The notes below the pieces were generated by a model. It did not search any database, was not told the DNA's origin, and saw nothing but the letters and a program-made list of their open reading frames with translations. A DNA stretch of 64,000 nt. Source: Undibacterium sp. KW1. GTDB taxonomy: Bacteria; Pseudomonadota; Gammaproteobacteria; Burkholderiales; Burkholderiaceae_D. Position 1 is the stretch's first letter. Every line of letters begins with the position of its first letter. A program made the position numbers and the translations under genes. This document shows positions 1 to 64,000 of this stretch, one piece after another. The stretch lies in the NCBI RefSeq assembly GCF_009937955.1, contig NZ_AP018439.1, positions 1,240,001-1,304,000 of the forward strand. Reading direction: 5' to 3'.

Positions 1-1134
1 GGGACTTTCGTACGCGACACCAGCTTGCCGCGTCGCCTGGGGCTGGAACAGCAGACTTTGCAAGCTGGTGCGGTAGATTTGATTTTCAATTATCCCTGTC
101 TGCCAGGCCAGGATGAAATGCTGCGCGAAGGCTTGCGTGCAATCGCCAGCTCGGGTGACCTGGATGCCTTGCTGCATGCAGCGCCACAAGGTGGCCGTCC
201 GCATGAGCGGCAAATCATTGCCCGGCATCTGCGCAATCGTGGTTTGCGTTTGCCTGCTGAGCAGGTACTGATCGTCAATGGCGCACAGCAGGCGCTGGCG
301 GTGACAGTGCAGGCTTTGCTGGCACCGGGCGATATCCTGGTCATGGATGCGCTGACTTTCCCCGGCATGAAAACCCTGGCGCAATCAGCACGGCTGGACG
401 TGGAAGCCTTGCCACTGGCAGAAGGCAAATTGAATTTGCCAGCGCTGGCGGCGTTGTGCAAACGGCGTCCAGTGCGTGCCGTGTATGTGATGCCCACCAT
501 GCATAATCCCATGGGCACGGTGATGACAGATGAAGAACGCCAGCAGCTTGCCCAACTGGCGCAAAAGCATCAATTCCTGATCATAGAAGATGGCGCATAT
601 GCCTTTCTGGCAGAACCTGCACCCAAGCCGGTGTTTACCTATGTGCCTGAACAGACGGTGTATATTTCCGGCCTGTCAAAAAGTGTGGCATCGGGTTTGC
701 GCATAGGCATGCTGGCTGCGCCGCCAGCGTTGATACCCGCGCTGGAAACAGCGATACGTGTCACCTCAGGTAACACACCGTCTTTGATGATCGCCCTGGC
801 TTGCCGTTGGATAGAATCTGGTGTTGTCGATGAACTGGAAACAAGAAAGCGCAAGGATGCCAGGCAAAGGCAGAAGCTGGCGCGAGCAGCGCTGCATGCT
901 TGCATGCTGACAGCGCATCCCTCTTCTTATTATTTGTGGTTGAGTTTGCCTGATACTTTGAGAGCGGAACAAGTCGCCACAGCGTTGGCAGAGCAGGGCA
1001 TTATGGTGGCAACTGCCGATGCTTTTAACGCTGGAATAACTGCGCTGCAGGCTTTGCGGCTGGCGATAGGATCGGTTCCGCTGGATGTACTTGAACAGGC
1101 ACTGACAAAGATAAATGAGGCATGCTGGCCTTAG
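1..1134 (+). CDS. MocR-type GntR/aminotransferase regulator (5' end outside window)
   Basis: The frame is open from base 1, so the gene starts upstream. The first residues, GTFVRD, look like the end of a GntR winged helix. The rest is a fold-type I aminotransferase domain: HNPMGT near residue 168 of the visible part and the PLP lysine in SGLSKS near residue 227. Such fusions (MocR/PdxR family) are cytoplasmic PLP-responsive transcription regulators in which the aminotransferase domain senses rather than catalyses. A stand-alone aminotransferase is unlikely because the coding sequence runs to the window edge with the GntR-like GTFV motif. The target is unknown because the usual divergent neighbour is outside the window. 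It converges with the gene to its right. Confidence 0.85.
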   Translation, partial: GTFVRDTSLPRRLGLEQQTLQAGAVDLIFNYPCLPGQDEMLREGLRAIASSGDLDALLHAAPQGGRPHERQIIARHLRNRGLRLPAEQVLIVNGAQQALAVTVQALLAPGDILVMDALTFPGMKTLAQSARLDVEALPLAEGKLNLPALAALCKRRPVRAVYVMPTMHNPMGTVMTDEERQQLAQLAQKHQFLIIEDGAYAFLAEPAPKPVFTYVPEQTVYISGLSKSVASGLRIGMLAAPPALIPALETAIRVTSGNTPSLMIALACRWIESGVVDELETRKRKDARQRQKLARAALHACMLTAHPSSYYLWLSLPDTLRAEQVATALAEQGIMVATADAFNAGITALQALRLAIGSVPLDVLEQALTKINEACWP

Positions 1135-1164
1135 TGAGTTCCAAGCACGTTCGTCATGCGTGAT

Positions 1165-1689
1165 TCAGCGTGCCGGGAACTTCTTCATATCGCTAATTTT
1201 CACTTGCAGACCATGTCCTGTTGGTAAGTCGGTCAGACATTGCGCGACAGTGACATGTTTTTGACTGGCTTTGATTTCACCACAGGACAGGCCCTTAGTG
1301 GTTTCAAAAACCTGCGTCTTGCCAAGATAGTAGGTATTGCAGAAATCGACATCATGCCCGGGTGACATGAATTGGCGCACAACTGCCTTGTCCAGGGTTT
1401 TTATCCGTCCTTTGTAAGTGTCTACACTATGATCATAGTAGGATCGTATGTATTCCACTTCCTTTAGGGGCTGGGCCGTGAACAAGGCAAAGTATTTGGC
1501 CGAGCTGCGGGTTTCTTCCAGTTCTCTTGCAGAATAATCCCCGCCTTTTATCTTTTGTTCTATCAATGGCAGGGCAGAGGAGCAACTGAGAACTTTCATT
1601 TCCACATAAGCGGGAATGTTGGCTATATCTTCGGCCCGGCCAGGTGCAGCAATTGCCAACATCAGCACGGTCAGAATAAGTGATTTCAA
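1165..1689 (-). CDS. Secreted hypothetical protein with four cysteines
   Basis: A 174-residue protein I do not recognise. It starts with a clear Sec signal peptide (hydrophobic LILTVLMLAIAA, cleavage expected after GRAED or nearby), so a periplasmic location is likely. The mature part has four cysteines (CSS near 36, DFCNTY, LSCGEI, AQCLTD), enough for two disulfides, and no membrane segment. It lies 22 bp downstream of the amidase gene on the same strand and is probably the last gene of the tsaE-amiC transcript. No function is proposed. Confidence 0.7.
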   Translation of the reverse strand: MKSLILTVLMLAIAAPGRAEDIANIPAYVEMKVLSCSSALPLIEQKIKGGDYSARELEETRSSAKYFALFTAQPLKEVEYIRSYYDHSVDTYKGRIKTLDKAVVRQFMSPGHDVDFCNTYYLGKTQVFETTKGLSCGEIKASQKHVTVAQCLTDLPTGHGLQVKISDMKKFPAR

Positions 1690-1711
1690 TTGTTTTCACC
1701 CATTGATATTC

Positions 1712-3127
1712 TCAGGTCATGCGGTTTTTAGCCAGCGGCGGGTTCTTGGAAAAATATTTCTTGATACCCTTCATGACTGCATCTGCCAGTTGATCCTGGT
1801 AGGCATTGTCGGTCAGCTTGGCTTCTTCTTCCGGGTTGGAGATGAAGGCGGTTTCTATCAAGATGCTGGGGATGTCAGGTGCTTTTAATACCGCAAAGCC
1901 AGCCTGTTCAACTGAGCCCTTGTGCAGCCTGTTGATGCCGCTGATTTCGCTAAGTACGACCTTGCCCAGCTTGAGGCTGTCATTGATTTGCGCCGTGGTC
2001 GATAAATCGAGCAAGACGCTGGCCAACTGCTTGTCATGGGTCTTGATATTGACGCCACCGATGAGGTCGGCAGCATTTTCTTTGTCTGCCAGCCAGCGGG
2101 CGGCAGTCGAGCTTGCGCCTTTTTCTGACAGGATAAACACAGATGAGCCGCGTGCGCTGGAATTGACAAAGGCATCTGCATGCACGGACATGAACAGGTC
2201 TGCCTGCACGGCACGGGCTTTTTGTACCCGGACATTCAAAGGCACAAAATAATCAGAATCGCGGGTCAGCATGACGCGCATATTTGGATGCTGCTCTATC
2301 TTGGCCTTGAGGCGCTTGGCAATCGCCAGCACCACATCTTTTTCACGGCTGCCACCACGGCCTATGGCACCTGGGTCTTCACCGCCATGACCAGGGTCGA
2401 TAGCGATGGTGATCATGCGTGTCAGCTGTACCGGTTTTTCCTGCTTTTCTATGGCTGGCGCACCGGGTTTGATTTCTGGTTGCGGATCAAGCTTGATTTC
2501 TGGCTTGGGCTCTGGTTTGGGTTCGGTTTTGCCCGCGAGTATATCGGCAGGGTTTGCCGTAGCTACCGGTGCCTGGTTGATGGCACCTGGTTCCTTGTTC
2601 CATTCGCCTTTTTCTATCAAGGCAGCGAGCGGGTCTGTTGGATTGGCGGGGTAAAGATCAAATACCAGCCTGTGTTTGTAATTACCCACTGGTGGCAGGG
2701 TAAATACCTGCGGGCTGACTTCTTCTTTGAGGTCGAACACCAGGCGCACGACGTTGGGGCGGTTCTGGCCCACGCGCACTTGTTTGATATAGGGGTCATT
2801 CGACTTGATCTTGGCGACCAGTTCCTTGAGCTTGGCATTGAGCTCCAGTCCTTCGATATCGACAAACAGGCGATACGGGTCTTTCAGTACGAAGTGATTG
2901 GTTTTGAGCTCACTGTCATTTTCCAGCGTGACGCGGGTATAGTCTTCTGCTGGCCACACGCGCACGGCAAGTATCTGCGCCGCCCTGGCAGCAGGTGCCA
3001 GGACAGAGAGCAGCAGGGTACCACCTGCCTTGAGCAGGACGCGGCGTTTTTGGGTGCGCGCTGTATCAGTACCTGGCGTACTTTCAGGGCTTATAGATTC
3101 GGGGCGAACTTGAGTGATGCGAGACAT
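1712..3127 (-). CDS. amiC: N-acetylmuramoyl-L-alanine amidase, AmiC type
   Basis: A 471-residue periplasmic cell-wall amidase that removes stem peptides from peptidoglycan during daughter-cell separation. The N-terminus carries a twin-arginine signal (KRRVLLKAGG followed by a hydrophobic stretch ending in ARAAQ). An AMIN domain follows (about residues 50-160), then a Pro/Lys/Glu-rich linker (about 185-235) and an Amidase_3 zinc domain starting at TIAIDPGHGGEDPGAIG, with the zinc ligands H of DPGHGG, E of REKD and H of SVHADAF. The C-terminal IETAFISNPEEE is also typical. The start overlaps the end of tsaE by 37 bp, an order common in proteobacteria, and implies translational coupling. Confidence 0.95.
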   Translation of the reverse strand: MSRITQVRPESISPESTPGTDTARTQKRRVLLKAGGTLLLSVLAPAARAAQILAVRVWPAEDYTRVTLENDSELKTNHFVLKDPYRLFVDIEGLELNAKLKELVAKIKSNDPYIKQVRVGQNRPNVVRLVFDLKEEVSPQVFTLPPVGNYKHRLVFDLYPANPTDPLAALIEKGEWNKEPGAINQAPVATANPADILAGKTEPKPEPKPEIKLDPQPEIKPGAPAIEKQEKPVQLTRMITIAIDPGHGGEDPGAIGRGGSREKDVVLAIAKRLKAKIEQHPNMRVMLTRDSDYFVPLNVRVQKARAVQADLFMSVHADAFVNSSARGSSVFILSEKGASSTAARWLADKENAADLIGGVNIKTHDKQLASVLLDLSTTAQINDSLKLGKVVLSEISGINRLHKGSVEQAGFAVLKAPDIPSILIETAFISNPEEEAKLTDNAYQDQLADAVMKGIKKYFSKNPPLAKNRMT

Positions 3128-3576
3128 GCGATACCTTTAGCAGACAACGCGTGCAATTCTACCTCACGACCGTCACCGGCGACGCGCAAAAATACATTCA
3201 AATCAGGTTCTGGCAGTACACCATCAGCTTTTTCTGGCCATTCAACGACGCAGATATTGCTGTCATTAAACTCTTCGCGGAAGCCCGCTTCGGCAAATTC
3301 ATCTGCACTGATCATGCGATACAGGTCAAAATGCATGATGGTGACAGCCTGGCCATTGAGCGTGACCTGGTAAGGTTCGGCCAGCGTATAAGTAGGGCTT
3401 TTGACGTTGCCGCTATGGCCTGCGGCATGGATCATGGCGCGGGTCAGGGCGGTCTTGCCTGCACCGAGGTCGCCATGCAAAAAAATACTCATGCCTGGCT
3501 TCAGCGCATGCGCCAGGCATTTACCCAGTGCCTGGGTTGCTGCTTCATCGGCGAGTGTGGTCTTATAATGTGACAT
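3091..3576 (-). CDS. tsaE: tRNA threonylcarbamoyladenosine biosynthesis ATPase TsaE
   Basis: A cytoplasmic ATPase of about 161 residues that works with TsaB, TsaC and TsaD to make t6A37 on ANN-decoding tRNAs. The Walker A motif GDLGAGKTALTR lies near residue 40, and SPTYTL and HFDLYR are the other family signatures. I chose the ATG beginning MSHYK; a TTG three codons upstream (3585) is an alternative. It diverges from queG across about 80 bp, and its end overlaps amiC. TsaD, its partner, is also in this window at 30659-31687. Confidence 0.93.
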   Translation of the reverse strand: MSHYKTTLADEAATQALGKCLAHALKPGMSIFLHGDLGAGKTALTRAMIHAAGHSGNVKSPTYTLAEPYQVTLNGQAVTIMHFDLYRMISADEFAEAGFREEFNDSNICVVEWPEKADGVLPEPDLNVFLRVAGDGREVELHALSAKGIACLASLKFAPNL

Positions 3577-3655
3577 TTCCTGCAAAGTTCCTATTCATGA
3601 ATCTGCCTAACATAGCACAACACCCTCAATCTGTGTACTACAGAGGGGCGGGCGC

Positions 3656-4750
3656 GTGAGTCTGGACAGCGCAACCCTGGCTGACCTGGCGGGGCAAATA
3701 CGTCTATGGGGCAAGGAGCTGGGCTTTGCCGAGTTGCGCATAGGCGATGTCGATCTGTCACATATAGAAGGCAGCTTCCAGGCCTGGCTGGATGCCGGTT
3801 ACCACGGCGAAATGACCTATATGGCCAGCCACGGTACCAAACGCACCCGCCCGGCAGAGCTGGTGCCGGGCACGGTCAGGGTGATTTCTGCCCGTATGAA
3901 CTATCTGCCCAAGACGGAAAGCTGGCGTGTCGAAGAGCAGGGGCAGGCGGCAGACAAGGCTGTTATATCCTTGTATGCGCGTGGCCGCGACTACCATAAA
4001 GTCTTGCGTACCCGCCTGCAACAACTGGCCGAACGCATAGAAAAAGCCATAGGCCCGTTCGGTTACCGGGTCTTTACCGATTCTGCCCCCGTCATGGAAG
4101 TGGCGCTGGCAGCCAAGGCTGGCCTGGGCTGGCGTGGAAAACATAGTCTGTTACTCAGTCGCGAGGCTGGTTCGATGTTTTTTCTCGGAGAAATCCTGAT
4201 TGACATACCCCTACCTGTCGATGAACCAGTCGGCCAGCATTGTGGCCAGTGCAGCGCCTGCATGGATGTTTGCCCGACCAAGGCCATCGTTGCACCTTAT
4301 ACCGTTGATGCGCGCTTGTGCGTGTCTTACTTGACAATAGAATTGCACGGCAGCATACCTGTGGAATTGCGGCCCCTGATCGGCAATCGCGTGTATGGCT
4401 GTGATGACTGCCAACTGGTCTGCCCCTGGAACAAGTTTGCCCAGGCGGCAGCCGTGGATGATTTTTCTGTCCGCAATGGTCTTGACAATGCCCGCATGGT
4501 GCACTTGTTTGCCTGGACTGAAGAACAATTCCTGCGCATGCTGGAGGGGAGCCCTATACGACGCATAGGGCATGAGCGCTGGTTGCGGAATATTGCGGTC
4601 GGGTTGGGGAATGCGGCGGTCAGTATGCGGGGGGATGCTGAGATCGTGGCGGCTTTGCAGGCACGGCTGGGGCATTCTTCTGAGATGGTGAGGGAGCATG
4701 TGGTTTGGGCTTTGGGGAGGCATGGAGTGGAGACAAGAAGCGATGGCTGA
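3656..4750 (+). CDS. queG: Epoxyqueuosine reductase QueG
   Basis: A 364-residue cobalamin- and iron-sulfur-dependent enzyme that reduces epoxyqueuosine to queuosine in tRNA, the last step of queuosine biosynthesis. Two 4Fe-4S signatures are visible: CGQCSACMDVCPTKAI (about residues 198-213) and CDDCQLVCPW (about 250-259). The C-terminal part, with IRRIGHERWLRNIAVGLGN, is the HEAT-repeat-like tail. Translation starts at GTG; the upstream GAGGGGCGGGC offers a ribosome binding site. The last codons overlap the start of the next gene. Confidence 0.95.
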   Translation: MSLDSATLADLAGQIRLWGKELGFAELRIGDVDLSHIEGSFQAWLDAGYHGEMTYMASHGTKRTRPAELVPGTVRVISARMNYLPKTESWRVEEQGQAADKAVISLYARGRDYHKVLRTRLQQLAERIEKAIGPFGYRVFTDSAPVMEVALAAKAGLGWRGKHSLLLSREAGSMFFLGEILIDIPLPVDEPVGQHCGQCSACMDVCPTKAIVAPYTVDARLCVSYLTIELHGSIPVELRPLIGNRVYGCDDCQLVCPWNKFAQAAAVDDFSVRNGLDNARMVHLFAWTEEQFLRMLEGSPIRRIGHERWLRNIAVGLGNAAVSMRGDAEIVAALQARLGHSSEMVREHVVWALGRHGVETRSDG

Positions 4751-5681
4751 ATATTTGTTTGATAATAGAGACACTACTTCAGGCAGAAATTTTGTCCTGA
4801 CCAGTTATCTTGAGTGGATGTATCGCAGTAGTAATTTTGTCCGGTTTCTGGAGTACTTTTCGACAAGGACAGGATTTGTCGCGGATGAAACAGGATTTCG
4901 TTTCCCAGACTTGACTGAATATGATGCAGAATATTATTTCACAGGTGTGCGAGTCTGGGTTGGTACGCAAAAAGTAACACTGGCTGAGGTCGATTTTGTT
5001 GGGCAAGTCAGGGAAGCTTGTGAAAGCTATTGCAATAAGCATCAAGATCAAGCGAGTCTGGTCAATACTTTACTTCAAAAAATTCAAGACAATTGCAGGC
5101 AATTAGAGCTCACATCAAAATTTGAAATGTTGAGTAGAGATGCCTCCAAAGCGGACACGAGCATGACTGACGAAGTCATTGATAAACTGTTTCATGATGA
5201 TTTGATCGACTGGGGCGTAGTTTTGTTAGAAGTGGCAGGTATGCAAGGTATTGATGAGGGTTTGAGACCGACACTTGTAAAAGATTTTGCGTACCATGAG
5301 CTTGAGGAAATCGCCATTCATGATCCCCTGTTGGAAGTCATTGTAGATCTGGCTAAAAACAGCGGATACAGCTCTGTTGATTTATGCGAAAAGATAGAAA
5401 AAGTCTGTCAAGCCAAAAATATAGATATGGATAAGTCCAGGCGAAAATGGTTGCTCGCTTTGCTCGACGGGATGTTATTGGATATTGACTCTGATTCTAT
5501 GTACGGACTCATAAAAATCGCGAAATTTTGGGCTGCATGGGGATGGCCTCCTGGTAGTGCAGCCTTGATGCGACATGATAAGAAAATGTCTTCCCAAGAC
5601 TATCATTCATCAGTCAATTACAGACAAGTGATAGCGAATCACCGTGAATGGCTGGAAACGGAGATTGCGGCCTGTCGATAG
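4743..5681 (+). CDS. Hypothetical protein, AT-rich
   Basis: A 312-residue soluble protein that I do not recognise. I chose the ATG that overlaps the queG stop codon region by 8 bp; the frame stays open further upstream inside queG. It is acidic and helix-rich, with no signal peptide or membrane segment. It contains an aromatic N-terminal part (EWMYRSSNFVRFLEYF) and a C-terminal FWAAWGWPPGSAA motif. Its base composition is visibly more AT-rich than queG and than the carrier gene on the other side, which suggests later acquisition. Its overall style resembles immunity-type proteins, but I cannot name a family. Confidence 0.65.
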   Translation: MAEYLFDNRDTTSGRNFVLTSYLEWMYRSSNFVRFLEYFSTRTGFVADETGFRFPDLTEYDAEYYFTGVRVWVGTQKVTLAEVDFVGQVREACESYCNKHQDQASLVNTLLQKIQDNCRQLELTSKFEMLSRDASKADTSMTDEVIDKLFHDDLIDWGVVLLEVAGMQGIDEGLRPTLVKDFAYHELEEIAIHDPLLEVIVDLAKNSGYSSVDLCEKIEKVCQAKNIDMDKSRRKWLLALLDGMLLDIDSDSMYGLIKIAKFWAAWGWPPGSAALMRHDKKMSSQDYHSSVNYRQVIANHREWLETEIAACR

Positions 5682-5762
5682 TGTTATGTTGAACGTTATT
5701 ATGGCTAGCACTGTACACGGATACGTTAGGCAAGTTGTGTGTAAAACGACTTTCATTTGACA

Positions 5763-6653
5763 TCACCGCACCAAACTCAACCACACCGGCAAAGTCAGCA
5801 CCGACAACACCGTGCTGGCAGAAATCAGAAATGCCACGAATGGCCCGTTGCCGCCCATGCGTGCTGCGAGTACATAAGCACTGGATGCGGTAGGCAGGGC
5901 GCAAAAGACGACGGCGATTTGCAATTGTAGCGGCGGCAGTTCCAGCCAGCGACCGAGCAGCAGGGCGATGAACGGCAGGGCCAGCAGTTTCACCGATAAA
6001 AAATAGGCGGCTATACCCTTGGCTTCGCGCAAGCCAGACAGGCGCATCCCGGCACCCACTGCCAGCAAGCCCAGCGCGATTGAGGCATTGCCCAGCCGCG
6101 ACAGGGTGGCGGCAATACCTTCTGGCATGGGTATTTCCAGCACACTGAACAAGACACCACTGGCGGTACCGACCACCAGCGGGTTGCTGGCGATTTCTTT
6201 CATGAGCCTGCCGCTATTGTGTGCCAGTGCATACACCGCGCCCATATTACAGAGCGGTACTAGAAAACCGATCAGCAATGCCATCAATGCGGTACCCTGG
6301 TCACCCGCGAGACGTGAGGCAATCGCTAGCGCTATATAGGAATTGAAACGAAATGCGGTTTGCACGCCTGATTCAAATATCCTGGGCGCTGTGGTAAACA
6401 TGAACTTGGCCAGCCAGCCCAGCAGCATGCCACAGCCGGTAGTGATGACAGCGACCTGTAGCAAGTGCCCCGTTGAATGAAAATCAAAGCGGGTGCGCGA
6501 GGTGGTATAAAACAGCAGGGCCGGGAACATGATGAAATAAACGATCTTTTCCACCCCGGCCCAAAAATGTCCACCCCAGTGCGCATGACGTGCCAGTAGA
6601 GAGCCTATCAGTATCAGGCTGAAGTCGGGGAAGAGCAGGGTGAAGATGGACAT
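5763..6653 (-). CDS. AEC-family (auxin efflux carrier-like) transporter
   Basis: A 296-residue inner-membrane protein with about eight to ten hydrophobic segments spread over its whole length. AEC carriers in bacteria often move small organic acids such as malate or malonate. The internal NPLVVGTASGVLFSVLEIPMP and the C-terminal ALPTASSAYVLAARMGG are typical of the family. It starts 18 bp after the response regulator gene, so it belongs to the kinase-regulator transcript. This suggests that its substrate overlaps with that of the divergent TRAP system. Confidence 0.88.
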   Translation of the reverse strand: MSIFTLLFPDFSLILIGSLLARHAHWGGHFWAGVEKIVYFIMFPALLFYTTSRTRFDFHSTGHLLQVAVITTGCGMLLGWLAKFMFTTAPRIFESGVQTAFRFNSYIALAIASRLAGDQGTALMALLIGFLVPLCNMGAVYALAHNSGRLMKEIASNPLVVGTASGVLFSVLEIPMPEGIAATLSRLGNASIALGLLAVGAGMRLSGLREAKGIAAYFLSVKLLALPFIALLLGRWLELPPLQLQIAVVFCALPTASSAYVLAARMGGNGPFVAFLISASTVLSVLTLPVWLSLVR

Positions 6654-6671
6654 CGGCTTTACTTCAATTAT

Positions 6672-7262
6672 TTACTTGAGCAAGCCCGCCAGCTCTACCG
6701 CAGTCTTGACCTGCATCTTGTCAAAGATATGGGCACGGTGTACTTCTACCGTGCGCATGCTGATACCGAGCTGGTCGGCGATGACCTTGTTCATTTTTCC
6801 CAGCAAGATCAGGTCCAGCACTTCTTTTTCCCGGGCAGACAGGCTGGCAAGACGGTCATGGACCAGCGCGGCAGAACCTGCCTGGCGCGAGATGGCCAGG
6901 GCTTCTTGCACTCTGTCCATGAGCTTGTTGTCATTAAAGGGTTTTTCAAAAAAATCAAAGGCACCGCGCTTCAGTGTATCTACTGCCATCGGTACATCGC
7001 CATGGCCAGTCAGGAAAATCACGGGCAGGCGTTTGGTCAATTGCCGGGCTGCCAGCATTTCAAACAGATTGATGCCGGTCAGGCCGGGCATGCGCACGTC
7101 CAGCAGGATGCAGTCGCCCTGGCTGTCAAAGATCAGGGGTTTGTCGAGGGCCAGCAGGAATTTTTCTGCACTCTCATAGCTGTGTGCGGCGATCTGCCTG
7201 GACCTGGCCAGCCATGATAAAGAGTCACGTATGACCTCTTCATCGTCAATAATATGTAGCAT
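6672..7262 (-). CDS. FixJ/NarL-type response regulator (DctR-like)
   Basis: A 196-residue two-component regulator. The receiver domain has the acidic pair near residues 7-8 (DDEE), the phospho-acceptor Asp in ILLDVRMPG near 55, and the Lys in FEKPF. The C-terminal LuxR-type helix-turn-helix begins at SLSAREKEVLDLI, with ISMRTVEVHRAHI as recognition region. It follows the kinase gene by 41 bp. It probably activates dctPQM, since a direct repeat lies in front of that promoter at 9331-9374. It may also control the AEC gene downstream. Confidence 0.93.
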   Translation of the reverse strand: MLHIIDDEEVIRDSLSWLARSRQIAAHSYESAEKFLLALDKPLIFDSQGDCILLDVRMPGLTGINLFEMLAARQLTKRLPVIFLTGHGDVPMAVDTLKRGAFDFFEKPFNDNKLMDRVQEALAISRQAGSAALVHDRLASLSAREKEVLDLILLGKMNKVIADQLGISMRTVEVHRAHIFDKMQVKTAVELAGLLK

Positions 7263-7303
7263 GGTATCTCCCGTTTTTTGTGTGGCGCATTATGTATTTC
7301 TTG

Positions 7304-9292
7304 TTAACTTGATGCGCTCGGATAGTCTTGTATAGGTATAGCGAATTGGAAAATAGTACCACCGGCAGGGTTTTCATGATGTGAGAGCTTGCCGCCGTGG
7401 AATTCTATGGCAGTGCGGCAAATGTTCAAACCCATGCCCATGCCCGCAGACTTGGTAGTGAAAAATGGCGAGAACAGTTTCTCGGCCACTTCTACTGGTA
7501 TGCCGTGACCGCGGTCAGTCACACTGACGATAATCTGCTGTGTGTCTTCATCCAGCGCAGCCTCTACCCGTAGTATACGTTTTTCAGGTGCCGTGGTTTG
7601 CATGGCCTCGATGGCATTTCTGGTCAGGTTCAACAAGACTTGCTCCAGCAATACCCGGTCTGCCAGCACCAGTGGCAACTTGGGCCTGACCTTCCATTGC
7701 AGGGCGACATGGCTGGCCTGCGCCTGCAGTTCCACCAGGGGCATGGCACTTTGTATAAGGTCGGCAATTTGCAGGGGCTCACGGGCCGCTTCGCGTTTTT
7801 TTACAAACTCGTGCACGCTGCGTATGATTTGCCCTGCACGCTGCGCCTGGGCATTGACTTTTTCGAGCGCACTTTGGAACAGGCTGCGGTCTATCATGCC
7901 CGCCTGCAAGAGGTTGACGGCCCCTGTGGTATAGCTGGAAATTGCCGCCAGTGGCTGGTTCAGCTCATGCGCGAGCATGGAGGCAATTTCACCCATGGTC
8001 GCCAGTTTGGCGCTGGTGTGCAGCTTTTCTTCCTGCTGACGAGTCAGTTCCTGGGCGCGCCTGAGCTCAGAGATATCAAGGATGGAGCTCATCCAGCCAG
8101 CCTGTTTTCCCTGTTCATCGATGAGGGCAGATTCATAGATCAGTACCGGGATGCGTTCGCCGCTGGCATGCTGGTATGTCGTCTCGAAACCTTCGGACGG
8201 CACGGTACCCGCCAGTAACTGGGTAAAGCGCTGCTGGTATTCTTCTATGGCTTCAGGTGCCCAGTAAGGCATGGGCGGCATGCGCCCTATGATTTCTTCT
8301 GCCGGGAAACCCACCATGCGACAAAAAGCCGGATTGACATAAGTCAGGCGGCCTTCCATGTCGCGTGCACGCAAGCCGGTGACCAGGGAGTTTTCCATCG
8401 CAGCGCGGAAGGTTACCTGCTTGCGCAGCGCCCCCTCTGCCGCCAGCCGCCGGTTGATATCTCGCCACAGGGCCAGCAGGCTCCAGATCAATCCTATCGA
8501 TAACAGGATGACCGACAATACCAGCAAGTTCGACAAAAGCTTGGGTTCGGTCTTGATGCTGTTGGTGCGCAAGACCAGGGTCAGGCTGGGTAATTCCCAG
8601 GCGCGGCTGTGGGTATACACGTTTTTGCCGCTACCACCGGCGCTCCGCTCCGCCAGGATGCGGTCGTCAATGTCGGTGATGGTGATCTGGTTATCCTGGG
8701 CAAACCACCAGGGCACCAGTTCTTCCAGGATGGCATTCATGCGGTAACTGATCATGATGCTGCCTACCCGGTGATCGTCTTTGATCAGAGGGATCTGGCA
8801 ATGCATGAGATAGGCATTCTTGGCATTGATTTCCAAAACCGGCTTCATGCACACCGTTTCTTCGCTGACATCAAGTTCGCCAAATTCAAACTTGGGGAGG
8901 GGGATCCTGTCATTGTTCGCCGGTATGACCTCGCGGGTATCGACCAGCAATTTATTGTTGGCGTCATACCAGGCGATGCGCTGGATTTCACGGTTGTTCT
9001 TGAGTATGGTGCGAAAGCGATCAAGCACGGCATCTTTTTGCAACTTGGCCGATTTGATTTCATTGCCTATCTGGCGCAAGACTTCGTCATTGCGGTTGAG
9101 CTGGAATTGTATGGCCTGCTCCACCCATAGCGAATCAGCGATCAGTTGCTCCTGACGCTCATTGGCTTCCATGCGCTGCGCCTGCCACGGTAACCAGATC
9201 AGCGTGGACAAGAATAACAACAACAGCAAGATGGGAATAATCCAGCGCCACTTTTGATTGGGCCAGGATTGGGAACGGTGAAGGCTTTTCAT
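7304..9292 (-). CDS. Membrane sensor histidine kinase, DctB/DctS-like
   Basis: A 662-residue inner-membrane kinase. The first transmembrane segment is at about 17-36 (IIPILLLLLFLSTLIWLPW). A periplasmic sensor region of about 220 residues follows, then a second transmembrane segment near 255-278. Next come a PAS domain (FRAAMENSLVTGLRARDMEG, then VNPAFCRMVGFPAEE), the HisKA box MLAHELNQPLAAISSY with the phospho-accepting His, and an HATPase domain (NLTRNAIEAM, DRGHGIP, TTKSAGMGMGLN). The architecture is that of C4-dicarboxylate sensors. It heads the kinase-regulator-AEC transcript, divergent from dctPQM. Confidence 0.93.
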   Translation of the reverse strand: MKSLHRSQSWPNQKWRWIIPILLLLLFLSTLIWLPWQAQRMEANERQEQLIADSLWVEQAIQFQLNRNDEVLRQIGNEIKSAKLQKDAVLDRFRTILKNNREIQRIAWYDANNKLLVDTREVIPANNDRIPLPKFEFGELDVSEETVCMKPVLEINAKNAYLMHCQIPLIKDDHRVGSIMISYRMNAILEELVPWWFAQDNQITITDIDDRILAERSAGGSGKNVYTHSRAWELPSLTLVLRTNSIKTEPKLLSNLLVLSVILLSIGLIWSLLALWRDINRRLAAEGALRKQVTFRAAMENSLVTGLRARDMEGRLTYVNPAFCRMVGFPAEEIIGRMPPMPYWAPEAIEEYQQRFTQLLAGTVPSEGFETTYQHASGERIPVLIYESALIDEQGKQAGWMSSILDISELRRAQELTRQQEEKLHTSAKLATMGEIASMLAHELNQPLAAISSYTTGAVNLLQAGMIDRSLFQSALEKVNAQAQRAGQIIRSVHEFVKKREAAREPLQIADLIQSAMPLVELQAQASHVALQWKVRPKLPLVLADRVLLEQVLLNLTRNAIEAMQTTAPEKRILRVEAALDEDTQQIIVSVTDRGHGIPVEVAEKLFSPFFTTKSAGMGMGLNICRTAIEFHGGKLSHHENPAGGTIFQFAIPIQDYPSASS

Positions 9293-9330
9293 GACCCTAG
9301 TTTACTTCAGAGCGTGATTTATCGACAAAT

Positions 9331-9374
9331 ACATCGCACAAACACTGCATAATCATTACACAAACATCGCACAA
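9331..9374. promoter_or_regulatory. Two direct repeats ACATCGCACAA, likely regulator boxes
   Basis: The 11-mer ACATCGCACAA occurs at 9331-9341 and again at 9364-9374, 33 bp apart (about three helical turns). The proximal copy ends 10 bp before a -35-like element. They lie between the divergent kinase gene and dctP, a natural site for binding of the FixJ-type regulator. Binding is inferred. Confidence 0.6.
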
Positions 9375-9384
9375 TAATTAAGCC

Positions 9385-9412
9385 TTGTGGTTTTCCACAG
9401 TTGCAAGATAAT
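9385..9412 (+). promoter_or_regulatory. Candidate sigma-70 promoter of dctPQM
   Basis: TTGTGG (9385-9390), 16 bp, then GATAAT (9407-9412), giving a start point near 9420 and a short leader before dctP. The -35 overlaps a small dyad, TGTGG-TTTT-CCACA (9386-9399). The two ACATCGCACAA boxes would be centred near -51 and -84, which suits an activator. Confidence 0.5.
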
Positions 9413-9464
9413 GCTGCGGTTGAAATAATCAGTGTAATAACCCTTATAACGATTGGAGACTTAG

Positions 9465-10469
9465 ATGAAATTGAAATCCCTGTTGTTTTCCCTGGTGGCG
9501 GCTTCTTTGGTGAGTGGCGCAGCATTCGCGCAAGCTCCCATTGTTATCAAATTCAGTCATGTTGTCGCAAATGACACACCAAAAGGCAAGGCTGCTGAGC
9601 GTTTTAAGGAATTGGCTGAAAAAGCCACCAAAGGCCGCGTTAAAGTCGAGCTTTATCCTAACAGTACCTTGTACAAGGATAAGGAAGAGCTTGAAGCCCT
9701 GCAACTGGGGGCAGTGCAGATGCTGGCGCCTTCATTGGCCAAGTTTGGTCCTTTGGGCGTAAAAGAATTCGAAGTCTTCGATTTGCCTTATATTTTCCCA
9801 TCAAAAGATGTGCTGTATGCCGTCACTGAAGGGGCAATCGGCAAGGATTTGATGAAAAAACTGGAGTCCAAGGGTATTACTGGCCTGGCATTTTGGGATA
9901 ATGGTTTCAAAGTGATGTCCTCCAACAAACCCATGCACTTGCCAGCTGATATGAAGGGGCAAAAACTGCGCATACAATCTTCGAAAGTGCTGGATGCACA
10001 AATGCGTGCATTAGGTGCCAATCCACAGGTACTGGCTTTCTCTGAAGTGTATCAAGCGCTACAAACAGGTGTTGTTGATGGTACAGAGAACCCGCCATCC
10101 AATTTGTACACTCAAAAGATGCATGAAGTACAAAAGCATGTAACGGTGACCAATCATGGTTATCTGGGATATGCTGTCATTGTCAACAAGAAGTTCTGGG
10201 ATGGTTTGCCAGCAGATGTGCGCACTCAACTGGATGAAGCGATGAAATCGGCAACCAAGTACGCCAACGCCATCGCTCAGCAAGAGAACGACAATTCGCT
10301 GGAAGCAGTCAAAAAATCTGGCAAAACCACAGTCTATGTTCTGACAGACAAAGAAAAAGCTGAATGGCGCAAAGCTTTGTTGCCAGTTCAGAAGGATATG
10401 GAAGGTCGCATAGGCAAGGATTTGATCGCCAATGTGAATAAAGAAGCTGTCAAACTCGGCTTTAAATAA
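9465..10469 (+). CDS. dctP: TRAP transporter substrate-binding protein DctP
   Basis: A 334-residue periplasmic binding protein for a TRAP carrier, probably for C4-dicarboxylates or similar organic acids. It has a signal peptide ending in AAFAQA. Family signatures are IKFSHVVANDTPKGKAAERF at the mature N-terminus, PYIFPS, and the ligand-binding region KLRIQSSKVLDAQMRALGA with its conserved arginine. VVDGTENPPSN is the typical substrate-contact loop. It is first in dctP-dctQ-dctM and is preceded by GGAGAC 6 bp before the ATG. Confidence 0.94.
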   Translation: MKLKSLLFSLVAASLVSGAAFAQAPIVIKFSHVVANDTPKGKAAERFKELAEKATKGRVKVELYPNSTLYKDKEELEALQLGAVQMLAPSLAKFGPLGVKEFEVFDLPYIFPSKDVLYAVTEGAIGKDLMKKLESKGITGLAFWDNGFKVMSSNKPMHLPADMKGQKLRIQSSKVLDAQMRALGANPQVLAFSEVYQALQTGVVDGTENPPSNLYTQKMHEVQKHVTVTNHGYLGYAVIVNKKFWDGLPADVRTQLDEAMKSATKYANAIAQQENDNSLEAVKKSGKTTVYVLTDKEKAEWRKALLPVQKDMEGRIGKDLIANVNKEAVKLGFK

Positions 10470-10478
10470 TATTCTGCC

Positions 10479-10505
10479 TGCCACCATGACATGGTCGTGG
10501 TGGCA
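10479..10505 (+). promoter_or_regulatory. Intercistronic hairpin between dctP and dctQ
   Basis: TGCCACCA (10479-10486) pairs perfectly with TGGTGGCA (10498-10505) around an 11-nt loop, with no T-run after it. A stem without a terminator tail just after a binding-protein gene usually protects the upstream mRNA and raises binding protein over permease; that role is inferred here. Confidence 0.6.
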
Positions 10506-10573
10506 TTCTCTACAGTCTGCGCGTCCGCGCATGGTTCCGGGTCAGCGTTCTGCTACCCAGTTAAGGAGCTTAT

Positions 10574-11125
10574 ATGAAATTTCTGGATCACCTCGAAGAA
10601 TGGCTGATCGCGACCCTCATGGGCGCGGCCACCATTGTTATTTTTATTGCGGTAGTACACCGCTACTTGTCTGGTTTTGCCATACCTGGCTTGCAAGATG
10701 CCTTGTTGAAGCTTAATACCAGTTGGGCGCAGGAACTGACCATCTATATGTTTGTGTGGATGGCAAAGTTTGGTGCAGCCTACGGCGTGCGCACCGGCAT
10801 CCATGTCGGTGTTGACGTGTTGATCAATAAAATGAATCCGCAATGGCGTAACAAGTTTGTCGTGCTGGGTTTGCTGTCTGGAGCTTTGTTCACGGGTATC
10901 GTTGGCACCCTGGGTGCAAGTTTTGTCTGGGAAATGTCACATACTGACCAGACTTCAGCTGATATGGAGATTCCGATGTGGTGGGTATATCTGGCAATAC
11001 CGCTGGGATCTTACCTGATGTGCTTCCGTTTCCTGCAAGTTACATGGAATTTCATCAAAACTGGTGAGTTGCCCAAGCACGATCACGCCCATGTTGAAGG
11101 TCTGGACGAAGAGGTGAAAGCATGA
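10574..11125 (+). CDS. dctQ: TRAP transporter small permease DctQ
   Basis: A 183-residue inner-membrane protein with four hydrophobic segments, the usual topology of the TRAP small subunit. LNTSWAQELTIYMFVWMAKFG and the following GVRTGIHVGVD are the DctQ signature. The C-terminus is hydrophilic and His/Glu-rich. It has a good ribosome binding site (AAGGAGC) and overlaps dctM by 4 bp (ATGA), so the two membrane subunits are coupled. Confidence 0.94.
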   Translation: MKFLDHLEEWLIATLMGAATIVIFIAVVHRYLSGFAIPGLQDALLKLNTSWAQELTIYMFVWMAKFGAAYGVRTGIHVGVDVLINKMNPQWRNKFVVLGLLSGALFTGIVGTLGASFVWEMSHTDQTSADMEIPMWWVYLAIPLGSYLMCFRFLQVTWNFIKTGELPKHDHAHVEGLDEEVKA

Positions 11126-12402
11126 ACGCCGCGATTATATTTATCCTGCTGTTAGTTCTCATGCTGACAGGTATGCCGATTTCAATATCGTTGGGTCTGA
11201 CTGTTCTGACTTTCTTGTTCACCATGACCCAGGTACCTATCGAGTCGGTGGCCCTGAAATTATTTACTGGTATTGAGAAGTTTGAAATCATGGCGATTCC
11301 ATTCTTCATTCTTGCAGGTAATTTCCTCACACATGGTGGTGTGGCGCGGCGCATGATTAACTTTGCGGCCTCTATGGTAGGGCACTGGCACGGTGGCTTG
11401 GCGTTGGCTGGCGTTATGGCTTGCGCGTTGTTTGCGGCAGTTTCTGGTTCTTCTCCGGCAACCGTGGTGGCGATTGGTTCCATCATTTTGCCTGCGATGG
11501 TGAAGCAGGGCTATCCAAAGGGTTTTGGTGCTGGTGTAATTACCACCTCAGGAGCCCTGGGTATCTTAATCCCACCATCTATTGTCATGGTGATGTATTC
11601 AGTGTCCACCAATACATCGGTGGGGCAATTGTTCATGGCGGGCGTCGTGCCAGGCTTGTTGCTGGCTTTCTTTTTGGGGCTGACAACCTGGTTCCTGGCG
11701 AAGAAACACAATTACCCCCGCATGCCCAAAGCGAGTTGGACGGAACGCTGGGCTGCATTCCGCAAGAGCGCCTGGGGATTGCTGCTGATAGTCATCGTCA
11801 TGGGCGGTATCTATACCGGCATGTTCACACCAACGGAAGCTGCTGCAGTGTCTGCTGTGTATGCCTTCGTTGTCGCCGTGTTTGTCTACAAGGACATGAC
11901 CATCAAGAAAGTACCCAAGGTCTTGCTGGATTCTGCTGCGATGTCAGCGATGCTGTTGTACATCATCACCAATGCTGTTTTGTTCTCTTTCCTGATGACC
12001 AGTGAAAATATCCCGCAAGCCATGGCTGGCTGGATCATGGACAAGGGCTTTGGCATCATCAGCTTCTTGCTGGTGGTGAATATACTTTTGCTGTTGGCTG
12101 GTAATGTGATGGAACCGTCATCGATCGTGCTGATCATGGCACCTATTCTGTTTCCGGTTGCGATGAAGCTGGGTATTGATCCTGTTCACTTCGGTATCAT
12201 CATGGTGGTCAATATGGAGGTGGGTATGTGTCATCCTCCAGTGGGCTTGAACCTGTATGTGGCGTCAGGAATCACCAAAATGGGGATTACTGAATTGACT
12301 GTGGCTGTTTTGCCATGGCTGATGACGATGATAGGCTTCCTTTTGTTGATTACCTACGTACCGCAAATCACAATGTGGTTGCCAAATTTGATCTACAAAT
12401 AA
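11122..12402 (+). CDS. dctM: TRAP transporter large permease DctM
   Basis: A 426-residue inner-membrane ion-coupled carrier with about twelve hydrophobic segments. Signatures are MAIPFFILAGNFLTHGGVARR, FAAVSGSSPATVVAIGSI and GALGILIPPSIVMVMYS, followed near the end by EVGMCHPPVGLNLYVASGI. Together with DctP and DctQ it forms a complete TRAP system. It is the last gene of the operon and a strong terminator lies about 35 bp after its stop. Confidence 0.95.
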   Translation: MNAAIIFILLLVLMLTGMPISISLGLTVLTFLFTMTQVPIESVALKLFTGIEKFEIMAIPFFILAGNFLTHGGVARRMINFAASMVGHWHGGLALAGVMACALFAAVSGSSPATVVAIGSIILPAMVKQGYPKGFGAGVITTSGALGILIPPSIVMVMYSVSTNTSVGQLFMAGVVPGLLLAFFLGLTTWFLAKKHNYPRMPKASWTERWAAFRKSAWGLLLIVIVMGGIYTGMFTPTEAAAVSAVYAFVVAVFVYKDMTIKKVPKVLLDSAAMSAMLLYIITNAVLFSFLMTSENIPQAMAGWIMDKGFGIISFLLVVNILLLLAGNVMEPSSIVLIMAPILFPVAMKLGIDPVHFGIIMVVNMEVGMCHPPVGLNLYVASGITKMGITELTVAVLPWLMTMIGFLLLITYVPQITMWLPNLIYK

Positions 12403-12437
12403 GTTAAACAAAGTAAACTGACCAAAGTTTAAAAGAA

Positions 12438-12478
12438 ATTGCCGTGTTTCCCGCAAGGAAATACGGCAATTTTTATTT
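12438..12478 (+). terminator. Terminator of dctPQM
   Basis: ATTGCCGTGTTTCC (12438-12451) pairs with GGAAATACGGCAAT (12457-12470), with one G-T pair and a 5-nt loop. The run TTTTTATTTT follows. Confidence 0.9.
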
Positions 12479-12575
12479 TGGCAGAATTTAAATTGGTGTT
12501 GCCTAGCACATTTTTTAGGTTTATGATCGTTTTTCACATATCTGCAACAATGCACCGTTTTGTATCATTTTTGTT

Positions 12576-12604
12576 TTGAAAGCCAAAACTTGTCATGCTA
12601 TATT
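12576..12604 (+). promoter_or_regulatory. Sigma-70 promoter with no gene directly behind it
   Basis: TTGAAA (12576-12581), exactly 17 bp, then TATATT (12599-12604). Transcription would begin near 12611 and meet a strong terminator about 220 nt later, before any convincing reading frame. Confidence 0.6.
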
Positions 12605-12610
12605 CACGGC

Positions 12611-12835
12611 AGTTCAGATTTTTGCAAGACTAAGATCAATAAGAAAAAGGCACACAGGTTTAAAAGGCGGTAGTGCAAAATAACGGTAACGATACCGTAC
12701 ACACTGAGGAGACGCGCGTTTTTACTACAAGCTGAGTGGATGTGATAAATTAAAAAAAATCGCATACGCTAAACAGCCGAAAACGCGAAAGATGTTTTAA
12801 GGGCGCATCGGATGATGCGCCTTTTTTCTTTTGTC
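12611..12835 (+). ncRNA. Candidate small RNA, about 220 nt
   Basis: The stretch between the promoter at 12576-12604 and the terminator at 12801-12835 has no open frame of note but several foldable parts. ACGGTA-ACGA-TACCGT forms a tetraloop hairpin near 12683-12698. CGCGTTTT (12715-12722) can pair over a distance with AAAACGCG (12780-12787). The 3' end is a GC-rich hairpin with a T-rich tail, as in Hfq-type or 6S-sized RNAs. I could not match it to a known family. The alternative is a long attenuated leader for the methyltransferase gene, whose ATG lies 14 bp beyond. Confidence 0.5.
12801..12835 (+). terminator. Terminator of the candidate small RNA
   Basis: GGCGCATC, a 4-nt loop (GGAT), GATGCGCC, then TTTTTTCTTTT. 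A textbook intrinsic terminator placed directly in front of the methyltransferase start codon. Confidence 0.88.
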
Positions 12836-12848
12836 AAAAAGGAAAACC

Positions 12849-13381
12849 ATGTCGAATAAAGAAGCTAAGGAATCCAGGGAAACGGGCTTTTTCTCCGCCA
12901 TCGTCGCAGCCCCTTTTGGGGCCGTTGGCATACGTTGCGAAGACCAGAAAATCAGTGAACTGGTTTACTTGCCGCCACGTTTCCAGGAAAAAGCACCATC
13001 AGACAAAGTGGCTGAAAAAGCCGCCAGGCAAATAGCGGCTTATCTGGAAAATCCCGACTTTCAATTTGACCTGCCTTTGAAAGAGGCCGGCACGGCATTT
13101 CAGGGCAAGGTGTGGCATGCTATTTCTTCCATACCGCGCGGCCAGGTGCTGACCTACGGCCAGATTGCCAAGCATATACGCTCGGCACCACGTGCGGTTG
13201 GCCAGGCCTGCGGTGCCAACTGGTACCCGCTGGTTATCCCATGTCACCGCGTGACTGCTGCTGGTGGCCTGGGGGCTTTGCCCACAATGATGATGAAACC
13301 GGATTCCACCTTGGTGTAAAGCGCTGGCTGCTGACACATGAGGGCGTGGCCGGCTTTACCCAGGAAAAATTGTGGAAGTAA
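12849..13381 (+). pseudogene. ogt: Methylated-DNA-protein cysteine methyltransferase, frameshifted
   Basis: A suicide methyltransferase that would remove O6-alkyl groups from guanine. The ATG has AAGGAAAACC in front. The frame holds the DNA-binding part (FQGKVWHAISSIPRGQVLTYG), RAVGQACGANWYP and the active site VIPCHRV. Just after this it leaves the expected sequence and stops at 13319. The family's C-terminus (GGFAHNDDETGFHLGVKRWL, then THEGV) continues in another frame to 13381. Adding one G to the five-G run near 13271-13275 would rejoin them. The result is either a C-terminally altered protein, a dead gene, or a homopolymer sequencing error. The repaired reading frame overlaps xerD by 10 bp. 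Confidence 0.8.
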
Positions 13382-14295
13382 AACCGCTGCCTGTCATCTT
13401 GCCGGATAAATTGACGTCGCAAATCGATCAGTTTTGCGACGCACTATGGCTGGAAGACGGGCTGGCAAAAAATACCATAGAGGCTTACCGCCGCGACATG
13501 CGCCTGTTTGCCGAGTATTTGCACACAGATCAAGCTAAACATCTGTACGAAGTCAATCATGCTGACATAGGCAATTACATTGCAGCCAAACACGGCACAT
13601 CCAAAGCCAGTTCTGCTAACCGGCGCATGAGCGTACTAAAGCGATTTTATTTGCTGGCATTCCGTCAAAACCTGATCAGTGTCAATCCTTGCACCAAATT
13701 GCGCTCGGCCAAACAGGGACAGCGTTTGCCCAAAACCCTGAGCGAAGCCCAGGTCGTTGCCTTGCTGCAGGCACCGGATGAAACCAATCCCCATGGTTTG
13801 CGCGACAAGACCATGCTGGAACTCTTGTATGCCTGTGGCTTGCGTGTCAGCGAGCTGGTGGGTTTGCGATCTATAGAAGTCGGCTTGAACGAAGGCGTGC
13901 TGCGTATTACCGGCAAAGGCGACAAAACCAGGCTGGTGCCGTTTGGTGAAGTCGCCCGCACCTGGCTGGAACGCTATCTGCGTGAAGGCAGGCCAGCCAT
14001 ACTGAATGGCCAGATAGATGATGCCTTGTTCGTCACAGCCCGCGGTGGTGCCATGACCCGGCAAATGTTCTGGATACTTATCAAGAAGTATGCGATGCAG
14101 GCAGAAATTACGACGCACTTGTCGCCGCATACATTGCGTCATGCGTTTGCTACCCACTTATTGAACCACGGTGCTGATTTGCGGGTTGTGCAATTGTTGC
14201 TGGGCCATGCTGACATTTCAACGACGCAAATTTATACGCATGTGGCGCGTGAGCGTTTAAAAAAACTGCATTCCTTGCATCATCCACGTGGTTGA
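13372..14295 (+). CDS. xerD: Site-specific tyrosine recombinase XerD
   Basis: A 307-residue recombinase that, with XerC, resolves chromosome dimers at dif. The N-terminal SAM-like core-binding domain runs to about residue 110. The catalytic domain has the first Arg in YACGLRVSELVGL, then HTLRHAFATHLLNHG with His and Arg, GHADISTTQIYTHV with the second His, and the nucleophilic Tyr in QIYTHV. The start is GTG, overlapping the end of the frameshifted methyltransferase frame. A length near 300 residues and the C-terminal REKL-like RERLKKLH are normal for XerD. Confidence 0.94.
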   Translation: MEVKPLPVILPDKLTSQIDQFCDALWLEDGLAKNTIEAYRRDMRLFAEYLHTDQAKHLYEVNHADIGNYIAAKHGTSKASSANRRMSVLKRFYLLAFRQNLISVNPCTKLRSAKQGQRLPKTLSEAQVVALLQAPDETNPHGLRDKTMLELLYACGLRVSELVGLRSIEVGLNEGVLRITGKGDKTRLVPFGEVARTWLERYLREGRPAILNGQIDDALFVTARGGAMTRQMFWILIKKYAMQAEITTHLSPHTLRHAFATHLLNHGADLRVVQLLLGHADISTTQIYTHVARERLKKLHSLHHPRG

Positions 14296-14311
14296 GCGAA
14301 TGTGTGCAGAT

Positions 14312-14342
14312 AAAAAAATCCACGCATAGCGTGGATTTTTTA
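14312..14342. terminator. Bidirectional terminator between xerD and the S9 peptidase gene
   Basis: A run of A, then ATCCACGC-ATA-GCGTGGAT, then a run of T. It serves xerD on the plus strand and the peptidase gene on the minus strand. Confidence 0.9.
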
Positions 14343-14358
14343 ATTGAAGCGCATTGAT

Positions 14359-16344
14359 TTATTTTACGGCCGTATTCTCTTCCAGGAATTTTTCTACCCT
14401 GGTCCAGAAATCGACATTGTTTTTCAACAGGCGCCAGCCATGTGCTTCTTCCGGATAGGTGATCCACTCTATCTTTGCGCCAGTTGGTGCGGCATTTTTA
14501 AATTTTTCACCATGTACTAAAGGGACTCGTCTGTCCGCAGCACCATAGGCAAGAATTAATGGCTTGGTCAGTCTCTGTGCCTGTTCAACAGGTGAGGTTG
14601 CTTTTAGTTGCGCAGCATCCTTTTGCTGGTCACCGATTAGTATCGGCATACCAAAACGTTGCCATGCAGAGCCTTCCTGGTCACTCCAGGTTATGTCATA
14701 TAGTAAATTGATGTCTGATACACCTACCCAGCTAATACCACAACGGTACAGGTCGGGTTCCTTGATCAGCCCCATTAAGACTGCGTAGCCGCCGTAGCTG
14801 GCACCCGCTATACAAATTCTCTTTGGATCTGCATATCCTTTTTCGATCGCCCACTTGGTTGCGTCGGTAACATCGTCTTGCATGCCCAAGCCCCATTGCT
14901 TCCAGCCTGATTTGAACAAATTTTTACCATAGCCTTGGCTGCCGCGGAAATCTGGCTCCAATACGGCATAACCACGGGAAGCCAGGAATTGTGTTTGAGG
15001 GTTCCAGCCCCAATGACCTCCTCTGACATAAGGGCCGCCATGAACCATGACGACCATAGGCAGATTCTTGCCGGTACTGTTTCGCGGCAATGTTAGGTAC
15101 GCAGGGATTTCCAGGCCATCACGAACCTTAATCCGTATGAAGTCCTGATAAGACATCTTTTTAGAATCAACTTCTGGGAAGCTGTCGCCGATAGGTGTGA
15201 ATTTCTCGGTGTTAGTGTTATATAGCAAGACCGACCCAGGATGAATATCCGAGAATGAATTGACCACTAACACATCACTGTCGGCATTTTCCGCGACGCT
15301 TAGTAAATTCACTGTATTAGGTAGAACTGCATCAATCTTCTTTTGTATTATTTTGTATTTATCGTCGAGCCACATTGTTGCAGGCGCGTCTGTTTCATAC
15401 TGTATGCCTAAAAGTTTATTTTGCTTTTTGTTAAAGATGAAGCGACCAGCGAAGTCAAATCCTTTGGCGGAAACAATAGGTGTACTATCAATTTTATTTT
15501 TTTCAAGATCGTAGCGATAAACAGACTGCGTATCCTGTCCATTATTTGCAGTTACGTATAGTTGCCCGTCAGGAGCAATAAATGAAGGACTGAAGCCATC
15601 TTCTTTCTTACTGTCATAGTCGGTAAGCTTACGCCATGGTTTTTCATTTGCATCTTTGTAGTAAATAGCAGTTTTGTCATCCACACTGGTTATTGCAATG
15701 CGAACCTCACCAGACATATCCGCGAGGAAGCCAACAGAATTTGGTGGTGTTTGAATGGATTCGTTATAACCGGTAAGCGTATTTAACTTCAGAATGGTTT
15801 CAGATGGATTTTGTTTTGTACCTGTGCCACGCCCAACAAATACATCTTCAGAATTTTCCAGTCCAGTGGTGCTTATAAAATAATGGCGTGAAGTGAGGAT
15901 ACGGAATTTGCCTGAATTTCCCATTGTTTCTATGAGCTGGCGGAATTCTGAACCATCTTTATTGACCGCGAACAGGCCGCTATCTTTGAATACTTCACCC
16001 GCTCCAATTTTCCGATCACCGATACCGAAGACCAGTCTATTGTTGTTTACCCAAGAGAAGAACGTGATGTCATTTTTTTCGTAACGCGCCAGAATTTTGG
16101 GAGTCAGACTCGTTAGGTCCATGACTACCAGACCGAGCCTATCATTTTCACCTGCCGTGATCATCGCCAAATTCTTGCCATCTGGTGAAAACCGGACGCC
16201 ATTGATTTGCGAGTTCTTAAAAAACTTTTCAACCGGGATTTTTTCTTGTACTGGCGTCTGCGCATAGACAGGCAGCGTCAAACTGAAAGCGAGAGCTGTG
16301 CAGATGGAAAGTTGCCTGCACATGGTAGTGAGTACCTGTTTCAT
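14359..16344 (-). CDS. S9 family (prolyl oligopeptidase-type) peptidase, secreted
   Basis: A 661-residue serine peptidase with a signal peptide ending in LPVYAQT, so periplasmic or exported. The N-terminal two thirds look like a beta-propeller (repeated hydrophobic strands with DGKNLAMI, DGSEFRQL and similar blades). The C-terminal alpha/beta hydrolase has the nucleophile in GASYGG (Ser about 516), AYGAADRRVP with the Asp, and PEEAHGW with the His. HGGPYVRGGHWGWN is the oxyanion region. S9 enzymes of this type cut short peptides after proline or act as acylaminoacyl or iso-peptidases. It lies downstream of a TonB receptor gene on the same strand and is paralogous to the peptidase at 23514-25565. 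Confidence 0.9.
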   Translation of the reverse strand: MKQVLTTMCRQLSICTALAFSLTLPVYAQTPVQEKIPVEKFFKNSQINGVRFSPDGKNLAMITAGENDRLGLVVMDLTSLTPKILARYEKNDITFFSWVNNNRLVFGIGDRKIGAGEVFKDSGLFAVNKDGSEFRQLIETMGNSGKFRILTSRHYFISTTGLENSEDVFVGRGTGTKQNPSETILKLNTLTGYNESIQTPPNSVGFLADMSGEVRIAITSVDDKTAIYYKDANEKPWRKLTDYDSKKEDGFSPSFIAPDGQLYVTANNGQDTQSVYRYDLEKNKIDSTPIVSAKGFDFAGRFIFNKKQNKLLGIQYETDAPATMWLDDKYKIIQKKIDAVLPNTVNLLSVAENADSDVLVVNSFSDIHPGSVLLYNTNTEKFTPIGDSFPEVDSKKMSYQDFIRIKVRDGLEIPAYLTLPRNSTGKNLPMVVMVHGGPYVRGGHWGWNPQTQFLASRGYAVLEPDFRGSQGYGKNLFKSGWKQWGLGMQDDVTDATKWAIEKGYADPKRICIAGASYGGYAVLMGLIKEPDLYRCGISWVGVSDINLLYDITWSDQEGSAWQRFGMPILIGDQQKDAAQLKATSPVEQAQRLTKPLILAYGAADRRVPLVHGEKFKNAAPTGAKIEWITYPEEAHGWRLLKNNVDFWTRVEKFLEENTAVK

Positions 16345-16382
16345 TCTTTTTCCTATGTAATTTTTTTTGAAAAATAAGAAGC

Positions 16383-16419
16383 ACTAAAAATAAACGCCCC
16401 GGACTACGAGGCGTTTATT
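16383..16419 (-). terminator. Terminator between TonB receptor and S9 peptidase genes
   Basis: AATAAACGCC (16389-16398) pairs with GGCGTTTATT (16410-16419); read on the minus strand the stem is followed by TTTTTAG. It ends the receptor transcript about 40 bp before the peptidase start codon. Confidence 0.85.
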
Positions 16420-16439
16420 CATTTGACTACGTCATCAAA

Positions 16440-19325
16440 TCAACGGAAAACGTATTTTGCAGACAATGTGAAATAACGACCGAGGTTGTTATGCAAGGTT
16501 GAGCTGTAACCTTGTTGGACAGTTGCCAATGTAGTTGTTGGATTGTAAGGTGCTTTGGAATCAGTAATGTTTCTGATGTTGATGCCCAAAGTCAGATCTT
16601 TAAATCCAGTGTAAGTGTAGCCTACATCCAGAGTAGTCCAGCTTGGCACTTGGCAATCTGGGAAATACTTGGTGAAGTTAGGCTGGTTGGCAAAAGTCGC
16701 ACTTACACCGGCTGGTACGCCGCTACCATAATAGCAATATGGCGTGGAGTATGTCGTAGCATTATCATAACGACGCCATTGTGCGATACTGTCTGTGAAG
16801 TTGATCGCGCCGTATGCTGTATGAGGACCTTTTTCCCAAACGGTACGCAAAGTGGCACGCAGACGAGGGATTGGTCCAACAGATGTTGTCCAGTCATTGA
16901 TGCCACCGTTAGTACCAACGGCATTTCTTTCTACGTCGCCAGGAGACTCGGCGCGACGATAAGAAATCAGGTATGTGGATTTAAATGACGTCGACAGTTT
17001 GCCATTTTCACCCAGGTTGTTGCGCATTTTCAGCTCAACGTCCACACCACTGACTTCAGTACTACCTTGGTTAACCCAAGGAGTTTTTACTGCCAGCAAT
17101 GGGCCTGTATTTGGAATAGGATTACCAGCCGCATCTTTCAATTGATTCAGAGGATTAGTATCACGAATGATGTAATCAGCTGGGAATTGACTAGGATGAT
17201 CCAGCAGATATGTTGAGCTACTCAGGGCAACTTCACCTTCTTGGCGCAGTTTGTAGGCATCTATTACAACGTCAAAATTGGCTGTTGGAGAATAGATCAT
17301 ACCCAAGGCATAGCTCTTGGATTTTTCTGGCTTCAGGTCAGGATTAGCACCACCGACTCCAGAAATGCTCTTGGCGCAATCTACCTGCTCAGCACCCACT
17401 ACTGGATTTGAACCGTTAGGGCAGCGAACTGGGTCAACCGTATTGTTCAGGAAGAACTGGGCACCACCGGCGGCAACCTGAGACAAAGCTGGTGCACGGA
17501 AACCTTCAGCGTAAGTACCGCGGAACGCCAGACCATCAACAGCAGTCCATTTAGCACCGACTTTAGGTACGAAATTACCTTTGAACGTAGGATATTTATC
17601 GTAACGGCCAGCGAAATCCATCTCGAAGTTTTTCAGGAATGGCGTGCGGACCTCAAAGAATGCAGAAGAAACATTACGTTGAGAATCGATTGCAGTCGTT
17701 GCCAAACCAAGAATATCACCACGTGCATTGATAGGATCTGGAGCAATGGACAGTTTCTCTTGACGGAATTCAACACCTACTGCGAAGCCAATACCGCCGC
17801 CACCCAGTGAACCAAATTCTGTCGTTGCCTTGGCATCGACTTGAGTAATTTCAGCAGTTGCCTTGTTGGTCAAATTCGGGCTGATGGTTGGATCAGCTGC
17901 GATGGAAGCCAATGTGCGGTTTTCAGTAATCAGCTTACGCAATGTTGGTACGTACAGGAAACCGTATGCTACTTCTTCACGTTCGGAACGATTCCATAAG
18001 ACTGCGCTTTCCCAATCCCAGGAGGCGACGGTACCCTTCAGACCAGCAACCAGGCGTGCGCTCTTATTGTCAAGATCAGTACCTGTTTTCAGGTTTTCAA
18101 AGCGATACGAGACGGCAGAACGTGCATCTGGATTTGGATTGTCTGGATGACCAACAGGCAAGATAGCCTGGAATGGCGTAGCCAAACCACCAACCAGGAA
18201 GTTGGTAGTTGGAGACGTGCCGCTGATAGTGCGTGGTGACGAGCGATAAACACGCTTGGAATCAGTGTAAGCAAACTCACCGAAAGCGGACAGTTTGTCA
18301 TTGATCTTCAAATTGCCGACTGTCATGAAATTAACGTCGTCACCCTTGGTTTGCGCATCAACGTCTGCATCTTGATTGTAGTTACAGAACGTGCGACCTC
18401 GCAATACACTAGTAGTGGCGATATTGTGTTCTGGGCCACCTACCAATTTACGGGATGCATCGCAATTGGTTTGATTAATAACAGTTGCACCTGTCGTGAA
18501 GAAAGACAGTGAACCAGGAGTACGTTCCTTGAAGAAGAAAGCCTGGTTGGATACGCTGCTGCTGAATGGATTTGCGCGGAAATTGATATCTGCATAGGCT
18601 TGTGCATTGATATCATTCGAGCCATTCGCCATGGTTGTGGCGTTTTGTTTTCTGTAATCCAGAGCAAATAACACATTGTAGCCCTGGCTGGCGTAGTCGC
18701 CGAAGCCTATCGTGCCATTGACATTTTGACGACCGAATTCGCGATCATCGTTAGCTGCTGCAGTTACAGAAACTTCGCCACCTTGATAATCACGTTTGGT
18801 GATGAAATTGATAACGCCAGCTACCGCGTCAGAACCATATACTGCTGACGCGCCATCTTTGAAAATTTCTACTTTTTCAATGGCAGACAGAGGAATACTG
18901 TTCAGATCGTACAGTGTGGATTGACCATTGTTTGGATTTGCATACGCAGACGGCGTCATGCGGCGACCATTCAACAGGATGAGGGTAGAGGTCGAACCCA
19001 GGCCGCGCAAAGATGCTGTCGCAACGCCGCGGGAGAAACCATTTTGGTCTGGTGTATCGTTATAACCACCAGTACCCATGGATGGAACGCTCTTCAACAG
19101 TTCAAGAACTGTTGTTGCACCACTTTGCTTGATTTCTTTAGCAGTGATGGTTTGTATCGGTGATGTACCTTCTTTATCAGCGCGTTTGATGTTCGAGCCG
19201 GTAATTTCAATACGTTGTGGTGCTTCAGTCTGAGCGTGGGCATAACCCCCGATCAGCATGGAGCCAGCAAATACGCTGAGCGCCAGGCGCACGGACTGCA
19301 CGCCTATTTTTTCTTTAAATATCAT
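16440..19325 (-). CDS. TonB-dependent receptor 1
   Basis: An outer-membrane ligand-gated channel of 961 residues. I chose the ATG beginning MIFKEK because AGAGGGAACAATA precedes it; the frame is open 59 codons further. The signal peptide ends in GYAHAQ. The plug domain has EITGSNIKRADKEGTSPIQ, LRGLGSTSTLILLNGRRMT and KDGASAVYGSDAVAGVINF, and the barrel ends in the aromatic FTLSAKYVFR. Its N-terminus resembles that of the receptor at 25668-28268 (KEK...VR.AL...AGSML), so the two are paralogues. This plug type often imports peptides or saccharides rather than siderophores. The ligand is not known. Confidence 0.92.
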   Translation of the reverse strand: MIFKEKIGVQSVRLALSVFAGSMLIGGYAHAQTEAPQRIEITGSNIKRADKEGTSPIQTITAKEIKQSGATTVLELLKSVPSMGTGGYNDTPDQNGFSRGVATASLRGLGSTSTLILLNGRRMTPSAYANPNNGQSTLYDLNSIPLSAIEKVEIFKDGASAVYGSDAVAGVINFITKRDYQGGEVSVTAAANDDREFGRQNVNGTIGFGDYASQGYNVLFALDYRKQNATTMANGSNDINAQAYADINFRANPFSSSVSNQAFFFKERTPGSLSFFTTGATVINQTNCDASRKLVGGPEHNIATTSVLRGRTFCNYNQDADVDAQTKGDDVNFMTVGNLKINDKLSAFGEFAYTDSKRVYRSSPRTISGTSPTTNFLVGGLATPFQAILPVGHPDNPNPDARSAVSYRFENLKTGTDLDNKSARLVAGLKGTVASWDWESAVLWNRSEREEVAYGFLYVPTLRKLITENRTLASIAADPTISPNLTNKATAEITQVDAKATTEFGSLGGGGIGFAVGVEFRQEKLSIAPDPINARGDILGLATTAIDSQRNVSSAFFEVRTPFLKNFEMDFAGRYDKYPTFKGNFVPKVGAKWTAVDGLAFRGTYAEGFRAPALSQVAAGGAQFFLNNTVDPVRCPNGSNPVVGAEQVDCAKSISGVGGANPDLKPEKSKSYALGMIYSPTANFDVVIDAYKLRQEGEVALSSSTYLLDHPSQFPADYIIRDTNPLNQLKDAAGNPIPNTGPLLAVKTPWVNQGSTEVSGVDVELKMRNNLGENGKLSTSFKSTYLISYRRAESPGDVERNAVGTNGGINDWTTSVGPIPRLRATLRTVWEKGPHTAYGAINFTDSIAQWRRYDNATTYSTPYCYYGSGVPAGVSATFANQPNFTKYFPDCQVPSWTTLDVGYTYTGFKDLTLGINIRNITDSKAPYNPTTTLATVQQGYSSTLHNNLGRYFTLSAKYVFR

Positions 19326-19925
19326 TATTGTTCCCTCTTTGTTGATAGACCAGATGCAATCGGGTGCCGGATCCGTTTGGCAGACAGGTTTAGTTCTAAA
19401 ATTTTGTAAATTTACAAACAATCCTGTACTGCTACCTGATGAAATGCTGCCAAATCCATCCTCTTTATAATTGCGTGCGGGAAGTGAAAGGCAATGAATC
19501 AAACAGAACTTTATTATGTAAATAAAATACCTTTGCGGGAAAGCATTTGTTACTTTTTTTTGAGTGCTTGTTGTTTGACAACGACAAGAAATGAAAATTT
19601 AATTTCTAATTTTCCATGAAATTGGATTTTCAGTATCTTTTTGGAAATTCATTTATTTTCATATAAATTCCAGTTATAAGCTTATAAAAGCTGGAAAAAG
19701 GTATCAGTTTCAAGAAAATATGATGGATTTGGAGTCATTTAGCGGTCTAATATAAAGTCAGGAAATGCGAAAAAATTTTCAAATTTCCGAATTTCTGCAA
19801 AAATCTGACCTGCTAATAAGTTCCTGCGATATGTAAGAACTTGTAACGAAAAACAAGGTCTATGAACTGAGCAAAGCCATGCTCAGTGAGTAGTTTGCGG
19901 CCAATTCATCTAACCAGGAAAAAAT
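19326..19925. other. Divergent, very AT-rich regulatory region
   Basis: About 600 bp between receptor 1 and the metalloprotease, without a credible gene. It holds a 14-bp perfect palindrome TTATAAGCTTATAA (19674-19687) framed by TTCCAG (19668-19673) and CTGGAA (19691-19696), a likely operator. ACTGAGC-AAAGCCAT-GCTCAGT (19866-19887) would be a hairpin in the metalloprotease 5' leader. Confidence 0.55.
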
Positions 19926-22571
19926 ATGAAATTGTCAAAAGAAGTACATTTTAAGAAAAAGACCTTACTCCTTTTGTTATGTGCACTGAGTGAGGCAGCC
20001 CTTGCCCAGACACCTCCCGCGACCCCGGCCTCTGCGCCTGCTACAAATGGCACTGCGACAGCCACACCAGCGGTTGCGCCAGCGCCTGCAACAGCACCTC
20101 CTGTTGGATTGCGTCCTTTTAAAGATGTTATCAAAGACGCTAAAGAGCTCAAGGGATTTTTTAATTTGTACCAGAAAGACGACAAAGTCTGGCTGGAAAT
20201 TCGTCCTGAGCAATTTGATAAACCATTCTTGTTTACTTACAACATCCCGAATAGCATCGGTGAGCGTGGCTTATATGGCAGCCAGATGGGGCGTGGATAT
20301 CAGGCCGTGTTCAAAAAAATTGGCAACCAGGTACAACTGCTGGCCAAGAATACCCAGTTTTATGCCACTCCAGGCACACCACAGGCGCTCGCTGTTTCGC
20401 AGGCGTTTTCAGATAGTCTGCTGGCCAGCGCCAGCGTATTGAGTACGCCCAATTCAGAGTCGAAAGGCATCCTGGTCGATGCCAGTGCCTTGCTGTTCAA
20501 TGATATCCCTGGTTATTCAACGAGCCTGGAATATGCCTACCGCACCATGTATGTCCTGGACAAGGCCAATACCAGCTTCGGCAAGCTGAATACGGATGAG
20601 TCTCTGGCAGGTTTTTTTGTCAATGCACATTTCATGACACCACGCATTGCTGCTTCTCCATTGGTGCCACCGCCAGTAGCTCTGCCTACGCCCCCACAAA
20701 CGACACCTGATCCGCGCAGCTTTTTCGTAGGTTTTTATTTTAATTTCTCAGCGCTGCCAACTGAAGCCATGCGACCACGCCTGGCAGATGACAGGCTCGG
20801 GCATTTTGTGACGACCAGCTACGATTTCACCGAAGACCTCAAACCCAAGACTTCGCGTTACTACGTGAATCGCTGGCGCCTGGAAAAACAAGACCCAACA
20901 GCCGCACTGTCGGAACCAAAACAGCCTATCGTCTATTGGCTGGACAAGAACGTGCCAGAGAAATATCGTAAATCGATCACTGAAGGCGTGCTCGAATGGA
21001 ACAAGGCTTTTGAAAAGATAGGCTTCAAAAACGCCGTGGTCGTCAAACAGCAAACTGAAAAAGACGCTTTTGATACCATGGATTCTCGCCATGCCTCGAT
21101 ACGCTGGTTTGTCGGTGCAGACGTCGGCTTCGCTATTGGCCCTTCACGTGTCGATGAGCGCAGCGGCGAAATTCTGGATGCAGACATCGGTATGTCGGAT
21201 GTCTTTGCCCGCGGTGCCCGCCGCATGATAGGTGAAGATGCACAGACACATGCGCTGCATGCCCAGGGTGACTGTCATTTTGCCCACGAAGCATCAATGG
21301 AAATGGGGTTCGCCATGGACTTGCTGGATGCCCGTGGTGAAATGGACATGGACAGCCCAAAAGCCGAAGCACTGGCACAAGCCTATGTCAAAGACGTCAT
21401 CATGCACGAAGTTGGCCATACACTGGGTTTGCGTCATAACTTCCGTTCTTCCACTATCTATACCCTGAAGCAATTGCAAGACCCGGCTTTTACCAAGGTT
21501 AATGGCCTGGCTGGCTCAGTCATGGACTATGTGCCTTTCAATCTGGCGACCAAGGGTGAGCCTCAGGGTGAATACGTCATGTCTTCCCTCGGCCCCTATG
21601 ATTACTGGGCAATTGAATATGCCTACAAGCCCATCGATGCCGACAAGGAAAAAGATGAGCTGACCCGTATTGCTTCACGTTCTACCGAGCCTTTGCTGGC
21701 GTATGGTACGGACGAAGATTCTGCTGGCACCATGGTTTCTGATCCTGACGTCAATGTGTTTGATCTGGGCTCTGACCCTCTGGTCTATATACAAAAACGT
21801 TTGACGATTTCACGCGAATTGTGGGACAGGTTGCAAACACGTCAGTTAAAAGCGGGTGACAGCTATGAAACCCTGCGCCGTAGTTTTGAATACGGTTTTG
21901 GTCAGTTTGCCCGTACCGTACCTCTGGCGACGAAATATGTTGGCGGCACCACTTTCTTGCGTGACCACGCCGGTACAGGCCGTGCCACGTTCACGCCTAT
22001 CGCGGTAGAACGTCAACGCCAGGCTTTGAAGCTGGTCTCTGAGAGCTTGTTCACGGCCAAGAGTTTTGTATTTACACCAGAGCTCCTGAGCCGTTTGGGT
22101 GTCGATCACTTCCAGCGTGCCAACCGTAATGACGTGTCCATCTCCGCACGTTTGCTGAGTCTGCAAACTGCGGCCCTGGATCAATTGATGTCTGATCTGG
22201 TGGCACAACGCATGCTCAATAATGCCGAGAAATTGCGCGACCCTAAAAAGGTATTGTCCCTGCATGAGCTGTACGGCAACCTGCAGTCGAATATCTGGAG
22301 TGAGCTGGCAAGTGGTACAGATATCAGTTCGGCCCGCCGCAATCTGCAACGTGAACACCTGAAGCGTTTGTCGAATGCCTTGCTGAAACCGTCTGCAACT
22401 ACACCGGCTGATGCCCGTAGTTTGCAAAGGGAACAGGCAAATCAGTTGCTGGTAGCTATCCGTGGTGCGGTCGGCAAGCCTATGAGCCCGGAATCCCGTG
22501 CGCATTTGTCGGAAAGTCTGGCTACCTTGAATGAAGTATTGAAGGCTTCACTGGTGAGGGCTGGCGTTTGA
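19926..22571 (+). CDS. Large zinc-dependent metalloprotease (DUF4953/DUF5117 type)
   Basis: An 881-residue exported protease. The signal peptide (LLLLLCALSEAALAQ) is followed by a low-complexity Ala/Pro/Thr stretch (about residues 24-62), probably a flexible linker. A conserved N-terminal domain follows, then the zinc site HEVGHTLGLRH at about 494-504, the extended metzincin-like HExxHxxGxxH motif. GSVMDYVPFN, about 25 residues later, gives the Met-turn. The family is usually periplasmic or outer-membrane associated in Gram-negatives, with an unknown substrate. It diverges from receptor 1 and precedes the GG-leader peptide gene. Confidence 0.9.
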   Translation: MKLSKEVHFKKKTLLLLLCALSEAALAQTPPATPASAPATNGTATATPAVAPAPATAPPVGLRPFKDVIKDAKELKGFFNLYQKDDKVWLEIRPEQFDKPFLFTYNIPNSIGERGLYGSQMGRGYQAVFKKIGNQVQLLAKNTQFYATPGTPQALAVSQAFSDSLLASASVLSTPNSESKGILVDASALLFNDIPGYSTSLEYAYRTMYVLDKANTSFGKLNTDESLAGFFVNAHFMTPRIAASPLVPPPVALPTPPQTTPDPRSFFVGFYFNFSALPTEAMRPRLADDRLGHFVTTSYDFTEDLKPKTSRYYVNRWRLEKQDPTAALSEPKQPIVYWLDKNVPEKYRKSITEGVLEWNKAFEKIGFKNAVVVKQQTEKDAFDTMDSRHASIRWFVGADVGFAIGPSRVDERSGEILDADIGMSDVFARGARRMIGEDAQTHALHAQGDCHFAHEASMEMGFAMDLLDARGEMDMDSPKAEALAQAYVKDVIMHEVGHTLGLRHNFRSSTIYTLKQLQDPAFTKVNGLAGSVMDYVPFNLATKGEPQGEYVMSSLGPYDYWAIEYAYKPIDADKEKDELTRIASRSTEPLLAYGTDEDSAGTMVSDPDVNVFDLGSDPLVYIQKRLTISRELWDRLQTRQLKAGDSYETLRRSFEYGFGQFARTVPLATKYVGGTTFLRDHAGTGRATFTPIAVERQRQALKLVSESLFTAKSFVFTPELLSRLGVDHFQRANRNDVSISARLLSLQTAALDQLMSDLVAQRMLNNAEKLRDPKKVLSLHELYGNLQSNIWSELASGTDISSARRNLQREHLKRLSNALLKPSATTPADARSLQREQANQLLVAIRGAVGKPMSPESRAHLSESLATLNEVLKASLVRAGV

Positions 22572-22662
22572 TCCAGTCGTTTAAAATAGTCGTTTAGTGC
22601 AGTCATTTTTTGCAGCATCCAGTATTAGCATCATTTTCAGATACTGACTGCTGGCAAGCTTG

Positions 22663-22693
22663 AAAGCCCCGTGTAAAAGCACGGGGCTTTTTT
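22663..22693 (+). terminator. Terminator of the metalloprotease gene
   Basis: AAAGCCCCGTG-TAAAAG-CACGGGGCTTT followed by TTT. It separates the protease from the peptide gene, so they are different transcripts. Confidence 0.92.
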
Positions 22694-23161
22694 CATGTTT
22701 GCTGAAAAAATAGAATAGCGAACGACTGTTTTGCCCTTTACTTTAGCTGAGTAAGTAATGCATGCCAAGGTGTAAATTGAACGTATTTTTCAATTGCATT
22801 GCTGATTTATTCTGATATCAAATGCTTGTATAAATGGGAAAAAATTTATCCATTTATTGTTGAGGTAGCATTCATTGTGTGATATTTTATAAAATATAAT
22901 TTGGCAACTTATGCTGACTTAAAAGTGTGCTATCGATATGTGTTTTTTGCTGCTTTTTTTAAGTTAAAGCAGCCTTTATTTGCCTGTGCTGTTGGATATA
23001 TGGCTGGGTGAAGAAGTGCGGAAAAAGAATTCAGGCATGTGAATGTATGCATGAAAGTGCATAGTCCCGTGTCAGGATGCTGTTCCAGGCACAAAAAGCC
23101 GGGAATGGTGCAAATGCTCATGTCTGAACAGACATGATTTATTTACCTACAGTAGTGTCAA
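22694..23161. other. AT-rich region upstream of the GG-leader peptide gene
   Basis: About 470 bp with no gene I can support. The only clear structure is TCATGTCT-GAAC-AGACATGA (23118-23137), a perfect 8-bp stem with a tetraloop ending 24 bp before the peptide start codon. It could be an attenuator or mRNA-stabilising leader; TTTATTT follows it. Confidence 0.5.
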
Positions 23162-23356
23162 ATGCGTTTGATTTCAAATGAAGAATTGAGCCTGATTGCC
23201 GGCGGTGACGGTGAAAGTCCAGATAATCCAATCATTGCCTCACCAGTTGAGATTGTTGGGGTTGTCCCCAGAGAAATTGTAGGGCCAGGAAATCCCCCCC
23301 GCCCTAATGGACCGATCCCTACTCCTTATCAGCCGCCTATCACTAAAATAGAGTGA
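23162..23356 (+). CDS. Small proline-rich peptide with double-glycine leader
   Basis: A 64-residue product. The first 15 residues, MRLISNEELSLIAGG, match the double-glycine leaders cleaved by C39-peptidase ABC exporters. The predicted core of 49 residues contains 13 prolines, one Arg-Glu-Ile-Val-Gly repeat of an earlier Val-Glu-Ile-Val-Gly, and no cysteine, so it is neither a lanthipeptide nor a disulfide bacteriocin. The gene is bracketed by a leader hairpin and its own terminator. No exporter or modifying enzyme lies nearby, but two S9 (proline-type) peptidase genes flank the locus. It could be a bacteriocin, a signal peptide or a substrate of those enzymes. No strong ribosome binding site is visible. 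Confidence 0.65.
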   Translation: MRLISNEELSLIAGGDGESPDNPIIASPVEIVGVVPREIVGPGNPPRPNGPIPTPYQPPITKIE

Positions 23357-23374
23357 GCCTGAGTTAGATTCTTG

Positions 23375-23404
23375 AAAAGCGCCAAATTCTTGGCGCTTTT
23401 TTAT
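23375..23404 (+). terminator. Terminator of the GG-leader peptide gene
   Basis: AAAAGCGCCAA-ATTC-TTGGCGCTTTT, then TT. An 11-bp stem about 20 bp after the stop codon, strong support that the short gene is a real transcription unit. Confidence 0.92.
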
Positions 23405-23435
23405 TGCTGGTATCTTGCAATTTCATTTTTACAGA

Positions 23436-23469
23436 ACAAAAAAGTCCCCTGCAATGACAGGGGACTTTT
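23436..23469 (-). terminator. Terminator of the second S9 peptidase gene
   Basis: AAAAGTCCCCTG-CAATGA-CAGGGGACTTTT; on the minus strand it is followed by a T-run (the A-run at 23438-23443). Confidence 0.92.
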
Positions 23470-23513
23470 GTCTTGCATAGCGAAATTAACTGCGCTTGTT
23501 TAAAACAACAAAA

Positions 23514-25565
23514 TTATTTCTTTAAACATTGAGCAAAGAATTTTTCGCTCCGGTTGTACAAGTCAAATACGTTAACGTCTTTGTTAAAACCATGCCCTTC
23601 TTCTGGATAGACTTTGTAATCCAGGGTTTTACCAGCTTTCAACAAGGCATCACGCATTTTTTCTCCATGAATCAGAGGAACGCGTCTGTCATCCGAGCCC
23701 ATGGTCAGCATGATGGGGCCTTTGACGTTGGCGGCATTCCTGGCTGGTGAGCGCAATTCAAACAAGGCCGCATCGGTTTTGGAATCGCCTACCCAGAGTT
23801 TGAATTCATTGTTCAGGTAGCCACCGGTTGCCGCGTCGGCATTTTCAGAGGTATCTGACCAGGAAACGTTCTGCAAGAGGCCGAGATCACTGACGGCTAC
23901 GACAGAACTGGCGCAACGCCACAAATCAGGGTCTCTGGTCATGCCCTGCAGGGATGCGTAGCCACCGTAACTACCACCCATCAGCGCCATGCGTTTTTTA
24001 TCGACGATGCCCTCCTGCACCAGGAACATGGCACCATCATTGATATCATCCTGCATGGTGCCGCCCCATTGCTTCCACGCCTTGACATAATGGTTGCGAC
24101 CATAGCCTTCTGAGCCGCGTGGTTCCAGTTCCAGGACGGCATAGCCACGCGAGGCAAAGAATTGCGCTTCAGGCCAACGACCCCAGGAAGAGAAGTGATA
24201 TCCACGCACCATAGGGCCGCCATGAATATTCATGATCAATGGCAGGTTCTTGGCTTCAGTGCCTTTAGGCAAGGTCAGGTAGCCATACACAGGCAAGCCA
24301 TCGCGGGCCTTGAAACCTATGTATTTGCGCTCTGCCATCAAGGCCGGACTTGCCCATTCACGGTCCTGCACTATGGGTTCCAGGGTTTTCTTTTGAGTAT
24401 CAAACAAATAGTAAATGCCGGATTGGATATCTGAAGTGGCATGGACCAAGGCTTTGCTTCCATCAGAAGACAACCTGAAGGCGTTGTGGGTTGCTGGCAG
24501 GGAGGCATCGATTTGTTCAGTCAGGGATTTTCTTGCGCTATTGCCAAACCAGATGCGCGTCGGTTTAGCTGCATCATAATACAAGCCGACGACCTTGCCA
24601 GTCTCGTCATCGACTTCGCGTATCAAGCGTGCGCTGGCACTCTGGCCATTGATATCAAATATAGGGTCTGCATGCACCAGCTCACCAAATTTCTTGGTGA
24701 CAGTGTCATACTTGAACACGGCCATTTTATCCAGGCCATCTTTGTTGGTAGAGACATACAAGGTGCGGTCATCATTGTCAAAGCCGAGCACGTCGTACAT
24801 CGTGCCATCGTTGTAGCTGGATTGTTCAAATATTTTTTCCCATTTGTCACTGTCGGGAGCACGGTGATAGTAAGCCGTCATCTGTGGCTGACCAGCTGCC
24901 GGACGGATTTCACCTCTTTGTGCGATGCGCGGACGTTTGTGAGTATCCAGTTCCCAGCCTTCTGTACGGCCTGGTGACTCAAACGTCAATAATTGCGAGC
25001 GCCTGGTTTTGAAGTTGAATTTATAGACATCCGCATATTCCTTGCTTCTTCCACGCATGGAAACATAGGCTTCTGGCGAATCATTACCTTCTGCCATGAT
25101 GATGCTGTCAATATGAATGTCGCCTTTCTTGCGTTCATTCGTATTTTCCAGCTCCATGCTTTTATCATTGTCTATATCGTAGTAGTAGGAGCCTTTATAG
25201 ACAAAACGGCCCCTCGCTTCTTGTCCGTCGGCAGTGCGATAGAACAGATACTTATTACCTACCCAGCGACTCTCGGCAACGTCAAAGCGGGGAGATGAAG
25301 TGATGACTTTGGCTTTGCGCGTAGCAAGATCTATCAATACCAGATTGCCACGGCCATTCAGTGGCACGATGGCGGCAATGGTTTTTCCATCTGGTGACAT
25401 CGACAAGTCACGGTAATCAGTCAGCTTGAAGAAAACTTCTACCGGTATGTCAGCAGCACTCTGATACGCCTTGGCTTCTGCTGGGGCTCCGGCATGTGCA
25501 GCGTAGATAGGCAAGGCAGCAAAAGCGGCAACGATCACATGTTGCAGCGTTGTACGAAATTTCAT
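23514..25565 (-). CDS. S9 family (prolyl oligopeptidase-type) peptidase, secreted
   Basis: A 683-residue exported serine peptidase, paralogous to the one at 14359-16344. The ATG beginning MKFRTT is preceded by TTAGGAGTAAAC; the signal peptide ends in YAAHAG. A propeller-like N-terminal part is followed by the hydrolase domain: HGGPMVRGYHFSSWGRWPEA, RGSEGYGRNHY, nucleophile in GGSYGG (Ser about 532), GSDDRRVPLIHG and PEEGHGF. It follows receptor 2 with a terminator in between. Its role may be to degrade or open peptides brought in by the receptor. Confidence 0.9.
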   Translation of the reverse strand: MKFRTTLQHVIVAAFAALPIYAAHAGAPAEAKAYQSAADIPVEVFFKLTDYRDLSMSPDGKTIAAIVPLNGRGNLVLIDLATRKAKVITSSPRFDVAESRWVGNKYLFYRTADGQEARGRFVYKGSYYYDIDNDKSMELENTNERKKGDIHIDSIIMAEGNDSPEAYVSMRGRSKEYADVYKFNFKTRRSQLLTFESPGRTEGWELDTHKRPRIAQRGEIRPAAGQPQMTAYYHRAPDSDKWEKIFEQSSYNDGTMYDVLGFDNDDRTLYVSTNKDGLDKMAVFKYDTVTKKFGELVHADPIFDINGQSASARLIREVDDETGKVVGLYYDAAKPTRIWFGNSARKSLTEQIDASLPATHNAFRLSSDGSKALVHATSDIQSGIYYLFDTQKKTLEPIVQDREWASPALMAERKYIGFKARDGLPVYGYLTLPKGTEAKNLPLIMNIHGGPMVRGYHFSSWGRWPEAQFFASRGYAVLELEPRGSEGYGRNHYVKAWKQWGGTMQDDINDGAMFLVQEGIVDKKRMALMGGSYGGYASLQGMTRDPDLWRCASSVVAVSDLGLLQNVSWSDTSENADAATGGYLNNEFKLWVGDSKTDAALFELRSPARNAANVKGPIMLTMGSDDRRVPLIHGEKMRDALLKAGKTLDYKVYPEEGHGFNKDVNVFDLYNRSEKFFAQCLKK

Positions 25566-25575
25566 GTTTACTCCT

Positions 25576-25604
25576 AAAAATGGGGGCACTAGGCCCCCAA
25601 AAAT
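25576..25604 (-). terminator. Terminator between receptor 2 and S9 peptidase genes
   Basis: On the minus strand TGGGGGC-CTAGT-GCCCCCA is followed by TTTTTA. The T-run almost touches the AGGAG ribosome binding site of the peptidase gene, so termination here directly sets peptidase synthesis. Confidence 0.85.
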
Positions 25605-25667
25605 TTGATCCTGTATTTACTTTACATGGATGCAATGCTGCGTGTTTTTTTTCAATAATCGCTTTGA

Positions 25668-28268
25668 TTATTTGAACGCGTACTTAACAGAGAATTGGAA
25701 ACGACGGCCAAATGGACTGTTATAACCTGAGTTGTATGGGAATGAACCATTATTCAGCGCGCTACGGGCATCAAATGGTGGCTTGGTATCGAACAGGTTG
25801 GAGATGTTCAATGCCAGTTCCATGTTTTTGAAGCCCTTGTAACCTGTAAACCAGTTCCAGGTTGTTGTGGAAGCTACGCGGCAGTAGGAAGCAGGAGCGC
25901 CATAGATGATGTCGATCTTGCAGCTCTCTGCCGGTGTACCAACATAGTCATAACCAGAGATATAGTTACCAGACGCTTCATGTGACCATGGGCCTTTTTC
26001 CCAGCCAACTGCGAGGGAGCCACGGAATTCAGGCTGGCTGTAGGTCTTGTTGTAATCAACCGTTTCGCTATCCGGGAATGGCGTTGTCAGATATTCCCTG
26101 GTCAGGGACATTTTTGAACGGAAGTTCAGTTTGCCGTATTCACCCAGATTCTGTTTGCCCTTGAAGTCCAGATCAAAACCACTGACCTGTGTTTTACCGA
26201 TATTGATGTACGGCAGGTTTACTTCAGTGATATGACCACCTTTATCGCGGGTAATGTATTTCGCGAAGTTAGGGTCTTTCTGGTTCGACAGCAAATAGGT
26301 GATGTCCAGAGAGCTGATTTCATCACGACGTTCTATCTTGTAATAGTCTAGGGTGACGCTATAGTCCTTGACAGGTTCCCAAACGATACCGATGGTGTTG
26401 CTGGTGGATTTTTCTGGCTTGAGGTTGGCATTACCAGAAATGTTTGCCTTCAGCGAGATATTGCAGTCTGGTTCTTCACCAGTCTGGCACAGTACCGGAT
26501 CTTGCTGGCCGTTATAGAAACCAACTGAGACAGATGGAGAAATTTCACGGAAGTTAGGCGCACGGAAGCCTTTTGCAATCGTGCCGCGCAACACTACAGT
26601 TGGAAGCACACTCCATTTTGCACCTATCTTCGGTGTCAGAGAATTGCCACCGACACTGTAATTATCTGCACGCACCGCAGTGGACAGTTCCAGGGATTTC
26701 AGTACAGGCAGATTCAACTCACCATACGCAGATGCGACATTACGGCTGGAGAATGGCAACTTTGGCAAACCACCGATGGAATAAACGCGTTGATCCAGGA
26801 AGTACTGGTCGTCGACGTCACTGGTGGATTCGCGGCGGTATTCAATACCGGCAGCGCTACCGGCAAAGCCACCTGGCAATTCAAACAATTCAGAATTACT
26901 GACTTTGAGATCAGCAAACCAGGTTTTATTTTCGCCCTGACGTCTCAACATAGGAGAGATTCTGGCGCGCACATCAGCTGCATTGTTGGCGGCGCCAGGC
27001 ACATAAGTGCCATTTGCCAGTGCGGCTTCCATCTGATCGGTGATGATGAATCCGCGTTGATCTACGTTGACTTTACTTTGCAGGTAGCCGAGCGACGTAT
27101 CATATTCCCAACTGCCCAATGTGCCTTTGAAACCGCCGATGACACGTGTTTCAGTATCCTTGACATCAATAGTGCGGGCACCCAGGTCGCCGGTACGCAC
27201 CAGGTAACTCTTACCGCCAGCTATCGTGAAAGTGCCAGCGTCGTCATTCGCGTAAAACTGTGGATCAAAACGCAAATTGGTTTTGATTTGCGTGACCCCA
27301 GCTTCGATGAAGAAACTGTGATTCGCGCTGAACTGATATTCGCCACGGGCGAAGAAGGAATCGTTGGAACGTTTTGGAACCGCATCAGTCCAGTCAAAAC
27401 GATCCAGCAGGCAGCGGCCGTTTGGTGCCAGGTTAGCTGTAGGGCATCCTGGCAGGGCAGTAATCACGTTATTGATCAGGACATTGCCAGGTACGGAGTA
27501 AGCTGTGCGGCGATCGCCTTTGGTAATGCCAAAACCACGGTAATCCTGGCTGTTATAGGCATTGATGTCGCGCATGGACAGTGCATCAGAGTCGTGATGC
27601 TCGAAAAAGCCCATCAGATTAAACTTGTCTGCTGCAATATCGCCCATGCCATAGGAGAGATTGAAGTCTTTGGATTTTGCCTTGCCGTGAGAGGTTGTGC
27701 CACCACTGACTTTGACTTCGCTGCCAGTGTAGTCTTTTCTCAGCCAGATATTGATTACGCCTGCGATCGCTTCCGAACCATAGATTGCGGATGCGCCATC
27801 GAGCAGGACGTCGATATGATCAACGGCACCGACAGGTATCGCGTCAAGATTGGCAAATTGTGACTGGAAGCCGGTAATGCCATATTGTGCAACACGGCGG
27901 CCATTGACCAGTACCAGAGTGGCGCCGCTACCCAGACCGCGCAGGGATGCAGTTGTTGCGCCAGGAGAGAAACCGTTGTATTCAACACCGGTCAGGGCGC
28001 CGGCATTGTTTGAAGAAAGATTTTGAATAACAGATGACAGACTGGTGGCACCTGTTTTTTCCAGCTCGGCCCTGGTAATGATCTGTACCGGTGAGGCACC
28101 TTCGGTCTGTACACGTTTGATGTTTGAACCGGTAATTTCAATTTTTTGCAGTTTTGCAGGTTCTTCTGTAACGGCTTGCGCGTAACCGTTCATGGTGAGC
28201 ATAGAGCCGGCCATCAGGCACAGGGCAGTACGCACCAATTGAGAAGCTTTTTTTTCTTTCAGGTACAT
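25668..28268 (-). CDS. TonB-dependent receptor 2
   Basis: An 866-residue outer-membrane receptor. The signal peptide ends in NGYAQA. The plug has KIEITGSNIKRVQTEGASPV, LRGLGSGATLVLVNGRRVAQ and LLDGASAIYGSEAIAGVINI; the barrel ends in RFQFSVKYAFK with a terminal aromatic residue. It shares plug motifs and the N-terminal KEK..S..VR.AL...AGSML with receptor 1, indicating duplication of the receptor-peptidase module. AAGGTGGAAG precedes the ATG. The ligand is unknown; peptide is a reasonable guess given the downstream peptidase. Confidence 0.92.
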   Translation of the reverse strand: MYLKEKKASQLVRTALCLMAGSMLTMNGYAQAVTEEPAKLQKIEITGSNIKRVQTEGASPVQIITRAELEKTGATSLSSVIQNLSSNNAGALTGVEYNGFSPGATTASLRGLGSGATLVLVNGRRVAQYGITGFQSQFANLDAIPVGAVDHIDVLLDGASAIYGSEAIAGVINIWLRKDYTGSEVKVSGGTTSHGKAKSKDFNLSYGMGDIAADKFNLMGFFEHHDSDALSMRDINAYNSQDYRGFGITKGDRRTAYSVPGNVLINNVITALPGCPTANLAPNGRCLLDRFDWTDAVPKRSNDSFFARGEYQFSANHSFFIEAGVTQIKTNLRFDPQFYANDDAGTFTIAGGKSYLVRTGDLGARTIDVKDTETRVIGGFKGTLGSWEYDTSLGYLQSKVNVDQRGFIITDQMEAALANGTYVPGAANNAADVRARISPMLRRQGENKTWFADLKVSNSELFELPGGFAGSAAGIEYRRESTSDVDDQYFLDQRVYSIGGLPKLPFSSRNVASAYGELNLPVLKSLELSTAVRADNYSVGGNSLTPKIGAKWSVLPTVVLRGTIAKGFRAPNFREISPSVSVGFYNGQQDPVLCQTGEEPDCNISLKANISGNANLKPEKSTSNTIGIVWEPVKDYSVTLDYYKIERRDEISSLDITYLLSNQKDPNFAKYITRDKGGHITEVNLPYINIGKTQVSGFDLDFKGKQNLGEYGKLNFRSKMSLTREYLTTPFPDSETVDYNKTYSQPEFRGSLAVGWEKGPWSHEASGNYISGYDYVGTPAESCKIDIIYGAPASYCRVASTTTWNWFTGYKGFKNMELALNISNLFDTKPPFDARSALNNGSFPYNSGYNSPFGRRFQFSVKYAFK

Positions 28269-28850
28269 ATATTTTCACTTCCACCTTAAGTTGTTATTAA
28301 TTTTATCGGCGGCAATCAAACCGTTTTGCTGTTGTATGGTCGGTTTGGTCAGCATCGATAGGGCAAACTACATGGCCTGTTATATTTTTTTAGCCATGCA
28401 GGCAAAGCCAGAATGAAGATCTGGCTTGCGCGGTATTATGTAATGGGATGTAACAGAATTGTTAATAATTGTTGCTTGCAAACTACGGAAATAAATATTA
28501 TGCATTTAATAAATATGAAATTTTGTAAATCATTATTTGAGGCTTGAGAATTCGAAAATTCTCATATTTTCCTGACATTATTTTGTGCTTTTTTTATTTG
28601 TGATCTTGCATCTTGATGAAATTGAATTTTTGTAGTTCAAATATGTTTCTGGCTTGTCTGAAGTTTGTTCAGCAGCGTTTTTAATGTTTGCACTTCATTC
28701 GACGTATTCGATACCTGGGTTTGCAAGTTCATTCTTGCCAATAGCCCAAATTAAATGATGTTGAACACACACTTGCGTCCCAGCCAGACATCCTGAGGCG
28801 ATATAATCTGTGCCTGTTTTTTTGCAAATCCAGTTTTTTGAGAGTGTAAT
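28269..28850. other. AT-rich intergenic region between receptor 2 and ybaK
   Basis: About 580 bp without a gene. It contains AAGCCAGA-ATGAAGA-TCTGGCTT (28405-28427), a leader hairpin for receptor 2, and TGAGAATT-CGAA-AATTCTCA (28545-28564), a perfect 8-bp dyad that could be an operator. I saw no other structure. Confidence 0.5.
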
Positions 28851-29342
28851 TTGGCTAAGAAAGAACATGTATCAGTCACTCAGGCAACTCAGTTGCTGCG
28901 CAAGCACAAGGCTGAGTTTACCGAGCACCCGTATGCGTATGAAGAACATGGCGGCACTTCAGTGTCTGCCCGTGAACTCGGTGTGGATGAGCACCACGTT
29001 GTGAAAACCCTGGTCATGCAGGATGAAGCTGCCAAGCCCATGATCGTGCTCATGCATGGGGACAAAAAGGTTTCTACCAAAAACCTGGCTCGGCAGATAG
29101 GCTGCAAGTCAGTCGAACCCTGCAAGCCTGAAAATGCGCAAAAGCATTCAGGTTACCTGGTTGGCGGCACGTCTCCCTTTGGCACTAAAAAGGCCATGCC
29201 TGTTTATGTGGAGCGCAGCATACTGGCGCTGCCAAAAATTTATATCAATGGTGGCCAGCGCGGCTATCTGATCGGCATTGCCCCCAGCTTGCTGGAAAGT
29301 CTGTTGCAGGCACGGCCAGTCGATTGTGCCATCGACGAATGA
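28851..29342 (+). CDS. ybaK: Cys-tRNA(Pro) deacylase YbaK
   Basis: A 163-residue cytoplasmic editing enzyme that hydrolyses cysteine wrongly attached to tRNA(Pro). The family pattern is clear: GGTSVSARELGVDEHHVVKT, KKVSTKNLARQIG, and GYLVGGTSPFGTKKAMPVYV with the catalytic-site Lys and Gly residues. The likely start is TTG (MAKKEH), preceded by GAGAGTG. It precedes plsY in the same direction, 87 bp apart. Confidence 0.93.
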   Translation: MAKKEHVSVTQATQLLRKHKAEFTEHPYAYEEHGGTSVSARELGVDEHHVVKTLVMQDEAAKPMIVLMHGDKKVSTKNLARQIGCKSVEPCKPENAQKHSGYLVGGTSPFGTKKAMPVYVERSILALPKIYINGGQRGYLIGIAPSLLESLLQARPVDCAIDE

Positions 29343-29429
29343 ATCCAGTTTCAAGAATTTTGCGAGGCTGGCTGATTCTGCTACTGGCCTGGCTTATACT
29401 TGCGAAGCTTAAAGAAATGAAGGAATAAG

Positions 29430-30083
29430 ATGAATACAATTCTGGCGGCAGTTGCCGCTTACCTGATCGGTTCACTGTCGTTTGCAGTGGTGGTCAGCAA
29501 GCTGTTTGGCCTGGCTGATCCGCGCACTTATGGCTCAAAAAACCCGGGCGCGACCAATGTACTGCGTAGTGGGAACAAGGCCGCAGCGGTGTTGACGCTG
29601 TTGGGTGATGCCTTCAAGGGCTGGTTGGCGGTATGGCTGGCAATCCGCTACCAGGATCAGTTTGATCTTGGTGACACGGGCGTTGCCATCGTTGCCCTGG
29701 CAGTGTTCATCGGTCATTTGTGGCCAGTATTTTTCAAGTTCGTTGGCGGCAAAGGCGTGGCAACGGCAGCCGGTATCTTAATCGGCATCGATATCTGGCT
29801 GGGTGTGGCGACACTGGTGAGCTGGCTGATGGTGGCGTTTGCCTTTCGCTATTCTTCGCTGGCAGCCCTGGTCGCGGCGATATTTGCACCGTTTTATTAT
29901 GGCTTGCTGTTTGGCCCGGATGTCAAAATGCTGGCGATTGCCATCATGAGTGCCTTGCTGGTGTATCGCCATAGCCAGAATATCGCGAACCTGATTGCAG
30001 GCAAGGAAAGCCGTCTGGGTAGCAAGAAGACGGCAGTGAAAGACGACAAGAAAGAAGATAAAAAGCAGGACAAGAAAAAATAA
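29430..30083 (+). CDS. plsY: Acyl-phosphate:glycerol-3-phosphate acyltransferase PlsY
   Basis: A 217-residue inner-membrane enzyme that makes lysophosphatidic acid from acyl-phosphate and glycerol-3-phosphate. It has five hydrophobic segments and the three cytoplasmic motifs: [30 protein letters not shown] and [17 protein letters not shown]. The last 17 residues are an unusual run of Lys and Asp/Glu ([14 protein letters not shown]), absent from most homologues I know. An AAGGAATAAG site precedes the ATG. Confidence 0.94.
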
Positions 30084-30120
30084 GTCTTAAATTTTGTAAA
30101 TAAATCTAGATTATTCGCTA

Positions 30121-30172
30121 CCCCTCATTTATGCTTAAAAAGCGCCGTGCTTTTTTATTCATAAATGAGGGG
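30121..30172 (+). promoter_or_regulatory. Nested hairpin covering the ribosome binding site of the next gene
   Basis: CCCCTCATTTATG (30121-30133) pairs perfectly with CATAAATGAGGGG (30160-30172). Inside lies AAAAAGC-GCCGT-GCTTTTT (30137-30155), which alone resembles a weak terminator. The right outer arm contains GAGGGG, the ribosome binding site for the ATG at 30180. The structure could both end plsY transcription and block translation of the Cache-type gene. Confidence 0.7.
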
Positions 30173-30179
30173 GTTGCTT

Positions 30180-30641
30180 ATGCTGACGCGATTTGTGAAA
30201 CTTTGGATGGCAGGCTTGTTCACTTTGGGCTTGATGAGTTTTCCGGCCCAGGCAGCAGAGCATGGCAGTGCCAATGAGGCCAAGGCCATGGTGCAAAAAG
30301 CCATCGATGCAATGAAAAAGCATGGTGTCGAGGCGACTGTAGCCGAGATCAACAAGCGCGATGGTCAGTACCAGGACCGTGACTTATATGTCGTTGTCTA
30401 TGACATGAATGGCAAAAATCTCGCTCACCTGAATCCCAAGATGGTAGGCAAGGAAATGTTTGACCTCACCGATATCGATGGCAAATTTTTTATACGCGAG
30501 CGTATAGAACTGGTCAAAGCCAAGGGTAAGGCCTGGCAGGATTATAAATTCATTAATCCCACGACCAAGCAGATCGAACCCAAGTCCATGTATGTGGAAA
30601 AATTCGAGAATGTGATCGTCGGCTGTGGTATCTATAAATAG
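30180..30641 (+). CDS. Periplasmic single-Cache-domain protein
   Basis: A 153-residue exported protein. The signal peptide ends in FPAQAA. The rest resembles a single Cache (sCache_2-like) sensor domain without any attached signalling domain: KAMVQKAIDAMKKHG helix, then DLYVVVYDMNGKNLAHLNP, MVGKEMFDLTDIDGKFFIRE and a final strand ENVIVGCGIYK. Stand-alone proteins of this kind are common in betaproteobacteria and probably bind small ligands. I chose the ATG of MLTRFVK because GAGGGGG lies 7 bp upstream; another ATG lies five codons earlier. The site is buried in the hairpin at 30121-30172. Confidence 0.8.
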   Translation: MLTRFVKLWMAGLFTLGLMSFPAQAAEHGSANEAKAMVQKAIDAMKKHGVEATVAEINKRDGQYQDRDLYVVVYDMNGKNLAHLNPKMVGKEMFDLTDIDGKFFIRERIELVKAKGKAWQDYKFINPTTKQIEPKSMYVEKFENVIVGCGIYK

Positions 30642-30658
30642 CGCTGCCGTGGATAAAA

Positions 30659-31687
30659 TCAGGCGGCAATCAATTCCTGCAAGGGCCAGCGCGGCTTCAC
30701 ATTAAAACCGTAATCCCTGGTCGCCAGGCCAGGATTGTTTTTGAGGCGCATGGCGCCGGCAAAGGCGATCATTGCGCCATTGTCGGTACAAAATTCCAGC
30801 TCAGGGTAATATACCTGGAAGCGCTTCTTTGCCGCTGCCGCATTCAGGGATGCGCGCAACTGCTGGTTGGCACCAACGCCACCAGCGATCACCAGACGCT
30901 TCAGTCCACTTTCTTTCATCGCGGTGACGCACTTGGCGGTCAGCACGGCGACGATAGCATCGACAAAGCCACGCGCAATATTTGCCTTGTCTTGCTCACA
31001 GATGTTTGCCGGGTGGTTTTTAACAACCGTCAGTACCGCTGTCTTCAAACCAGAGAAACTGAAGTTCAAGTCCTTGGAATGCAGCATGGGACGTGGGAAC
31101 TGGTAAGCTGCCGGGTCACCAAACTCTGCCATGCGCGAGATAGCCGGTCCACCGGGATAAGACAGACCCAGCAATTTGGCTGACTTGTCAAAGGCTTCAC
31201 CCGCAGCATCGTCCAGGGTTTCTCCCAATAGCTGGTAACGACCGATGCCATCCACCCGCATCAACTGGGTATGCCCACCGGAGACCAGCAGGGCGATAAA
31301 TGGGAACTCCGGTGGCTGGCTGGCCAGCAGGGGAGACAGCAAATGGCCTTCCAGGTGATGGACACCGAGCACGGGCTTATCCAGTGCCATGCCCAGGCCA
31401 CAGGCAACCGAGGCACCAACCAGCAAGGCACCCGCCAGGCCAGGTCCCTGGGTATAGGCAATCGCATTTATGGCCTGTTTTTCTGTGCCAGACTTAGTCA
31501 ACACTTCGGTCAGCAGGGGCAGGGCACGGCGTATATGGTCGCGTGACGCCAGTTCGGGCACGACACCACCATATTCCTGGTGCATGGCGATTTGCGAATG
31601 CAGTGCATGGGCAAGCAGGCCGCGCTCTGTGTCATACAGGGCCAGGCCGGTTTCGTCACAGGAGGATTCAACGCCGAGAACTATCAT
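30659..31687 (-). CDS. tsaD: tRNA N6-adenosine threonylcarbamoyltransferase TsaD
   Basis: A 342-residue cytoplasmic enzyme that transfers the threonylcarbamoyl group to A37 of ANN-decoding tRNAs. The start is the ATG of [14 protein letters not shown], the family's usual N-terminus. The metal ligands in VHHLEGH (about 110-116), the nucleotide-binding VSGGHTQL and [16 protein letters not shown], and [12 protein letters not shown] are all present. It diverges from nasT. TsaE is encoded at 3091-3576. Confidence 0.96.
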
Positions 31688-31831
31688 ATCTGTTTCTAAG
31701 TAAGTGAAAAGCAAACGAATGACATAGACATGGCAAGAATGCAAGCGATTGGCCGCTTGTATTCCAGCGCAGGGATTGGTGTGATTCTTGCTATGGCTGG
31801 TAAACGTAATTATATCTGGCATAGGCCATCA

Positions 31832-32500
31832 ATGCGCGGCAAAGCAAATACTGACGAAGCGACAACACCGGTATCACCCAGTCTGCGGATTGTGGTGGTG
31901 AACACGGTCATCCAGCGCGAAGACGAATTGCAGGAGCACGCCCAGGCACAGTTGGCCCGCTCCCGTGCCTTGCGCATAGGCTTGCTGCAAGCGGGTTATA
32001 ACATCATCGCGGTTATTCCTGGCGACATCTATATGAGCGAGCGCATCGCCCAGTTGCAGCCGGACATGATCATTATTGATGCCGAGTCTGATTCGCGTGA
32101 TGTCCTGGAGCATATGGTCATGCTGACTCGCGATGCGCCGCGTCCCATCGTTTTGTTCACTGAAGATGGCAATCAATCCAATATGGCCGCGGCCATGGAA
32201 GCTGGCGTCTCGGCCTATGTGGTTGCCGGTTTGCAGTCTGAGCGCATCAAGCCTGTGCTGGATGTCGCCATGGCGCGCTTCAATGCAGATCAAAAGCTGC
32301 GTAGCGAATTATCTGATACCAAGGCCAAGCTGCAAGAGCGCAAAACCATAGAACGTGCCAAGGGTTTGCTGATGGAACGCCATCATCTCTCAGAAAACGA
32401 GGCCTATCAAAAAATGCGCAAGCAAGCCATGGAAAAGAACCTGAAGCTGGTCGATCTGGCGCAGCGCATGCTGGATGTGGCGGATTTGCTCGGTGGCTGA
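31832..32500 (+). CDS. nasT: ANTAR-domain antitermination regulator NasT
   Basis: A protein of about 222 residues (start uncertain; ATG at 31793 is an alternative). A pseudo-receiver domain begins at SLRIVVVNT and contains PDMIIIDAESDSRD and RPIVLFTEDGN. A coiled segment leads to the C-terminal ANTAR RNA-binding domain (ERKTIERAKGLLMERHHLSE, then AYQKMRKQAM). NasT proteins bind paired hexaloop hairpins in the leader of nitrate/nitrite genes and prevent termination. Such a leader lies directly downstream at 32777-32860. The usual partner NasS, a nitrate sensor without signal peptide, is not encoded next to it. Confidence 0.9.
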   Translation: MRGKANTDEATTPVSPSLRIVVVNTVIQREDELQEHAQAQLARSRALRIGLLQAGYNIIAVIPGDIYMSERIAQLQPDMIIIDAESDSRDVLEHMVMLTRDAPRPIVLFTEDGNQSNMAAAMEAGVSAYVVAGLQSERIKPVLDVAMARFNADQKLRSELSDTKAKLQERKTIERAKGLLMERHHLSENEAYQKMRKQAMEKNLKLVDLAQRMLDVADLLGG

Positions 32501-32617
32501 ATCTGCTTTGCGCATGTAAATGGTGCATTGCGTCATTTAAGTGCGCGCCAGTTGGTGTTTTTCAGGGATATTTATTTCACTACGCCGGCCTGAGGATAAG
32601 AGTCTTTTAATTTGAGC

Positions 32618-32633
32618 TGGCACGGCAATTGCT
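32618..32633 (+). promoter_or_regulatory. Sigma-54 promoter of the nitrate transport operon
   Basis: TGGCAC-GGCAA-TTGCT matches the -24/-12 consensus, with GG and GC exactly 10 bp apart (GG at 32619-32620, GC at 32631-32632). Transcription would start near 32645. GGTGCA at 32522-32527 is a possible NtrC half-site upstream. NtrC control fits nitrogen assimilation. Confidence 0.8.
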
Positions 32634-32666
32634 ATAGTTAAAGAAAGCGCCAAAGCTGGTGCTAAA

Positions 32667-32768
32667 GAGGTGAATGAAAAATTAAGATGGCTAGGCGTCG
32701 TCGCTGCAGACAGTACTTTAGTACGGCAAAGCGACGCAACAACGCCAGGTTAATTTTTCATTCACCTC
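32667..32768. repeat. Palindromic element 1 (102 bp, 19-bp terminal inverted repeats)
   Basis: GAGGTGAATGAAAAATTAA (32667-32685) is repeated perfectly inverted at 32750-32768. The interior also folds (GTCGCT with AGCGAC, GGCGT with ACGCC). It contains the core AGACAGTACTTTAGTACGGC (32708-32727), which recurs exactly in element 2. No reading frame. It lies inside the transcribed nitrate leader. Confidence 0.85.
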
Positions 32769-32776
32769 GAAGAAAA

Positions 32777-32822
32777 TGTGAGTCTGACTAACGGCGGTCA
32801 CCTCACAAGACAAAGGTGTCTT
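32777..32822 (+). promoter_or_regulatory. ANTAR-target RNA motif (two AxxGxx hexaloop hairpins)
   Basis: Hairpin P1 (32777-32807): TGTGAG with CTCACA, then TGACT with GGTCA, closing on the six-base loop AACGGC. Hairpin P2 (32807-32822): AAGAC with GTCTT around the six-base loop AAAGGT. Both loops have A at position 1 and G at position 4, the known ANTAR recognition pattern. P2 shares bases with the 5' arm of the terminator that follows, so the two cannot form together. Confidence 0.85.
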
Positions 32823-32860
32823 TCCATACGGTTTATCCGTGGTGGAACGACACCTTTTTT
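32812..32860 (+). terminator. Regulated terminator in the nitrate operon leader
   Basis: AAAGGTGTC (32812-32820) pairs with GACACCTTT (32849-32857), with inner helices TTCCA/TGGAA and ACGG/CCGT; six T follow the pairing CACC. Binding of NasT to P1 and P2 would hold the 5' arm in P2 and allow read-through into nrtA. Confidence 0.88.
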
Positions 32861-32870
32861 ATTATCGACG

Positions 32871-32970
32871 GGACTTACGCAAAATTGTCCTAGCAAGGCG
32901 TAGCGACGAAGACAGTACTTTAGTACGGCTAGGAGCTAACAACGCAGCTAGGGCGGTTTTGCGTAAGTCC
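32871..32970. repeat. Palindromic element 2 (100 bp, 14-bp terminal inverted repeats)
   Basis: GGACTTACGCAAAA (32871-32884) is perfectly inverted at 32957-32970; inner arms CCTAGC (32889-32894) and GCTAGG (32947-32952) also pair. The core AGACAGTACTTTAGTACGGC (32910-32929) is identical to that in element 1 and sits at nearly the same offset, though the outer arms are unrelated. It ends 31 bp before the nrtA start. Confidence 0.85.
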
Positions 32971-33001
32971 TAATAGAAATTAATTTAGCTGGAGTGCAGA
33001 C

Positions 33002-34285
33002 ATGTCGAATCAGGAAACTTCTAATCATCTCATCAAGACGCAGGTAGAAAATGAACCTAATTTCAAACGTCGCAGTTTCTTGCAAACTGCCGCACTGGCA
33101 AGCGGGGCAGGCATCATGGGCTTGAGTACTGGTGGGGTATGGGCTGCGGGATCAGACAAGCCAGAAAAAGAAGAAGTGCACATAGGCTTCATCCCTCTGA
33201 CGGATTGCGCTTCGGTGGTGATGGCATCGGTGCTGGGTTTTGACAAAAAGTACGGTATCAAGATTATCCCGAGCAAAGAATCTTCCTGGGCCAGCGTGCG
33301 TGACAAACTCGTCAATGGCGAACTCGATGCTGCCCATGTTTTATATGGTTTGATCTATGGTGTACAGCTTGGGGTAGGCGGGAATAAAAAAGACATGGCC
33401 GTGCTGATGACGCTGAACAATAACGGCCAGGCCATTACCTTGTCGAAGAAGCTGGCAGAGAAAGGCGCTGTAGATGGCGCGGGTCTGGCCAAGCTCATGC
33501 AAAGCGACAAGCGCGAATATACTTTCGCCCAGACTTTCCCTACCGGCACCCATGCGATGTGGTTGTATTACTGGCTGGCAGCACATGGTATCAACCCCAT
33601 GAAAGATGCCAAGGTGATAACCGTGCCACCACCGCAAATGGTGGCAAATATGCGGGTCGGTAATATGGATGGTTATTGCGTAGGTGAACCCTGGAATCAC
33701 AGGGCAATTGCCGACGGCATAGGCATTACGGCCACAACGACACAGGACATCTGGAAAGATCATCCAGAAAAAGTTTTGGGTACCACTTCTGAATTCGTAC
33801 AGAAATATCCAAACACGGCGCGGGCAGTTGTCGCCGCTATTCTCGATGCCAGCCGCTGGATAGACGCGTCCTTGTCCAACAAGACCAAGATGGCAGAAAC
33901 CATTGCCGACAAATCCTATGTAAACACCTCGGTCGATGTCATCAATCAGCGCATTCTGGGACGCTATCAAAATGGTCTGGGCAAGACCTGGGACGACCCT
34001 AACTACATGAAATTTTTTAATGACGGTGCGGTGAATTTCCCTTACCTGTCTGATGGTATGTGGTTCCTGACCCAGCACAAGCGCTGGGGTTTATTGAAGG
34101 CGGATCCCGATTACCTTGCGGTGGCAAAAGCGGTTAATCGCATCGACATCTACAAGGACGCCGCGACCATGGCCAAGGTATCCGTACCAAAAGACCCTAT
34201 GCGCAGCAGCAAGTTCATGGACGGTACGGTCTGGGATGGCAAGAACCCGGCTGCCTATGCAGCTTCTTTCAAAATCAAGGCTTGA
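33002..34285 (+). CDS. nrtA: Nitrate ABC transporter substrate-binding protein NrtA
   Basis: A 427-residue periplasmic binding protein of the NrtA/CmpA family. The twin-arginine signal FKRRSFLQTAAL points to Tat export. The mature domain begins with VHIGFIPLTDCASVVMA and continues with GELDAAHVLYG, TFPTGTHAMWLYYWLAAHGI and MDGYCVGEPWNHRAI, the ligand-binding pattern for nitrate or related oxyanions. GGAG lies 7 bp before the ATG. It is first in nrtA-nrtB-nrtC and is controlled by the leader upstream. The Tat signal distinguishes it from the cytoplasmic sensor NasS. Confidence 0.93.
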   Translation: MSNQETSNHLIKTQVENEPNFKRRSFLQTAALASGAGIMGLSTGGVWAAGSDKPEKEEVHIGFIPLTDCASVVMASVLGFDKKYGIKIIPSKESSWASVRDKLVNGELDAAHVLYGLIYGVQLGVGGNKKDMAVLMTLNNNGQAITLSKKLAEKGAVDGAGLAKLMQSDKREYTFAQTFPTGTHAMWLYYWLAAHGINPMKDAKVITVPPPQMVANMRVGNMDGYCVGEPWNHRAIADGIGITATTTQDIWKDHPEKVLGTTSEFVQKYPNTARAVVAAILDASRWIDASLSNKTKMAETIADKSYVNTSVDVINQRILGRYQNGLGKTWDDPNYMKFFNDGAVNFPYLSDGMWFLTQHKRWGLLKADPDYLAVAKAVNRIDIYKDAATMAKVSVPKDPMRSSKFMDGTVWDGKNPAAYAASFKIKA

Positions 34286-34294
34286 GGATTCGTC

Positions 34295-35194
34295 ATGAAT
34301 ACCCTGGTACATGGTGTAATGCCCGCAACAGACGATGCCGCCAGCGCTGCAACGACAACGAAGGAAGTAAACGTGGTCAAGGAAATCAAACCTAAAAAAG
34401 AAAAAAAGCCACGTTCGTTCCGGCCTTTTTTCCTGAGTGTGTTGCCGCCTTTGTTTGGTGTCGGCATGCTGATATTGATCTGGGAAATCATCGCAATCAA
34501 GAACACGACTTTTCCTTCGCCATGGGTGACTTTGCAGGAAGCTATCAAGGTATTCTCTGACCCCTTTTATCAAAAAGGGCCAAATGACCAGGGTATAGGC
34601 TGGAATATTTTTGCTTCGCTCAAGCGGGTCGCAGTTGGCTTTGGCCTGGCTGCAGCGGCAGGTATACCGTTGGGGTTTTTAATAGGTCGTTTCAAGTTCC
34701 TGTCCGGCATGTTTAATCCCATCATCAGCCTTTTGAAACCAGTCTCGCCGCTGGCCTGGCTGCCCATAGGTTTGCTGGTATTCAAGTCGGCCCATCCGGC
34801 GGCGATCTGGTCTATTTTTATTTGTTCAATCTGGCCCATGATCATCAATACTGCAATCGGTGTGCAGCGCGTTCCACAAGATTATATGAATGTCGCCCGC
34901 GTACTGAATTTGTCTGAATGGAAAATCATCACGCGCATTCTCCTGCCCTCGGTGCTGCCCTATATGCTGACCGGCGTCAGGCTGGCGATAGGCACGGCAT
35001 GGCTGGTTATCGTTGCGGCAGAAATGCTGACCGGTGGTGTAGGCATAGGCTTCTGGGTCTGGGACGAATGGAATAATCTGAACGTACCACACATCATCAT
35101 TGCCATTGTCGTCATCGGCATGGTGGGGCTGATACTTGAGCAAATCCTGGTGGCGATAGCACGCGCCTTTACTTATGAAGATGTGGGGACATGA
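34295..35194 (+). CDS. nrtB: Nitrate ABC transporter permease NrtB
   Basis: A 299-residue inner-membrane permease. About 45 mostly charged cytoplasmic residues ([11 protein letters not shown]) precede the first of about six hydrophobic segments. The BPD transport signature appears as [19 protein letters not shown] with the usual conserved spacing before [19 protein letters not shown]. It starts 9 bp after nrtA and overlaps nrtC by 4 bp. Confidence 0.93.
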
Positions 35195-36009
35195 TCATGA
35201 ATGAAATCGACAACAAGTACATAGAGATCAATCAGGTAGAAATGGTCTTCAATACCAAAAAAGGCAGTTTTCATGCACTGCGCGATATCAATCTGAATGT
35301 CAAGAAGGGCGAGTTCATTACCCTGATTGGTCACTCTGGTTGCGGAAAATCGACGCTGCTGAATCTGATTGCTGGCCTGACTAATGCCAGCTCCGGCACC
35401 TTGCTGTGCGCACACAGGGAAATTTCTGGACCATCACCAGAACGCGGCGTGGTATTCCAGAATCATTCTTTATTACCCTGGCTGACCTGCTATGAGAATG
35501 TCTTCCTGGCGGTGGAGCGGGTATTTGGCGCAACCGAGAATGGGACGAAACTGCAAAAGCGCACCATGCAAGCCCTGTCACTGGTGGGTCTCACGCATGC
35601 CGAGAAAAAACGCCCGAATGAAATTTCCGGCGGCATGAAGCAGCGTGTAGGCATAGCCCGGGCGCTGGCGATAGAACCAAAAGTCTTGCTCATGGACGAG
35701 CCCTTCGGTGCTCTTGATGCCCTCACGCGGGCTCATCTGCAAGATGGGTTGCTAAAGATCGTCGCCAAGACGCAATCCACCGTGGTTATGGTGACGCATG
35801 ATGTGGATGAGGCGGTTTTACTGTCAGACCGCATCGTCATGCTGACCAATGGCCCGGCAGCGACTATAGGTGAAATCTTGAAAGTCGATCTGGACAGGCC
35901 ACGTGACCGCGTGGCACTCGCGCAAAACCCACAATATGCAGCTTACCGTACTCAAGTACTGGAGTTTTTGTATCACCGCCAATCACATCCTGTGCATGAT
36001 GCTGCCTGA
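35191..36009 (+). CDS. nrtC: Nitrate ABC transporter ATP-binding protein NrtC/NasD type
   Basis: A 272-residue ATPase that powers NrtB. Walker A is GHSGCGKST, the Q-loop is [10 protein letters not shown], the signature is [14 protein letters not shown], Walker B is [12 protein letters not shown] and the switch His is in VTHDVDEA. It is the short form without the extra binding-protein domain found in cyanobacterial NrtC. No nitrate or nitrite reductase gene follows; the operon ends at a terminator. Confidence 0.92.
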
Positions 36010-36091
36010 ACTTGCCTGAATGGAGTATTTGCTGGGAGCGGTGGTTTTTAGTTTCTATAAAACGACCCGCATGCAGAAACTCCGCCATCGC

Positions 36092-36128
36092 CGCCATTTC
36101 ATTGTTTTCTGGCAATGAAATGGCGTTT
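36092..36128 (+). terminator. Terminator of nrtABC
   Basis: CGCCATTTCATTG (36092-36104) pairs perfectly with CAATGAAATGGCG (36113-36125) around an 8-nt loop, followed by TTT and a T-rich stretch. Confidence 0.85.
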
Positions 36129-36130
36129 CC

Positions 36131-36475
36131 GTATTTTATTTGTAGTTCATGAATAAATTATCTAAATGCAATGTTTGGAATGTTTTGTCCTCTAAAGAAC
36201 TGCAATATGAAATATAAGTATCCGTTCAATTCACCAAATGAAAAATAGTTTTCATTTTTAATGCGGCTAATTGTGACAATATGTGCGGAAATCAATTAAA
36301 TCTATGAGAGAATGCCTAATTGTTTTGGAAACATTTTTTTACAGATTCATAGGGGTTTGTTGATGTGAATGTGGTCAGGGATACCTCAGGGCAAATAATT
36401 GTTTTGCCGCAAGAGTGCAGGTATTTTTTCCATGAATGCGCAACAGGTTCTGGCTTTTTATATTGATTGCATGAC
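36131..36475. other. AT-rich region upstream of the GGDEF-EAL gene
   Basis: About 345 bp with no gene. It contains AAATGAAAA-ATAG-TTTTCATTT (36236-36257), a perfect 9-bp dyad that may be an operator or hairpin. Nothing else stands out. Confidence 0.5.
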
Positions 36476-38776
36476 ATGTTTCGCTGGCTTTTTCTTAATG
36501 AAAGTGCATTAACGCCTGCCGAGCACGCTGCATGGAAATTAAGTGCACTACGTATCATTTTGATGTCCGGCTTTTTGCTGGAGGCGGCAGTAGCGATTCA
36601 CAGTTCCCTGGACGCAATCGCAGTTGGTGCTTATCAGGTGCTGTGGGTGGTTGGCTTTTTCTATGCGGTGCTGGCATTGGGCTTGTACTATTCATCCCGT
36701 CATCTGCGCGCCGGTGCCGCTATACTCATAGGCACGGTATATGCGTCTGCATTCGCCATTGTTTGTCTCGTCAATCAGTTCGAAATAGCCAAGTTTGGCT
36801 ATATCTTCATCTACACCACCCCGATTATTGCCAGGCTGTTCTTTGGTACCCGGCTCGCCTTGGGTCTCATGGCATTCAATGTATTGCCTTTTCTTTTACT
36901 GTTGCTGAACCGTCCCCTGTTCAATGTGCCAGGTTTTGATGTGATGCTGCCTGCCAGCAATACCTATATACAGTCTCTGTTATTCCTGTTCTTTAATACC
37001 TGCGTACCCTTGGCGGTGTTCAGGGTTTTGCACGAACTCGACGTATCAGCATTGCGCTATCGCCAGGCTAGTGCAGCGCTGGAAGTAAGCCATGCGCAAT
37101 ATGAAGAAGTATTCCAGAACGCCGGCACGGCTTTGCTGTTGACTGACGCGAGTGGGCAAATCCTGCAGGCGAATCAGCTAGCCAATAATTTGCTTGGACG
37201 AGAGGCAGATGATGATGGCGACCGCGCCTTGTTTGGCTGGTTGTCGCTGGATAACAGTGTGCGCTTGAAAAGCCCGAACGCCGAAGAATCAGAAAACATG
37301 CGCATGTCGGCTTACCGCACGCGTGATGGCAAGCTGGTTGCACTGGAAAATATTTCTCAGACTTCTACCGATCACTACATCGTTGCCTTGCGCGATGTTT
37401 CTGGCCTGCATTCCATGCATCACGCATTGCAGCTCAGCCTGCAGCGTGAAGATTACCTGAGTCGTCATGATGCCCTGACCAATCTCCCCAACCGTGACAT
37501 GTTGCGCAGCCACCTGCAAGGCGTGCTTGGGAATAATGATGAAACCAAAGTCACTGCCCTGGTATCTTTCCGGCTGAACAGCATACGTCATGCCAACCAG
37601 CAGTTTGGTGCTCATACTGGTGATATCCTGCTGCGCCGTTTTGCCGAAGAGTTATCACGTGCCTTGCCCAAGAATTGTTTTTGTGCACGCCTGCGCAGTA
37701 TCGTGTTTTCATTCGTCGTTGAGAATTCGCGCACCCCAGGTGAAATCATCAAGCTGGTAGAAAAAGTCAGGAATAATTTACCCAAAGAGCTGGAAATCAA
37801 TGGTGAGAATTTACTGATACAGTTCTCTGCCGGTATCGCCCTGGTCAGGCCAGAAGATGTTGATCCCGATGACCTGATACGCCGTAGCGAAGTGGCGCTC
37901 GATACTGCCCGCCGCTCCAGTGACCAGAGTGTCACCTTGTTCGATGAAGAAGATGCCCTGCAGATACGCCGCAGTGTCGAGATTGAAGTTGGTATCGTCA
38001 ATGGTCTCAAGCAGGATGAATTCCGTCTGGTATATCAACCCAAGGTCGATAAGCATGGCAAGATCGCAGGCCTGGAAGCCTTGCTGCGCTGGGAATCACC
38101 CAGCCTGGGTAATGTCGCCCCGGCAGAATTTATTCCGATTGCCGAACGTGCCGGCCTGATACGCCTGATCAGCAACTATGTCATGAACCAGGTGTGTTGC
38201 CAGGTCAGGGACTGGCTTAACCGCTTTGCTGATTGTCCCGTGATTGCGCTGAATTTGTCAGCGACAGATATCGCCCGCAATGACTTGTTGCAACTGATAG
38301 ACAGTTGTTGCAACCGCTACGATATCGCCCCTTCCTATATCGAATTTGAGATTACCGAGACCGGCTTGATCGCGAATGAAGCCCTGACCATCCACCATCT
38401 TGATGAACTCAAGGCACGCGGTTTCAATATTGCGATTGATGATTTTGGTACTGGCTATTCATCGCTGTCCAAGCTCAGCCATTTCCCGGCACAGAGTGTC
38501 AAGATTGACCGTTCCTTCGTTGCCCAGATAGGCAATAACAAGAAGAGCGAAATGATCATCAAGGCGATTATCTCACTGGCCAATATTCTGTCCTGTCACA
38601 CGGTTGCCGAGGGTGTGGAAAACGAAGAGCAGGAACGATTCCTCAAAGAGATAGGCTGCGATTATTTCCAGGGATATTATTATTACAGGCCACTCGAAGT
38701 CTCGGCACTGGAATTACTGTTGACCGAAATGCCAGCAAAAGAAGCAGCGCCATCTTATAAATTCAAACTTGCCTGA
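36476..38776 (+). CDS. Membrane PAS-GGDEF-EAL protein with degenerate GGDEF
   Basis: About 766 residues. The N-terminal 190 residues hold about six transmembrane helices (a MASE-like sensor). A PAS-like part follows (YEEVFQNAGTALLLTDASGQ), then a GGDEF fold starting at DALTNLPNRDML. The signature expected near residue 404 reads RLRSIVFSF instead of RxGGDEF, so cyclase activity should be lost. The EAL domain is intact: GLEALLRWESP, FIPIAERAGLI, EITETGLI, IDDFGTGYSSLSKL and EGVENEEQ. The protein is therefore likely a c-di-GMP phosphodiesterase. I chose the ATG of MFRWLF; a TTG three codons earlier is possible. Confidence 0.88.
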   Translation: MFRWLFLNESALTPAEHAAWKLSALRIILMSGFLLEAAVAIHSSLDAIAVGAYQVLWVVGFFYAVLALGLYYSSRHLRAGAAILIGTVYASAFAIVCLVNQFEIAKFGYIFIYTTPIIARLFFGTRLALGLMAFNVLPFLLLLLNRPLFNVPGFDVMLPASNTYIQSLLFLFFNTCVPLAVFRVLHELDVSALRYRQASAALEVSHAQYEEVFQNAGTALLLTDASGQILQANQLANNLLGREADDDGDRALFGWLSLDNSVRLKSPNAEESENMRMSAYRTRDGKLVALENISQTSTDHYIVALRDVSGLHSMHHALQLSLQREDYLSRHDALTNLPNRDMLRSHLQGVLGNNDETKVTALVSFRLNSIRHANQQFGAHTGDILLRRFAEELSRALPKNCFCARLRSIVFSFVVENSRTPGEIIKLVEKVRNNLPKELEINGENLLIQFSAGIALVRPEDVDPDDLIRRSEVALDTARRSSDQSVTLFDEEDALQIRRSVEIEVGIVNGLKQDEFRLVYQPKVDKHGKIAGLEALLRWESPSLGNVAPAEFIPIAERAGLIRLISNYVMNQVCCQVRDWLNRFADCPVIALNLSATDIARNDLLQLIDSCCNRYDIAPSYIEFEITETGLIANEALTIHHLDELKARGFNIAIDDFGTGYSSLSKLSHFPAQSVKIDRSFVAQIGNNKKSEMIIKAIISLANILSCHTVAEGVENEEQERFLKEIGCDYFQGYYYYRPLEVSALELLLTEMPAKEAAPSYKFKLA

Positions 38777-38955
38777 TATTCTTCATGTCATATTTCTCGC
38801 ATATGCATCAATGATTTGCGATGGAATGCGCATAAAAATTTGTGCATCTGCAGAATTACTCATCACATAAATTAACATTCGCTGTCAACGCCATCCACGA
38901 AATTGCGTTGGATAGTGTAGATTGATGCTTTGTGTGTGCTCATGTTCAAGCGCAG

Positions 38956-39039
38956 GTTTAACTTAATTCGTTTAACCTAATTCGCTTTACTTAATTCATT
39001 TAACAAATTTAGCGTAACTGAATTCGTTTTGCTTATTTC
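38956..39039. repeat. Six tandem 14-bp repeats upstream of prkA
   Basis: Six adjacent 14-mers without gaps: GTTTAACTTAATTC, GTTTAACCTAATTC, GCTTTACTTAATTC, ATTTAACAAATTTA, GCGTAACTGAATTC and GTTTTGCTTATTTC. The first three are nearly identical; later ones drift. The array ends about 50 bp before the likely promoter of the prkA operon. The region on either side (38777-39207) has no gene. A multi-site operator or a local slippage array are both possible. Confidence 0.8.
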
Positions 39040-39089
39040 CAACATTTTGCACAGAGTAACAATTTCGTCTGCACGTTTTGATAATTTCA

Positions 39090-39108
39090 ACTACACTAAA
39101 GTTGTAGT
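39090..39108 (+). promoter_or_regulatory. Possible sigma-S-type -10 element and dyad
   Basis: CTACACTAAA (39091-39100) resembles the extended -10 of stationary-phase promoters, and ACTACA (39090-39095) with TGTAGT (39103-39108) forms a dyad over it. No convincing -35 is visible. A stress-type promoter suits prkA-yeaH-ycgB, whose homologues are RpoS-dependent in enterobacteria. Confidence 0.35.
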
Positions 39109-39207
39109 GTGCTGGCTGGCAATTGATTTGATGTGATCAGTTTGATTTGAATTGCCACCAGACCGGTTCGGTATTTGCAAGTTTTCTGCTTATCCATGGA
39201 GGTCGGG

Positions 39208-41130
39208 ATGAATATCTTTGACAACTACACCGCGCGGTATGAACGTACTCGTGAAGAAGAGTATTCCATGCAGGAATACCTGGATCTTTGTAAAAAGGAC
39301 AGGCTGGTATATGCCAGCGCTTCAGAGCGCATGCTGGCTGCCATCGGTGAGCCTGAGCTGGTTGATACCCGGCATGACTCGCGGCTCTCACGCATCTTCT
39401 CAAATAAAGTCATCAAGATCTATCCTGCCTTCCGTGAATTTTACGGCATGGAAGAAGTCATAGAACAAGTCGTTTCCTATTTCCGCCATGCTGCGCAAGG
39501 TCTGGAAGAGCGCAAGCAAATTTTGTATCTGCTGGGTCCTGTCGGTGGCGGTAAATCGTCCATCGCCGAAAGGCTGAAATCGCTGATGGAGAAGATCCCC
39601 TTCTATTGCATCAAGGGCTCACCCGTCAATGAATCACCTCTCGGTTTGTTCAACGAAGATGAAGACGGGATTTTGCTCGAAGAAGATTTTGGTATTCCTC
39701 GCCGTTACCTGAAAAATATACCCAGCCCATGGGCGGTCAAGCGCCTGCATGAGTTCAATGGTGATATCAACCAGTTCCGTGTGGTCAAACGCTACCCCTC
39801 GGTATTGAAGCAGATTGCAGTTTCCAAAACTGAACCAGGTGACGAAAACAATCAGGATATTTCTTCTCTTGTAGGCAAGGTCGATATCCGCAAGCTCGAA
39901 GAATATGCACAGGATGATCCTGATGCCTACAGTTATTCAGGTGGTCTGTGCCTGGCGAATCAGGGCTTGATGGAATTCGTGGAAATGTTCAAGGCGCCTA
40001 TCAAGGTCTTGCATCCCTTACTGACTGCTACCCAAGAAGGTAATTTCAAGGGTACAGAGGGCTTTGGTGCAATACCGTTTGAAGGCATCATTCTGGCTCA
40101 CTCAAATGAGTCAGAATGGAAAACCTTCAAGAACAATAAGAATAATGAAGCCTTCCTTGACCGTATTTACATCGTCAAAGTACCGTATTGCCTGCGCGTC
40201 AATGATGAAATAAAAATTTACGAAAAACTGGTGCGCACTTCTTCACTGGCAGCCGCACCATGTGCTCCTGGCACACTGAAAATGATGGCGCAATTTGCCG
40301 TGCTGTCACGACTGAAGGAACCTGAGAATTCCAGCATCTTCAGCAAGATGCAGGTCTATGACGGTGAGAACCTCAAGGATACTGATCCCAAGGCCAAGTC
40401 ACGGCAGGAATATGCTGATTATGCCGGTGTCGATGAGGGCATGAATGGTCTGTCAACACGCTTCGCCTTCAAGATTCTGTCCAAGGTGTTTAACTTCGAT
40501 AATACCGAAGTGGCGGCCAACCCCGTGCATCTGCTATATGTGCTGGAGCAGCAAATAGAACGCGAGCAATTTGCGCCAGAGATTGAGCAAAAATATGTAT
40601 CGTACATCAAGGAATATCTGGCGCAACGTTATGCGGAATTCATAGGCAAGGAAATTCAGACGGCCTATCTGGAAAGTTATTCCGAATATGGCCAGAACAT
40701 CTTTGACCGCTATGTGACCTTTGCCGATTTCTGGATACAGGATCAGGAATTCCGCGATCCCGATACCGGTGAGAGTTTTGACCGCGATGCTCTGAACAAT
40801 GAACTGGAAAAAATAGAAAAACCGGCAGGTATTTCCAACCCTAAAGACTTCCGCAACGAGATCGTCAATTTCGTGTTGAGGGCGAGGGCGCAGAATGCAG
40901 GTAAAAATCCAGCCTGGACCAGTTATGAAAAACTGCGTACGGTCATCGAGAAAAAAATGTTCTCGAATACAGAAGAATTATTGCCTGTTATTTCCTTCAA
41001 CGCCAAAGCCAGTGCCGACGATTCGAACAAGCACCAGGAATTTGTTGAACGCATGGTCGCCAAAGGCTACACCGCCAAGCAGGTGCGCCTGTTATGCGAA
41101 TGGTATCTGCGGGTAAGGAAATCTTCTTGA
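39208..41130 (+). CDS. prkA: PrkA-type AAA+ serine protein kinase (YeaG)
   Basis: A 640-residue cytoplasmic protein. The start MNIFDNY follows GGAGGTCGGG. The N-terminal AAA domain has Walker A LLGPVGGGKSSIAERL near residue 110; the C-terminal part is the PrkA domain. YeaG homologues respond to nutrient stress and stationary phase. It is first of the conserved trio prkA-yeaH-ycgB, which is preserved here in the usual order. A tandem 14-bp array lies upstream. Confidence 0.95.
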   Translation: MNIFDNYTARYERTREEEYSMQEYLDLCKKDRLVYASASERMLAAIGEPELVDTRHDSRLSRIFSNKVIKIYPAFREFYGMEEVIEQVVSYFRHAAQGLEERKQILYLLGPVGGGKSSIAERLKSLMEKIPFYCIKGSPVNESPLGLFNEDEDGILLEEDFGIPRRYLKNIPSPWAVKRLHEFNGDINQFRVVKRYPSVLKQIAVSKTEPGDENNQDISSLVGKVDIRKLEEYAQDDPDAYSYSGGLCLANQGLMEFVEMFKAPIKVLHPLLTATQEGNFKGTEGFGAIPFEGIILAHSNESEWKTFKNNKNNEAFLDRIYIVKVPYCLRVNDEIKIYEKLVRTSSLAAAPCAPGTLKMMAQFAVLSRLKEPENSSIFSKMQVYDGENLKDTDPKAKSRQEYADYAGVDEGMNGLSTRFAFKILSKVFNFDNTEVAANPVHLLYVLEQQIEREQFAPEIEQKYVSYIKEYLAQRYAEFIGKEIQTAYLESYSEYGQNIFDRYVTFADFWIQDQEFRDPDTGESFDRDALNNELEKIEKPAGISNPKDFRNEIVNFVLRARAQNAGKNPAWTSYEKLRTVIEKKMFSNTEELLPVISFNAKASADDSNKHQEFVERMVAKGYTAKQVRLLCEWYLRVRKSS

Positions 41131-41186
41131 TCGCAGCATAGATAGAAGAGTGAAACAGGAAATTTCAGGGCAAACGGGAGAGCATT

Positions 41187-42458
41187 TTGGTTCATCTGAT
41201 TGACCGACGTGTCCAGGGCAAAAACAAGTCTGCCCCGAATCGCGAACGTTTTTTGCGTCGCTATAAAGGGCAGATCAAGGATGCTGTCGCCCGAGCAGTT
41301 AAAGGTCGCTCTATCACTGATATAGAGAGTGGTGAACGCATTTCCATCCCCGTCAAGGATGTCAGTGAACCAACTTTTGGTCATGCCCATGGTGGTGTCT
41401 GGGAAGGCGTGCAGCCAGGTAATGAGCAATACCAGCGCGGTGACCAGGTAGCCAGGCCCAAAGGTGGTAGTGGTGGTTCCGGCAAAGGACAGGGTGGCAA
41501 TAGTGAAGACCCCAGCGAAGATGATTTTGTTTTTCAGTTGTCGCGCGAAGAGTTCATGAATTACTTCTTCGAAGATCTGGAATTGCCAAATATGGTCAAG
41601 ACCCAGCTGACTTCGACGACCGATTTCAAGAGCCAGCGTGCAGGTTATAAAACTTCAGGTACGGCGTCCAGCCTGCATGTGCTGCGCTCTTTGCGCGGTG
41701 CCATGGGAAGGCGCATAGCGGTGGGTGGCAAGTCTGCCCGCAGACTCAAAGATGCAGAGCAAGAAATGACAGTCTTGCTGGAAGTGGGTGTGGACCCAAA
41801 AGATCCGCACTTCGTCGCACTCAAGCAGGAGATACATCATCTGCGTACCCGTTTGCTGGCCATCCCTTTTCTTGATCCATTTGACCTGCGCTACAGCAAC
41901 CGCGTCAAGGTACCCAAACCAGCCAGCCAGTGCGTGATGTTTTGCCTGCTGGATGTATCCGGCTCCATGGATGAGCAAAAAAAAGATACGGCAAAACGCT
42001 TCTTTATTTTGCTGTACCTGTTCCTGACACGTGCCTATGAAAAAATAGAAGTCGTCTTCATACGTCATCACACAACGGCGCTGGAAGTGGATGAAGATGC
42101 TTTTTTCCATTCGCGTGAATCGGGTGGTACCATCGTTTCTTCAGCCCTGAACCTGCTCTCGCAAATTGTGCGTGAACGTTATGCCGCATCTGACTGGAAT
42201 GTGTATGTGGCCCAGGCCTCGGATGGTGATAACTGGGACAATGATTCTGCCACCTGCAAGCAATTGCTCCTCAATAGCATCATGCCCCTGGTGCAATATT
42301 ACGCTTATGTAGAAATTACCGATGGTCAGCCGCAAAATCTGTGGCTGGAATATGAAAAAGTGGCCGAGCAAAGTGCACACTTTGCGATGCAAAAAATAGA
42401 AACACCGGCGGATATTTATCCGGTTTTTCGGGAACTGTTCAAGAAGCAGCCGAAATGA
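41187..42458 (+). CDS. yeaH: YeaH/UPF0229 (DUF444) protein
   Basis: A 423-residue cytoplasmic protein with a von Willebrand A-like C-terminal half: FCLLDVSGSMDEQKKDTAKR carries the metal-site DxSxS motif. The N-terminus IDRRVQGKNKSAPNRERFLR is the family's opening. A Gly-rich linker (GGSGGSGKGQGG) lies near residue 95. The start appears to be TTG with CGGGAG upstream. It follows prkA and precedes ycgB; its product is thought to act with the kinase in stress adaptation. Confidence 0.93.
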   Translation: MVHLIDRRVQGKNKSAPNRERFLRRYKGQIKDAVARAVKGRSITDIESGERISIPVKDVSEPTFGHAHGGVWEGVQPGNEQYQRGDQVARPKGGSGGSGKGQGGNSEDPSEDDFVFQLSREEFMNYFFEDLELPNMVKTQLTSTTDFKSQRAGYKTSGTASSLHVLRSLRGAMGRRIAVGGKSARRLKDAEQEMTVLLEVGVDPKDPHFVALKQEIHHLRTRLLAIPFLDPFDLRYSNRVKVPKPASQCVMFCLLDVSGSMDEQKKDTAKRFFILLYLFLTRAYEKIEVVFIRHHTTALEVDEDAFFHSRESGGTIVSSALNLLSQIVRERYAASDWNVYVAQASDGDNWDNDSATCKQLLLNSIMPLVQYYAYVEITDGQPQNLWLEYEKVAEQSAHFAMQKIETPADIYPVFRELFKKQPK

Positions 42459-42466
42459 GGTAATCC

Positions 42467-44008
42467 ATGGAAAACGACCATGTCAGCCCCAGGAAAAAAC
42501 ACCCGCGCGCCTTGCCAGAGCAATCAGAATGGACTTTCGACCTGATAGAGCAGGCGCATGAAGAAATACGTCGTGTGGCCGAACAATTTGGCCTTGATAC
42601 TTACCCGAATCAGCTGGAAGTCATTACTGCTGAGCAGATGATGGACGCCTATGCTTCGGTGGGCATGCCAGTCTCCTATAATCACTGGTCTTTCGGCAAG
42701 CATTTCCTGTCTACCGAAAAAAGTTATAAGCGCGGGCAAATGGGGCTGGCCTATGAGATAGTCATCAATTCCAACCCCTGCATTTCCTATCTCATGGAAG
42801 AGAATAGTCTGACCATGCAGGCTTTGGTGATCGCGCATGCGGCCTATGGGCATAATTCCTTTTTCAAGGGGAATTACCTGTTCCGTACCTGGACGGATGC
42901 CGAGGCGATTATTGATTACATGCTGTTCGCCAAGAATTACGTTGCCGACTGCGAACAGCGTTATGGCATGGAAGCGGTGGAACTCATCATCGATTCCTGC
43001 CATGCCTTGCAGAATTATGGGGTAGATCGATATAAACGCCCGGCCCGCATCTCCCTGGCTGAAGAACGGGAACGTCAGGAAGAGCGCGAGAAGTACATGC
43101 AGTCTCAGGTCAATGATTTGTGGCGCACGATACCGAGGCGCAATGAAGCACCTGAGAGTATGGTCAAACAGCGTTTCCCGGCAGAGCCGCAAGAAAATCT
43201 CTTGTATTTCATTGAGAAATATTCTCCGCTGCTGGAACCCTGGCAACGTGAGATCGTGCGCATCATACGCAAGGTGTCGCAGTACTTTTATCCGCAGCGT
43301 CAGACCCAGGTCATGAACGAGGGCTGGGCCACCTTCTGGCATTACACCATATTGCAACAACTTTATGAAGAAGGCGTCGTTGGTGATGGCTTCATGATGG
43401 AGTTCTTGCAGAGCCATACTAATGTGGTGTATCAACCGCCGGTAGGCAGCCGCTACTTTAACGGCATCAACCCATATGCTTTGGGCTTTGCCATGATGCG
43501 CGATATACGCCGCATCTGTGAAGACCCAACGCCGGAAGACCGGGAATGGTTCCCAGACTTTGCCGGTTCTGACTGGCAAAAGACTTTGCAATTTGCGATG
43601 CGCAATTTCAAGGATGAAAGCTTTATTGCCCAGTTCCTGTCACCGAAGCTGATGCGTGACTTTCATTTCTTTTCCATTCTTGATGATGACGCCAAGGATA
43701 AATTGCTGATTTCTGCCATTCATGATGAGCATGGCTACCGTTATCTGCGCGAGCAACTGGCTGGGCAATATAATCTCGGCAATCGCGAACCCAATATCCA
43801 GGTCTGGTCAGTCGATATGCAGGGGGACAGGGCCCTGACCCTGCGCCATACCCAATACCTGCGCCGCCCATTGAACCCGCAAACAGGCGAAATGCTCAAG
43901 CACGTGGCCAGATTATGGGGTTTTGATGTGTATCTGGAAACGGTTGATCCTGAGTCCAAAGTCCTGGCCAGGCAGGAGTGCAAATGGGAAAAACGCAACA
44001 GACCCTGA
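42467..44008 (+). CDS. ycgB: SpoVR-family protein (YcgB)
   Basis: A 513-residue cytoplasmic protein of unknown biochemistry. The typical pattern is present: SYNHWSFGKHF near residue 70, AHAAYGHNSFFKGNYLF, and MNEGWATFWHYTI near 285, whose His and Glu residues suggest a metal site. It starts 8 bp after yeaH and is the last gene of the operon. SpoVR proteins with PrkA and YeaH form a widespread stationary-phase set. Confidence 0.94.
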   Translation: MENDHVSPRKKHPRALPEQSEWTFDLIEQAHEEIRRVAEQFGLDTYPNQLEVITAEQMMDAYASVGMPVSYNHWSFGKHFLSTEKSYKRGQMGLAYEIVINSNPCISYLMEENSLTMQALVIAHAAYGHNSFFKGNYLFRTWTDAEAIIDYMLFAKNYVADCEQRYGMEAVELIIDSCHALQNYGVDRYKRPARISLAEERERQEEREKYMQSQVNDLWRTIPRRNEAPESMVKQRFPAEPQENLLYFIEKYSPLLEPWQREIVRIIRKVSQYFYPQRQTQVMNEGWATFWHYTILQQLYEEGVVGDGFMMEFLQSHTNVVYQPPVGSRYFNGINPYALGFAMMRDIRRICEDPTPEDREWFPDFAGSDWQKTLQFAMRNFKDESFIAQFLSPKLMRDFHFFSILDDDAKDKLLISAIHDEHGYRYLREQLAGQYNLGNREPNIQVWSVDMQGDRALTLRHTQYLRRPLNPQTGEMLKHVARLWGFDVYLETVDPESKVLARQECKWEKRNRP

Positions 44009-44106
44009 GTTTTTCAGGCTGGCAGAGGGGGAGTTTAAATCCCGGTAGCGACTGTGCCGTCTATCAGTTAGAATGAAAAACGATTATCAGAAGACGGAGA
44101 TGCACC

Positions 44107-44412
44107 ATGTATCTGGACCACCCAAAAATTTCTGCCACTAATAGCGAAACCGAACCAGACCGTATAGAGCGCCTGAGCCGTGTCTATGGTTATGCGATGG
44201 GGCTGGCAGATATTGATGGCAATACCGTGTGTATTACCAAGCTGGCCAAGATACATGATCACAAAGGCACGCTGATGGTGATCTGGTACGATGCACCTAC
44301 GCAGGCAGAAAAGAATTATTTTGTACGTGCCTGGAATAGCCGAATTGGCGACGAAACCGAGATAGTCGAGCATGCCCTGATGCTCAATGAGCCGGTCTCC
44401 AACGCGGAATAA
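44107..44412 (+). CDS. Small hypothetical protein
   Basis: A 101-residue acidic soluble protein I do not recognise. GGAGATGCACC precedes the ATG. The middle, YGYAMGLADIDGNTVCITKL and KGTLMVIWYDAPT, looks like an alternating beta-strand fold with one cysteine. No signal peptide. It stands alone between ycgB and the convergent marC gene. Confidence 0.6.
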   Translation: MYLDHPKISATNSETEPDRIERLSRVYGYAMGLADIDGNTVCITKLAKIHDHKGTLMVIWYDAPTQAEKNYFVRAWNSRIGDETEIVEHALMLNEPVSNAE

Positions 44413-44446
44413 GTAAGTCCCGCCCGCTGTTCAAAGGAAAGTCAAT

Positions 44447-44479
44447 AGCACATGACTGGCTTGATGCCTGTCATGTGCT
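44447..44479. terminator. Long hairpin between convergent genes
   Basis: AGCACATGAC (44447-44456) pairs perfectly with GTCATGTGCT (44470-44479), with GGC/GCC inside and a 5-nt loop. No T-run on either side, so it may terminate weakly in both directions or protect 3' ends. Confidence 0.6.
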
Positions 44480-44489
44480 CTGTTACTGC

Positions 44490-45170
44490 TCAGCGCTTCA
44501 AATCCCCCAGCAAATCAGACACACCAGCCCAGCCAATTTCTATGCCGATGCAGAGCAAAATAAAGGCAGACAGGCGCAGCAATACGATAGCGCCCACATC
44601 GCCGAGTATTCTCTCCATATTGCGGGCAAAGCGATAACACAGGTAAATGACCAGACTGGTCAGCAAGACGCCTATCAGTGAGGCGATGCCGGTAATGATC
44701 CAATCCACAGGCTTGTGCGGCATCTGCGTACCCAGCGTGACTGAAGCGGCGATGGTGCCCGGCCCCACGGTCAAGGGGAAGCTGAAAGGATAAAAACTGC
44801 GGCGGCGCAATTCTTCCCGGGTCCAGCTGCCGCCATGGGATGCGGCGACAGAATTGCGCAAATTATCCTGGCCCTGATCGTTCAGCAGTTTCCAGCCCGC
44901 CATGGCAACCACGATGCCACCGGCGACCCTGACGATGGGCAGGGAGATGCCAAAAAAATCCAGTACGTAAGAGCCGATGAAGATGGCGCCCATGAGCAGG
45001 AAAAAACAATTCAGGGCTATGCGTTTTGCCAGCCGGTTAGCCAGTGGTGGCTCTATCGGTCCTGTCATGGACAAGAAGATAGGTGCAATGGCAATGGGGT
45101 TCAGGATGGGCAGCAAGGTGATTGGTACTACGATCAGGGCCTTGAAAAATATGATCATCGTGATGCTCAT
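44490..45170 (-). CDS. MarC/UPF0056 family membrane protein
   Basis: A 226-residue inner-membrane protein with six hydrophobic segments. LLPILNPIAIAPIFLSMTGP near the N-terminus and FYPFSFPLTVGPGTIAASVT near 125 are the MarC family signatures with the repeated NP/GP elements. The biochemical role of the family is not established; the early link to multidrug resistance was not confirmed. It converges with the small gene at 44107 and is a single-gene unit. Confidence 0.9.
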   Translation of the reverse strand: MSITMIIFFKALIVVPITLLPILNPIAIAPIFLSMTGPIEPPLANRLAKRIALNCFFLLMGAIFIGSYVLDFFGISLPIVRVAGGIVVAMAGWKLLNDQGQDNLRNSVAASHGGSWTREELRRRSFYPFSFPLTVGPGTIAASVTLGTQMPHKPVDWIITGIASLIGVLLTSLVIYLCYRFARNMERILGDVGAIVLLRLSAFILLCIGIEIGWAGVSDLLGDLKR

Positions 45171-45341
45171 GAATACTCCTAGTCATTGGGCTAGTGATTA
45201 TGCATCAGAAATCCGGCTACCGCGACTGTCAGACCAGGCTTTGAAGTACAAATTGATACTTTTTGTTCATGGCTGGCGATGGCAGCATGGCCTACAATGT
45301 TCTTACACTGTAATTTACAGCAATTCCGTGGCAGAAAATAG

Positions 45342-45767
45342 ATGAACTCCTTATGTAAATTTGCCGCTGTAGCAGTCCTGACTTTGCTTGCAGCCTGTGA
45401 GACAACGGCTCCTCTTTCTTATCTGAGCGGCAAACCTGACCGCCCTTTGATTGATCATGAATACTCGGTTCGTATTGTGGCTGTCGATCAGACTTATTAC
45501 TTCCAGGGGCCGGTGTCGGTGACACCCGGCAAGCATCTGGTGACGCTGGAGCTTCGCCATTCCAGTTCACGTGTGCCGACCCAGAAGACACTGGCTCTCG
45601 ATGTGCAGCCATGCACCCGCTACTACCTCACAGCCAAGAAAATATCCCTGATGGAAAGTAAATGGGAACCGCGTATCTTCGATACTGAGCAGGTAGGGGG
45701 ATGTAACCCTGAAGAAGAATTGAAGAAAGCCAGCGCTTCTGCCGGGCTTGCGGTATCTCGTTCATAA
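45342..45767 (+). CDS. Hypothetical lipoprotein
   Basis: A 141-residue protein with a lipoprotein signal (LTLLAAC, lipidated Cys19). The mature part is mostly beta and has a pattern like small outer-membrane-anchored Ig-like proteins: HEYSVRIVAVDQTYY, VTPGKHLVTLELRHS, then CTRYYLTAKK and a C-terminal Gly-Gly-Cys. No family recognised. No clear operon partner. Confidence 0.7.
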   Translation: MNSLCKFAAVAVLTLLAACETTAPLSYLSGKPDRPLIDHEYSVRIVAVDQTYYFQGPVSVTPGKHLVTLELRHSSSRVPTQKTLALDVQPCTRYYLTAKKISLMESKWEPRIFDTEQVGGCNPEEELKKASASAGLAVSRS

Positions 45768-45863
45768 AATTTGCAGGCACGGCATCGACTTAAGTGCAAG
45801 AAGCTGGGTATTTGCTTAAAATAGAAAGTCATAGGCAATCTTTAGCCCAGGCCCGGCAAACTC

Positions 45864-46349
45864 ATGAGCATCAGTTTCTCTCCCTTACTTCCTGAACATC
45901 AGGACTTGCTTTGGAATTTTCTGCACGTCGCTTTGTGGGACCCGCCGCCCGCGGGTTTGCGCCCGCTGGAAACCCTGCAACTGCCCCATGTACGCATCTA
46001 TGCAGAAGGCTGGGGGCGTGCCAGCGATATAGGCGTCATCGCCAACATTGAGGGCGAAGATGCTCCCATAGGCGCCTGCTGGATGCGCCTCGTGCCAGAT
46101 CGCATGGGGCTGGCGTATATCAATGAACATACACCGCAGCTTGGCATTGCACTTTTACCCGACTGGCAGCACAAGGGCTATGGCAAATTAATGCTGCTGG
46201 CAGCATTGGATGCGGCACGCCAGCGTGACATAGAACAGGTTTCTCTTACGGTGCATCCACAAAACCCGGCGGCTGGCATGTACGGCGCTTGCGGTTTTGT
46301 GCAGGCCGGTATCAGGAATTCTTATCTGCTCATGCAGGTCACGCTATAA
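45864..46349 (+). CDS. GNAT-family N-acetyltransferase
   Basis: A 161-residue cytoplasmic acetyltransferase. Motif A, the acetyl-CoA site, is ALLPDWQHKGYGKLMLLAAL (about residues 97-116), and motif B has VSLTVHPQNPAAGMYGACGF. The substrate cannot be read from the sequence. The next gene, for a CHMI-like isomerase, follows by about 40 bp and may be co-transcribed. Confidence 0.88.
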   Translation: MSISFSPLLPEHQDLLWNFLHVALWDPPPAGLRPLETLQLPHVRIYAEGWGRASDIGVIANIEGEDAPIGACWMRLVPDRMGLAYINEHTPQLGIALLPDWQHKGYGKLMLLAALDAARQRDIEQVSLTVHPQNPAAGMYGACGFVQAGIRNSYLLMQVTL

Positions 46350-46387
46350 AATTCAGCCACATTTTCTCCTATCAACAGAAAGAAAAC

Positions 46388-46747
46388 ATGCCTCATCTGA
46401 CCGTAGAATATTCCAGTAATCTGCCCTTGCAAGTCAGGGAATTACTGTTGCAAATCAATACTTCATTAGCAGAGACAGGGCATTTCAAGGAGATCGATAT
46501 CAAGAGCCGGGCAATCCGCTTTGATGAGGTGGTCATTGGCACCGCGCCTGCTGCGCGGGCTTTCTTGCATGCCAAGCTGGCGATATTGAAAGGGCGCAGC
46601 ACCGAAGTTAAACGTGAATTGTCAGATCGTGTGCTGGCCGTCATCCAGGCTGCACAAGCCTGGCCGCATGGGCTGGATGTGCAGCTTTGTGTTGAGGTAC
46701 TGGAGATTGATAAGGAAACTTATGCAAAGGCGCATTTGGTCAATTGA
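46388..46747 (+). CDS. 5-carboxymethyl-2-hydroxymuconate isomerase-like protein
   Basis: A 119-residue protein of the tautomerase superfamily. The start is the ATG of MPHLTVEYS, which leaves the catalytic N-terminal Pro after Met removal; this residue and the strand decide the start. CHMI works in homoprotocatechuate breakdown, but no other gene of that pathway is in the window, so this may be a paralogue with another role. Confidence 0.85.
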   Translation: MPHLTVEYSSNLPLQVRELLLQINTSLAETGHFKEIDIKSRAIRFDEVVIGTAPAARAFLHAKLAILKGRSTEVKRELSDRVLAVIQAAQAWPHGLDVQLCVEVLEIDKETYAKAHLVN

Positions 46748-46778
46748 GAAGACCATAGCGCCTTTTGTTTAATTCGGT

Positions 46779-49091
46779 TTAAAAATCAAACTTCAATTCA
46801 CCGACTACACTGCGTTGCGTATAGGGGTGAAAGGCCCAGTATTTTTTATTATTCAAATTATCTATGCCAACCGAGGCCACCCATTGCCTGGCCAATTGAT
46901 AGCGCACGCGCACATCAGCGACCACAAAACTGGAAAAGCCCTGATAAGTAAAGGCATTGCTGTCGCTGTTATCGAGTGAGCCGTATTGCTTGCCGCTGTA
47001 GCGCAAACCCAGAGTGGTGCTGAGCTTGTCATCAGGGCGGTAGCTGATGACAAAATTGGCGCGCCAGGCTGGCACGCGCGGCTGCCATTTGCCAACGCTG
47101 GCGGGGAATTTGTCATTACGCGTTATTTCAGAATTGGCATACGTCAGGCTGGCTACCAAATCTAGCCCACGGGTGAATACATCACTGGCCTGATAAGCGA
47201 GCTCCAACCCTGTCGTATGGATTTCATCAACGTTCTGGATATTTGTTACATTCGGCGTGACCAGGGTGTTCACTTGTGAATACAGCGCATCCCTGGTTCT
47301 TTCATGGAATAGGGTGGTACGTAGAAAACCCTTGCCATCATTCAACGTCCGCTCTGCCGTCCATTCCGTAGTCCAGGATTTTTCTGGTTTCAGCTTGGGG
47401 TCATTATTGACGATGGCGGTGGTGGAAATGCTGCCTTGATACAGCTCAGAGACCGTAGGCATGCGCACCGCACGACCTGCCGATGCCTTCAGGGTCCAGT
47501 CGTCATTGGCTTTGAAGGCAATAGCTGCCTTGGGTGAGAAATAATTTTCCTTGCGTTCAGCAAAGGGCAGGGTGCTGGTCGCAGATGAAATGGCTCCACG
47601 ATCTGCCTGCCATTGCTCAAAGCGGCCACCAACAATGGCTTTCCATTGCGGATTGATACGCCAGGCATCTTGTGCATACAGGCTTTGCAATTGGGTATTA
47701 CCCTGGAAGGCAGAGAAGCGTTTGAGTGCGCCGCCATTGATCCAGTCATCCGTATCAGACACCAGGGTGCGCATTTGATAGGCCTCGCGCTGGTAACCAA
47801 ATTCGGCAGTGTGTTCTGCTGTCGGTCGCCAGATACCTTTCAAGGCCAGGGTGTTCCAGCCTGTACCTGCGCCATCGGTAATCCGGCCATTGCCACCGCC
47901 GTTGGCTTGCGGGATTGCCACTGTAGGCGCACGGACGATATCCTTGCTGTAGTCATACAAGCTGGCGGCCACTTCCCAATCAAACTCGCCTTTGGTGTTG
48001 CTCCTGAGGTTCAGACCATGGGTGATATGCTCAAGCTGGTTTTTGCTGTTCGACATATCGGTAGGGGTCAGGGTATATTTTTTACCTGCGATATTGACGT
48101 CGCCGCTATATACCGCATTGCCTGCAGCATCGCGCAAATAGCTTTCTACGCCACTGTTCATATTATTGCGCCAGTAGCCAAAGGTGTAGCTCGCCCGTAA
48201 AGTGGGGCTAAAGTCGTATGCCAGTTTGATCTTGGCATGGTCTTGCGTGGTATGGTATTGACCCGTCGCACCGAGTATCCACCAGTCCAGGCCTTGTGGA
48301 TTTTTGTCGGCAATGGCACCCGTCACGGCTGTGCCTGCGTTGCTGCTGACGCCAGTTGAAGCCAGTTTGTTGGCAAAGGCGATAGGGTGGCCATCGCTAT
48401 CAAGCTGGTTCACATTCAGCCACCAGGAAAATGCCCCCTGCTTATTGCCAAGGCTGGCGCTGAGCTGCTTGCCGCTATAGCTCTTGTCGGTGCCATATTG
48501 CTGGAAGTTTTCGCTAAAACCAACCAGCTTGGCATGGGCTTCAAACTGCTTGGGCATACGCGTCACATAATCGACTACAGCACCGGCAGAGTTACCGGCA
48601 TAGGTAGCAGAGAAGGGGCCGTACAGCACATCCACGCGCTCAATTTCTTCCGGTGTCACCAGACCCCAGCGTGGCGTGAATGCTGCACCATTGCCCAGCA
48701 GGTTAGACAGCAAGATGCCATCGGCATACACCATGGAGCGTGCGCTATTGCCTGTGCCGGATGCCCGTGTCGCCAGCACTGCATGGTTGTAGTCGCCAAC
48801 ATAGCGCTTGCGCACCAGCAGGCTGGGCAGGTATTTCAGGGCATCTTCTGCATCGATGGCATTGATGGTCTGCTCCATGGTTTTGGCATTGATGCCCTCT
48901 ATGGTGGTAGGGATTTCCTTGGGCAGTGAGGATGGGCGGTCACCATTGATGATGACACGTTCGGCCTGGGTGGCATTTTCTATTGCTTCAATTGCGGAGG
49001 CAGTAGCTGGTAATAAAGATAAAGACAAAGGGAAGGCGGCAGTCAGTGCAGCTGTCAATGCGCGCAAGCGCAAAGGGCGTAAAGGAGACAT
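46779..49091 (-). CDS. TonB-dependent receptor 3 (metal-type)
   Basis: A 770-residue outer-membrane receptor, from the ATG of MSPLRPLR; the signal peptide ends in ATASAIEA. The plug has TIEGINAKTMEQTINAIDAE, RMSVYADGILLSNLLG-like NSARSMVYADGILLSNLLG, and RVDVLYGPFSATYAGNSAGA; the barrel ends in RSVVGELKFDF. It is unlike receptors 1 and 2 and resembles metal or siderophore receptors. The preceding gene encodes a DUF2946 protein, a family often next to copper or other metal receptors, so copper uptake is a plausible guess. Confidence 0.88.
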   Translation of the reverse strand: MSPLRPLRLRALTAALTAAFPLSLSLLPATASAIEAIENATQAERVIINGDRPSSLPKEIPTTIEGINAKTMEQTINAIDAEDALKYLPSLLVRKRYVGDYNHAVLATRASGTGNSARSMVYADGILLSNLLGNGAAFTPRWGLVTPEEIERVDVLYGPFSATYAGNSAGAVVDYVTRMPKQFEAHAKLVGFSENFQQYGTDKSYSGKQLSASLGNKQGAFSWWLNVNQLDSDGHPIAFANKLASTGVSSNAGTAVTGAIADKNPQGLDWWILGATGQYHTTQDHAKIKLAYDFSPTLRASYTFGYWRNNMNSGVESYLRDAAGNAVYSGDVNIAGKKYTLTPTDMSNSKNQLEHITHGLNLRSNTKGEFDWEVAASLYDYSKDIVRAPTVAIPQANGGGNGRITDGAGTGWNTLALKGIWRPTAEHTAEFGYQREAYQMRTLVSDTDDWINGGALKRFSAFQGNTQLQSLYAQDAWRINPQWKAIVGGRFEQWQADRGAISSATSTLPFAERKENYFSPKAAIAFKANDDWTLKASAGRAVRMPTVSELYQGSISTTAIVNNDPKLKPEKSWTTEWTAERTLNDGKGFLRTTLFHERTRDALYSQVNTLVTPNVTNIQNVDEIHTTGLELAYQASDVFTRGLDLVASLTYANSEITRNDKFPASVGKWQPRVPAWRANFVISYRPDDKLSTTLGLRYSGKQYGSLDNSDSNAFTYQGFSSFVVADVRVRYQLARQWVASVGIDNLNNKKYWAFHPYTQRSVVGELKFDF

Positions 49092-49185
49092 ATATGAATA
49101 ATCTAAAAATTGGAACGCGCATGCAAATGCGCAAAGCAAACTTGCCAGTGCAGGTGGCATGGCCGGTTTGAACTAATTCAATTTT

Positions 49186-49566
49186 TTAGATAGCAGGCGG
49201 CCCGCGTGCAGGTAAAGGTGCGGCAACAATCGATGCCAGGCGTGCAGCGGGTATGGAGCGGGTAGTGTAGGAAAGAGCGTGGGGTGCCGCAAAAACCGTG
49301 GTTTGCGGGAAGCTGGCAGGCAAACTGGCTGCCAGACACATGGAGCAATCAAGCATGTGCGTCATGCTCTTGCCAGTCTCTTTGACACCACTGCCGTCCG
49401 CTTTGATGAATTTATAACCGGTACTGGTACAGATCAGATTCATGCCCTGTTCGCCGGATTTCACCACAGAAGATGCCATCGCGATACCCAGCGTCAGTAC
49501 ATACATCAGCAGTACAGCGCGCACCAGGTGGCGAAAACACGACAGGGAAATATGTTGGGCGGACAT
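49186..49566 (-). CDS. DUF2946 family protein
   Basis: A 126-residue protein with one N-terminal hydrophobic segment (AVLLMYVLTLGIAMASS), probably an export signal or anchor. The motif MLDCSMCLAA (His and two Cys nearby) and the C-terminal LPARGPPAI are typical of DUF2946. Members cluster with TonB receptors and copper-handling genes, where the CxxC may bind metal. I chose the ATG of MSAQHI; a GTG six codons upstream is possible. It precedes receptor 3 by 94 bp on the same strand. Confidence 0.78.
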   Translation of the reverse strand: MSAQHISLSCFRHLVRAVLLMYVLTLGIAMASSVVKSGEQGMNLICTSTGYKFIKADGSGVKETGKSMTHMLDCSMCLAASLPASFPQTTVFAAPHALSYTTRSIPAARLASIVAAPLPARGPPAI

Positions 49567-49799
49567 GGGGCGGAATTGTACCACCCTTCTGTTCTGCTAT
49601 AAATCAGCTGTTGGAAGTCAGAAAAAATAAGCAGACTGACATCAAAGCAGACAAATTTGGGGCTATCATGGCGATTTTCGGGGCAAGCCTGGCCTGGGCC
49701 GCACAATGGCAAACAGCTGAACCTTGACCTTGTTCTGGGTATAGCCAGGCATCAGCCCCTTTACTCAACAGGTATTTGGCATCAGCAGAAGGATAGATC

Positions 49800-51269
49800 T
49801 TGAGACAAGTTAGCCTGGGTCAGCAACTGACCCGCACCAAGCCCATAGACCATAGCGAACAAGTGACGGACGATCAGGGCCATAGCCTGCATCGCTCACT
49901 GGGCTTGTTTTCCCTGACCATGATAGGCGTGGGTTCTACCATAGGTACCGGTATTTTCTTTACCATGGTAGAGGCCGTGCCCAAGGCTGGGCCTTCGGTC
50001 ATTTTGTCTTTCATCATTGCAGCGATTACGGCTGGTTTGACAGCGCTGTGCTATTCCGAGTTGTCTTCCCGTATCCCGGCATCCGGTTCTTCGTATTCTT
50101 ATGCTTATGCAACAGTCGGTGAATTTGGCGCCTTCATTGTTGCCGCCTGTTTATTGCTGGAATATGGTCTGGCTGCCAGTGCCACGGCGATAGGCTGGTC
50201 TGCCTATCTGAATAATTTCCTGACCAATGCCCTTGGCTGGCAGATACCTGAAATGCTGCGTTCACCCATGATTGTTGCGGGTGCCAATGGCGTCGAGTTT
50301 CATGCAGGACAATTTAATCTGCCACCGATGGTGCTGGTGGCGATTTGCTGCGTACTTTTGCTACGCGGTGCCAAGGAATCTGCGACGGTAAATGCCGTCA
50401 TGGTCATGATCAAGCTGGTGATTCTGACTTTCTTTGCCATCGTGGCATTCTCCGGTTTTAATGCCGAGCATTTCACACCTTTCTTTAATACTGACAACAG
50501 CAAGGGTCTGGCCGGTATGGCTGGCGTAACGGCTGCTGCCGGTACGGTATTCTTTTCCTTTATCGGTCTTGATACGGTGGCAACTGCTGGTGCTGAGGTC
50601 AAGAACCCCAAGCGTAATGTTCCGCTCGGTATCATGGCGGCGCTGGTCGTCGTGACGGTATTTTATTTGCTGGTGGCAGTCGCCGCGGTTGGTGCCCAAC
50701 CTGCCAAAATGTTTGAAGGCCAGGAAGCTGGTCTGGCAGTGATCTTGCAAAACGTCACGGGCAGAGCCTGGCCTGCATTGATATTGTCTGCTGGTGCTGT
50801 GATCTCGGTATTCAGCGTGACCCTGGTGACTATTTATGGCCAGAGCCGGATTTTGTTTGCGATCAGTAAAGATGGCTTGATCCCAAGCTCCTTCCAGCGT
50901 GTGCATGCGCGTACCCGTACACCTGTCAGCAATACCATCATCGTCTGCCTGCTGGTAGGTATCGTCGCAGGCCTGGTTGATTCGACCTTCCTGTGGGATA
51001 TGGTCAGTATGGGTACCCTGGTCGCCTTCATGGTGGTTTCGGTTGCCGTGCCTGTGATACGCAGGCAGAAGCTGGGTGACGAAGCGGGTGGTTTCCGCGT
51101 GCCTTTCGGTCCTTATCTGATACCGGGCATGAGCATACTGGCTTGCCTGTATATCCTCAAGGATTTGTCGGCAACGACTTACCATGTGTTCTTTATCTGG
51201 ATGGCAATCACTATCGTGATTTATTTCCTGTACAGCAGAGCCCATTCACACTTGAATAAACAGCAATAA
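49800..51269 (+). CDS. APC-family amino acid permease
   Basis: A 489-residue inner-membrane protein with about twelve transmembrane helices. [20 protein letters not shown] is the first-helix signature of the cationic amino acid transporter branch. Other motifs are [20 protein letters not shown] and [23 protein letters not shown] is the apparent start, with GAAGGA 6-7 bp upstream. It stands alone; the substrate is not evident. Confidence 0.92.
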
Positions 51270-51324
51270 GCCTGATATTCGTGAAGCGCCCGGTTTGTGG
51301 CGTCTTCAGGAAAAGAGCGAGATC

Positions 51325-51813
51325 ATGAAACTGCCATCATTATGTTTTGCCGCTTTAGCTATCTTCACCGCCTTCTCTGTATACAGCACAGTTACCCTGG
51401 CTGAAAACGTCGGCAGTGTTGATACTGCCTTCAAACTCATAGGCCCGGACCACAAGGTCGTCGTGGAAGCTTATGATGATCCTAAGGTCAATGGCGTCAC
51501 CTGTTATGTGTCGCGTGCCAAGACTGGCGGCATCTCAGGTGGCCTGGGCCTGGCAGAAGACAAGTCTGAAGCCTCGATTGCCTGTCGCCAGGTTGGCCCC
51601 ATCAGTTTTAATGGTCAGCTTAAACAGCAGGATGAAGTTTTTAATCAAAGTCTGTCTATACTGTTCAAAAAGCTGCGCATAGTCCGCATGGTCGATCAAA
51701 AGCGCAATGCGCTGGTGTATCTGACTTATTCCGACAAACTGATAGATGGCTCACCGAAGAATAGTGTGACGGCTGTTCCAGTAGATCGCAGTACGCCCAT
51801 CCCTGTCAAATAG
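51325..51813 (+). CDS. creA: CreA family protein
   Basis: A 162-residue exported protein of unknown function. The signal peptide ([21 protein letters not shown]) is followed by [40 protein letters not shown] and [12 protein letters not shown], all CreA hallmarks, with two cysteines that probably form a disulfide. I chose the ATG of MKLPSL, which has GAGCGAG upstream. Confidence 0.92.
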
Positions 51814-51972
51814 TTCTGGAGCCCGGGAGTCCGGGAGTCTGGGAAGTATGCTTGGAAAGAAGGCGGCGCTTTATATGTAAAAAATGTTTGGGTTTTTCTA
51901 TCCAGCAATGATTTACGCTTACAATAGCAGCCTGTAGGCCTTATCTCTTCCTGGTGTATCAACCGTACTATT

Positions 51973-52839
51973 ATGACAAGCTCTGCTGCGGCCCCCCGGC
52001 TGACCACTGAACAATCCGTTGATGCGCTCGTCAAGACGATACGCATACCACCACGTCCCAGTCTGCTGGCAGACGTGCAGGCAGAGCTTGCCGCCAATGA
52101 TCCTGATCCCCGTAAATTGACTGGCATCATTGCCAATGATGTGGCGATGTCTGCATCATTATTGAAATTGGCCAACTCTTCTTTCTTCGGTTTGCGCCTC
52201 AAAGCCAAATCAGTGGAGCACGCTGTCAATCTGTTAGGAATTACCCAGTGCGGTAATCTGATGACGGGCATTATTGCCCGGCAAAGCATACAGGTTGAGA
52301 AAATCTCCCTCGTCAAATTCTGGGATTTTTCTACCAAACGTGCCCAGGCCATGACACAACTGGCCAGACGCATGCGTGTTTGTCCGCCTGATCAGGCCCA
52401 TACCTTTGGTTTGTTTTGCGACATAGGCATACCCTTGTTGCTGGAACGTTTTCCTGATTACAACGAGACTCTGGATCTGGCAAATCAGGAAACACGCGAA
52501 GCCTTTACTGCCGTCGAAGAACAGCGTCATACCACCTCGCATACAGCCATAGGTTCTCTGATGGCGCGTACCTGGGGTTTGCCTGAGAGCGTATCTTTGG
52601 CGATACTTTTGCATCATGACTATAGTGTTTTGAATGACGCCAATACCGAAGATTCAGTCAAAAGCCTGATCGCCCTGGCCCTGCTTGCCGAATATGGAAT
52701 ACAAAAATACCATGGGCAAGAATTTTCTTGTGAGTGGGAAAAAGGTGGTGCAGCTGCCTGTGAATTTTTGGGCTTGTCTGCCGATGAAGTTGAAGACAGG
52801 TTTGAAGAATTGCACGAACTATTCAATCATGCGCATTAG
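51973..52839 (+). CDS. HDOD-domain signalling protein
   Basis: A 288-residue cytoplasmic protein with a single HDOD domain: IPPRPSLLADVQAEL, then LKLANSSFFGL near 80, KSVEHAVNLLGITQ, and a degenerate HD region (HTTSHTAIGSLMARTWGLPE, ILLHHDY). HDOD proteins are regulatory relatives of HD hydrolases without catalytic residues and often act in c-di-GMP or chemosensory networks. No fused output domain. A terminator follows. Confidence 0.9.
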   Translation: MTSSAAAPRLTTEQSVDALVKTIRIPPRPSLLADVQAELAANDPDPRKLTGIIANDVAMSASLLKLANSSFFGLRLKAKSVEHAVNLLGITQCGNLMTGIIARQSIQVEKISLVKFWDFSTKRAQAMTQLARRMRVCPPDQAHTFGLFCDIGIPLLLERFPDYNETLDLANQETREAFTAVEEQRHTTSHTAIGSLMARTWGLPESVSLAILLHHDYSVLNDANTEDSVKSLIALALLAEYGIQKYHGQEFSCEWEKGGAAACEFLGLSADEVEDRFEELHELFNHAH

Positions 52840-52866
52840 CATTGATAGGTTGTTCATTTACCAGCT

Positions 52867-52895
52867 AAAAGCCGTCCTCTCATGGGCGGCTTTTT
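52867..52895. terminator. Bidirectional terminator after the HDOD gene
   Basis: AAAAGCCG (52867-52874) pairs with CGGCTTTT (52887-52894), with CC/GG inside the loop. The A-run and T-run serve both convergent transcripts. The stop codon of the minus-strand small gene lies within the loop. Confidence 0.85.
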
Positions 52896-53074
52896 AACAG
52901 GTTGGCGGGCAACATAAAGATCGCCCGCAATAATTCAAATACACCATTCACTGCAATGCCCAGCACACGGAAGGGCAGCAACAGCAGCCACACCAGTGGA
53001 TAGATCACCAGGGCCAGTATGGCTAATGGCCAGCAGAGTACAAACAAGATAATCCAGATCAAAAAGCCTAGCAT
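52880..53074 (-). CDS. Small membrane protein (64 residues)
   Basis: A very hydrophobic protein: MLGFLIWIILFVLCWPLAIL followed by a second hydrophobic stretch and a short LLKSRP tail, so two or three membrane helices. AAGGAAAAATA precedes the ATG. It follows by 9 bp a 29-residue membrane peptide gene, and the two form a compact unit ending at a bidirectional terminator. I do not recognise a family. Confidence 0.65.
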   Translation of the reverse strand: MLGFLIWIILFVLCWPLAILALVIYPLVWLLLLPFRVLGIAVNGVFELLRAIFMLPANLLKSRP

Positions 53075-53083
53075 TATTTTTCC

Positions 53084-53173
53084 TTAAGCGATGATGGCGC
53101 GCAACAGGCTGCTCAGGATAACCAGAGCGATAGTGGCGATGACAACGCCGTCCATGTTTGCTGTGATGTTCAT
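53084..53173 (-). CDS. Very small membrane peptide (29 residues)
   Basis: ATG at 53173 with GAAAGGAAATATC directly upstream, a strong ribosome binding site. The product is 29 residues: MNITANMDG followed by one hydrophobic helix (VVIATIALVILSSLL) and RAIIA. The stop lies 9 bp before the start of the 64-residue membrane protein. A one-helix peptide beside a two-helix protein recalls small stress-response membrane proteins, but similarity to a known family is not visible. Confidence 0.6.
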   Translation of the reverse strand: MNITANMDGVVIATIALVILSSLLRAIIA

Positions 53174-53239
53174 GATATTTCCTTTCAATTCGGGTGGGAG
53201 TGATTGCACTTTAGGCCGTCGCCATATTGGCCGCCAGTA

Positions 53240-53292
53240 GCAGGCGACGAAGTGCAATTTTCTAGTATCGGAATGCGTTTGCAGGCGACGAA
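53240..53292. repeat. Direct repeat GCAGGCGACGAA
   Basis: The 12-mer occurs at 53240-53251 and 53281-53292, 41 bp apart, in the region between the small-peptide gene and the divergent TetR gene. An inverted relative, CGTCGCC, is at 53217-53223. Possibly regulatory. Confidence 0.4.
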
Positions 53293-53437
53293 TTGAGGGT
53301 GATGTTTAGCGCCGCAGATCGTGCCACCCAGACTCGCCACTTCTTGATAATTTAAAAATAATTATTTGCCAGCGATCCAAAAAAAGCTTGACTTGGCGCT
53401 CGTGTGTTCGCAAACTTCAATTATTAGTCGGTTGCAT

Positions 53438-53447
53438 AATAATTATT
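53438..53447. promoter_or_regulatory. AT palindromes, possible TetR operator
   Basis: AATAATTATT (53438-53447) lies 13 bp before the regulator's ATG; a similar palindrome AAATAATTATTT lies at 53356-53367. Paired palindromes near a TetR start suit autorepression, but this is inference only. Confidence 0.35.
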
Positions 53448-53460
53448 GACGAAAAGAAAT

Positions 53461-54105
53461 ATGGCACGTCCTTCACAACAACTTGACGAAGTTTTATTGC
53501 AAAGCGGGCGCGCCCTGTTTGCCCGGCATGGCTGTGGCGGCTTGTCCCTGCGCATGCTGGCGGAACATGCAGGCGTGAACGTAGGCATGTTCCATTATCA
53601 CTTCAAGAATAAAGATAATTTCCTGACGCAGTTACTGCAAACCATGTACGACGAAGTGTTCGTGCAACTGCAGGCTGAAGTGAATCATGAAGGTTCGCCC
53701 GTACAGCGTCTGCGTGAGGCTTTGTATTTGCTCGGTCGTTTATTGCGCGAACATGGCGGCTGGATAGGCCGGGTCTGGGCCGATGCTGCCATGGGTGAAA
53801 AAGTAGCCAGGCAGTTTCTCGAAAAAAATGGCTCGCGTCACGTAATGCTGATCACCGGTTTGTTGATGCAGGCCATGCAGGCTGGCGAGATTGCCATGGC
53901 GCCACCCACCCATGCTCTGGCGTTCTTGATGGCCAGCGTTGCCGCTCCCATGGTGATCGTGCCGCGTGCACTGGATATGGGCTTTGTACCAGCCATGTTG
54001 CAAGAACCTTTAAGCCAGGTATTGAGCGATGCCGCTATTGCCGACCGTGTCAACCGTGCCTTGTATGCCCTGGCTGCAACGAATGAGGAGTTACACCGTG
54101 TATAA
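53461..54105 (+). CDS. TetR-family regulator, CecR-like
   Basis: A 214-residue DNA-binding repressor. The N-terminal helix-turn-helix is ALFARHGCGGLSLRMLAEHA, then VNVGMFHYHFKNKDNFL. The C-terminal domain has the length seen in CecR/YbiH regulators. The start is the ATG of MARPSQ with GAAAAGAAAT upstream; the frame begins slightly earlier. It overlaps the exporter's first gene by 8 bp and most likely controls it. In E. coli, CecR regulates ybhGFSR, the same order as here. Confidence 0.9.
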   Translation: MARPSQQLDEVLLQSGRALFARHGCGGLSLRMLAEHAGVNVGMFHYHFKNKDNFLTQLLQTMYDEVFVQLQAEVNHEGSPVQRLREALYLLGRLLREHGGWIGRVWADAAMGEKVARQFLEKNGSRHVMLITGLLMQAMQAGEIAMAPPTHALAFLMASVAAPMVIVPRALDMGFVPAMLQEPLSQVLSDAAIADRVNRALYALAATNEELHRV

Positions 54106-55096
54106 ACAATTCAAACCAGCAGCAGTATTGCCATTGACACTTGCAGTGTTATTCATGCTGGCAGGCTGCAATGAAAAGACCTCCACTGCCTGGTCAGGTT
54201 ATGCAGAAGGTGATTACGTCTATATCTCTGCACCGCTGGGCGGCAAACTCGACAGTATCAAAGTGCAGGCAGGCCAGCAAGTCAGCAAGGATAGCCCGCT
54301 GTTTGCCCTTGATGCCGAAGCTGAAAATGCTGCCCATGACGAAGCCAGTGCCCGACTTACGAGCGCACAGGCACAGGCCAGCAATACAGAAAAAGGCAGG
54401 CGCACAGAAGAGATCGCCGTCACCCAGGCGCAACTGACAAGTGCTCAGGCACAGGCCGCCCTGGCAAGACAGGAATTGGCGCGTCAACAGCAACTGGTCG
54501 GGCAGGGCTTTGTGTCCAAGTCCCGCATCGACGATGCACAAACCAATGTCAAACTCGCGGAAGCACGCGTGGCAGAACTGAACGCCGCATTGAGTGTCGC
54601 AAAGCTGCCAGCACGCGTAGATGAACGTGCCGCTGCCCAGGCCAGTGCCGATGCCGCAAAAGAAGCCTTGCGCCAGACGATATGGCGCTCAGGCCAAAAA
54701 TCACAAAACGCACCCGCGAATGCGTTAGTGGCAGAAGTGTTTTTCCGTCAGGGCGAATATGTACAAGCGGGCCAGCCGGTATTGTCGCTGCTACCGCCAG
54801 AAAACCGTAAAGCCCGGTTCTTTGTGCCGGAAGCTGAGTTGGGCAAGATCGCTGTTGGTCAGGCAGTCAGCCTGCATTGCGATGGTTGCGCAGCATCTAT
54901 ACCTGCCCACATCTCCCGTATCGCCAGCCAGGCTGAATACACACCACCCGTGATTTATTCAAATGCGCAAAGAGCCAAGCTGGTGTTCATGGTCGAGGCC
55001 AAACCTGATCAGCCCGGCAAACTCTTGCTGCATCCTGGTCAGCCTCTGGATGTGTCGCTTTTGTCTGCGGTAACAGGCGCAGGAAAAGCGCAGTGA
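54098..55096 (+). CDS. HlyD/YbhG-like periplasmic adaptor lipoprotein
   Basis: A 332-residue membrane fusion protein. The GTG start has GAGGAG 7 bp upstream; the signal ends in FMLAGC with lipidated Cys24. A beta-barrel/lipoyl half-domain (GYAEGDYVYISAPLGGKLDS, VQAGQQV) is followed by a long Ala/Gln-rich coiled coil (about 80-190, LTSAQAQA repeated) and the returning lipoyl half. It probably links the ABC exporter to an outer-membrane channel. It overlaps the ATPase gene by 4 bp. Confidence 0.9.
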   Translation: MYKQFKPAAVLPLTLAVLFMLAGCNEKTSTAWSGYAEGDYVYISAPLGGKLDSIKVQAGQQVSKDSPLFALDAEAENAAHDEASARLTSAQAQASNTEKGRRTEEIAVTQAQLTSAQAQAALARQELARQQQLVGQGFVSKSRIDDAQTNVKLAEARVAELNAALSVAKLPARVDERAAAQASADAAKEALRQTIWRSGQKSQNAPANALVAEVFFRQGEYVQAGQPVLSLLPPENRKARFFVPEAELGKIAVGQAVSLHCDGCAASIPAHISRIASQAEYTPPVIYSNAQRAKLVFMVEAKPDQPGKLLLHPGQPLDVSLLSAVTGAGKAQ

Positions 55097-56094
55097 ATAA
55101 CGTAACGAACACCAGCATTGATACAGGAAACCTGGCCATCAATGTGCATGGCCTGAGTAAATCCTATGGTGGTCGTGCGGTGGTCGATAAGGTCGAACTG
55201 CAAGTCGCCAAGGGCCGTATCTGTGGTTTTCTGGGGCCAAATGGCAGCGGCAAGACCACCACCATACGCATGCTCTGTGGCTTGCTGACGCCCGATGCTG
55301 GTGCGGGTTCCTGCCTGGGTCTGGATATCATCAAACAGGCAGAACAGATCAAGCGCCAGGTCGGTTATATGACGCAAAAGTTTGGCCTCTATGATGATCT
55401 GTCGATACGCCAGAACCTCGATTTCGTGGCGCGCCTGTTTGAGCTGCCCAACAGAAAAAATGCAGTCGATCTTTCTCTCGAAAGACTGGGCCTGACAGCC
55501 CGGCAGCAGCAACTGGCAGGATCATTGTCTGGTGGCTGGAAACAGCGCCTCGCACTGGCGGCCTGCCTCATCCATGAACCGCGCCTGCTGTTGCTGGATG
55601 AACCAACGGCTGGCGTCGATCCCAAGGCGCGTCGCGATTTTTGGGACCAGATTCATTTGCTGGCTGACCAGGGTATCACAGTGCTGGTGTCCACCCATTA
55701 CATGGATGAAGCAGAACGCTGCCATGAACTTTGCTATATCGCCTACGGCAAGATACTGGCGCGTGGCACGGAGTCAGAAATCATACACGACTCCAAGCTC
55801 AAGGTCTGGACTCTGCAAGGTGAGCAACTGGGTTCTGTGCTTGAGCCCCTGAAGTCGGCACCAGGGGTATTAAGTGTCGCCGCATTCGGCAATGCCATCC
55901 ACGTCGCGGGACTGGACGAGGCCCTGGTCTTGCAGGCACTCGATACCATCAGACATCAGACCAATATACAAATCACGCCGAGTGCAGCGAATCTGGAAGA
56001 TGTCTTCATCAGCCTGATCGCCAGCGCACCTGATAATTTTTCCAAAGACGATATTCAACAAATACAGAAAATACGTCAAAAGGTGAAGGCATGA
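55093..56094 (+). CDS. ABC exporter ATP-binding protein (YbhF-like, single domain)
   Basis: A 333-residue ATPase. Walker A is GPNGSGKTTTIRML, the signature SLSGGWKQRLALAA, Walker B LLLLDEPTAGVDP and the switch His STHYMDEAERC. E. coli YbhF has two fused ATPase domains; this one has only one, so it must act as a homodimer. The C-terminal 110 residues (SAPGVLSVAAFGNAIH, LEDVFISL) are the usual regulatory tail. GTG start. Confidence 0.92.
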   Translation: MNNVTNTSIDTGNLAINVHGLSKSYGGRAVVDKVELQVAKGRICGFLGPNGSGKTTTIRMLCGLLTPDAGAGSCLGLDIIKQAEQIKRQVGYMTQKFGLYDDLSIRQNLDFVARLFELPNRKNAVDLSLERLGLTARQQQLAGSLSGGWKQRLALAACLIHEPRLLLLDEPTAGVDPKARRDFWDQIHLLADQGITVLVSTHYMDEAERCHELCYIAYGKILARGTESEIIHDSKLKVWTLQGEQLGSVLEPLKSAPGVLSVAAFGNAIHVAGLDEALVLQALDTIRHQTNIQITPSAANLEDVFISLIASAPDNFSKDDIQQIQKIRQKVKA

Positions 56095-57224
56095 AGCGCT
56101 TTTCGCTGGCACGCATGTTCGCCATCTTTATCAAGGAATTCCAGCAAATGATGCGTGACCGCCTGACCTTTGCCATGGCGGTCGGCATCCCCATCCTGCA
56201 ACTCATCCTGTTCGGCTATGCCATCAATACAGACCCCAAAGGCTTGCCAACTGCCGTAGTCAACACCGACAATAGTGCCATGGCACGCAGCTTTGTCGTT
56301 GCCATGCAAAACACAGGCTACTTCCGTATCGACTCGGTAGGCCAGAGTGAGCAAGAGGCAGAAGCCTTGCTGGAAAAAGGCAAAATACAATTCATGCTGG
56401 TGATACCGCCACAATTCACCCAGCAACTGGTGCGCGGTGAAAAACCAGCCTTGCTGATCTCCGTTGATGCGACTGATCCTTCAGCATCAGGTAACGCCAT
56501 CGCCGCACTGAATGTCATCGCCACCCAGGCCTTGCATCACGATCTCAAAGGCCCTTTGCAATACCTGCAAACCGCCACGCCAGCTTATGAGGTTCGCGTG
56601 CACCGCCGCTATAATCCTGAGGGCCTGTCACGCTATAACATCGTGCCTGGCCTGATAGGCACCATACTCACCATGACCATGGTCATGCTGACCTCGCTCG
56701 CCATGACAAGAGAACGTGAGCGCGGCACCATGGAAAACCTGCTGGCAACTCCGGTGCGCCCGGCAGAAGTCATGGTCGGCAAAATCCTGCCCTATGTGCT
56801 GATCGGTTACATCCAACTCGGCGTCATCATTAGCGCCGCCTTCCTGTTATTTGAAGTGCCCATGATGGGCAGCTTCAGCCTTCTCATGAGCATGATAGGT
56901 GTTTTCATCCTCGCCAATCTTGCAGTGGGCTTCACCTTTTCGACGATCGCAAAGAACCAGTTGCAAGCGATGCAGATGACTTTCTTTTTCTTCCTGCCAT
57001 CGATGCTGCTGTCCGGTTTCATGTTCCCTTTTCGCGCCATGCCGGAATGGGCACAAGCGATAGGCGAAGCACTGCCATTGACGCACTTCCTGCGCATCGT
57101 GCGGGGGATTTTATTGAAGGGAAATACCGCAGACCAGCTAGCACCAGAGCTATGGCCCATGCTGGTGTTTCTGCTGGTGGCGGGGTTTGTGGCTTTGAAG
57201 AGGTATAGGCAGACTTTGGATTAA
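56091..57224 (+). CDS. ABC-2 type exporter permease (YbhS/YbhR-like)
   Basis: A 377-residue inner-membrane permease. One hydrophobic segment near residue 25 precedes a periplasmic domain of about 140 residues, and five more segments lie in the C-terminal half. MTREREERG-type TREREEGT is seen as MTRERERGTMENLLATPVRP, the ABC-2 signature, and FMFPFRAMPEWAQAIGEALP is also typical. Only one permease is present where E. coli has two (YbhS, YbhR), so a homodimer is implied. It overlaps the next, convergent gene by 4 bp. Confidence 0.92.
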   Translation: MKRFSLARMFAIFIKEFQQMMRDRLTFAMAVGIPILQLILFGYAINTDPKGLPTAVVNTDNSAMARSFVVAMQNTGYFRIDSVGQSEQEAEALLEKGKIQFMLVIPPQFTQQLVRGEKPALLISVDATDPSASGNAIAALNVIATQALHHDLKGPLQYLQTATPAYEVRVHRRYNPEGLSRYNIVPGLIGTILTMTMVMLTSLAMTRERERGTMENLLATPVRPAEVMVGKILPYVLIGYIQLGVIISAAFLLFEVPMMGSFSLLMSMIGVFILANLAVGFTFSTIAKNQLQAMQMTFFFFLPSMLLSGFMFPFRAMPEWAQAIGEALPLTHFLRIVRGILLKGNTADQLAPELWPMLVFLLVAGFVALKRYRQTLD

Positions 57225-57727
57225 GACTGAAAACACCAATGCCACGGCTCATATTGAAACCCGCTGGTATTTCCTGGCGGGTAAGACATGTGAAAACCAA
57301 AGCGCCCTGCATTATTTTGCAGCCACGCAAAGGCAGCCGTGGTGTCAAAAGAAATTTCCAGCTCAGGGTCTTCTGGCGTGGCGATGTCTATCGCTCGGCC
57401 AGTGTGATGTTCGCTGTAGCCGGGTGGGGCGCAGACTAGTAATATGTCTTGCAGTTGCTGACCCTCAGCCAGTTTGTCGCTGATGATCTCGGTTTGTCTG
57501 GCGATGCTGCGGAAGGCGGAGATCATCAGCAGGGCAATGCCATCCTCGCTGGCGGCAGCCTTCATGGCTTGCCAGGCGAGCTTGGTGGCAGGTGTCAGCA
57601 GGTATTGCCTGCCATCTTCGCCGGTTTCTGCCAGTACCAGTTCTGTGGCTTCTTGCTGCGGTAGCAGGCCACGCTGTTCCAGTAGTTGCGGCGGGATGAT
57701 GAAGTTTGCAGCCTGGCTGATGACCAT
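57221..57727 (-). CDS. VanY-like (M15B) peptidase
   Basis: A 168-residue zinc peptidase of the VanY/D-alanyl-D-alanine or L,D-carboxypeptidase group. SAFRSIARQTEI supplies the binding Arg, YSEHHTGRAIDIA gives His and Asp zinc ligands (SxHxxGxAxD), and EPWHWCF gives the third ligand and the catalytic Glu. No signal peptide is visible, so it may act in the cytoplasm on imported muropeptides. It starts 2 bp after the AmiD-like gene and is the last gene of a three-gene minus-strand operon. Confidence 0.88.
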   Translation of the reverse strand: MVISQAANFIIPPQLLEQRGLLPQQEATELVLAETGEDGRQYLLTPATKLAWQAMKAAASEDGIALLMISAFRSIARQTEIISDKLAEGQQLQDILLVCAPPGYSEHHTGRAIDIATPEDPELEISFDTTAAFAWLQNNAGRFGFHMSYPPGNTSGFQYEPWHWCFQS

Positions 57728-57729
57728 GT

Positions 57730-58539
57730 TTATTTCGCCTTCAGATTAGCAAGCAGGGTGTCGAGTATGGCGGCGGTTTCTGCATCTGGCATGCCGTCAA
57801 ACTTTGCTGGCCTGTACTTGGTCTGGAAGGCGACCAGCACACTGCGGGTGGTTTCATCGAGCAGACCGGTCTGTGGAATGCCATAGCCGTATTGTGCAAG
57901 TTTTTGCTGGAACCATTTGATGTCCGGTAGCTGCAGCTCATAAGCTGTCATGCGTTGTGCAACTTCTTCCGCCTTGGGCCAGGGGATCAGGCCAGCATCG
58001 GCCAGTTGCTTCCATGGGAAGAGCGGGCCAGGGTCTGACTTGCGCAACGGGGCGATGTCGGAATGGCCGAGTATGTATTCAGGGCGTATCTGGTAGCGTG
58101 CCGAGATATCCTTGACGAGGGCAATCACGCGGTCTATCTGGGCTTGCGGGAAGGGGAAGTAAATCCTGCCTTCTGGCGTATCCTTGAAACCGAGATTGAC
58201 GATTTCTATGCCTATGGAACTGGCATTCAGTCGGCTATAGCCCTTCCATTCACTGAGACCAGCGTGATACGCCATGTGATTTTCCGGTACCAGTTGCCAG
58301 ACTCTGATGGGGGCTTGATCACCAACCAGGTAATTGGCGCTGACGGCTTGCTGGCTGAGTACGCGCAAGGAGGTGGGTTCATCCAGAGCGGTGTAGTGCA
58401 GGATGATGAATTGCACGCGTTCTTCCTGGCTCTTGGCAGAAATGGTGGTATCAAGTTTGCCCATGGGGCCTACGGTGGCACAGCCACTGATGAAGAGGCT
58501 GACAGCAGTAAACAAACTATATAGCGTGATTTTTTTCAT
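57730..58539 (-). CDS. amiD: AmiD-like N-acetylmuramoyl-L-alanine amidase lipoprotein
   Basis: A 269-residue lipoprotein (lipobox FISGC, Cys20) anchored to a membrane facing the periplasm. The Amidase_2 domain has VQFIILHYTALDE, ENHMAYHAGLSEWKGY and ILGHSDIAPLRKSDPG, with the zinc-binding histidines. A C-terminal peptidoglycan-binding domain follows (WFQQKLAQYGYG, TRSVLVAFQTKYRP). AmiD cuts anhydro-muropeptides. The ATG is overlapped 4 bp by the kinase gene's end (ATGA). Confidence 0.92.
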   Translation of the reverse strand: MKKITLYSLFTAVSLFISGCATVGPMGKLDTTISAKSQEERVQFIILHYTALDEPTSLRVLSQQAVSANYLVGDQAPIRVWQLVPENHMAYHAGLSEWKGYSRLNASSIGIEIVNLGFKDTPEGRIYFPFPQAQIDRVIALVKDISARYQIRPEYILGHSDIAPLRKSDPGPLFPWKQLADAGLIPWPKAEEVAQRMTAYELQLPDIKWFQQKLAQYGYGIPQTGLLDETTRSVLVAFQTKYRPAKFDGMPDAETAAILDTLLANLKAK

Positions 58540-59531
58540 GGTAGGTTTTTGAGGTGTCGGGCAGCGAGCCGTGCTGCAGAAAAATGTGCCTGGCAAGTAC
58601 TTTGGCGTAGGGATATCTCGGGTGATAAATTCTGGCGCAGGGATTCAACGATAGCCGGATGCAATTCCTGTACGCGTCCACTCAGTGCAATCGGTTTGCT
58701 GCCAAAGCGGGCGCACATGGCCATGCCCAGGCGCGCCAGTTCCTTACCTGCATTCTGCAAGATGGACATGGCGACTGGGTCACTGTAGGCAGCAGAGGCG
58801 ACGGCCAGGGCGAGTTTGCCAATTTCGCCACGGCTGCGATGATAGATAAAGTCGCGCGATATATTCCAGTCATTGCCACCGATGAGCTTGAAAATACGGA
58901 TCGCCATTTCTGAATTTTTCCACTGGCCGGGATTTTCATCTTCCGCCCGCCAGAGCTTGCTGATGGCTTCGCGTGCTATCCAGAAGCCACCCCCGGCATC
59001 ATCAAGCAGATAACCACGGCCACCTGCCCGGTGAAATTCCCCATCGGCATCAATATAGGCAGCGATAGAGCCGGTACCTGCATAGATCAGATAACCAGTG
59101 CCGGGTTTGAAAATATCGAGATAGGCAATTTCTATGTCATTGCTGACCAGGATATGTTGCTTTTTTAAGTTAAAGCACTCAGCCAGCATATCTGGCAGGG
59201 TCTGTGAATCGCCGCCAAAGCCGGTGATGCCTGCGCGTATGCTGCCTACCTGGCCATGGCTGCCAGTGGCAGCTGCCAGGCTGGCAAATATCTGGTGCAC
59301 GGCTTCTCTTCCTTCCGGTTTGTCAATTTGCAGCGCGGTCAGGCCTGCGGCCGTGCCGTTGGCAAGGATTTGTTCATCTTTGTTTGCCAGAGCCCAGCGT
59401 GTCTGTGTGCCGCCTGCATCTATGCCCAGCGCAATGTCTGCGGTTTGTTGTGCCAGGCTTGCTTGCTGATCAGGTGACATGAATACAGGTTTCTGTTGAT
59501 TTTGTTGAAACATCGTCGTGCTGAATTGCAA
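58536..59531 (-). CDS. BadF/BadG-type sugar kinase (GlcNAc or MurNAc kinase-like)
   Basis: An ASKHA-fold kinase of up to 331 residues (start uncertain; ATG at 59513 is an alternative). ALGIDAGGTQTRWALAN is phosphate site 1, and GTGSIAAYIDADGEFHRAGG and LLDDAGGGFWIAREAI are conserved in N-acetylglucosamine and N-acetylmuramate kinases. It would phosphorylate free amino sugars released from cell wall. It heads the operon with the amidase and the M15 peptidase and diverges from the AmpG-like permease gene. Confidence 0.88.
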   Translation of the reverse strand: MQFSTTMFQQNQQKPVFMSPDQQASLAQQTADIALGIDAGGTQTRWALANKDEQILANGTAAGLTALQIDKPEGREAVHQIFASLAAATGSHGQVGSIRAGITGFGGDSQTLPDMLAECFNLKKQHILVSNDIEIAYLDIFKPGTGYLIYAGTGSIAAYIDADGEFHRAGGRGYLLDDAGGGFWIAREAISKLWRAEDENPGQWKNSEMAIRIFKLIGGNDWNISRDFIYHRSRGEIGKLALAVASAAYSDPVAMSILQNAGKELARLGMAMCARFGSKPIALSGRVQELHPAIVESLRQNLSPEISLRQSTCQAHFSAARLAARHLKNLP

Positions 59532-59701
59532 TAACTGGCAGTTGTTCGTTTATCATAGGGCGCTTCTGGCGCTGGCAGCGAATGAAAAGATGCATCCGGC
59601 TTATAACTTTTTGCTATGAAGCAGCAGCAAAATTTCAATCGTAATCCCGGTATTTTACTGGGAAGATGATCCAGGCCTTACCATTCAAGAAAAAGATAAA
59701 A

Positions 59702-61003
59702 ATGACAAGCGAGACAGTTACTGCAGTCAAAAAACCTGAAGTTCCTGCGGGCGGGGTCTGGCGCTGGATACCCTCATTGTATTTCAGCCAGGGGATTCCT
59801 TACGTCGTGGTAATGACACTTTCCGTCATTATGTACAAAAACCTGGATATTTCCAATTCGGATATTGCATTATATACAAGCTGGTTATACCTGCCTTTTG
59901 TGATCAAGCCGTTCTGGTCGCCGTTCGTCGATATGTTCAAGACCAAACGCTTCTGGATCATTACGCTGGAACTGATCATAGGTGCGATGTTCGGGCTGGT
60001 GGCCCTGACCATACCCATGCCAGGTTTTTTCCAGGCGACGCTGCTGGTGTTCTGGTTGCTGGCGTTCAGTGCGGCCACCCATGACATCAGCTCGGATGGT
60101 TTTTACATGCTGGCGCTGGAACAGTATCAGCAGGCGGCTTTTGTTGGTGTACGCAGCATGTTTTTCAGAATATCCATGCTGACCGGGCAGGGCGCCCTGG
60201 TTTATCTGGCTGGCACGTTGCGCGACATGACAGGCGATGCCAGGTTTGGCTGGGTCGTGGTTTTTTGTGTGCTGGCGGTGATGTTCATCAGTCTGTCTGC
60301 CTACCATAAATGGGCCTTGCCACGTCCTGCCAGTGATACGGCGCATGGGGACCCGAATCAGGTAGTGGCCACTTTCTTTACGATCTTTGGCAAGTTCATC
60401 AAAAAGAAAAACATACTGCTGACGATAGCCTTTCTTTTGTTGTATCGCTTTGGTGAAGCGCAACTGGTCAAGATGGCACCACCGTTCTTGCTCGACAGTA
60501 TCGATAAAGGTGGCCTTGGTCTTTCTACCCAGGCGGTTGGTATCGTGTATGGCACCATGGGCATGATAGCGCTGACCATAGGTGGCCTTGCCGGTGGTGC
60601 GCTGATCTCGCGTTTTGGTTTGAAACGCATGTTGTGGCCGATGGCACTGGCGATCAATGTGCCGCATCTGGTGTATGTCTATCTGGCCTTTGTGCAGCCA
60701 GGCAATATCTATCTGATTGGTGCTGCTGTCGCCATAGAACAAATGGGTTATGGTTTTGGCTTTACAGCCTATGTGCTGTATATGATCATGATTGCTGATG
60801 GCGAACACAAGACCGCGCATTATGCGATTTGTACGGGTTTCATGGCGCTGAGCATGATGTTGCCAGGGATGTTCAGTGGCCGCTTGCAAGAGAATTTGGG
60901 CTATGCCCATTTCTTTGTCTGGATATGTATCGCTGCCGTTCCTACCTTCGTTGTGACCGCCCTTATTAAAGTAGATCCGGCCTTTGGAAAAAAAACTGAA
61001 TAG
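59702..61003 (+). CDS. AmpG-like muropeptide permease (MFS)
   Basis: A 433-residue inner-membrane transporter with twelve hydrophobic segments. WIPSLYFSQGIPYVVVMTLS at the first helix and KPFWSPFVDMFKTKRFWI are the AmpG/MFS_1 pattern. HDISSDGFYMLAL near residue 145 is also characteristic. AmpG imports anhydro-muropeptides into the cytoplasm. I chose the ATG of MTSETV; another ATG twelve codons earlier is possible. Its neighbours, all consistent with wall recycling, support the call. Confidence 0.85.
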   Translation: MTSETVTAVKKPEVPAGGVWRWIPSLYFSQGIPYVVVMTLSVIMYKNLDISNSDIALYTSWLYLPFVIKPFWSPFVDMFKTKRFWIITLELIIGAMFGLVALTIPMPGFFQATLLVFWLLAFSAATHDISSDGFYMLALEQYQQAAFVGVRSMFFRISMLTGQGALVYLAGTLRDMTGDARFGWVVVFCVLAVMFISLSAYHKWALPRPASDTAHGDPNQVVATFFTIFGKFIKKKNILLTIAFLLLYRFGEAQLVKMAPPFLLDSIDKGGLGLSTQAVGIVYGTMGMIALTIGGLAGGALISRFGLKRMLWPMALAINVPHLVYVYLAFVQPGNIYLIGAAVAIEQMGYGFGFTAYVLYMIMIADGEHKTAHYAICTGFMALSMMLPGMFSGRLQENLGYAHFFVWICIAAVPTFVVTALIKVDPAFGKKTE

Positions 61004-61017
61004 AGGCTGAATAAAAT

Positions 61018-62025
61018 ATGAACAAAACCGCTTACCCCTATCATTTTCAAAGCAACAGCTACAGCTCACCACAGCCTGGCAGCAGTGTCATTATCACTGG
61101 TGCCGTGCATGGCAATGAAACCTGCGGCACTCAGGCAATCCGCCGCGTCATTGCAGAACTCGAAGAGGGCAGCCTGCAATTGCTGGCTGGCCGTCTGACG
61201 CTGGTACCGGTATGCAATCCGCTGGCCTACAAACTGGGGCAAAGAGAAGGCGAACGCAACCTGAACCGCCGCCTGATACCAACGACTGATGTGCAGGAAT
61301 TTGAAGATCATGTGGCAAACTGGTTATGCCCGTTGATGGCCCAGCATGATGTCTTGCTGGATCTGCATTCTTTCCGTAGTCAGGGCGAGCCTTTTGTCCT
61401 TATAGGGCCAGAAAATAATCGTGGCCCCATAGAATCATTCAGCCATGAAAAACAGGAACTGGCCATGGCCATGCGCCTCGGTGTGCACAGGCTGGTGGAT
61501 GGCTGGCTCAGCACTTATGCGCGTGGCGTGCAATGCCGCCAGGAGCGGCTGGCACATGATGCCGATGCCAAAACTGTGGCAAATGCAAATACACAGTTTG
61601 GCGTAGGTACCACAGAATACATGCGTTCAGTCGGTGGTTATGCGATGACGCTGGAATGCGGCCAGCATCTCGACCCGCAAGCGCCAGCGGTGGCTTATAC
61701 CGCCATCGTCAACAGCCTGCGTCACCTGGGTGTGATCGCCGGTGCAGCGCCAGAACCTGTGGCACAGGTGGAAGCACTGCGCATCTATGATGTCATCGAT
61801 AAACTGCATGATGGCGATCGTTTCGTGCGCGAATGGCGCAGCTTTGATGAATTGAAACAAGGCGAGCTGATAGGCAAGCGCGCCGATGGTACTGAAGTCA
61901 GGGCAGATCAGGATGGCCGCATCATCTTCCCTGACGCTGGTGCCAGTGCTGGTGAAGAATGGTTTTACCTGACCAAACCCAACCCCCGACTGGCCCTGGC
62001 CGGGTCTGGAAAGTCGATAGCATGA
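61018..62025 (+). CDS. M14-like deacylase/carboxypeptidase (AstE/AspA family)
   Basis: A 335-residue zinc enzyme of the succinylglutamate desuccinylase/aspartoacylase family. ITGAVHGNETCGTQA has zinc ligands His and Glu, ERNLNRRLIP has the substrate Arg, LLDLHSFRSQG the third ligand His, and TLECGQHLDP the catalytic Glu region. A C-terminal beta domain follows. In this setting it may cut a muropeptide amide bond, as MpaA does, rather than succinylglutamate; no arginine catabolism genes are nearby. It overlaps the next gene by 4 bp. Confidence 0.85.
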   Translation: MNKTAYPYHFQSNSYSSPQPGSSVIITGAVHGNETCGTQAIRRVIAELEEGSLQLLAGRLTLVPVCNPLAYKLGQREGERNLNRRLIPTTDVQEFEDHVANWLCPLMAQHDVLLDLHSFRSQGEPFVLIGPENNRGPIESFSHEKQELAMAMRLGVHRLVDGWLSTYARGVQCRQERLAHDADAKTVANANTQFGVGTTEYMRSVGGYAMTLECGQHLDPQAPAVAYTAIVNSLRHLGVIAGAAPEPVAQVEALRIYDVIDKLHDGDRFVREWRSFDELKQGELIGKRADGTEVRADQDGRIIFPDAGASAGEEWFYLTKPNPRLALAGSGKSIA

Positions 62026-63818
62026 GTTTGCGTTTCCTTTGTGCTGCATTGCTGGGTGTGTCTGCCCTGGTCAGCGTGATGCCTGTACATGCTGCAGCCA
62101 GCAATGAAAAAGTCTTGCGCGTGCTGGTGACGACACCAGAGAGCAGCCTCGACCCGGCAGTGGCATCTGACGTACCCTCCGTCAGTATCAACGAAAATAT
62201 TTTTGAACCCATGCTGCGCTATGACTACCTGGCGCGACCTGTCAAACTCAAGCCAAATACCCTGAAAAGCATGCCAGAGATACTGGATCAGGGTAAAACC
62301 TATGTCCTGCATCTGCAACCCGGCATCCTGTTTACACCTGATCCTGCATTCAAGGGCAAGCCCAGGGAATTGACGGCAGAAGATTACATCTACAGCATCA
62401 AGCGCATCTATGACCCTGCGGTCAAGTCGCCGTGGCTGTTCATGTTTGAAGGCAAGTTGCTCGGTGATGAAAAACTCAAGCCCGCCAAAGATGGCAAGGG
62501 CCAGGACTTCAATCTGCAAACCAGCATCCCCGGTTTGCAGGCGTTGGATAAATACACCTTGCGCGTGCGCCTGAACGCACCTGACAGCAATTTCCTGTTC
62601 ATCCTGGCGACTACTGCTACTGGGGCCGTAGCCAGGGAAGTGGTTGAGGCTTATGGCAACCAGGTCGGCAATCACCCCATAGGAACCGGCCCTTTCATAC
62701 TCGGGCAATGGCAACGCAGTTTTCGTATAGAGTTACTGGCGAATCCGCAATACCGCAAAGTGGTGTTCAATGACCAGGGTACCGATGATGTTACCAGGAA
62801 AATCGCTGCCAGCCTGGCAGGGCAGACCTTGCCGCGTGTCAGCAAGGTAGAAATCAAGATCATGGAAGAGCAGCAGTCGCGTGTGCTGGGTTTTCTGAAC
62901 CATGAGTTTGACTATCTGGAACAAGTGCCGCCGCCACTGTCGAATATGGTGCTGGATGATGGCAAGCTCAAGCCAGCATTACAACAGCAGGGCGTGCGTC
63001 TGTCGCTGTTCACTCCACTTCAAACTTCTTATATGTGGATGAATATGGAAGACCCGGTGATAGGCGGCTATACCCCGGAGAAAATCGCCCTGCGCCGCGC
63101 CATTGCCCTCAGTTATGACAGCAAGGAAGACATCGCCTTGATGGAAAAAGGCCTGGCGATACAGGCGCAATCTCCTTTGCCACCGAATGTGCTGGGTTAC
63201 GATGCCAGCTATAAAACTCCGGTGCAATATGACCTAAAGCTGGCCAATGCCTTGCTCGACAAATTTGGCTATAAACGCGCGGCAGATGGTTACCGCAATC
63301 TGCCTGATGGGCAGGCATTGTATTTGCAAATGCATAGTCTGGCCAGCACGACCGGCCGCTTGCGCGACGAAGTCTGGCGCAAGAACCTGGATGCTATCGG
63401 CATTCACGTCAGCTTCAAGACTGACAAGCATTCTGAAATCTTGCGTGCTGCCCGCCTGGGCAAGGTGCAGATGACCGAGGCCAACTGGATTGCTGATTTT
63501 CCCGATGCCGAGAATTTTTACCAGCTTCTGTATGGCCCGAATGCCGGTCGTGCCAATTATTCGCGCTTCAACTTGCCTGCCTTTAACAAGCTGTATGAAG
63601 AAGCCATGCGTCTGAGCGACAGCCCGGAGAGAACGGCTATTTACCGGCAAATGGCACAGCTCATGCATGGCTATAGCCCCTGGGTGCCGCGTATACACCC
63701 TGTGACGGCAGATTTATCCCAGCCCTGGCTACAAAACTTCTACAGACATCCGGTGGATTTTACAAGCTGGCGCTATGTTGATGTGGATGTTGCAGCCCGT
63801 AATAAAGTATTAAAATAA
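62022..63818 (+). CDS. Peptide ABC transporter substrate-binding protein (SBP_bac_5)
   Basis: A 598-residue periplasmic binding protein of the OppA/DppA/MppA family. The start MSLRFLC overlaps the preceding gene's stop; the signal ends in MPVHAAAS. EKVLRVLVTTPESSLDPAVA, ELTAEDYIYSIKRIYDP and GTGPFILGQWQR are typical. MppA-like proteins bind murein tripeptide, which would fit the locus. No permease or ATPase follows in the window, so it may use a transporter encoded elsewhere. Confidence 0.9.
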   Translation: MSLRFLCAALLGVSALVSVMPVHAAASNEKVLRVLVTTPESSLDPAVASDVPSVSINENIFEPMLRYDYLARPVKLKPNTLKSMPEILDQGKTYVLHLQPGILFTPDPAFKGKPRELTAEDYIYSIKRIYDPAVKSPWLFMFEGKLLGDEKLKPAKDGKGQDFNLQTSIPGLQALDKYTLRVRLNAPDSNFLFILATTATGAVAREVVEAYGNQVGNHPIGTGPFILGQWQRSFRIELLANPQYRKVVFNDQGTDDVTRKIAASLAGQTLPRVSKVEIKIMEEQQSRVLGFLNHEFDYLEQVPPPLSNMVLDDGKLKPALQQQGVRLSLFTPLQTSYMWMNMEDPVIGGYTPEKIALRRAIALSYDSKEDIALMEKGLAIQAQSPLPPNVLGYDASYKTPVQYDLKLANALLDKFGYKRAADGYRNLPDGQALYLQMHSLASTTGRLRDEVWRKNLDAIGIHVSFKTDKHSEILRAARLGKVQMTEANWIADFPDAENFYQLLYGPNAGRANYSRFNLPAFNKLYEEAMRLSDSPERTAIYRQMAQLMHGYSPWVPRIHPVTADLSQPWLQNFYRHPVDFTSWRYVDVDVAARNKVLK

Positions 63819-63834
63819 TTTGTATTGATAGCCT

Positions 63835-63864
63835 GATGGAAGTTCAAAGCCTGATCATTCCATC
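63835..63864 (+). terminator. Weak hairpin after the peptide-binding protein gene
   Basis: GATGGAA (63835-63841) pairs with TTCCATC (63858-63864) across a 16-nt loop. No T-run, so terminator activity is uncertain. Confidence 0.35.
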
Positions 63865-63955
63865 TGGTTATATGTCATCGGTAAGTTTTCATTGGCAGGT
63901 GCAGGTGACTCACCCTATGCTGCGATTATGAAAAACTCTGTTGTGTGGAGAATGT

Positions 63956-64000
63956 GTGCGTTGTGAATTGATTGCGGATCATCCTGATTTTTGCCGGCTC
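63956..64000 (+). CDS. Possible start of another gene (runs off the window)
   Basis: From GTG at 63956, preceded by GGAGA, the frame MRCELIADHPDFCRL stays open to the last base. The wording (LIADHPDF) resembles the N-terminus of GNAT acetyltransferases, but 15 residues are too few to judge. Confidence 0.35.
   Translation, partial: MRCELIADHPDFCRL

Follow-up and report, generated by a model that had tools for sequence, protein, structure and literature searches.

Pairs consisting of a TonB-dependent receptor and a secreted S9 peptidase serve nutrient peptide uptake. The pairs described here resemble these in that the two genes are adjacent and on the same strand, the proteins carry signal peptides (judged by eye, as for all secreted proteins in this study), and the peptidases have the S9 fold and triad motifs; they differ in that three exchangeable types occur at one chromosomal slot and in that a whole pair has been replaced between sister genomes. 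A second system with a comparable gene neighbourhood is the isopeptidase-type lasso peptide cluster, for which the passages of PMC9266682 on AtxE2 and SpI-IsoP place a TonB receptor beside an enzyme of the prolyl-oligopeptidase family, an arrangement that is also seen here. A literature search for TonB-dependent receptors, S9 family peptidases and prolyl oligopeptidases together returned nothing, nor did one for double-glycine peptides in Oxalobacteraceae.

The window, i.e., the whole stretch of DNA that was analysed, comprises 64,000 nucleotides (positions 1240001-1304000 of contig C1 in the 6.69 Mb Undibacterium genome G000); unless stated otherwise, coordinates refer to it. The slot that concerns us is bounded on the left by xerD, encoding a tyrosine recombinase (13372..14295, plus strand; TIGR02225 XerD 372.8 bits, cut-off 329.6), and on the right by a ybaK-type Cys-tRNA(Pro) deacylase gene (28851..29342, plus strand; TIGR00011 164.1 bits, cut-off 153.25). 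Between them lie, in this order, genes for a secreted S9 peptidase of type A (14359..16344, minus strand; PF00326 Peptidase_S9, 1.7e-39); a TonB-dependent receptor of type A (16440..19325, minus strand; Plug and TonB barrel by Pfam, N-terminal QRIEITGSNIK); a secreted metzincin-like zinc protease (19926..22571, plus strand; DUF5118-DUF5117-Met-zincin, PF16313 6e-81, HEVGHTLGLRH); a 64-amino-acid peptide with a double-glycine leader and a 49-residue core containing 13 prolines (23162..23356, plus strand); a secreted S9 peptidase of type B (23514..25589, minus strand; Peptidase_S9 by Pfam, 3.4e-44); and a TonB-dependent receptor of type B (25668..28268, minus strand; Plug and TonB barrel by Pfam, N-terminal QKIEITGSNIK). 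The first-pass annotation of this DNA had placed five large genes and the peptide gene at these positions and had described two receptor–S9 pairs enclosing an exported zinc protease and a double-glycine peptide; the genes exist as described, and Pfam confirmed the domains. For the type A receptor, the open frame extends to a TTG at 19502, and the ATG at 19325, picked by eye on the signal peptide, is the likelier start. Terminator-like hairpins lie 3′ of the metalloprotease gene (22662..22691, plus strand), of the peptide gene (23374..23401, plus strand; −16.5 kcal/mol, z −4.9; found by folding and absent from the pattern-scan list) and of the type B S9 gene (23440..23469, minus strand). An Rfam scan of 12000-30000 gave no match. 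The whole genome contains 28 S9 matches, 55 receptor plug matches and one C39 match.

Both S9 proteins retain the G-x-S-Y-G-G, D-R-R-V-P and E-E-x-H-G motifs, and the type B protein shows the beta-propeller plus alpha/beta-hydrolase fold of the family. Among the structure matches listed, their closest solved relatives are acylaminoacyl peptidases, puromycin hydrolases and other S9 peptidases; AtxE2 is not among these matches, an absence that does not speak for a different fold, and it has a weak sequence match (39 bits) to the type A protein. Against the lasso isopeptidase model NF033523, the two proteins score 59.8 and 59.1 bits, far from the 400-bit cut-off, in support of the earlier proposal that this locus represents a class different from the lasso systems. 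Neither a lasso precursor nor B/C genes were found among the genes identified in or beside the slot, and neither GntR nor a sigma/anti-sigma pair among those in the slot.

The two modules had also been described as duplicated. They are indeed paralogous, but the split between A and B is ancient, as the S9 proteins are about 33% and the receptors about 31% identical, and a recent duplication of one module is thereby ruled out. Comparing 29 S9 proteins, 22 from labelled slots and seven from elsewhere, and assigning each pair to the nearest of three reference pairs (A, B and a third type, X), we determined that all 26 adjacent same-strand S9–receptor pairs agree in type; the other three S9 genes, all type A, lack an adjacent receptor. 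Receptor and S9 distances correlate closely across the 26 pairs (Mantel r=0.978, P<=0.0005), as they do within types (A, 0.866, n=13; X, 0.911, n=9; B, 0.998, n=4, P=0.09). The accompanying flank tree was built on slot-adjacent genes and omits the loci without ybaK or plsY (G298, G300, G304, G308 and the second G307 contig). Receptor and S9 genes are adjacent and inherited together as units, and the shared history on which the first-pass reading had depended is strongly supported.

The xerD–ybaK gap is a variable chromosomal slot in the genus. Of the 43 genus genomes, 41 gave a xerD match, and the slot survey comprises 40 labelled loci from 39 genomes (G307 twice), 35 of them closed on both sides; G297 and G306, where xerD was not matched, and G295 and G309, where it sits at a contig end, fall outside it. 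Three closed slots (G259, G270, G299) are bounded by plsY, the gene after ybaK, no ybaK being labelled there. Fifteen of the 35 closed loci are empty, with a xerD–ybaK gap of at most 181 bases, while receptor, S9, metzincin or C39 cargo occupies 16 and other small genes occupy four. Modules together with the metzincin occur in six slots: this genome and its sister G296 have the A-type pair, the metzincin, the peptide and B, and G241, G310, G187 and G259 have A, the metzincin and, on the opposite strand, X. Furthermore, three closed slots hold A alone, and another four have X but lack a complete A module, one of these four with an A-receptor fragment and one with an additional receptor; one closed slot holds an A-like receptor only, another holds two other receptors, and that of G176 holds a peptide-export cassette and no receptor modules. 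Among the five open loci, B directly adjoins xerD in G298, two loci show A, and two end too early to reveal their content. Thus, the comparison of gene order in related genomes that the first-pass annotation had called for reveals varying slot content with recurring combinations of A, B and X. The metzincin, present in six surveyed slots, is always found alongside modules, a link that is positional only. Site-specific integration by the neighbouring recombinase is not favoured: the enzyme scores as housekeeping XerD and is present at empty and full slots alike, so that we do not take it to be the integrase of the slot cargo.

The whole type A pair has been replaced as a unit between the sister genomes. 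At the protein level, this genome and G296 are 98% identical for XerD, 98% for the metzincin, 96% and 99% for the module B proteins, 98% for YbaK, 95% for PlsY and 100% for the peptide, as against 57% and 58% for the two module A proteins. The tract that differs (14100..19200) corresponds to a wholesale replacement of module A: DNA identity to G296 is 0.53-0.77 per 250 bases across 14500-19250, divergence sets in raggedly on the left, over about 14.1-14.45 kb, and stops sharply on the right at about 19.2 kb, a short way within the start of the receptor gene. As G300, G241 and G310 share this genome's version of module A (S9 79%, receptor 82-96% identical), the replacement most likely occurred in the sister, judging from these identities. 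None of the fetched proteins qualifies as the source of the module A in G296, the best identity being 59%. A unit replacement at a fixed site offers a naturally occurring test of receptor–substrate matching, since the sisters differ there mainly in module A.

The 64-amino-acid peptide is likely to be a real gene, given that its 195 bases differ from those of the sister by a single, synonymous change and that it has its own terminator-like hairpin. Adjacent intergenic stretches are 84-97% identical, and about 7-8 changes would be expected in 195 bases (Poisson P 0.004-0.009 for one). The full-length peptide occurs in only two of the 43 genus genomes, this one and the sister, with no further full-length match in 294 sampled genomes of the family (a sample without the sister), and a large protein set contains two near-identical variants of it. 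Its double-glycine leader, noted in the first-pass annotation, is real: a leader profile of 22 columns, derived from 19 relatives with the window peptide excluded, matches it at E=7.6e-10. A search with this leader yielded 24 matches at E<=1e-5 in 14 of the 43 genomes, of which 18 are rows of the profile and six are independent (the window peptide, the sister copy, two in G259 and one each in G241 and G308). HlyD and/or C39 genes adjoin 22 of the 24, the exceptions being the window peptide and the sister copy. The only C39 match in this genome lies at 602928, 0.66 Mb from the window peptide, in a cassette that also contains an HlyD gene, a relative of the window peptide 2 kb from C39, and a 410-amino-acid protein without a Pfam match; around the window peptide itself, tblastn detected no exporter-gene remnants. 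On the evidence of its leader, the window peptide is a displaced orphan of this putatively C39-exported double-glycine family, and its export by the C39 system 0.66 Mb away is plausible. The window peptide lacks the Shine-Dalgarno-like ATAGGAG stretch that is present upstream of 11 of 15 aligned relatives. A palindrome 24 bases upstream of its start (23118..23137, plus strand) folds no better than shuffles. Relatives have hairpins at about the same distance before the peptide start, with stems that, by eye, differ from locus to locus.

We are somewhat inclined to the view that the slot has collected two exchangeable peptide-uptake modules, with the double-glycine peptide standing outside the circuit as a microcin-like product whose HlyD/C39 cassette is elsewhere. 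The secreted metzincin and other proteases would generate peptides, the TonB-dependent receptor would import them across the outer membrane, and the imported peptides would then be trimmed in the periplasm by the S9 enzyme of the same pair. We propose that receptor and S9 enzyme remain paired, and are swapped as a unit, because the specificities of uptake and digestion must match. Module substrates and the direction of transport are what we infer here, and the pairing of S9 enzyme and receptor might have a purpose other than nutrition. The alternative that fares best, possible although we think it rather unlikely, is coincidence, i.e., that an orphan peptide gene, possibly decaying, lies stranded beside ordinary nutrient-uptake genes. 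The restriction of the full-length peptide to two genomes, the missing ATAGGAG stretch and the lack of a detectable exporter remnant nearby would all fit a stranded gene, but the deficit of changes relative to the sister, the pair of near-identical variants from the large protein set and the hairpin of its own argue against this alternative.

The relatives' loci, having HlyD and/or C39 genes, resemble those of class II microcins of the microcin V type, which combine a double-glycine leader, an HlyD-type adaptor and a C39 ABC exporter; they differ from these in a TonB-box-like motif in ten of the 22 scored members and in accessory genes of M16-type, retropepsin-like and TraB/PrgY/GumN affiliation along with weaker ClpP-like and alpha/beta-hydrolase matches. 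The cassette in the G176 slot (L042:4749-11020), for instance, consists of HlyD, a peptide, a weakly ClpP-like gene, C39, a second peptide and a CAAX-type gene. When 16 cassette neighbours were scanned with Pfam, HlyD, C39 and XerD being excluded, the matches above the cut-off were two M16-type proteins, two retropepsin-like aspartyl proteases, one TraB/PrgY/GumN protein and one CAAX-type, Rce1-like protein; below it came single ClpP-like, alpha/beta-hydrolase and unrelated matches and a second CAAX-type one; and the remaining neighbours had no match. CAAX-type genes follow two of the relatives, one of these genes being above the cut-off and the other just below. In the export loci L124, L132, L137, L126 and L122, a protease or protease relative (M16-type, TraB/PrgY/GumN or retropepsin-like) lies near the peptide. 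The space between the peptide and exporter genes is thus repeatedly, though not invariably, taken by a protease-like gene. PrgY restrains self-pheromone, and CAAX proteins can confer bacteriocin immunity; from the gene assignments, self-protection is a possible role for the protease-like gene of the cassettes.

These cassettes bear on a second alternative, to which we give a small chance: that the slot is the site of an arms race in which the exported peptide would act as a weapon or signal of microcin-like kind, the swapping of receptors would allow escape from peptides that use them for entry, and the secreted proteases would confer resistance. The whole-module replacement in the sister, the turnover among genomes, the presence of a peptide-export cassette in the G176 slot and the several cassettes elsewhere that place a protease or its relative between peptide and exporter are all in keeping with this. 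However, a neutral insertion site would also show turnover, killing and immunity are putative, G176 is a single genome, and five of the scanned accessory genes are without a Pfam match.

Some members of the peptide family seem to carry a motif resembling the TonB box, a motif that lets proteins into bacterial cells. The receptors of this genome have boxes such as QRIEITGSNIK and QKIEITGSNIK (in the window) and GRVEITGKRVG (elsewhere), and the stretches that follow the double glycine in the peptides include QVVEITGKR, QTVEITGNR, QRVEIVGNR and QTVEVRGKR. We scored the peptides with matrices built exclusively from this genome's own receptors (30 of the 55 plug matches, those that came with the loci). 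With the first matrix (11 columns, 30 receptors), scores of 11.7-19.9 bits were reached by seven of the 22 leader-defined peptides (shuffle P<=0.014 in every case), and the P values of all 22 combine to 1.7e-9; about 4% of control stretches scored as high, the controls including receptors, and the top 25 controls were all receptor-type boxes. For the second matrix (nine columns, 27 boxes, three receptors being left out, with BLOSUM pseudocounts), the controls, taken from the fetched slot and export loci, were reduced from 659 to 627 by removing 32 that were receptor-like by BLAST, and to 624 by removing three more that were judged to be receptors by reading. Ten of the 22 peptides, or eight of 19 when redundancy is removed, exceeded the 99th percentile of the 627 non-receptor controls (binomial P 6e-15 and 7e-12, respectively), although the peptides are mutually related, so that both counts and P values overstate independence. 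With 624 controls, ten of 22 were again above the threshold, and five scored above every control. Only one of the 22 reversed cores passed the threshold, and matrices with permuted columns gave a mean of 0.9 and a maximum of 7, never 10, in 200 trials. Of 22 peptides of other leader classes, 17 were scored and all fell below the threshold (maximum 7.9), five being unscored (one in L111, two in L112 and two in L117). The leader-defined set of 22, of which the window peptide is a member, omits two leader matches (G241 C7:246573 and G308 C57:21299) and includes one peptide from G238, which belongs to another genus of the family.

Twelve of the 22 peptides were below the threshold. Among the ten positives is the exporter-linked peptide of this genome, which scores 11.2 bits at core position 47; three others have the motif at positions 23-31, likewise some way from the core start. 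Double-glycine peptides of export loci with the motif after the cleavage site are encoded at L137:9007-9351, L122:10154-10480, L126:8799-9164, L128:8937-9197, L132:11459-11620, L062:11320-11589 and L062:13361-13627. Among relatives found with a profile that contains the motif, 20 of 21 were positive, this being a biased set; two of these relatives, P0027 and P0029, have QQVVVTGTR and QQVVITGTR, respectively, one residue after the double glycine. Comparison of peptides and receptors beyond the nine-residue box revealed no likeness (lowest shuffle P 0.076), so the resemblance does not reach past it. The controls that exceeded the threshold include a 253-amino-acid secreted protein with STVIVTATR and no NCBIfam match, encoded in the C39 locus of G298 (L135:9161-9922). 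The window peptide has no TonB-box match, scoring 2.5 bits, a value reached by 45% of the 627 controls; a TonB box in it, suggested by VEIVG, is thus unsupported.

That the exported double-glycine peptide re-enters through the type A or type B receptor, with the S9 enzymes opening or degrading it, strikes us as improbable, for while the sister has retained both the peptide and module B, the peptide's family occurs with exporters, proline makes up 13 of the 49 core residues and the box-like motif in ten of the 22 scored members would link the family to the TonB system, co-occurrence is limited to the two sister genomes, no such peptide lies beside the type B modules of G298 and G276, the sister's module A was replaced with the peptide unchanged, and the window peptide itself lacks the box. 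The first-pass annotation had proposed a system of peptide secretion and recapture, of which the receptor–S9 module is borne out, while a role of the peptide as ligand of the modules is unsupported: A, B and X pairs occur without the peptide, and the conserved co-occurrence that the proposal required is not seen across the 43 genomes. Recapture of the lasso type is lowered further by the profile scores. Peptide scavenging fits better than recapture by these modules.

The TonB box of group B colicins sits N-terminally. The box-bearing peptides described here would share with these colicins, secreted proteins with a TonB box (PMC12511343), the combination of secretion and a box-like motif, and differ in having cores of 35-121 amino acids, a double-glycine leader and C39 export, colicins being large multidomain toxins. 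A microcin review (PMC10233263) gives TonB-dependent receptors for a number of class II microcins. Our literature search returned nothing joining double-glycine peptides and the TonB box, and we do not claim that small microcins with a TonB box are missing from the literature. A broader and speculative reading, which we regard as doubtful, is that peptides exported by HlyD/C39 systems in Undibacterium, many with a TonB box of their own, would enter cells via TonB receptors, colicin-like at microcin size; that many cassettes would add a different exported protease-like gene for self-protection; and that the xerD–ybaK slot, by virtue of its swapped receptor–S9 pairs, its metzincin and its orphan peptide, would be the side that both receives and resists in this contest. 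If the motif is functional, it would mark a class of small TonB-dependent bacteriocins recognisable by sequence, and would be relevant to how microcins that are small and have no TonB box, e.g., microcin V, get across the outer membrane. This side result, one step outside the window, is the most valuable lead of the analysis and may matter more than the module swap.

A separate, multi-copy class of double-glycine peptides was observed at the C39 loci L112 (G296), L113 (G187) and L115 (G241), each of which encodes four to six tiny peptides, mostly of 25-34 amino acids, with a leader of approximately MRVLTxxEILxVAGG and a core of approximately PEVDVESGGG.
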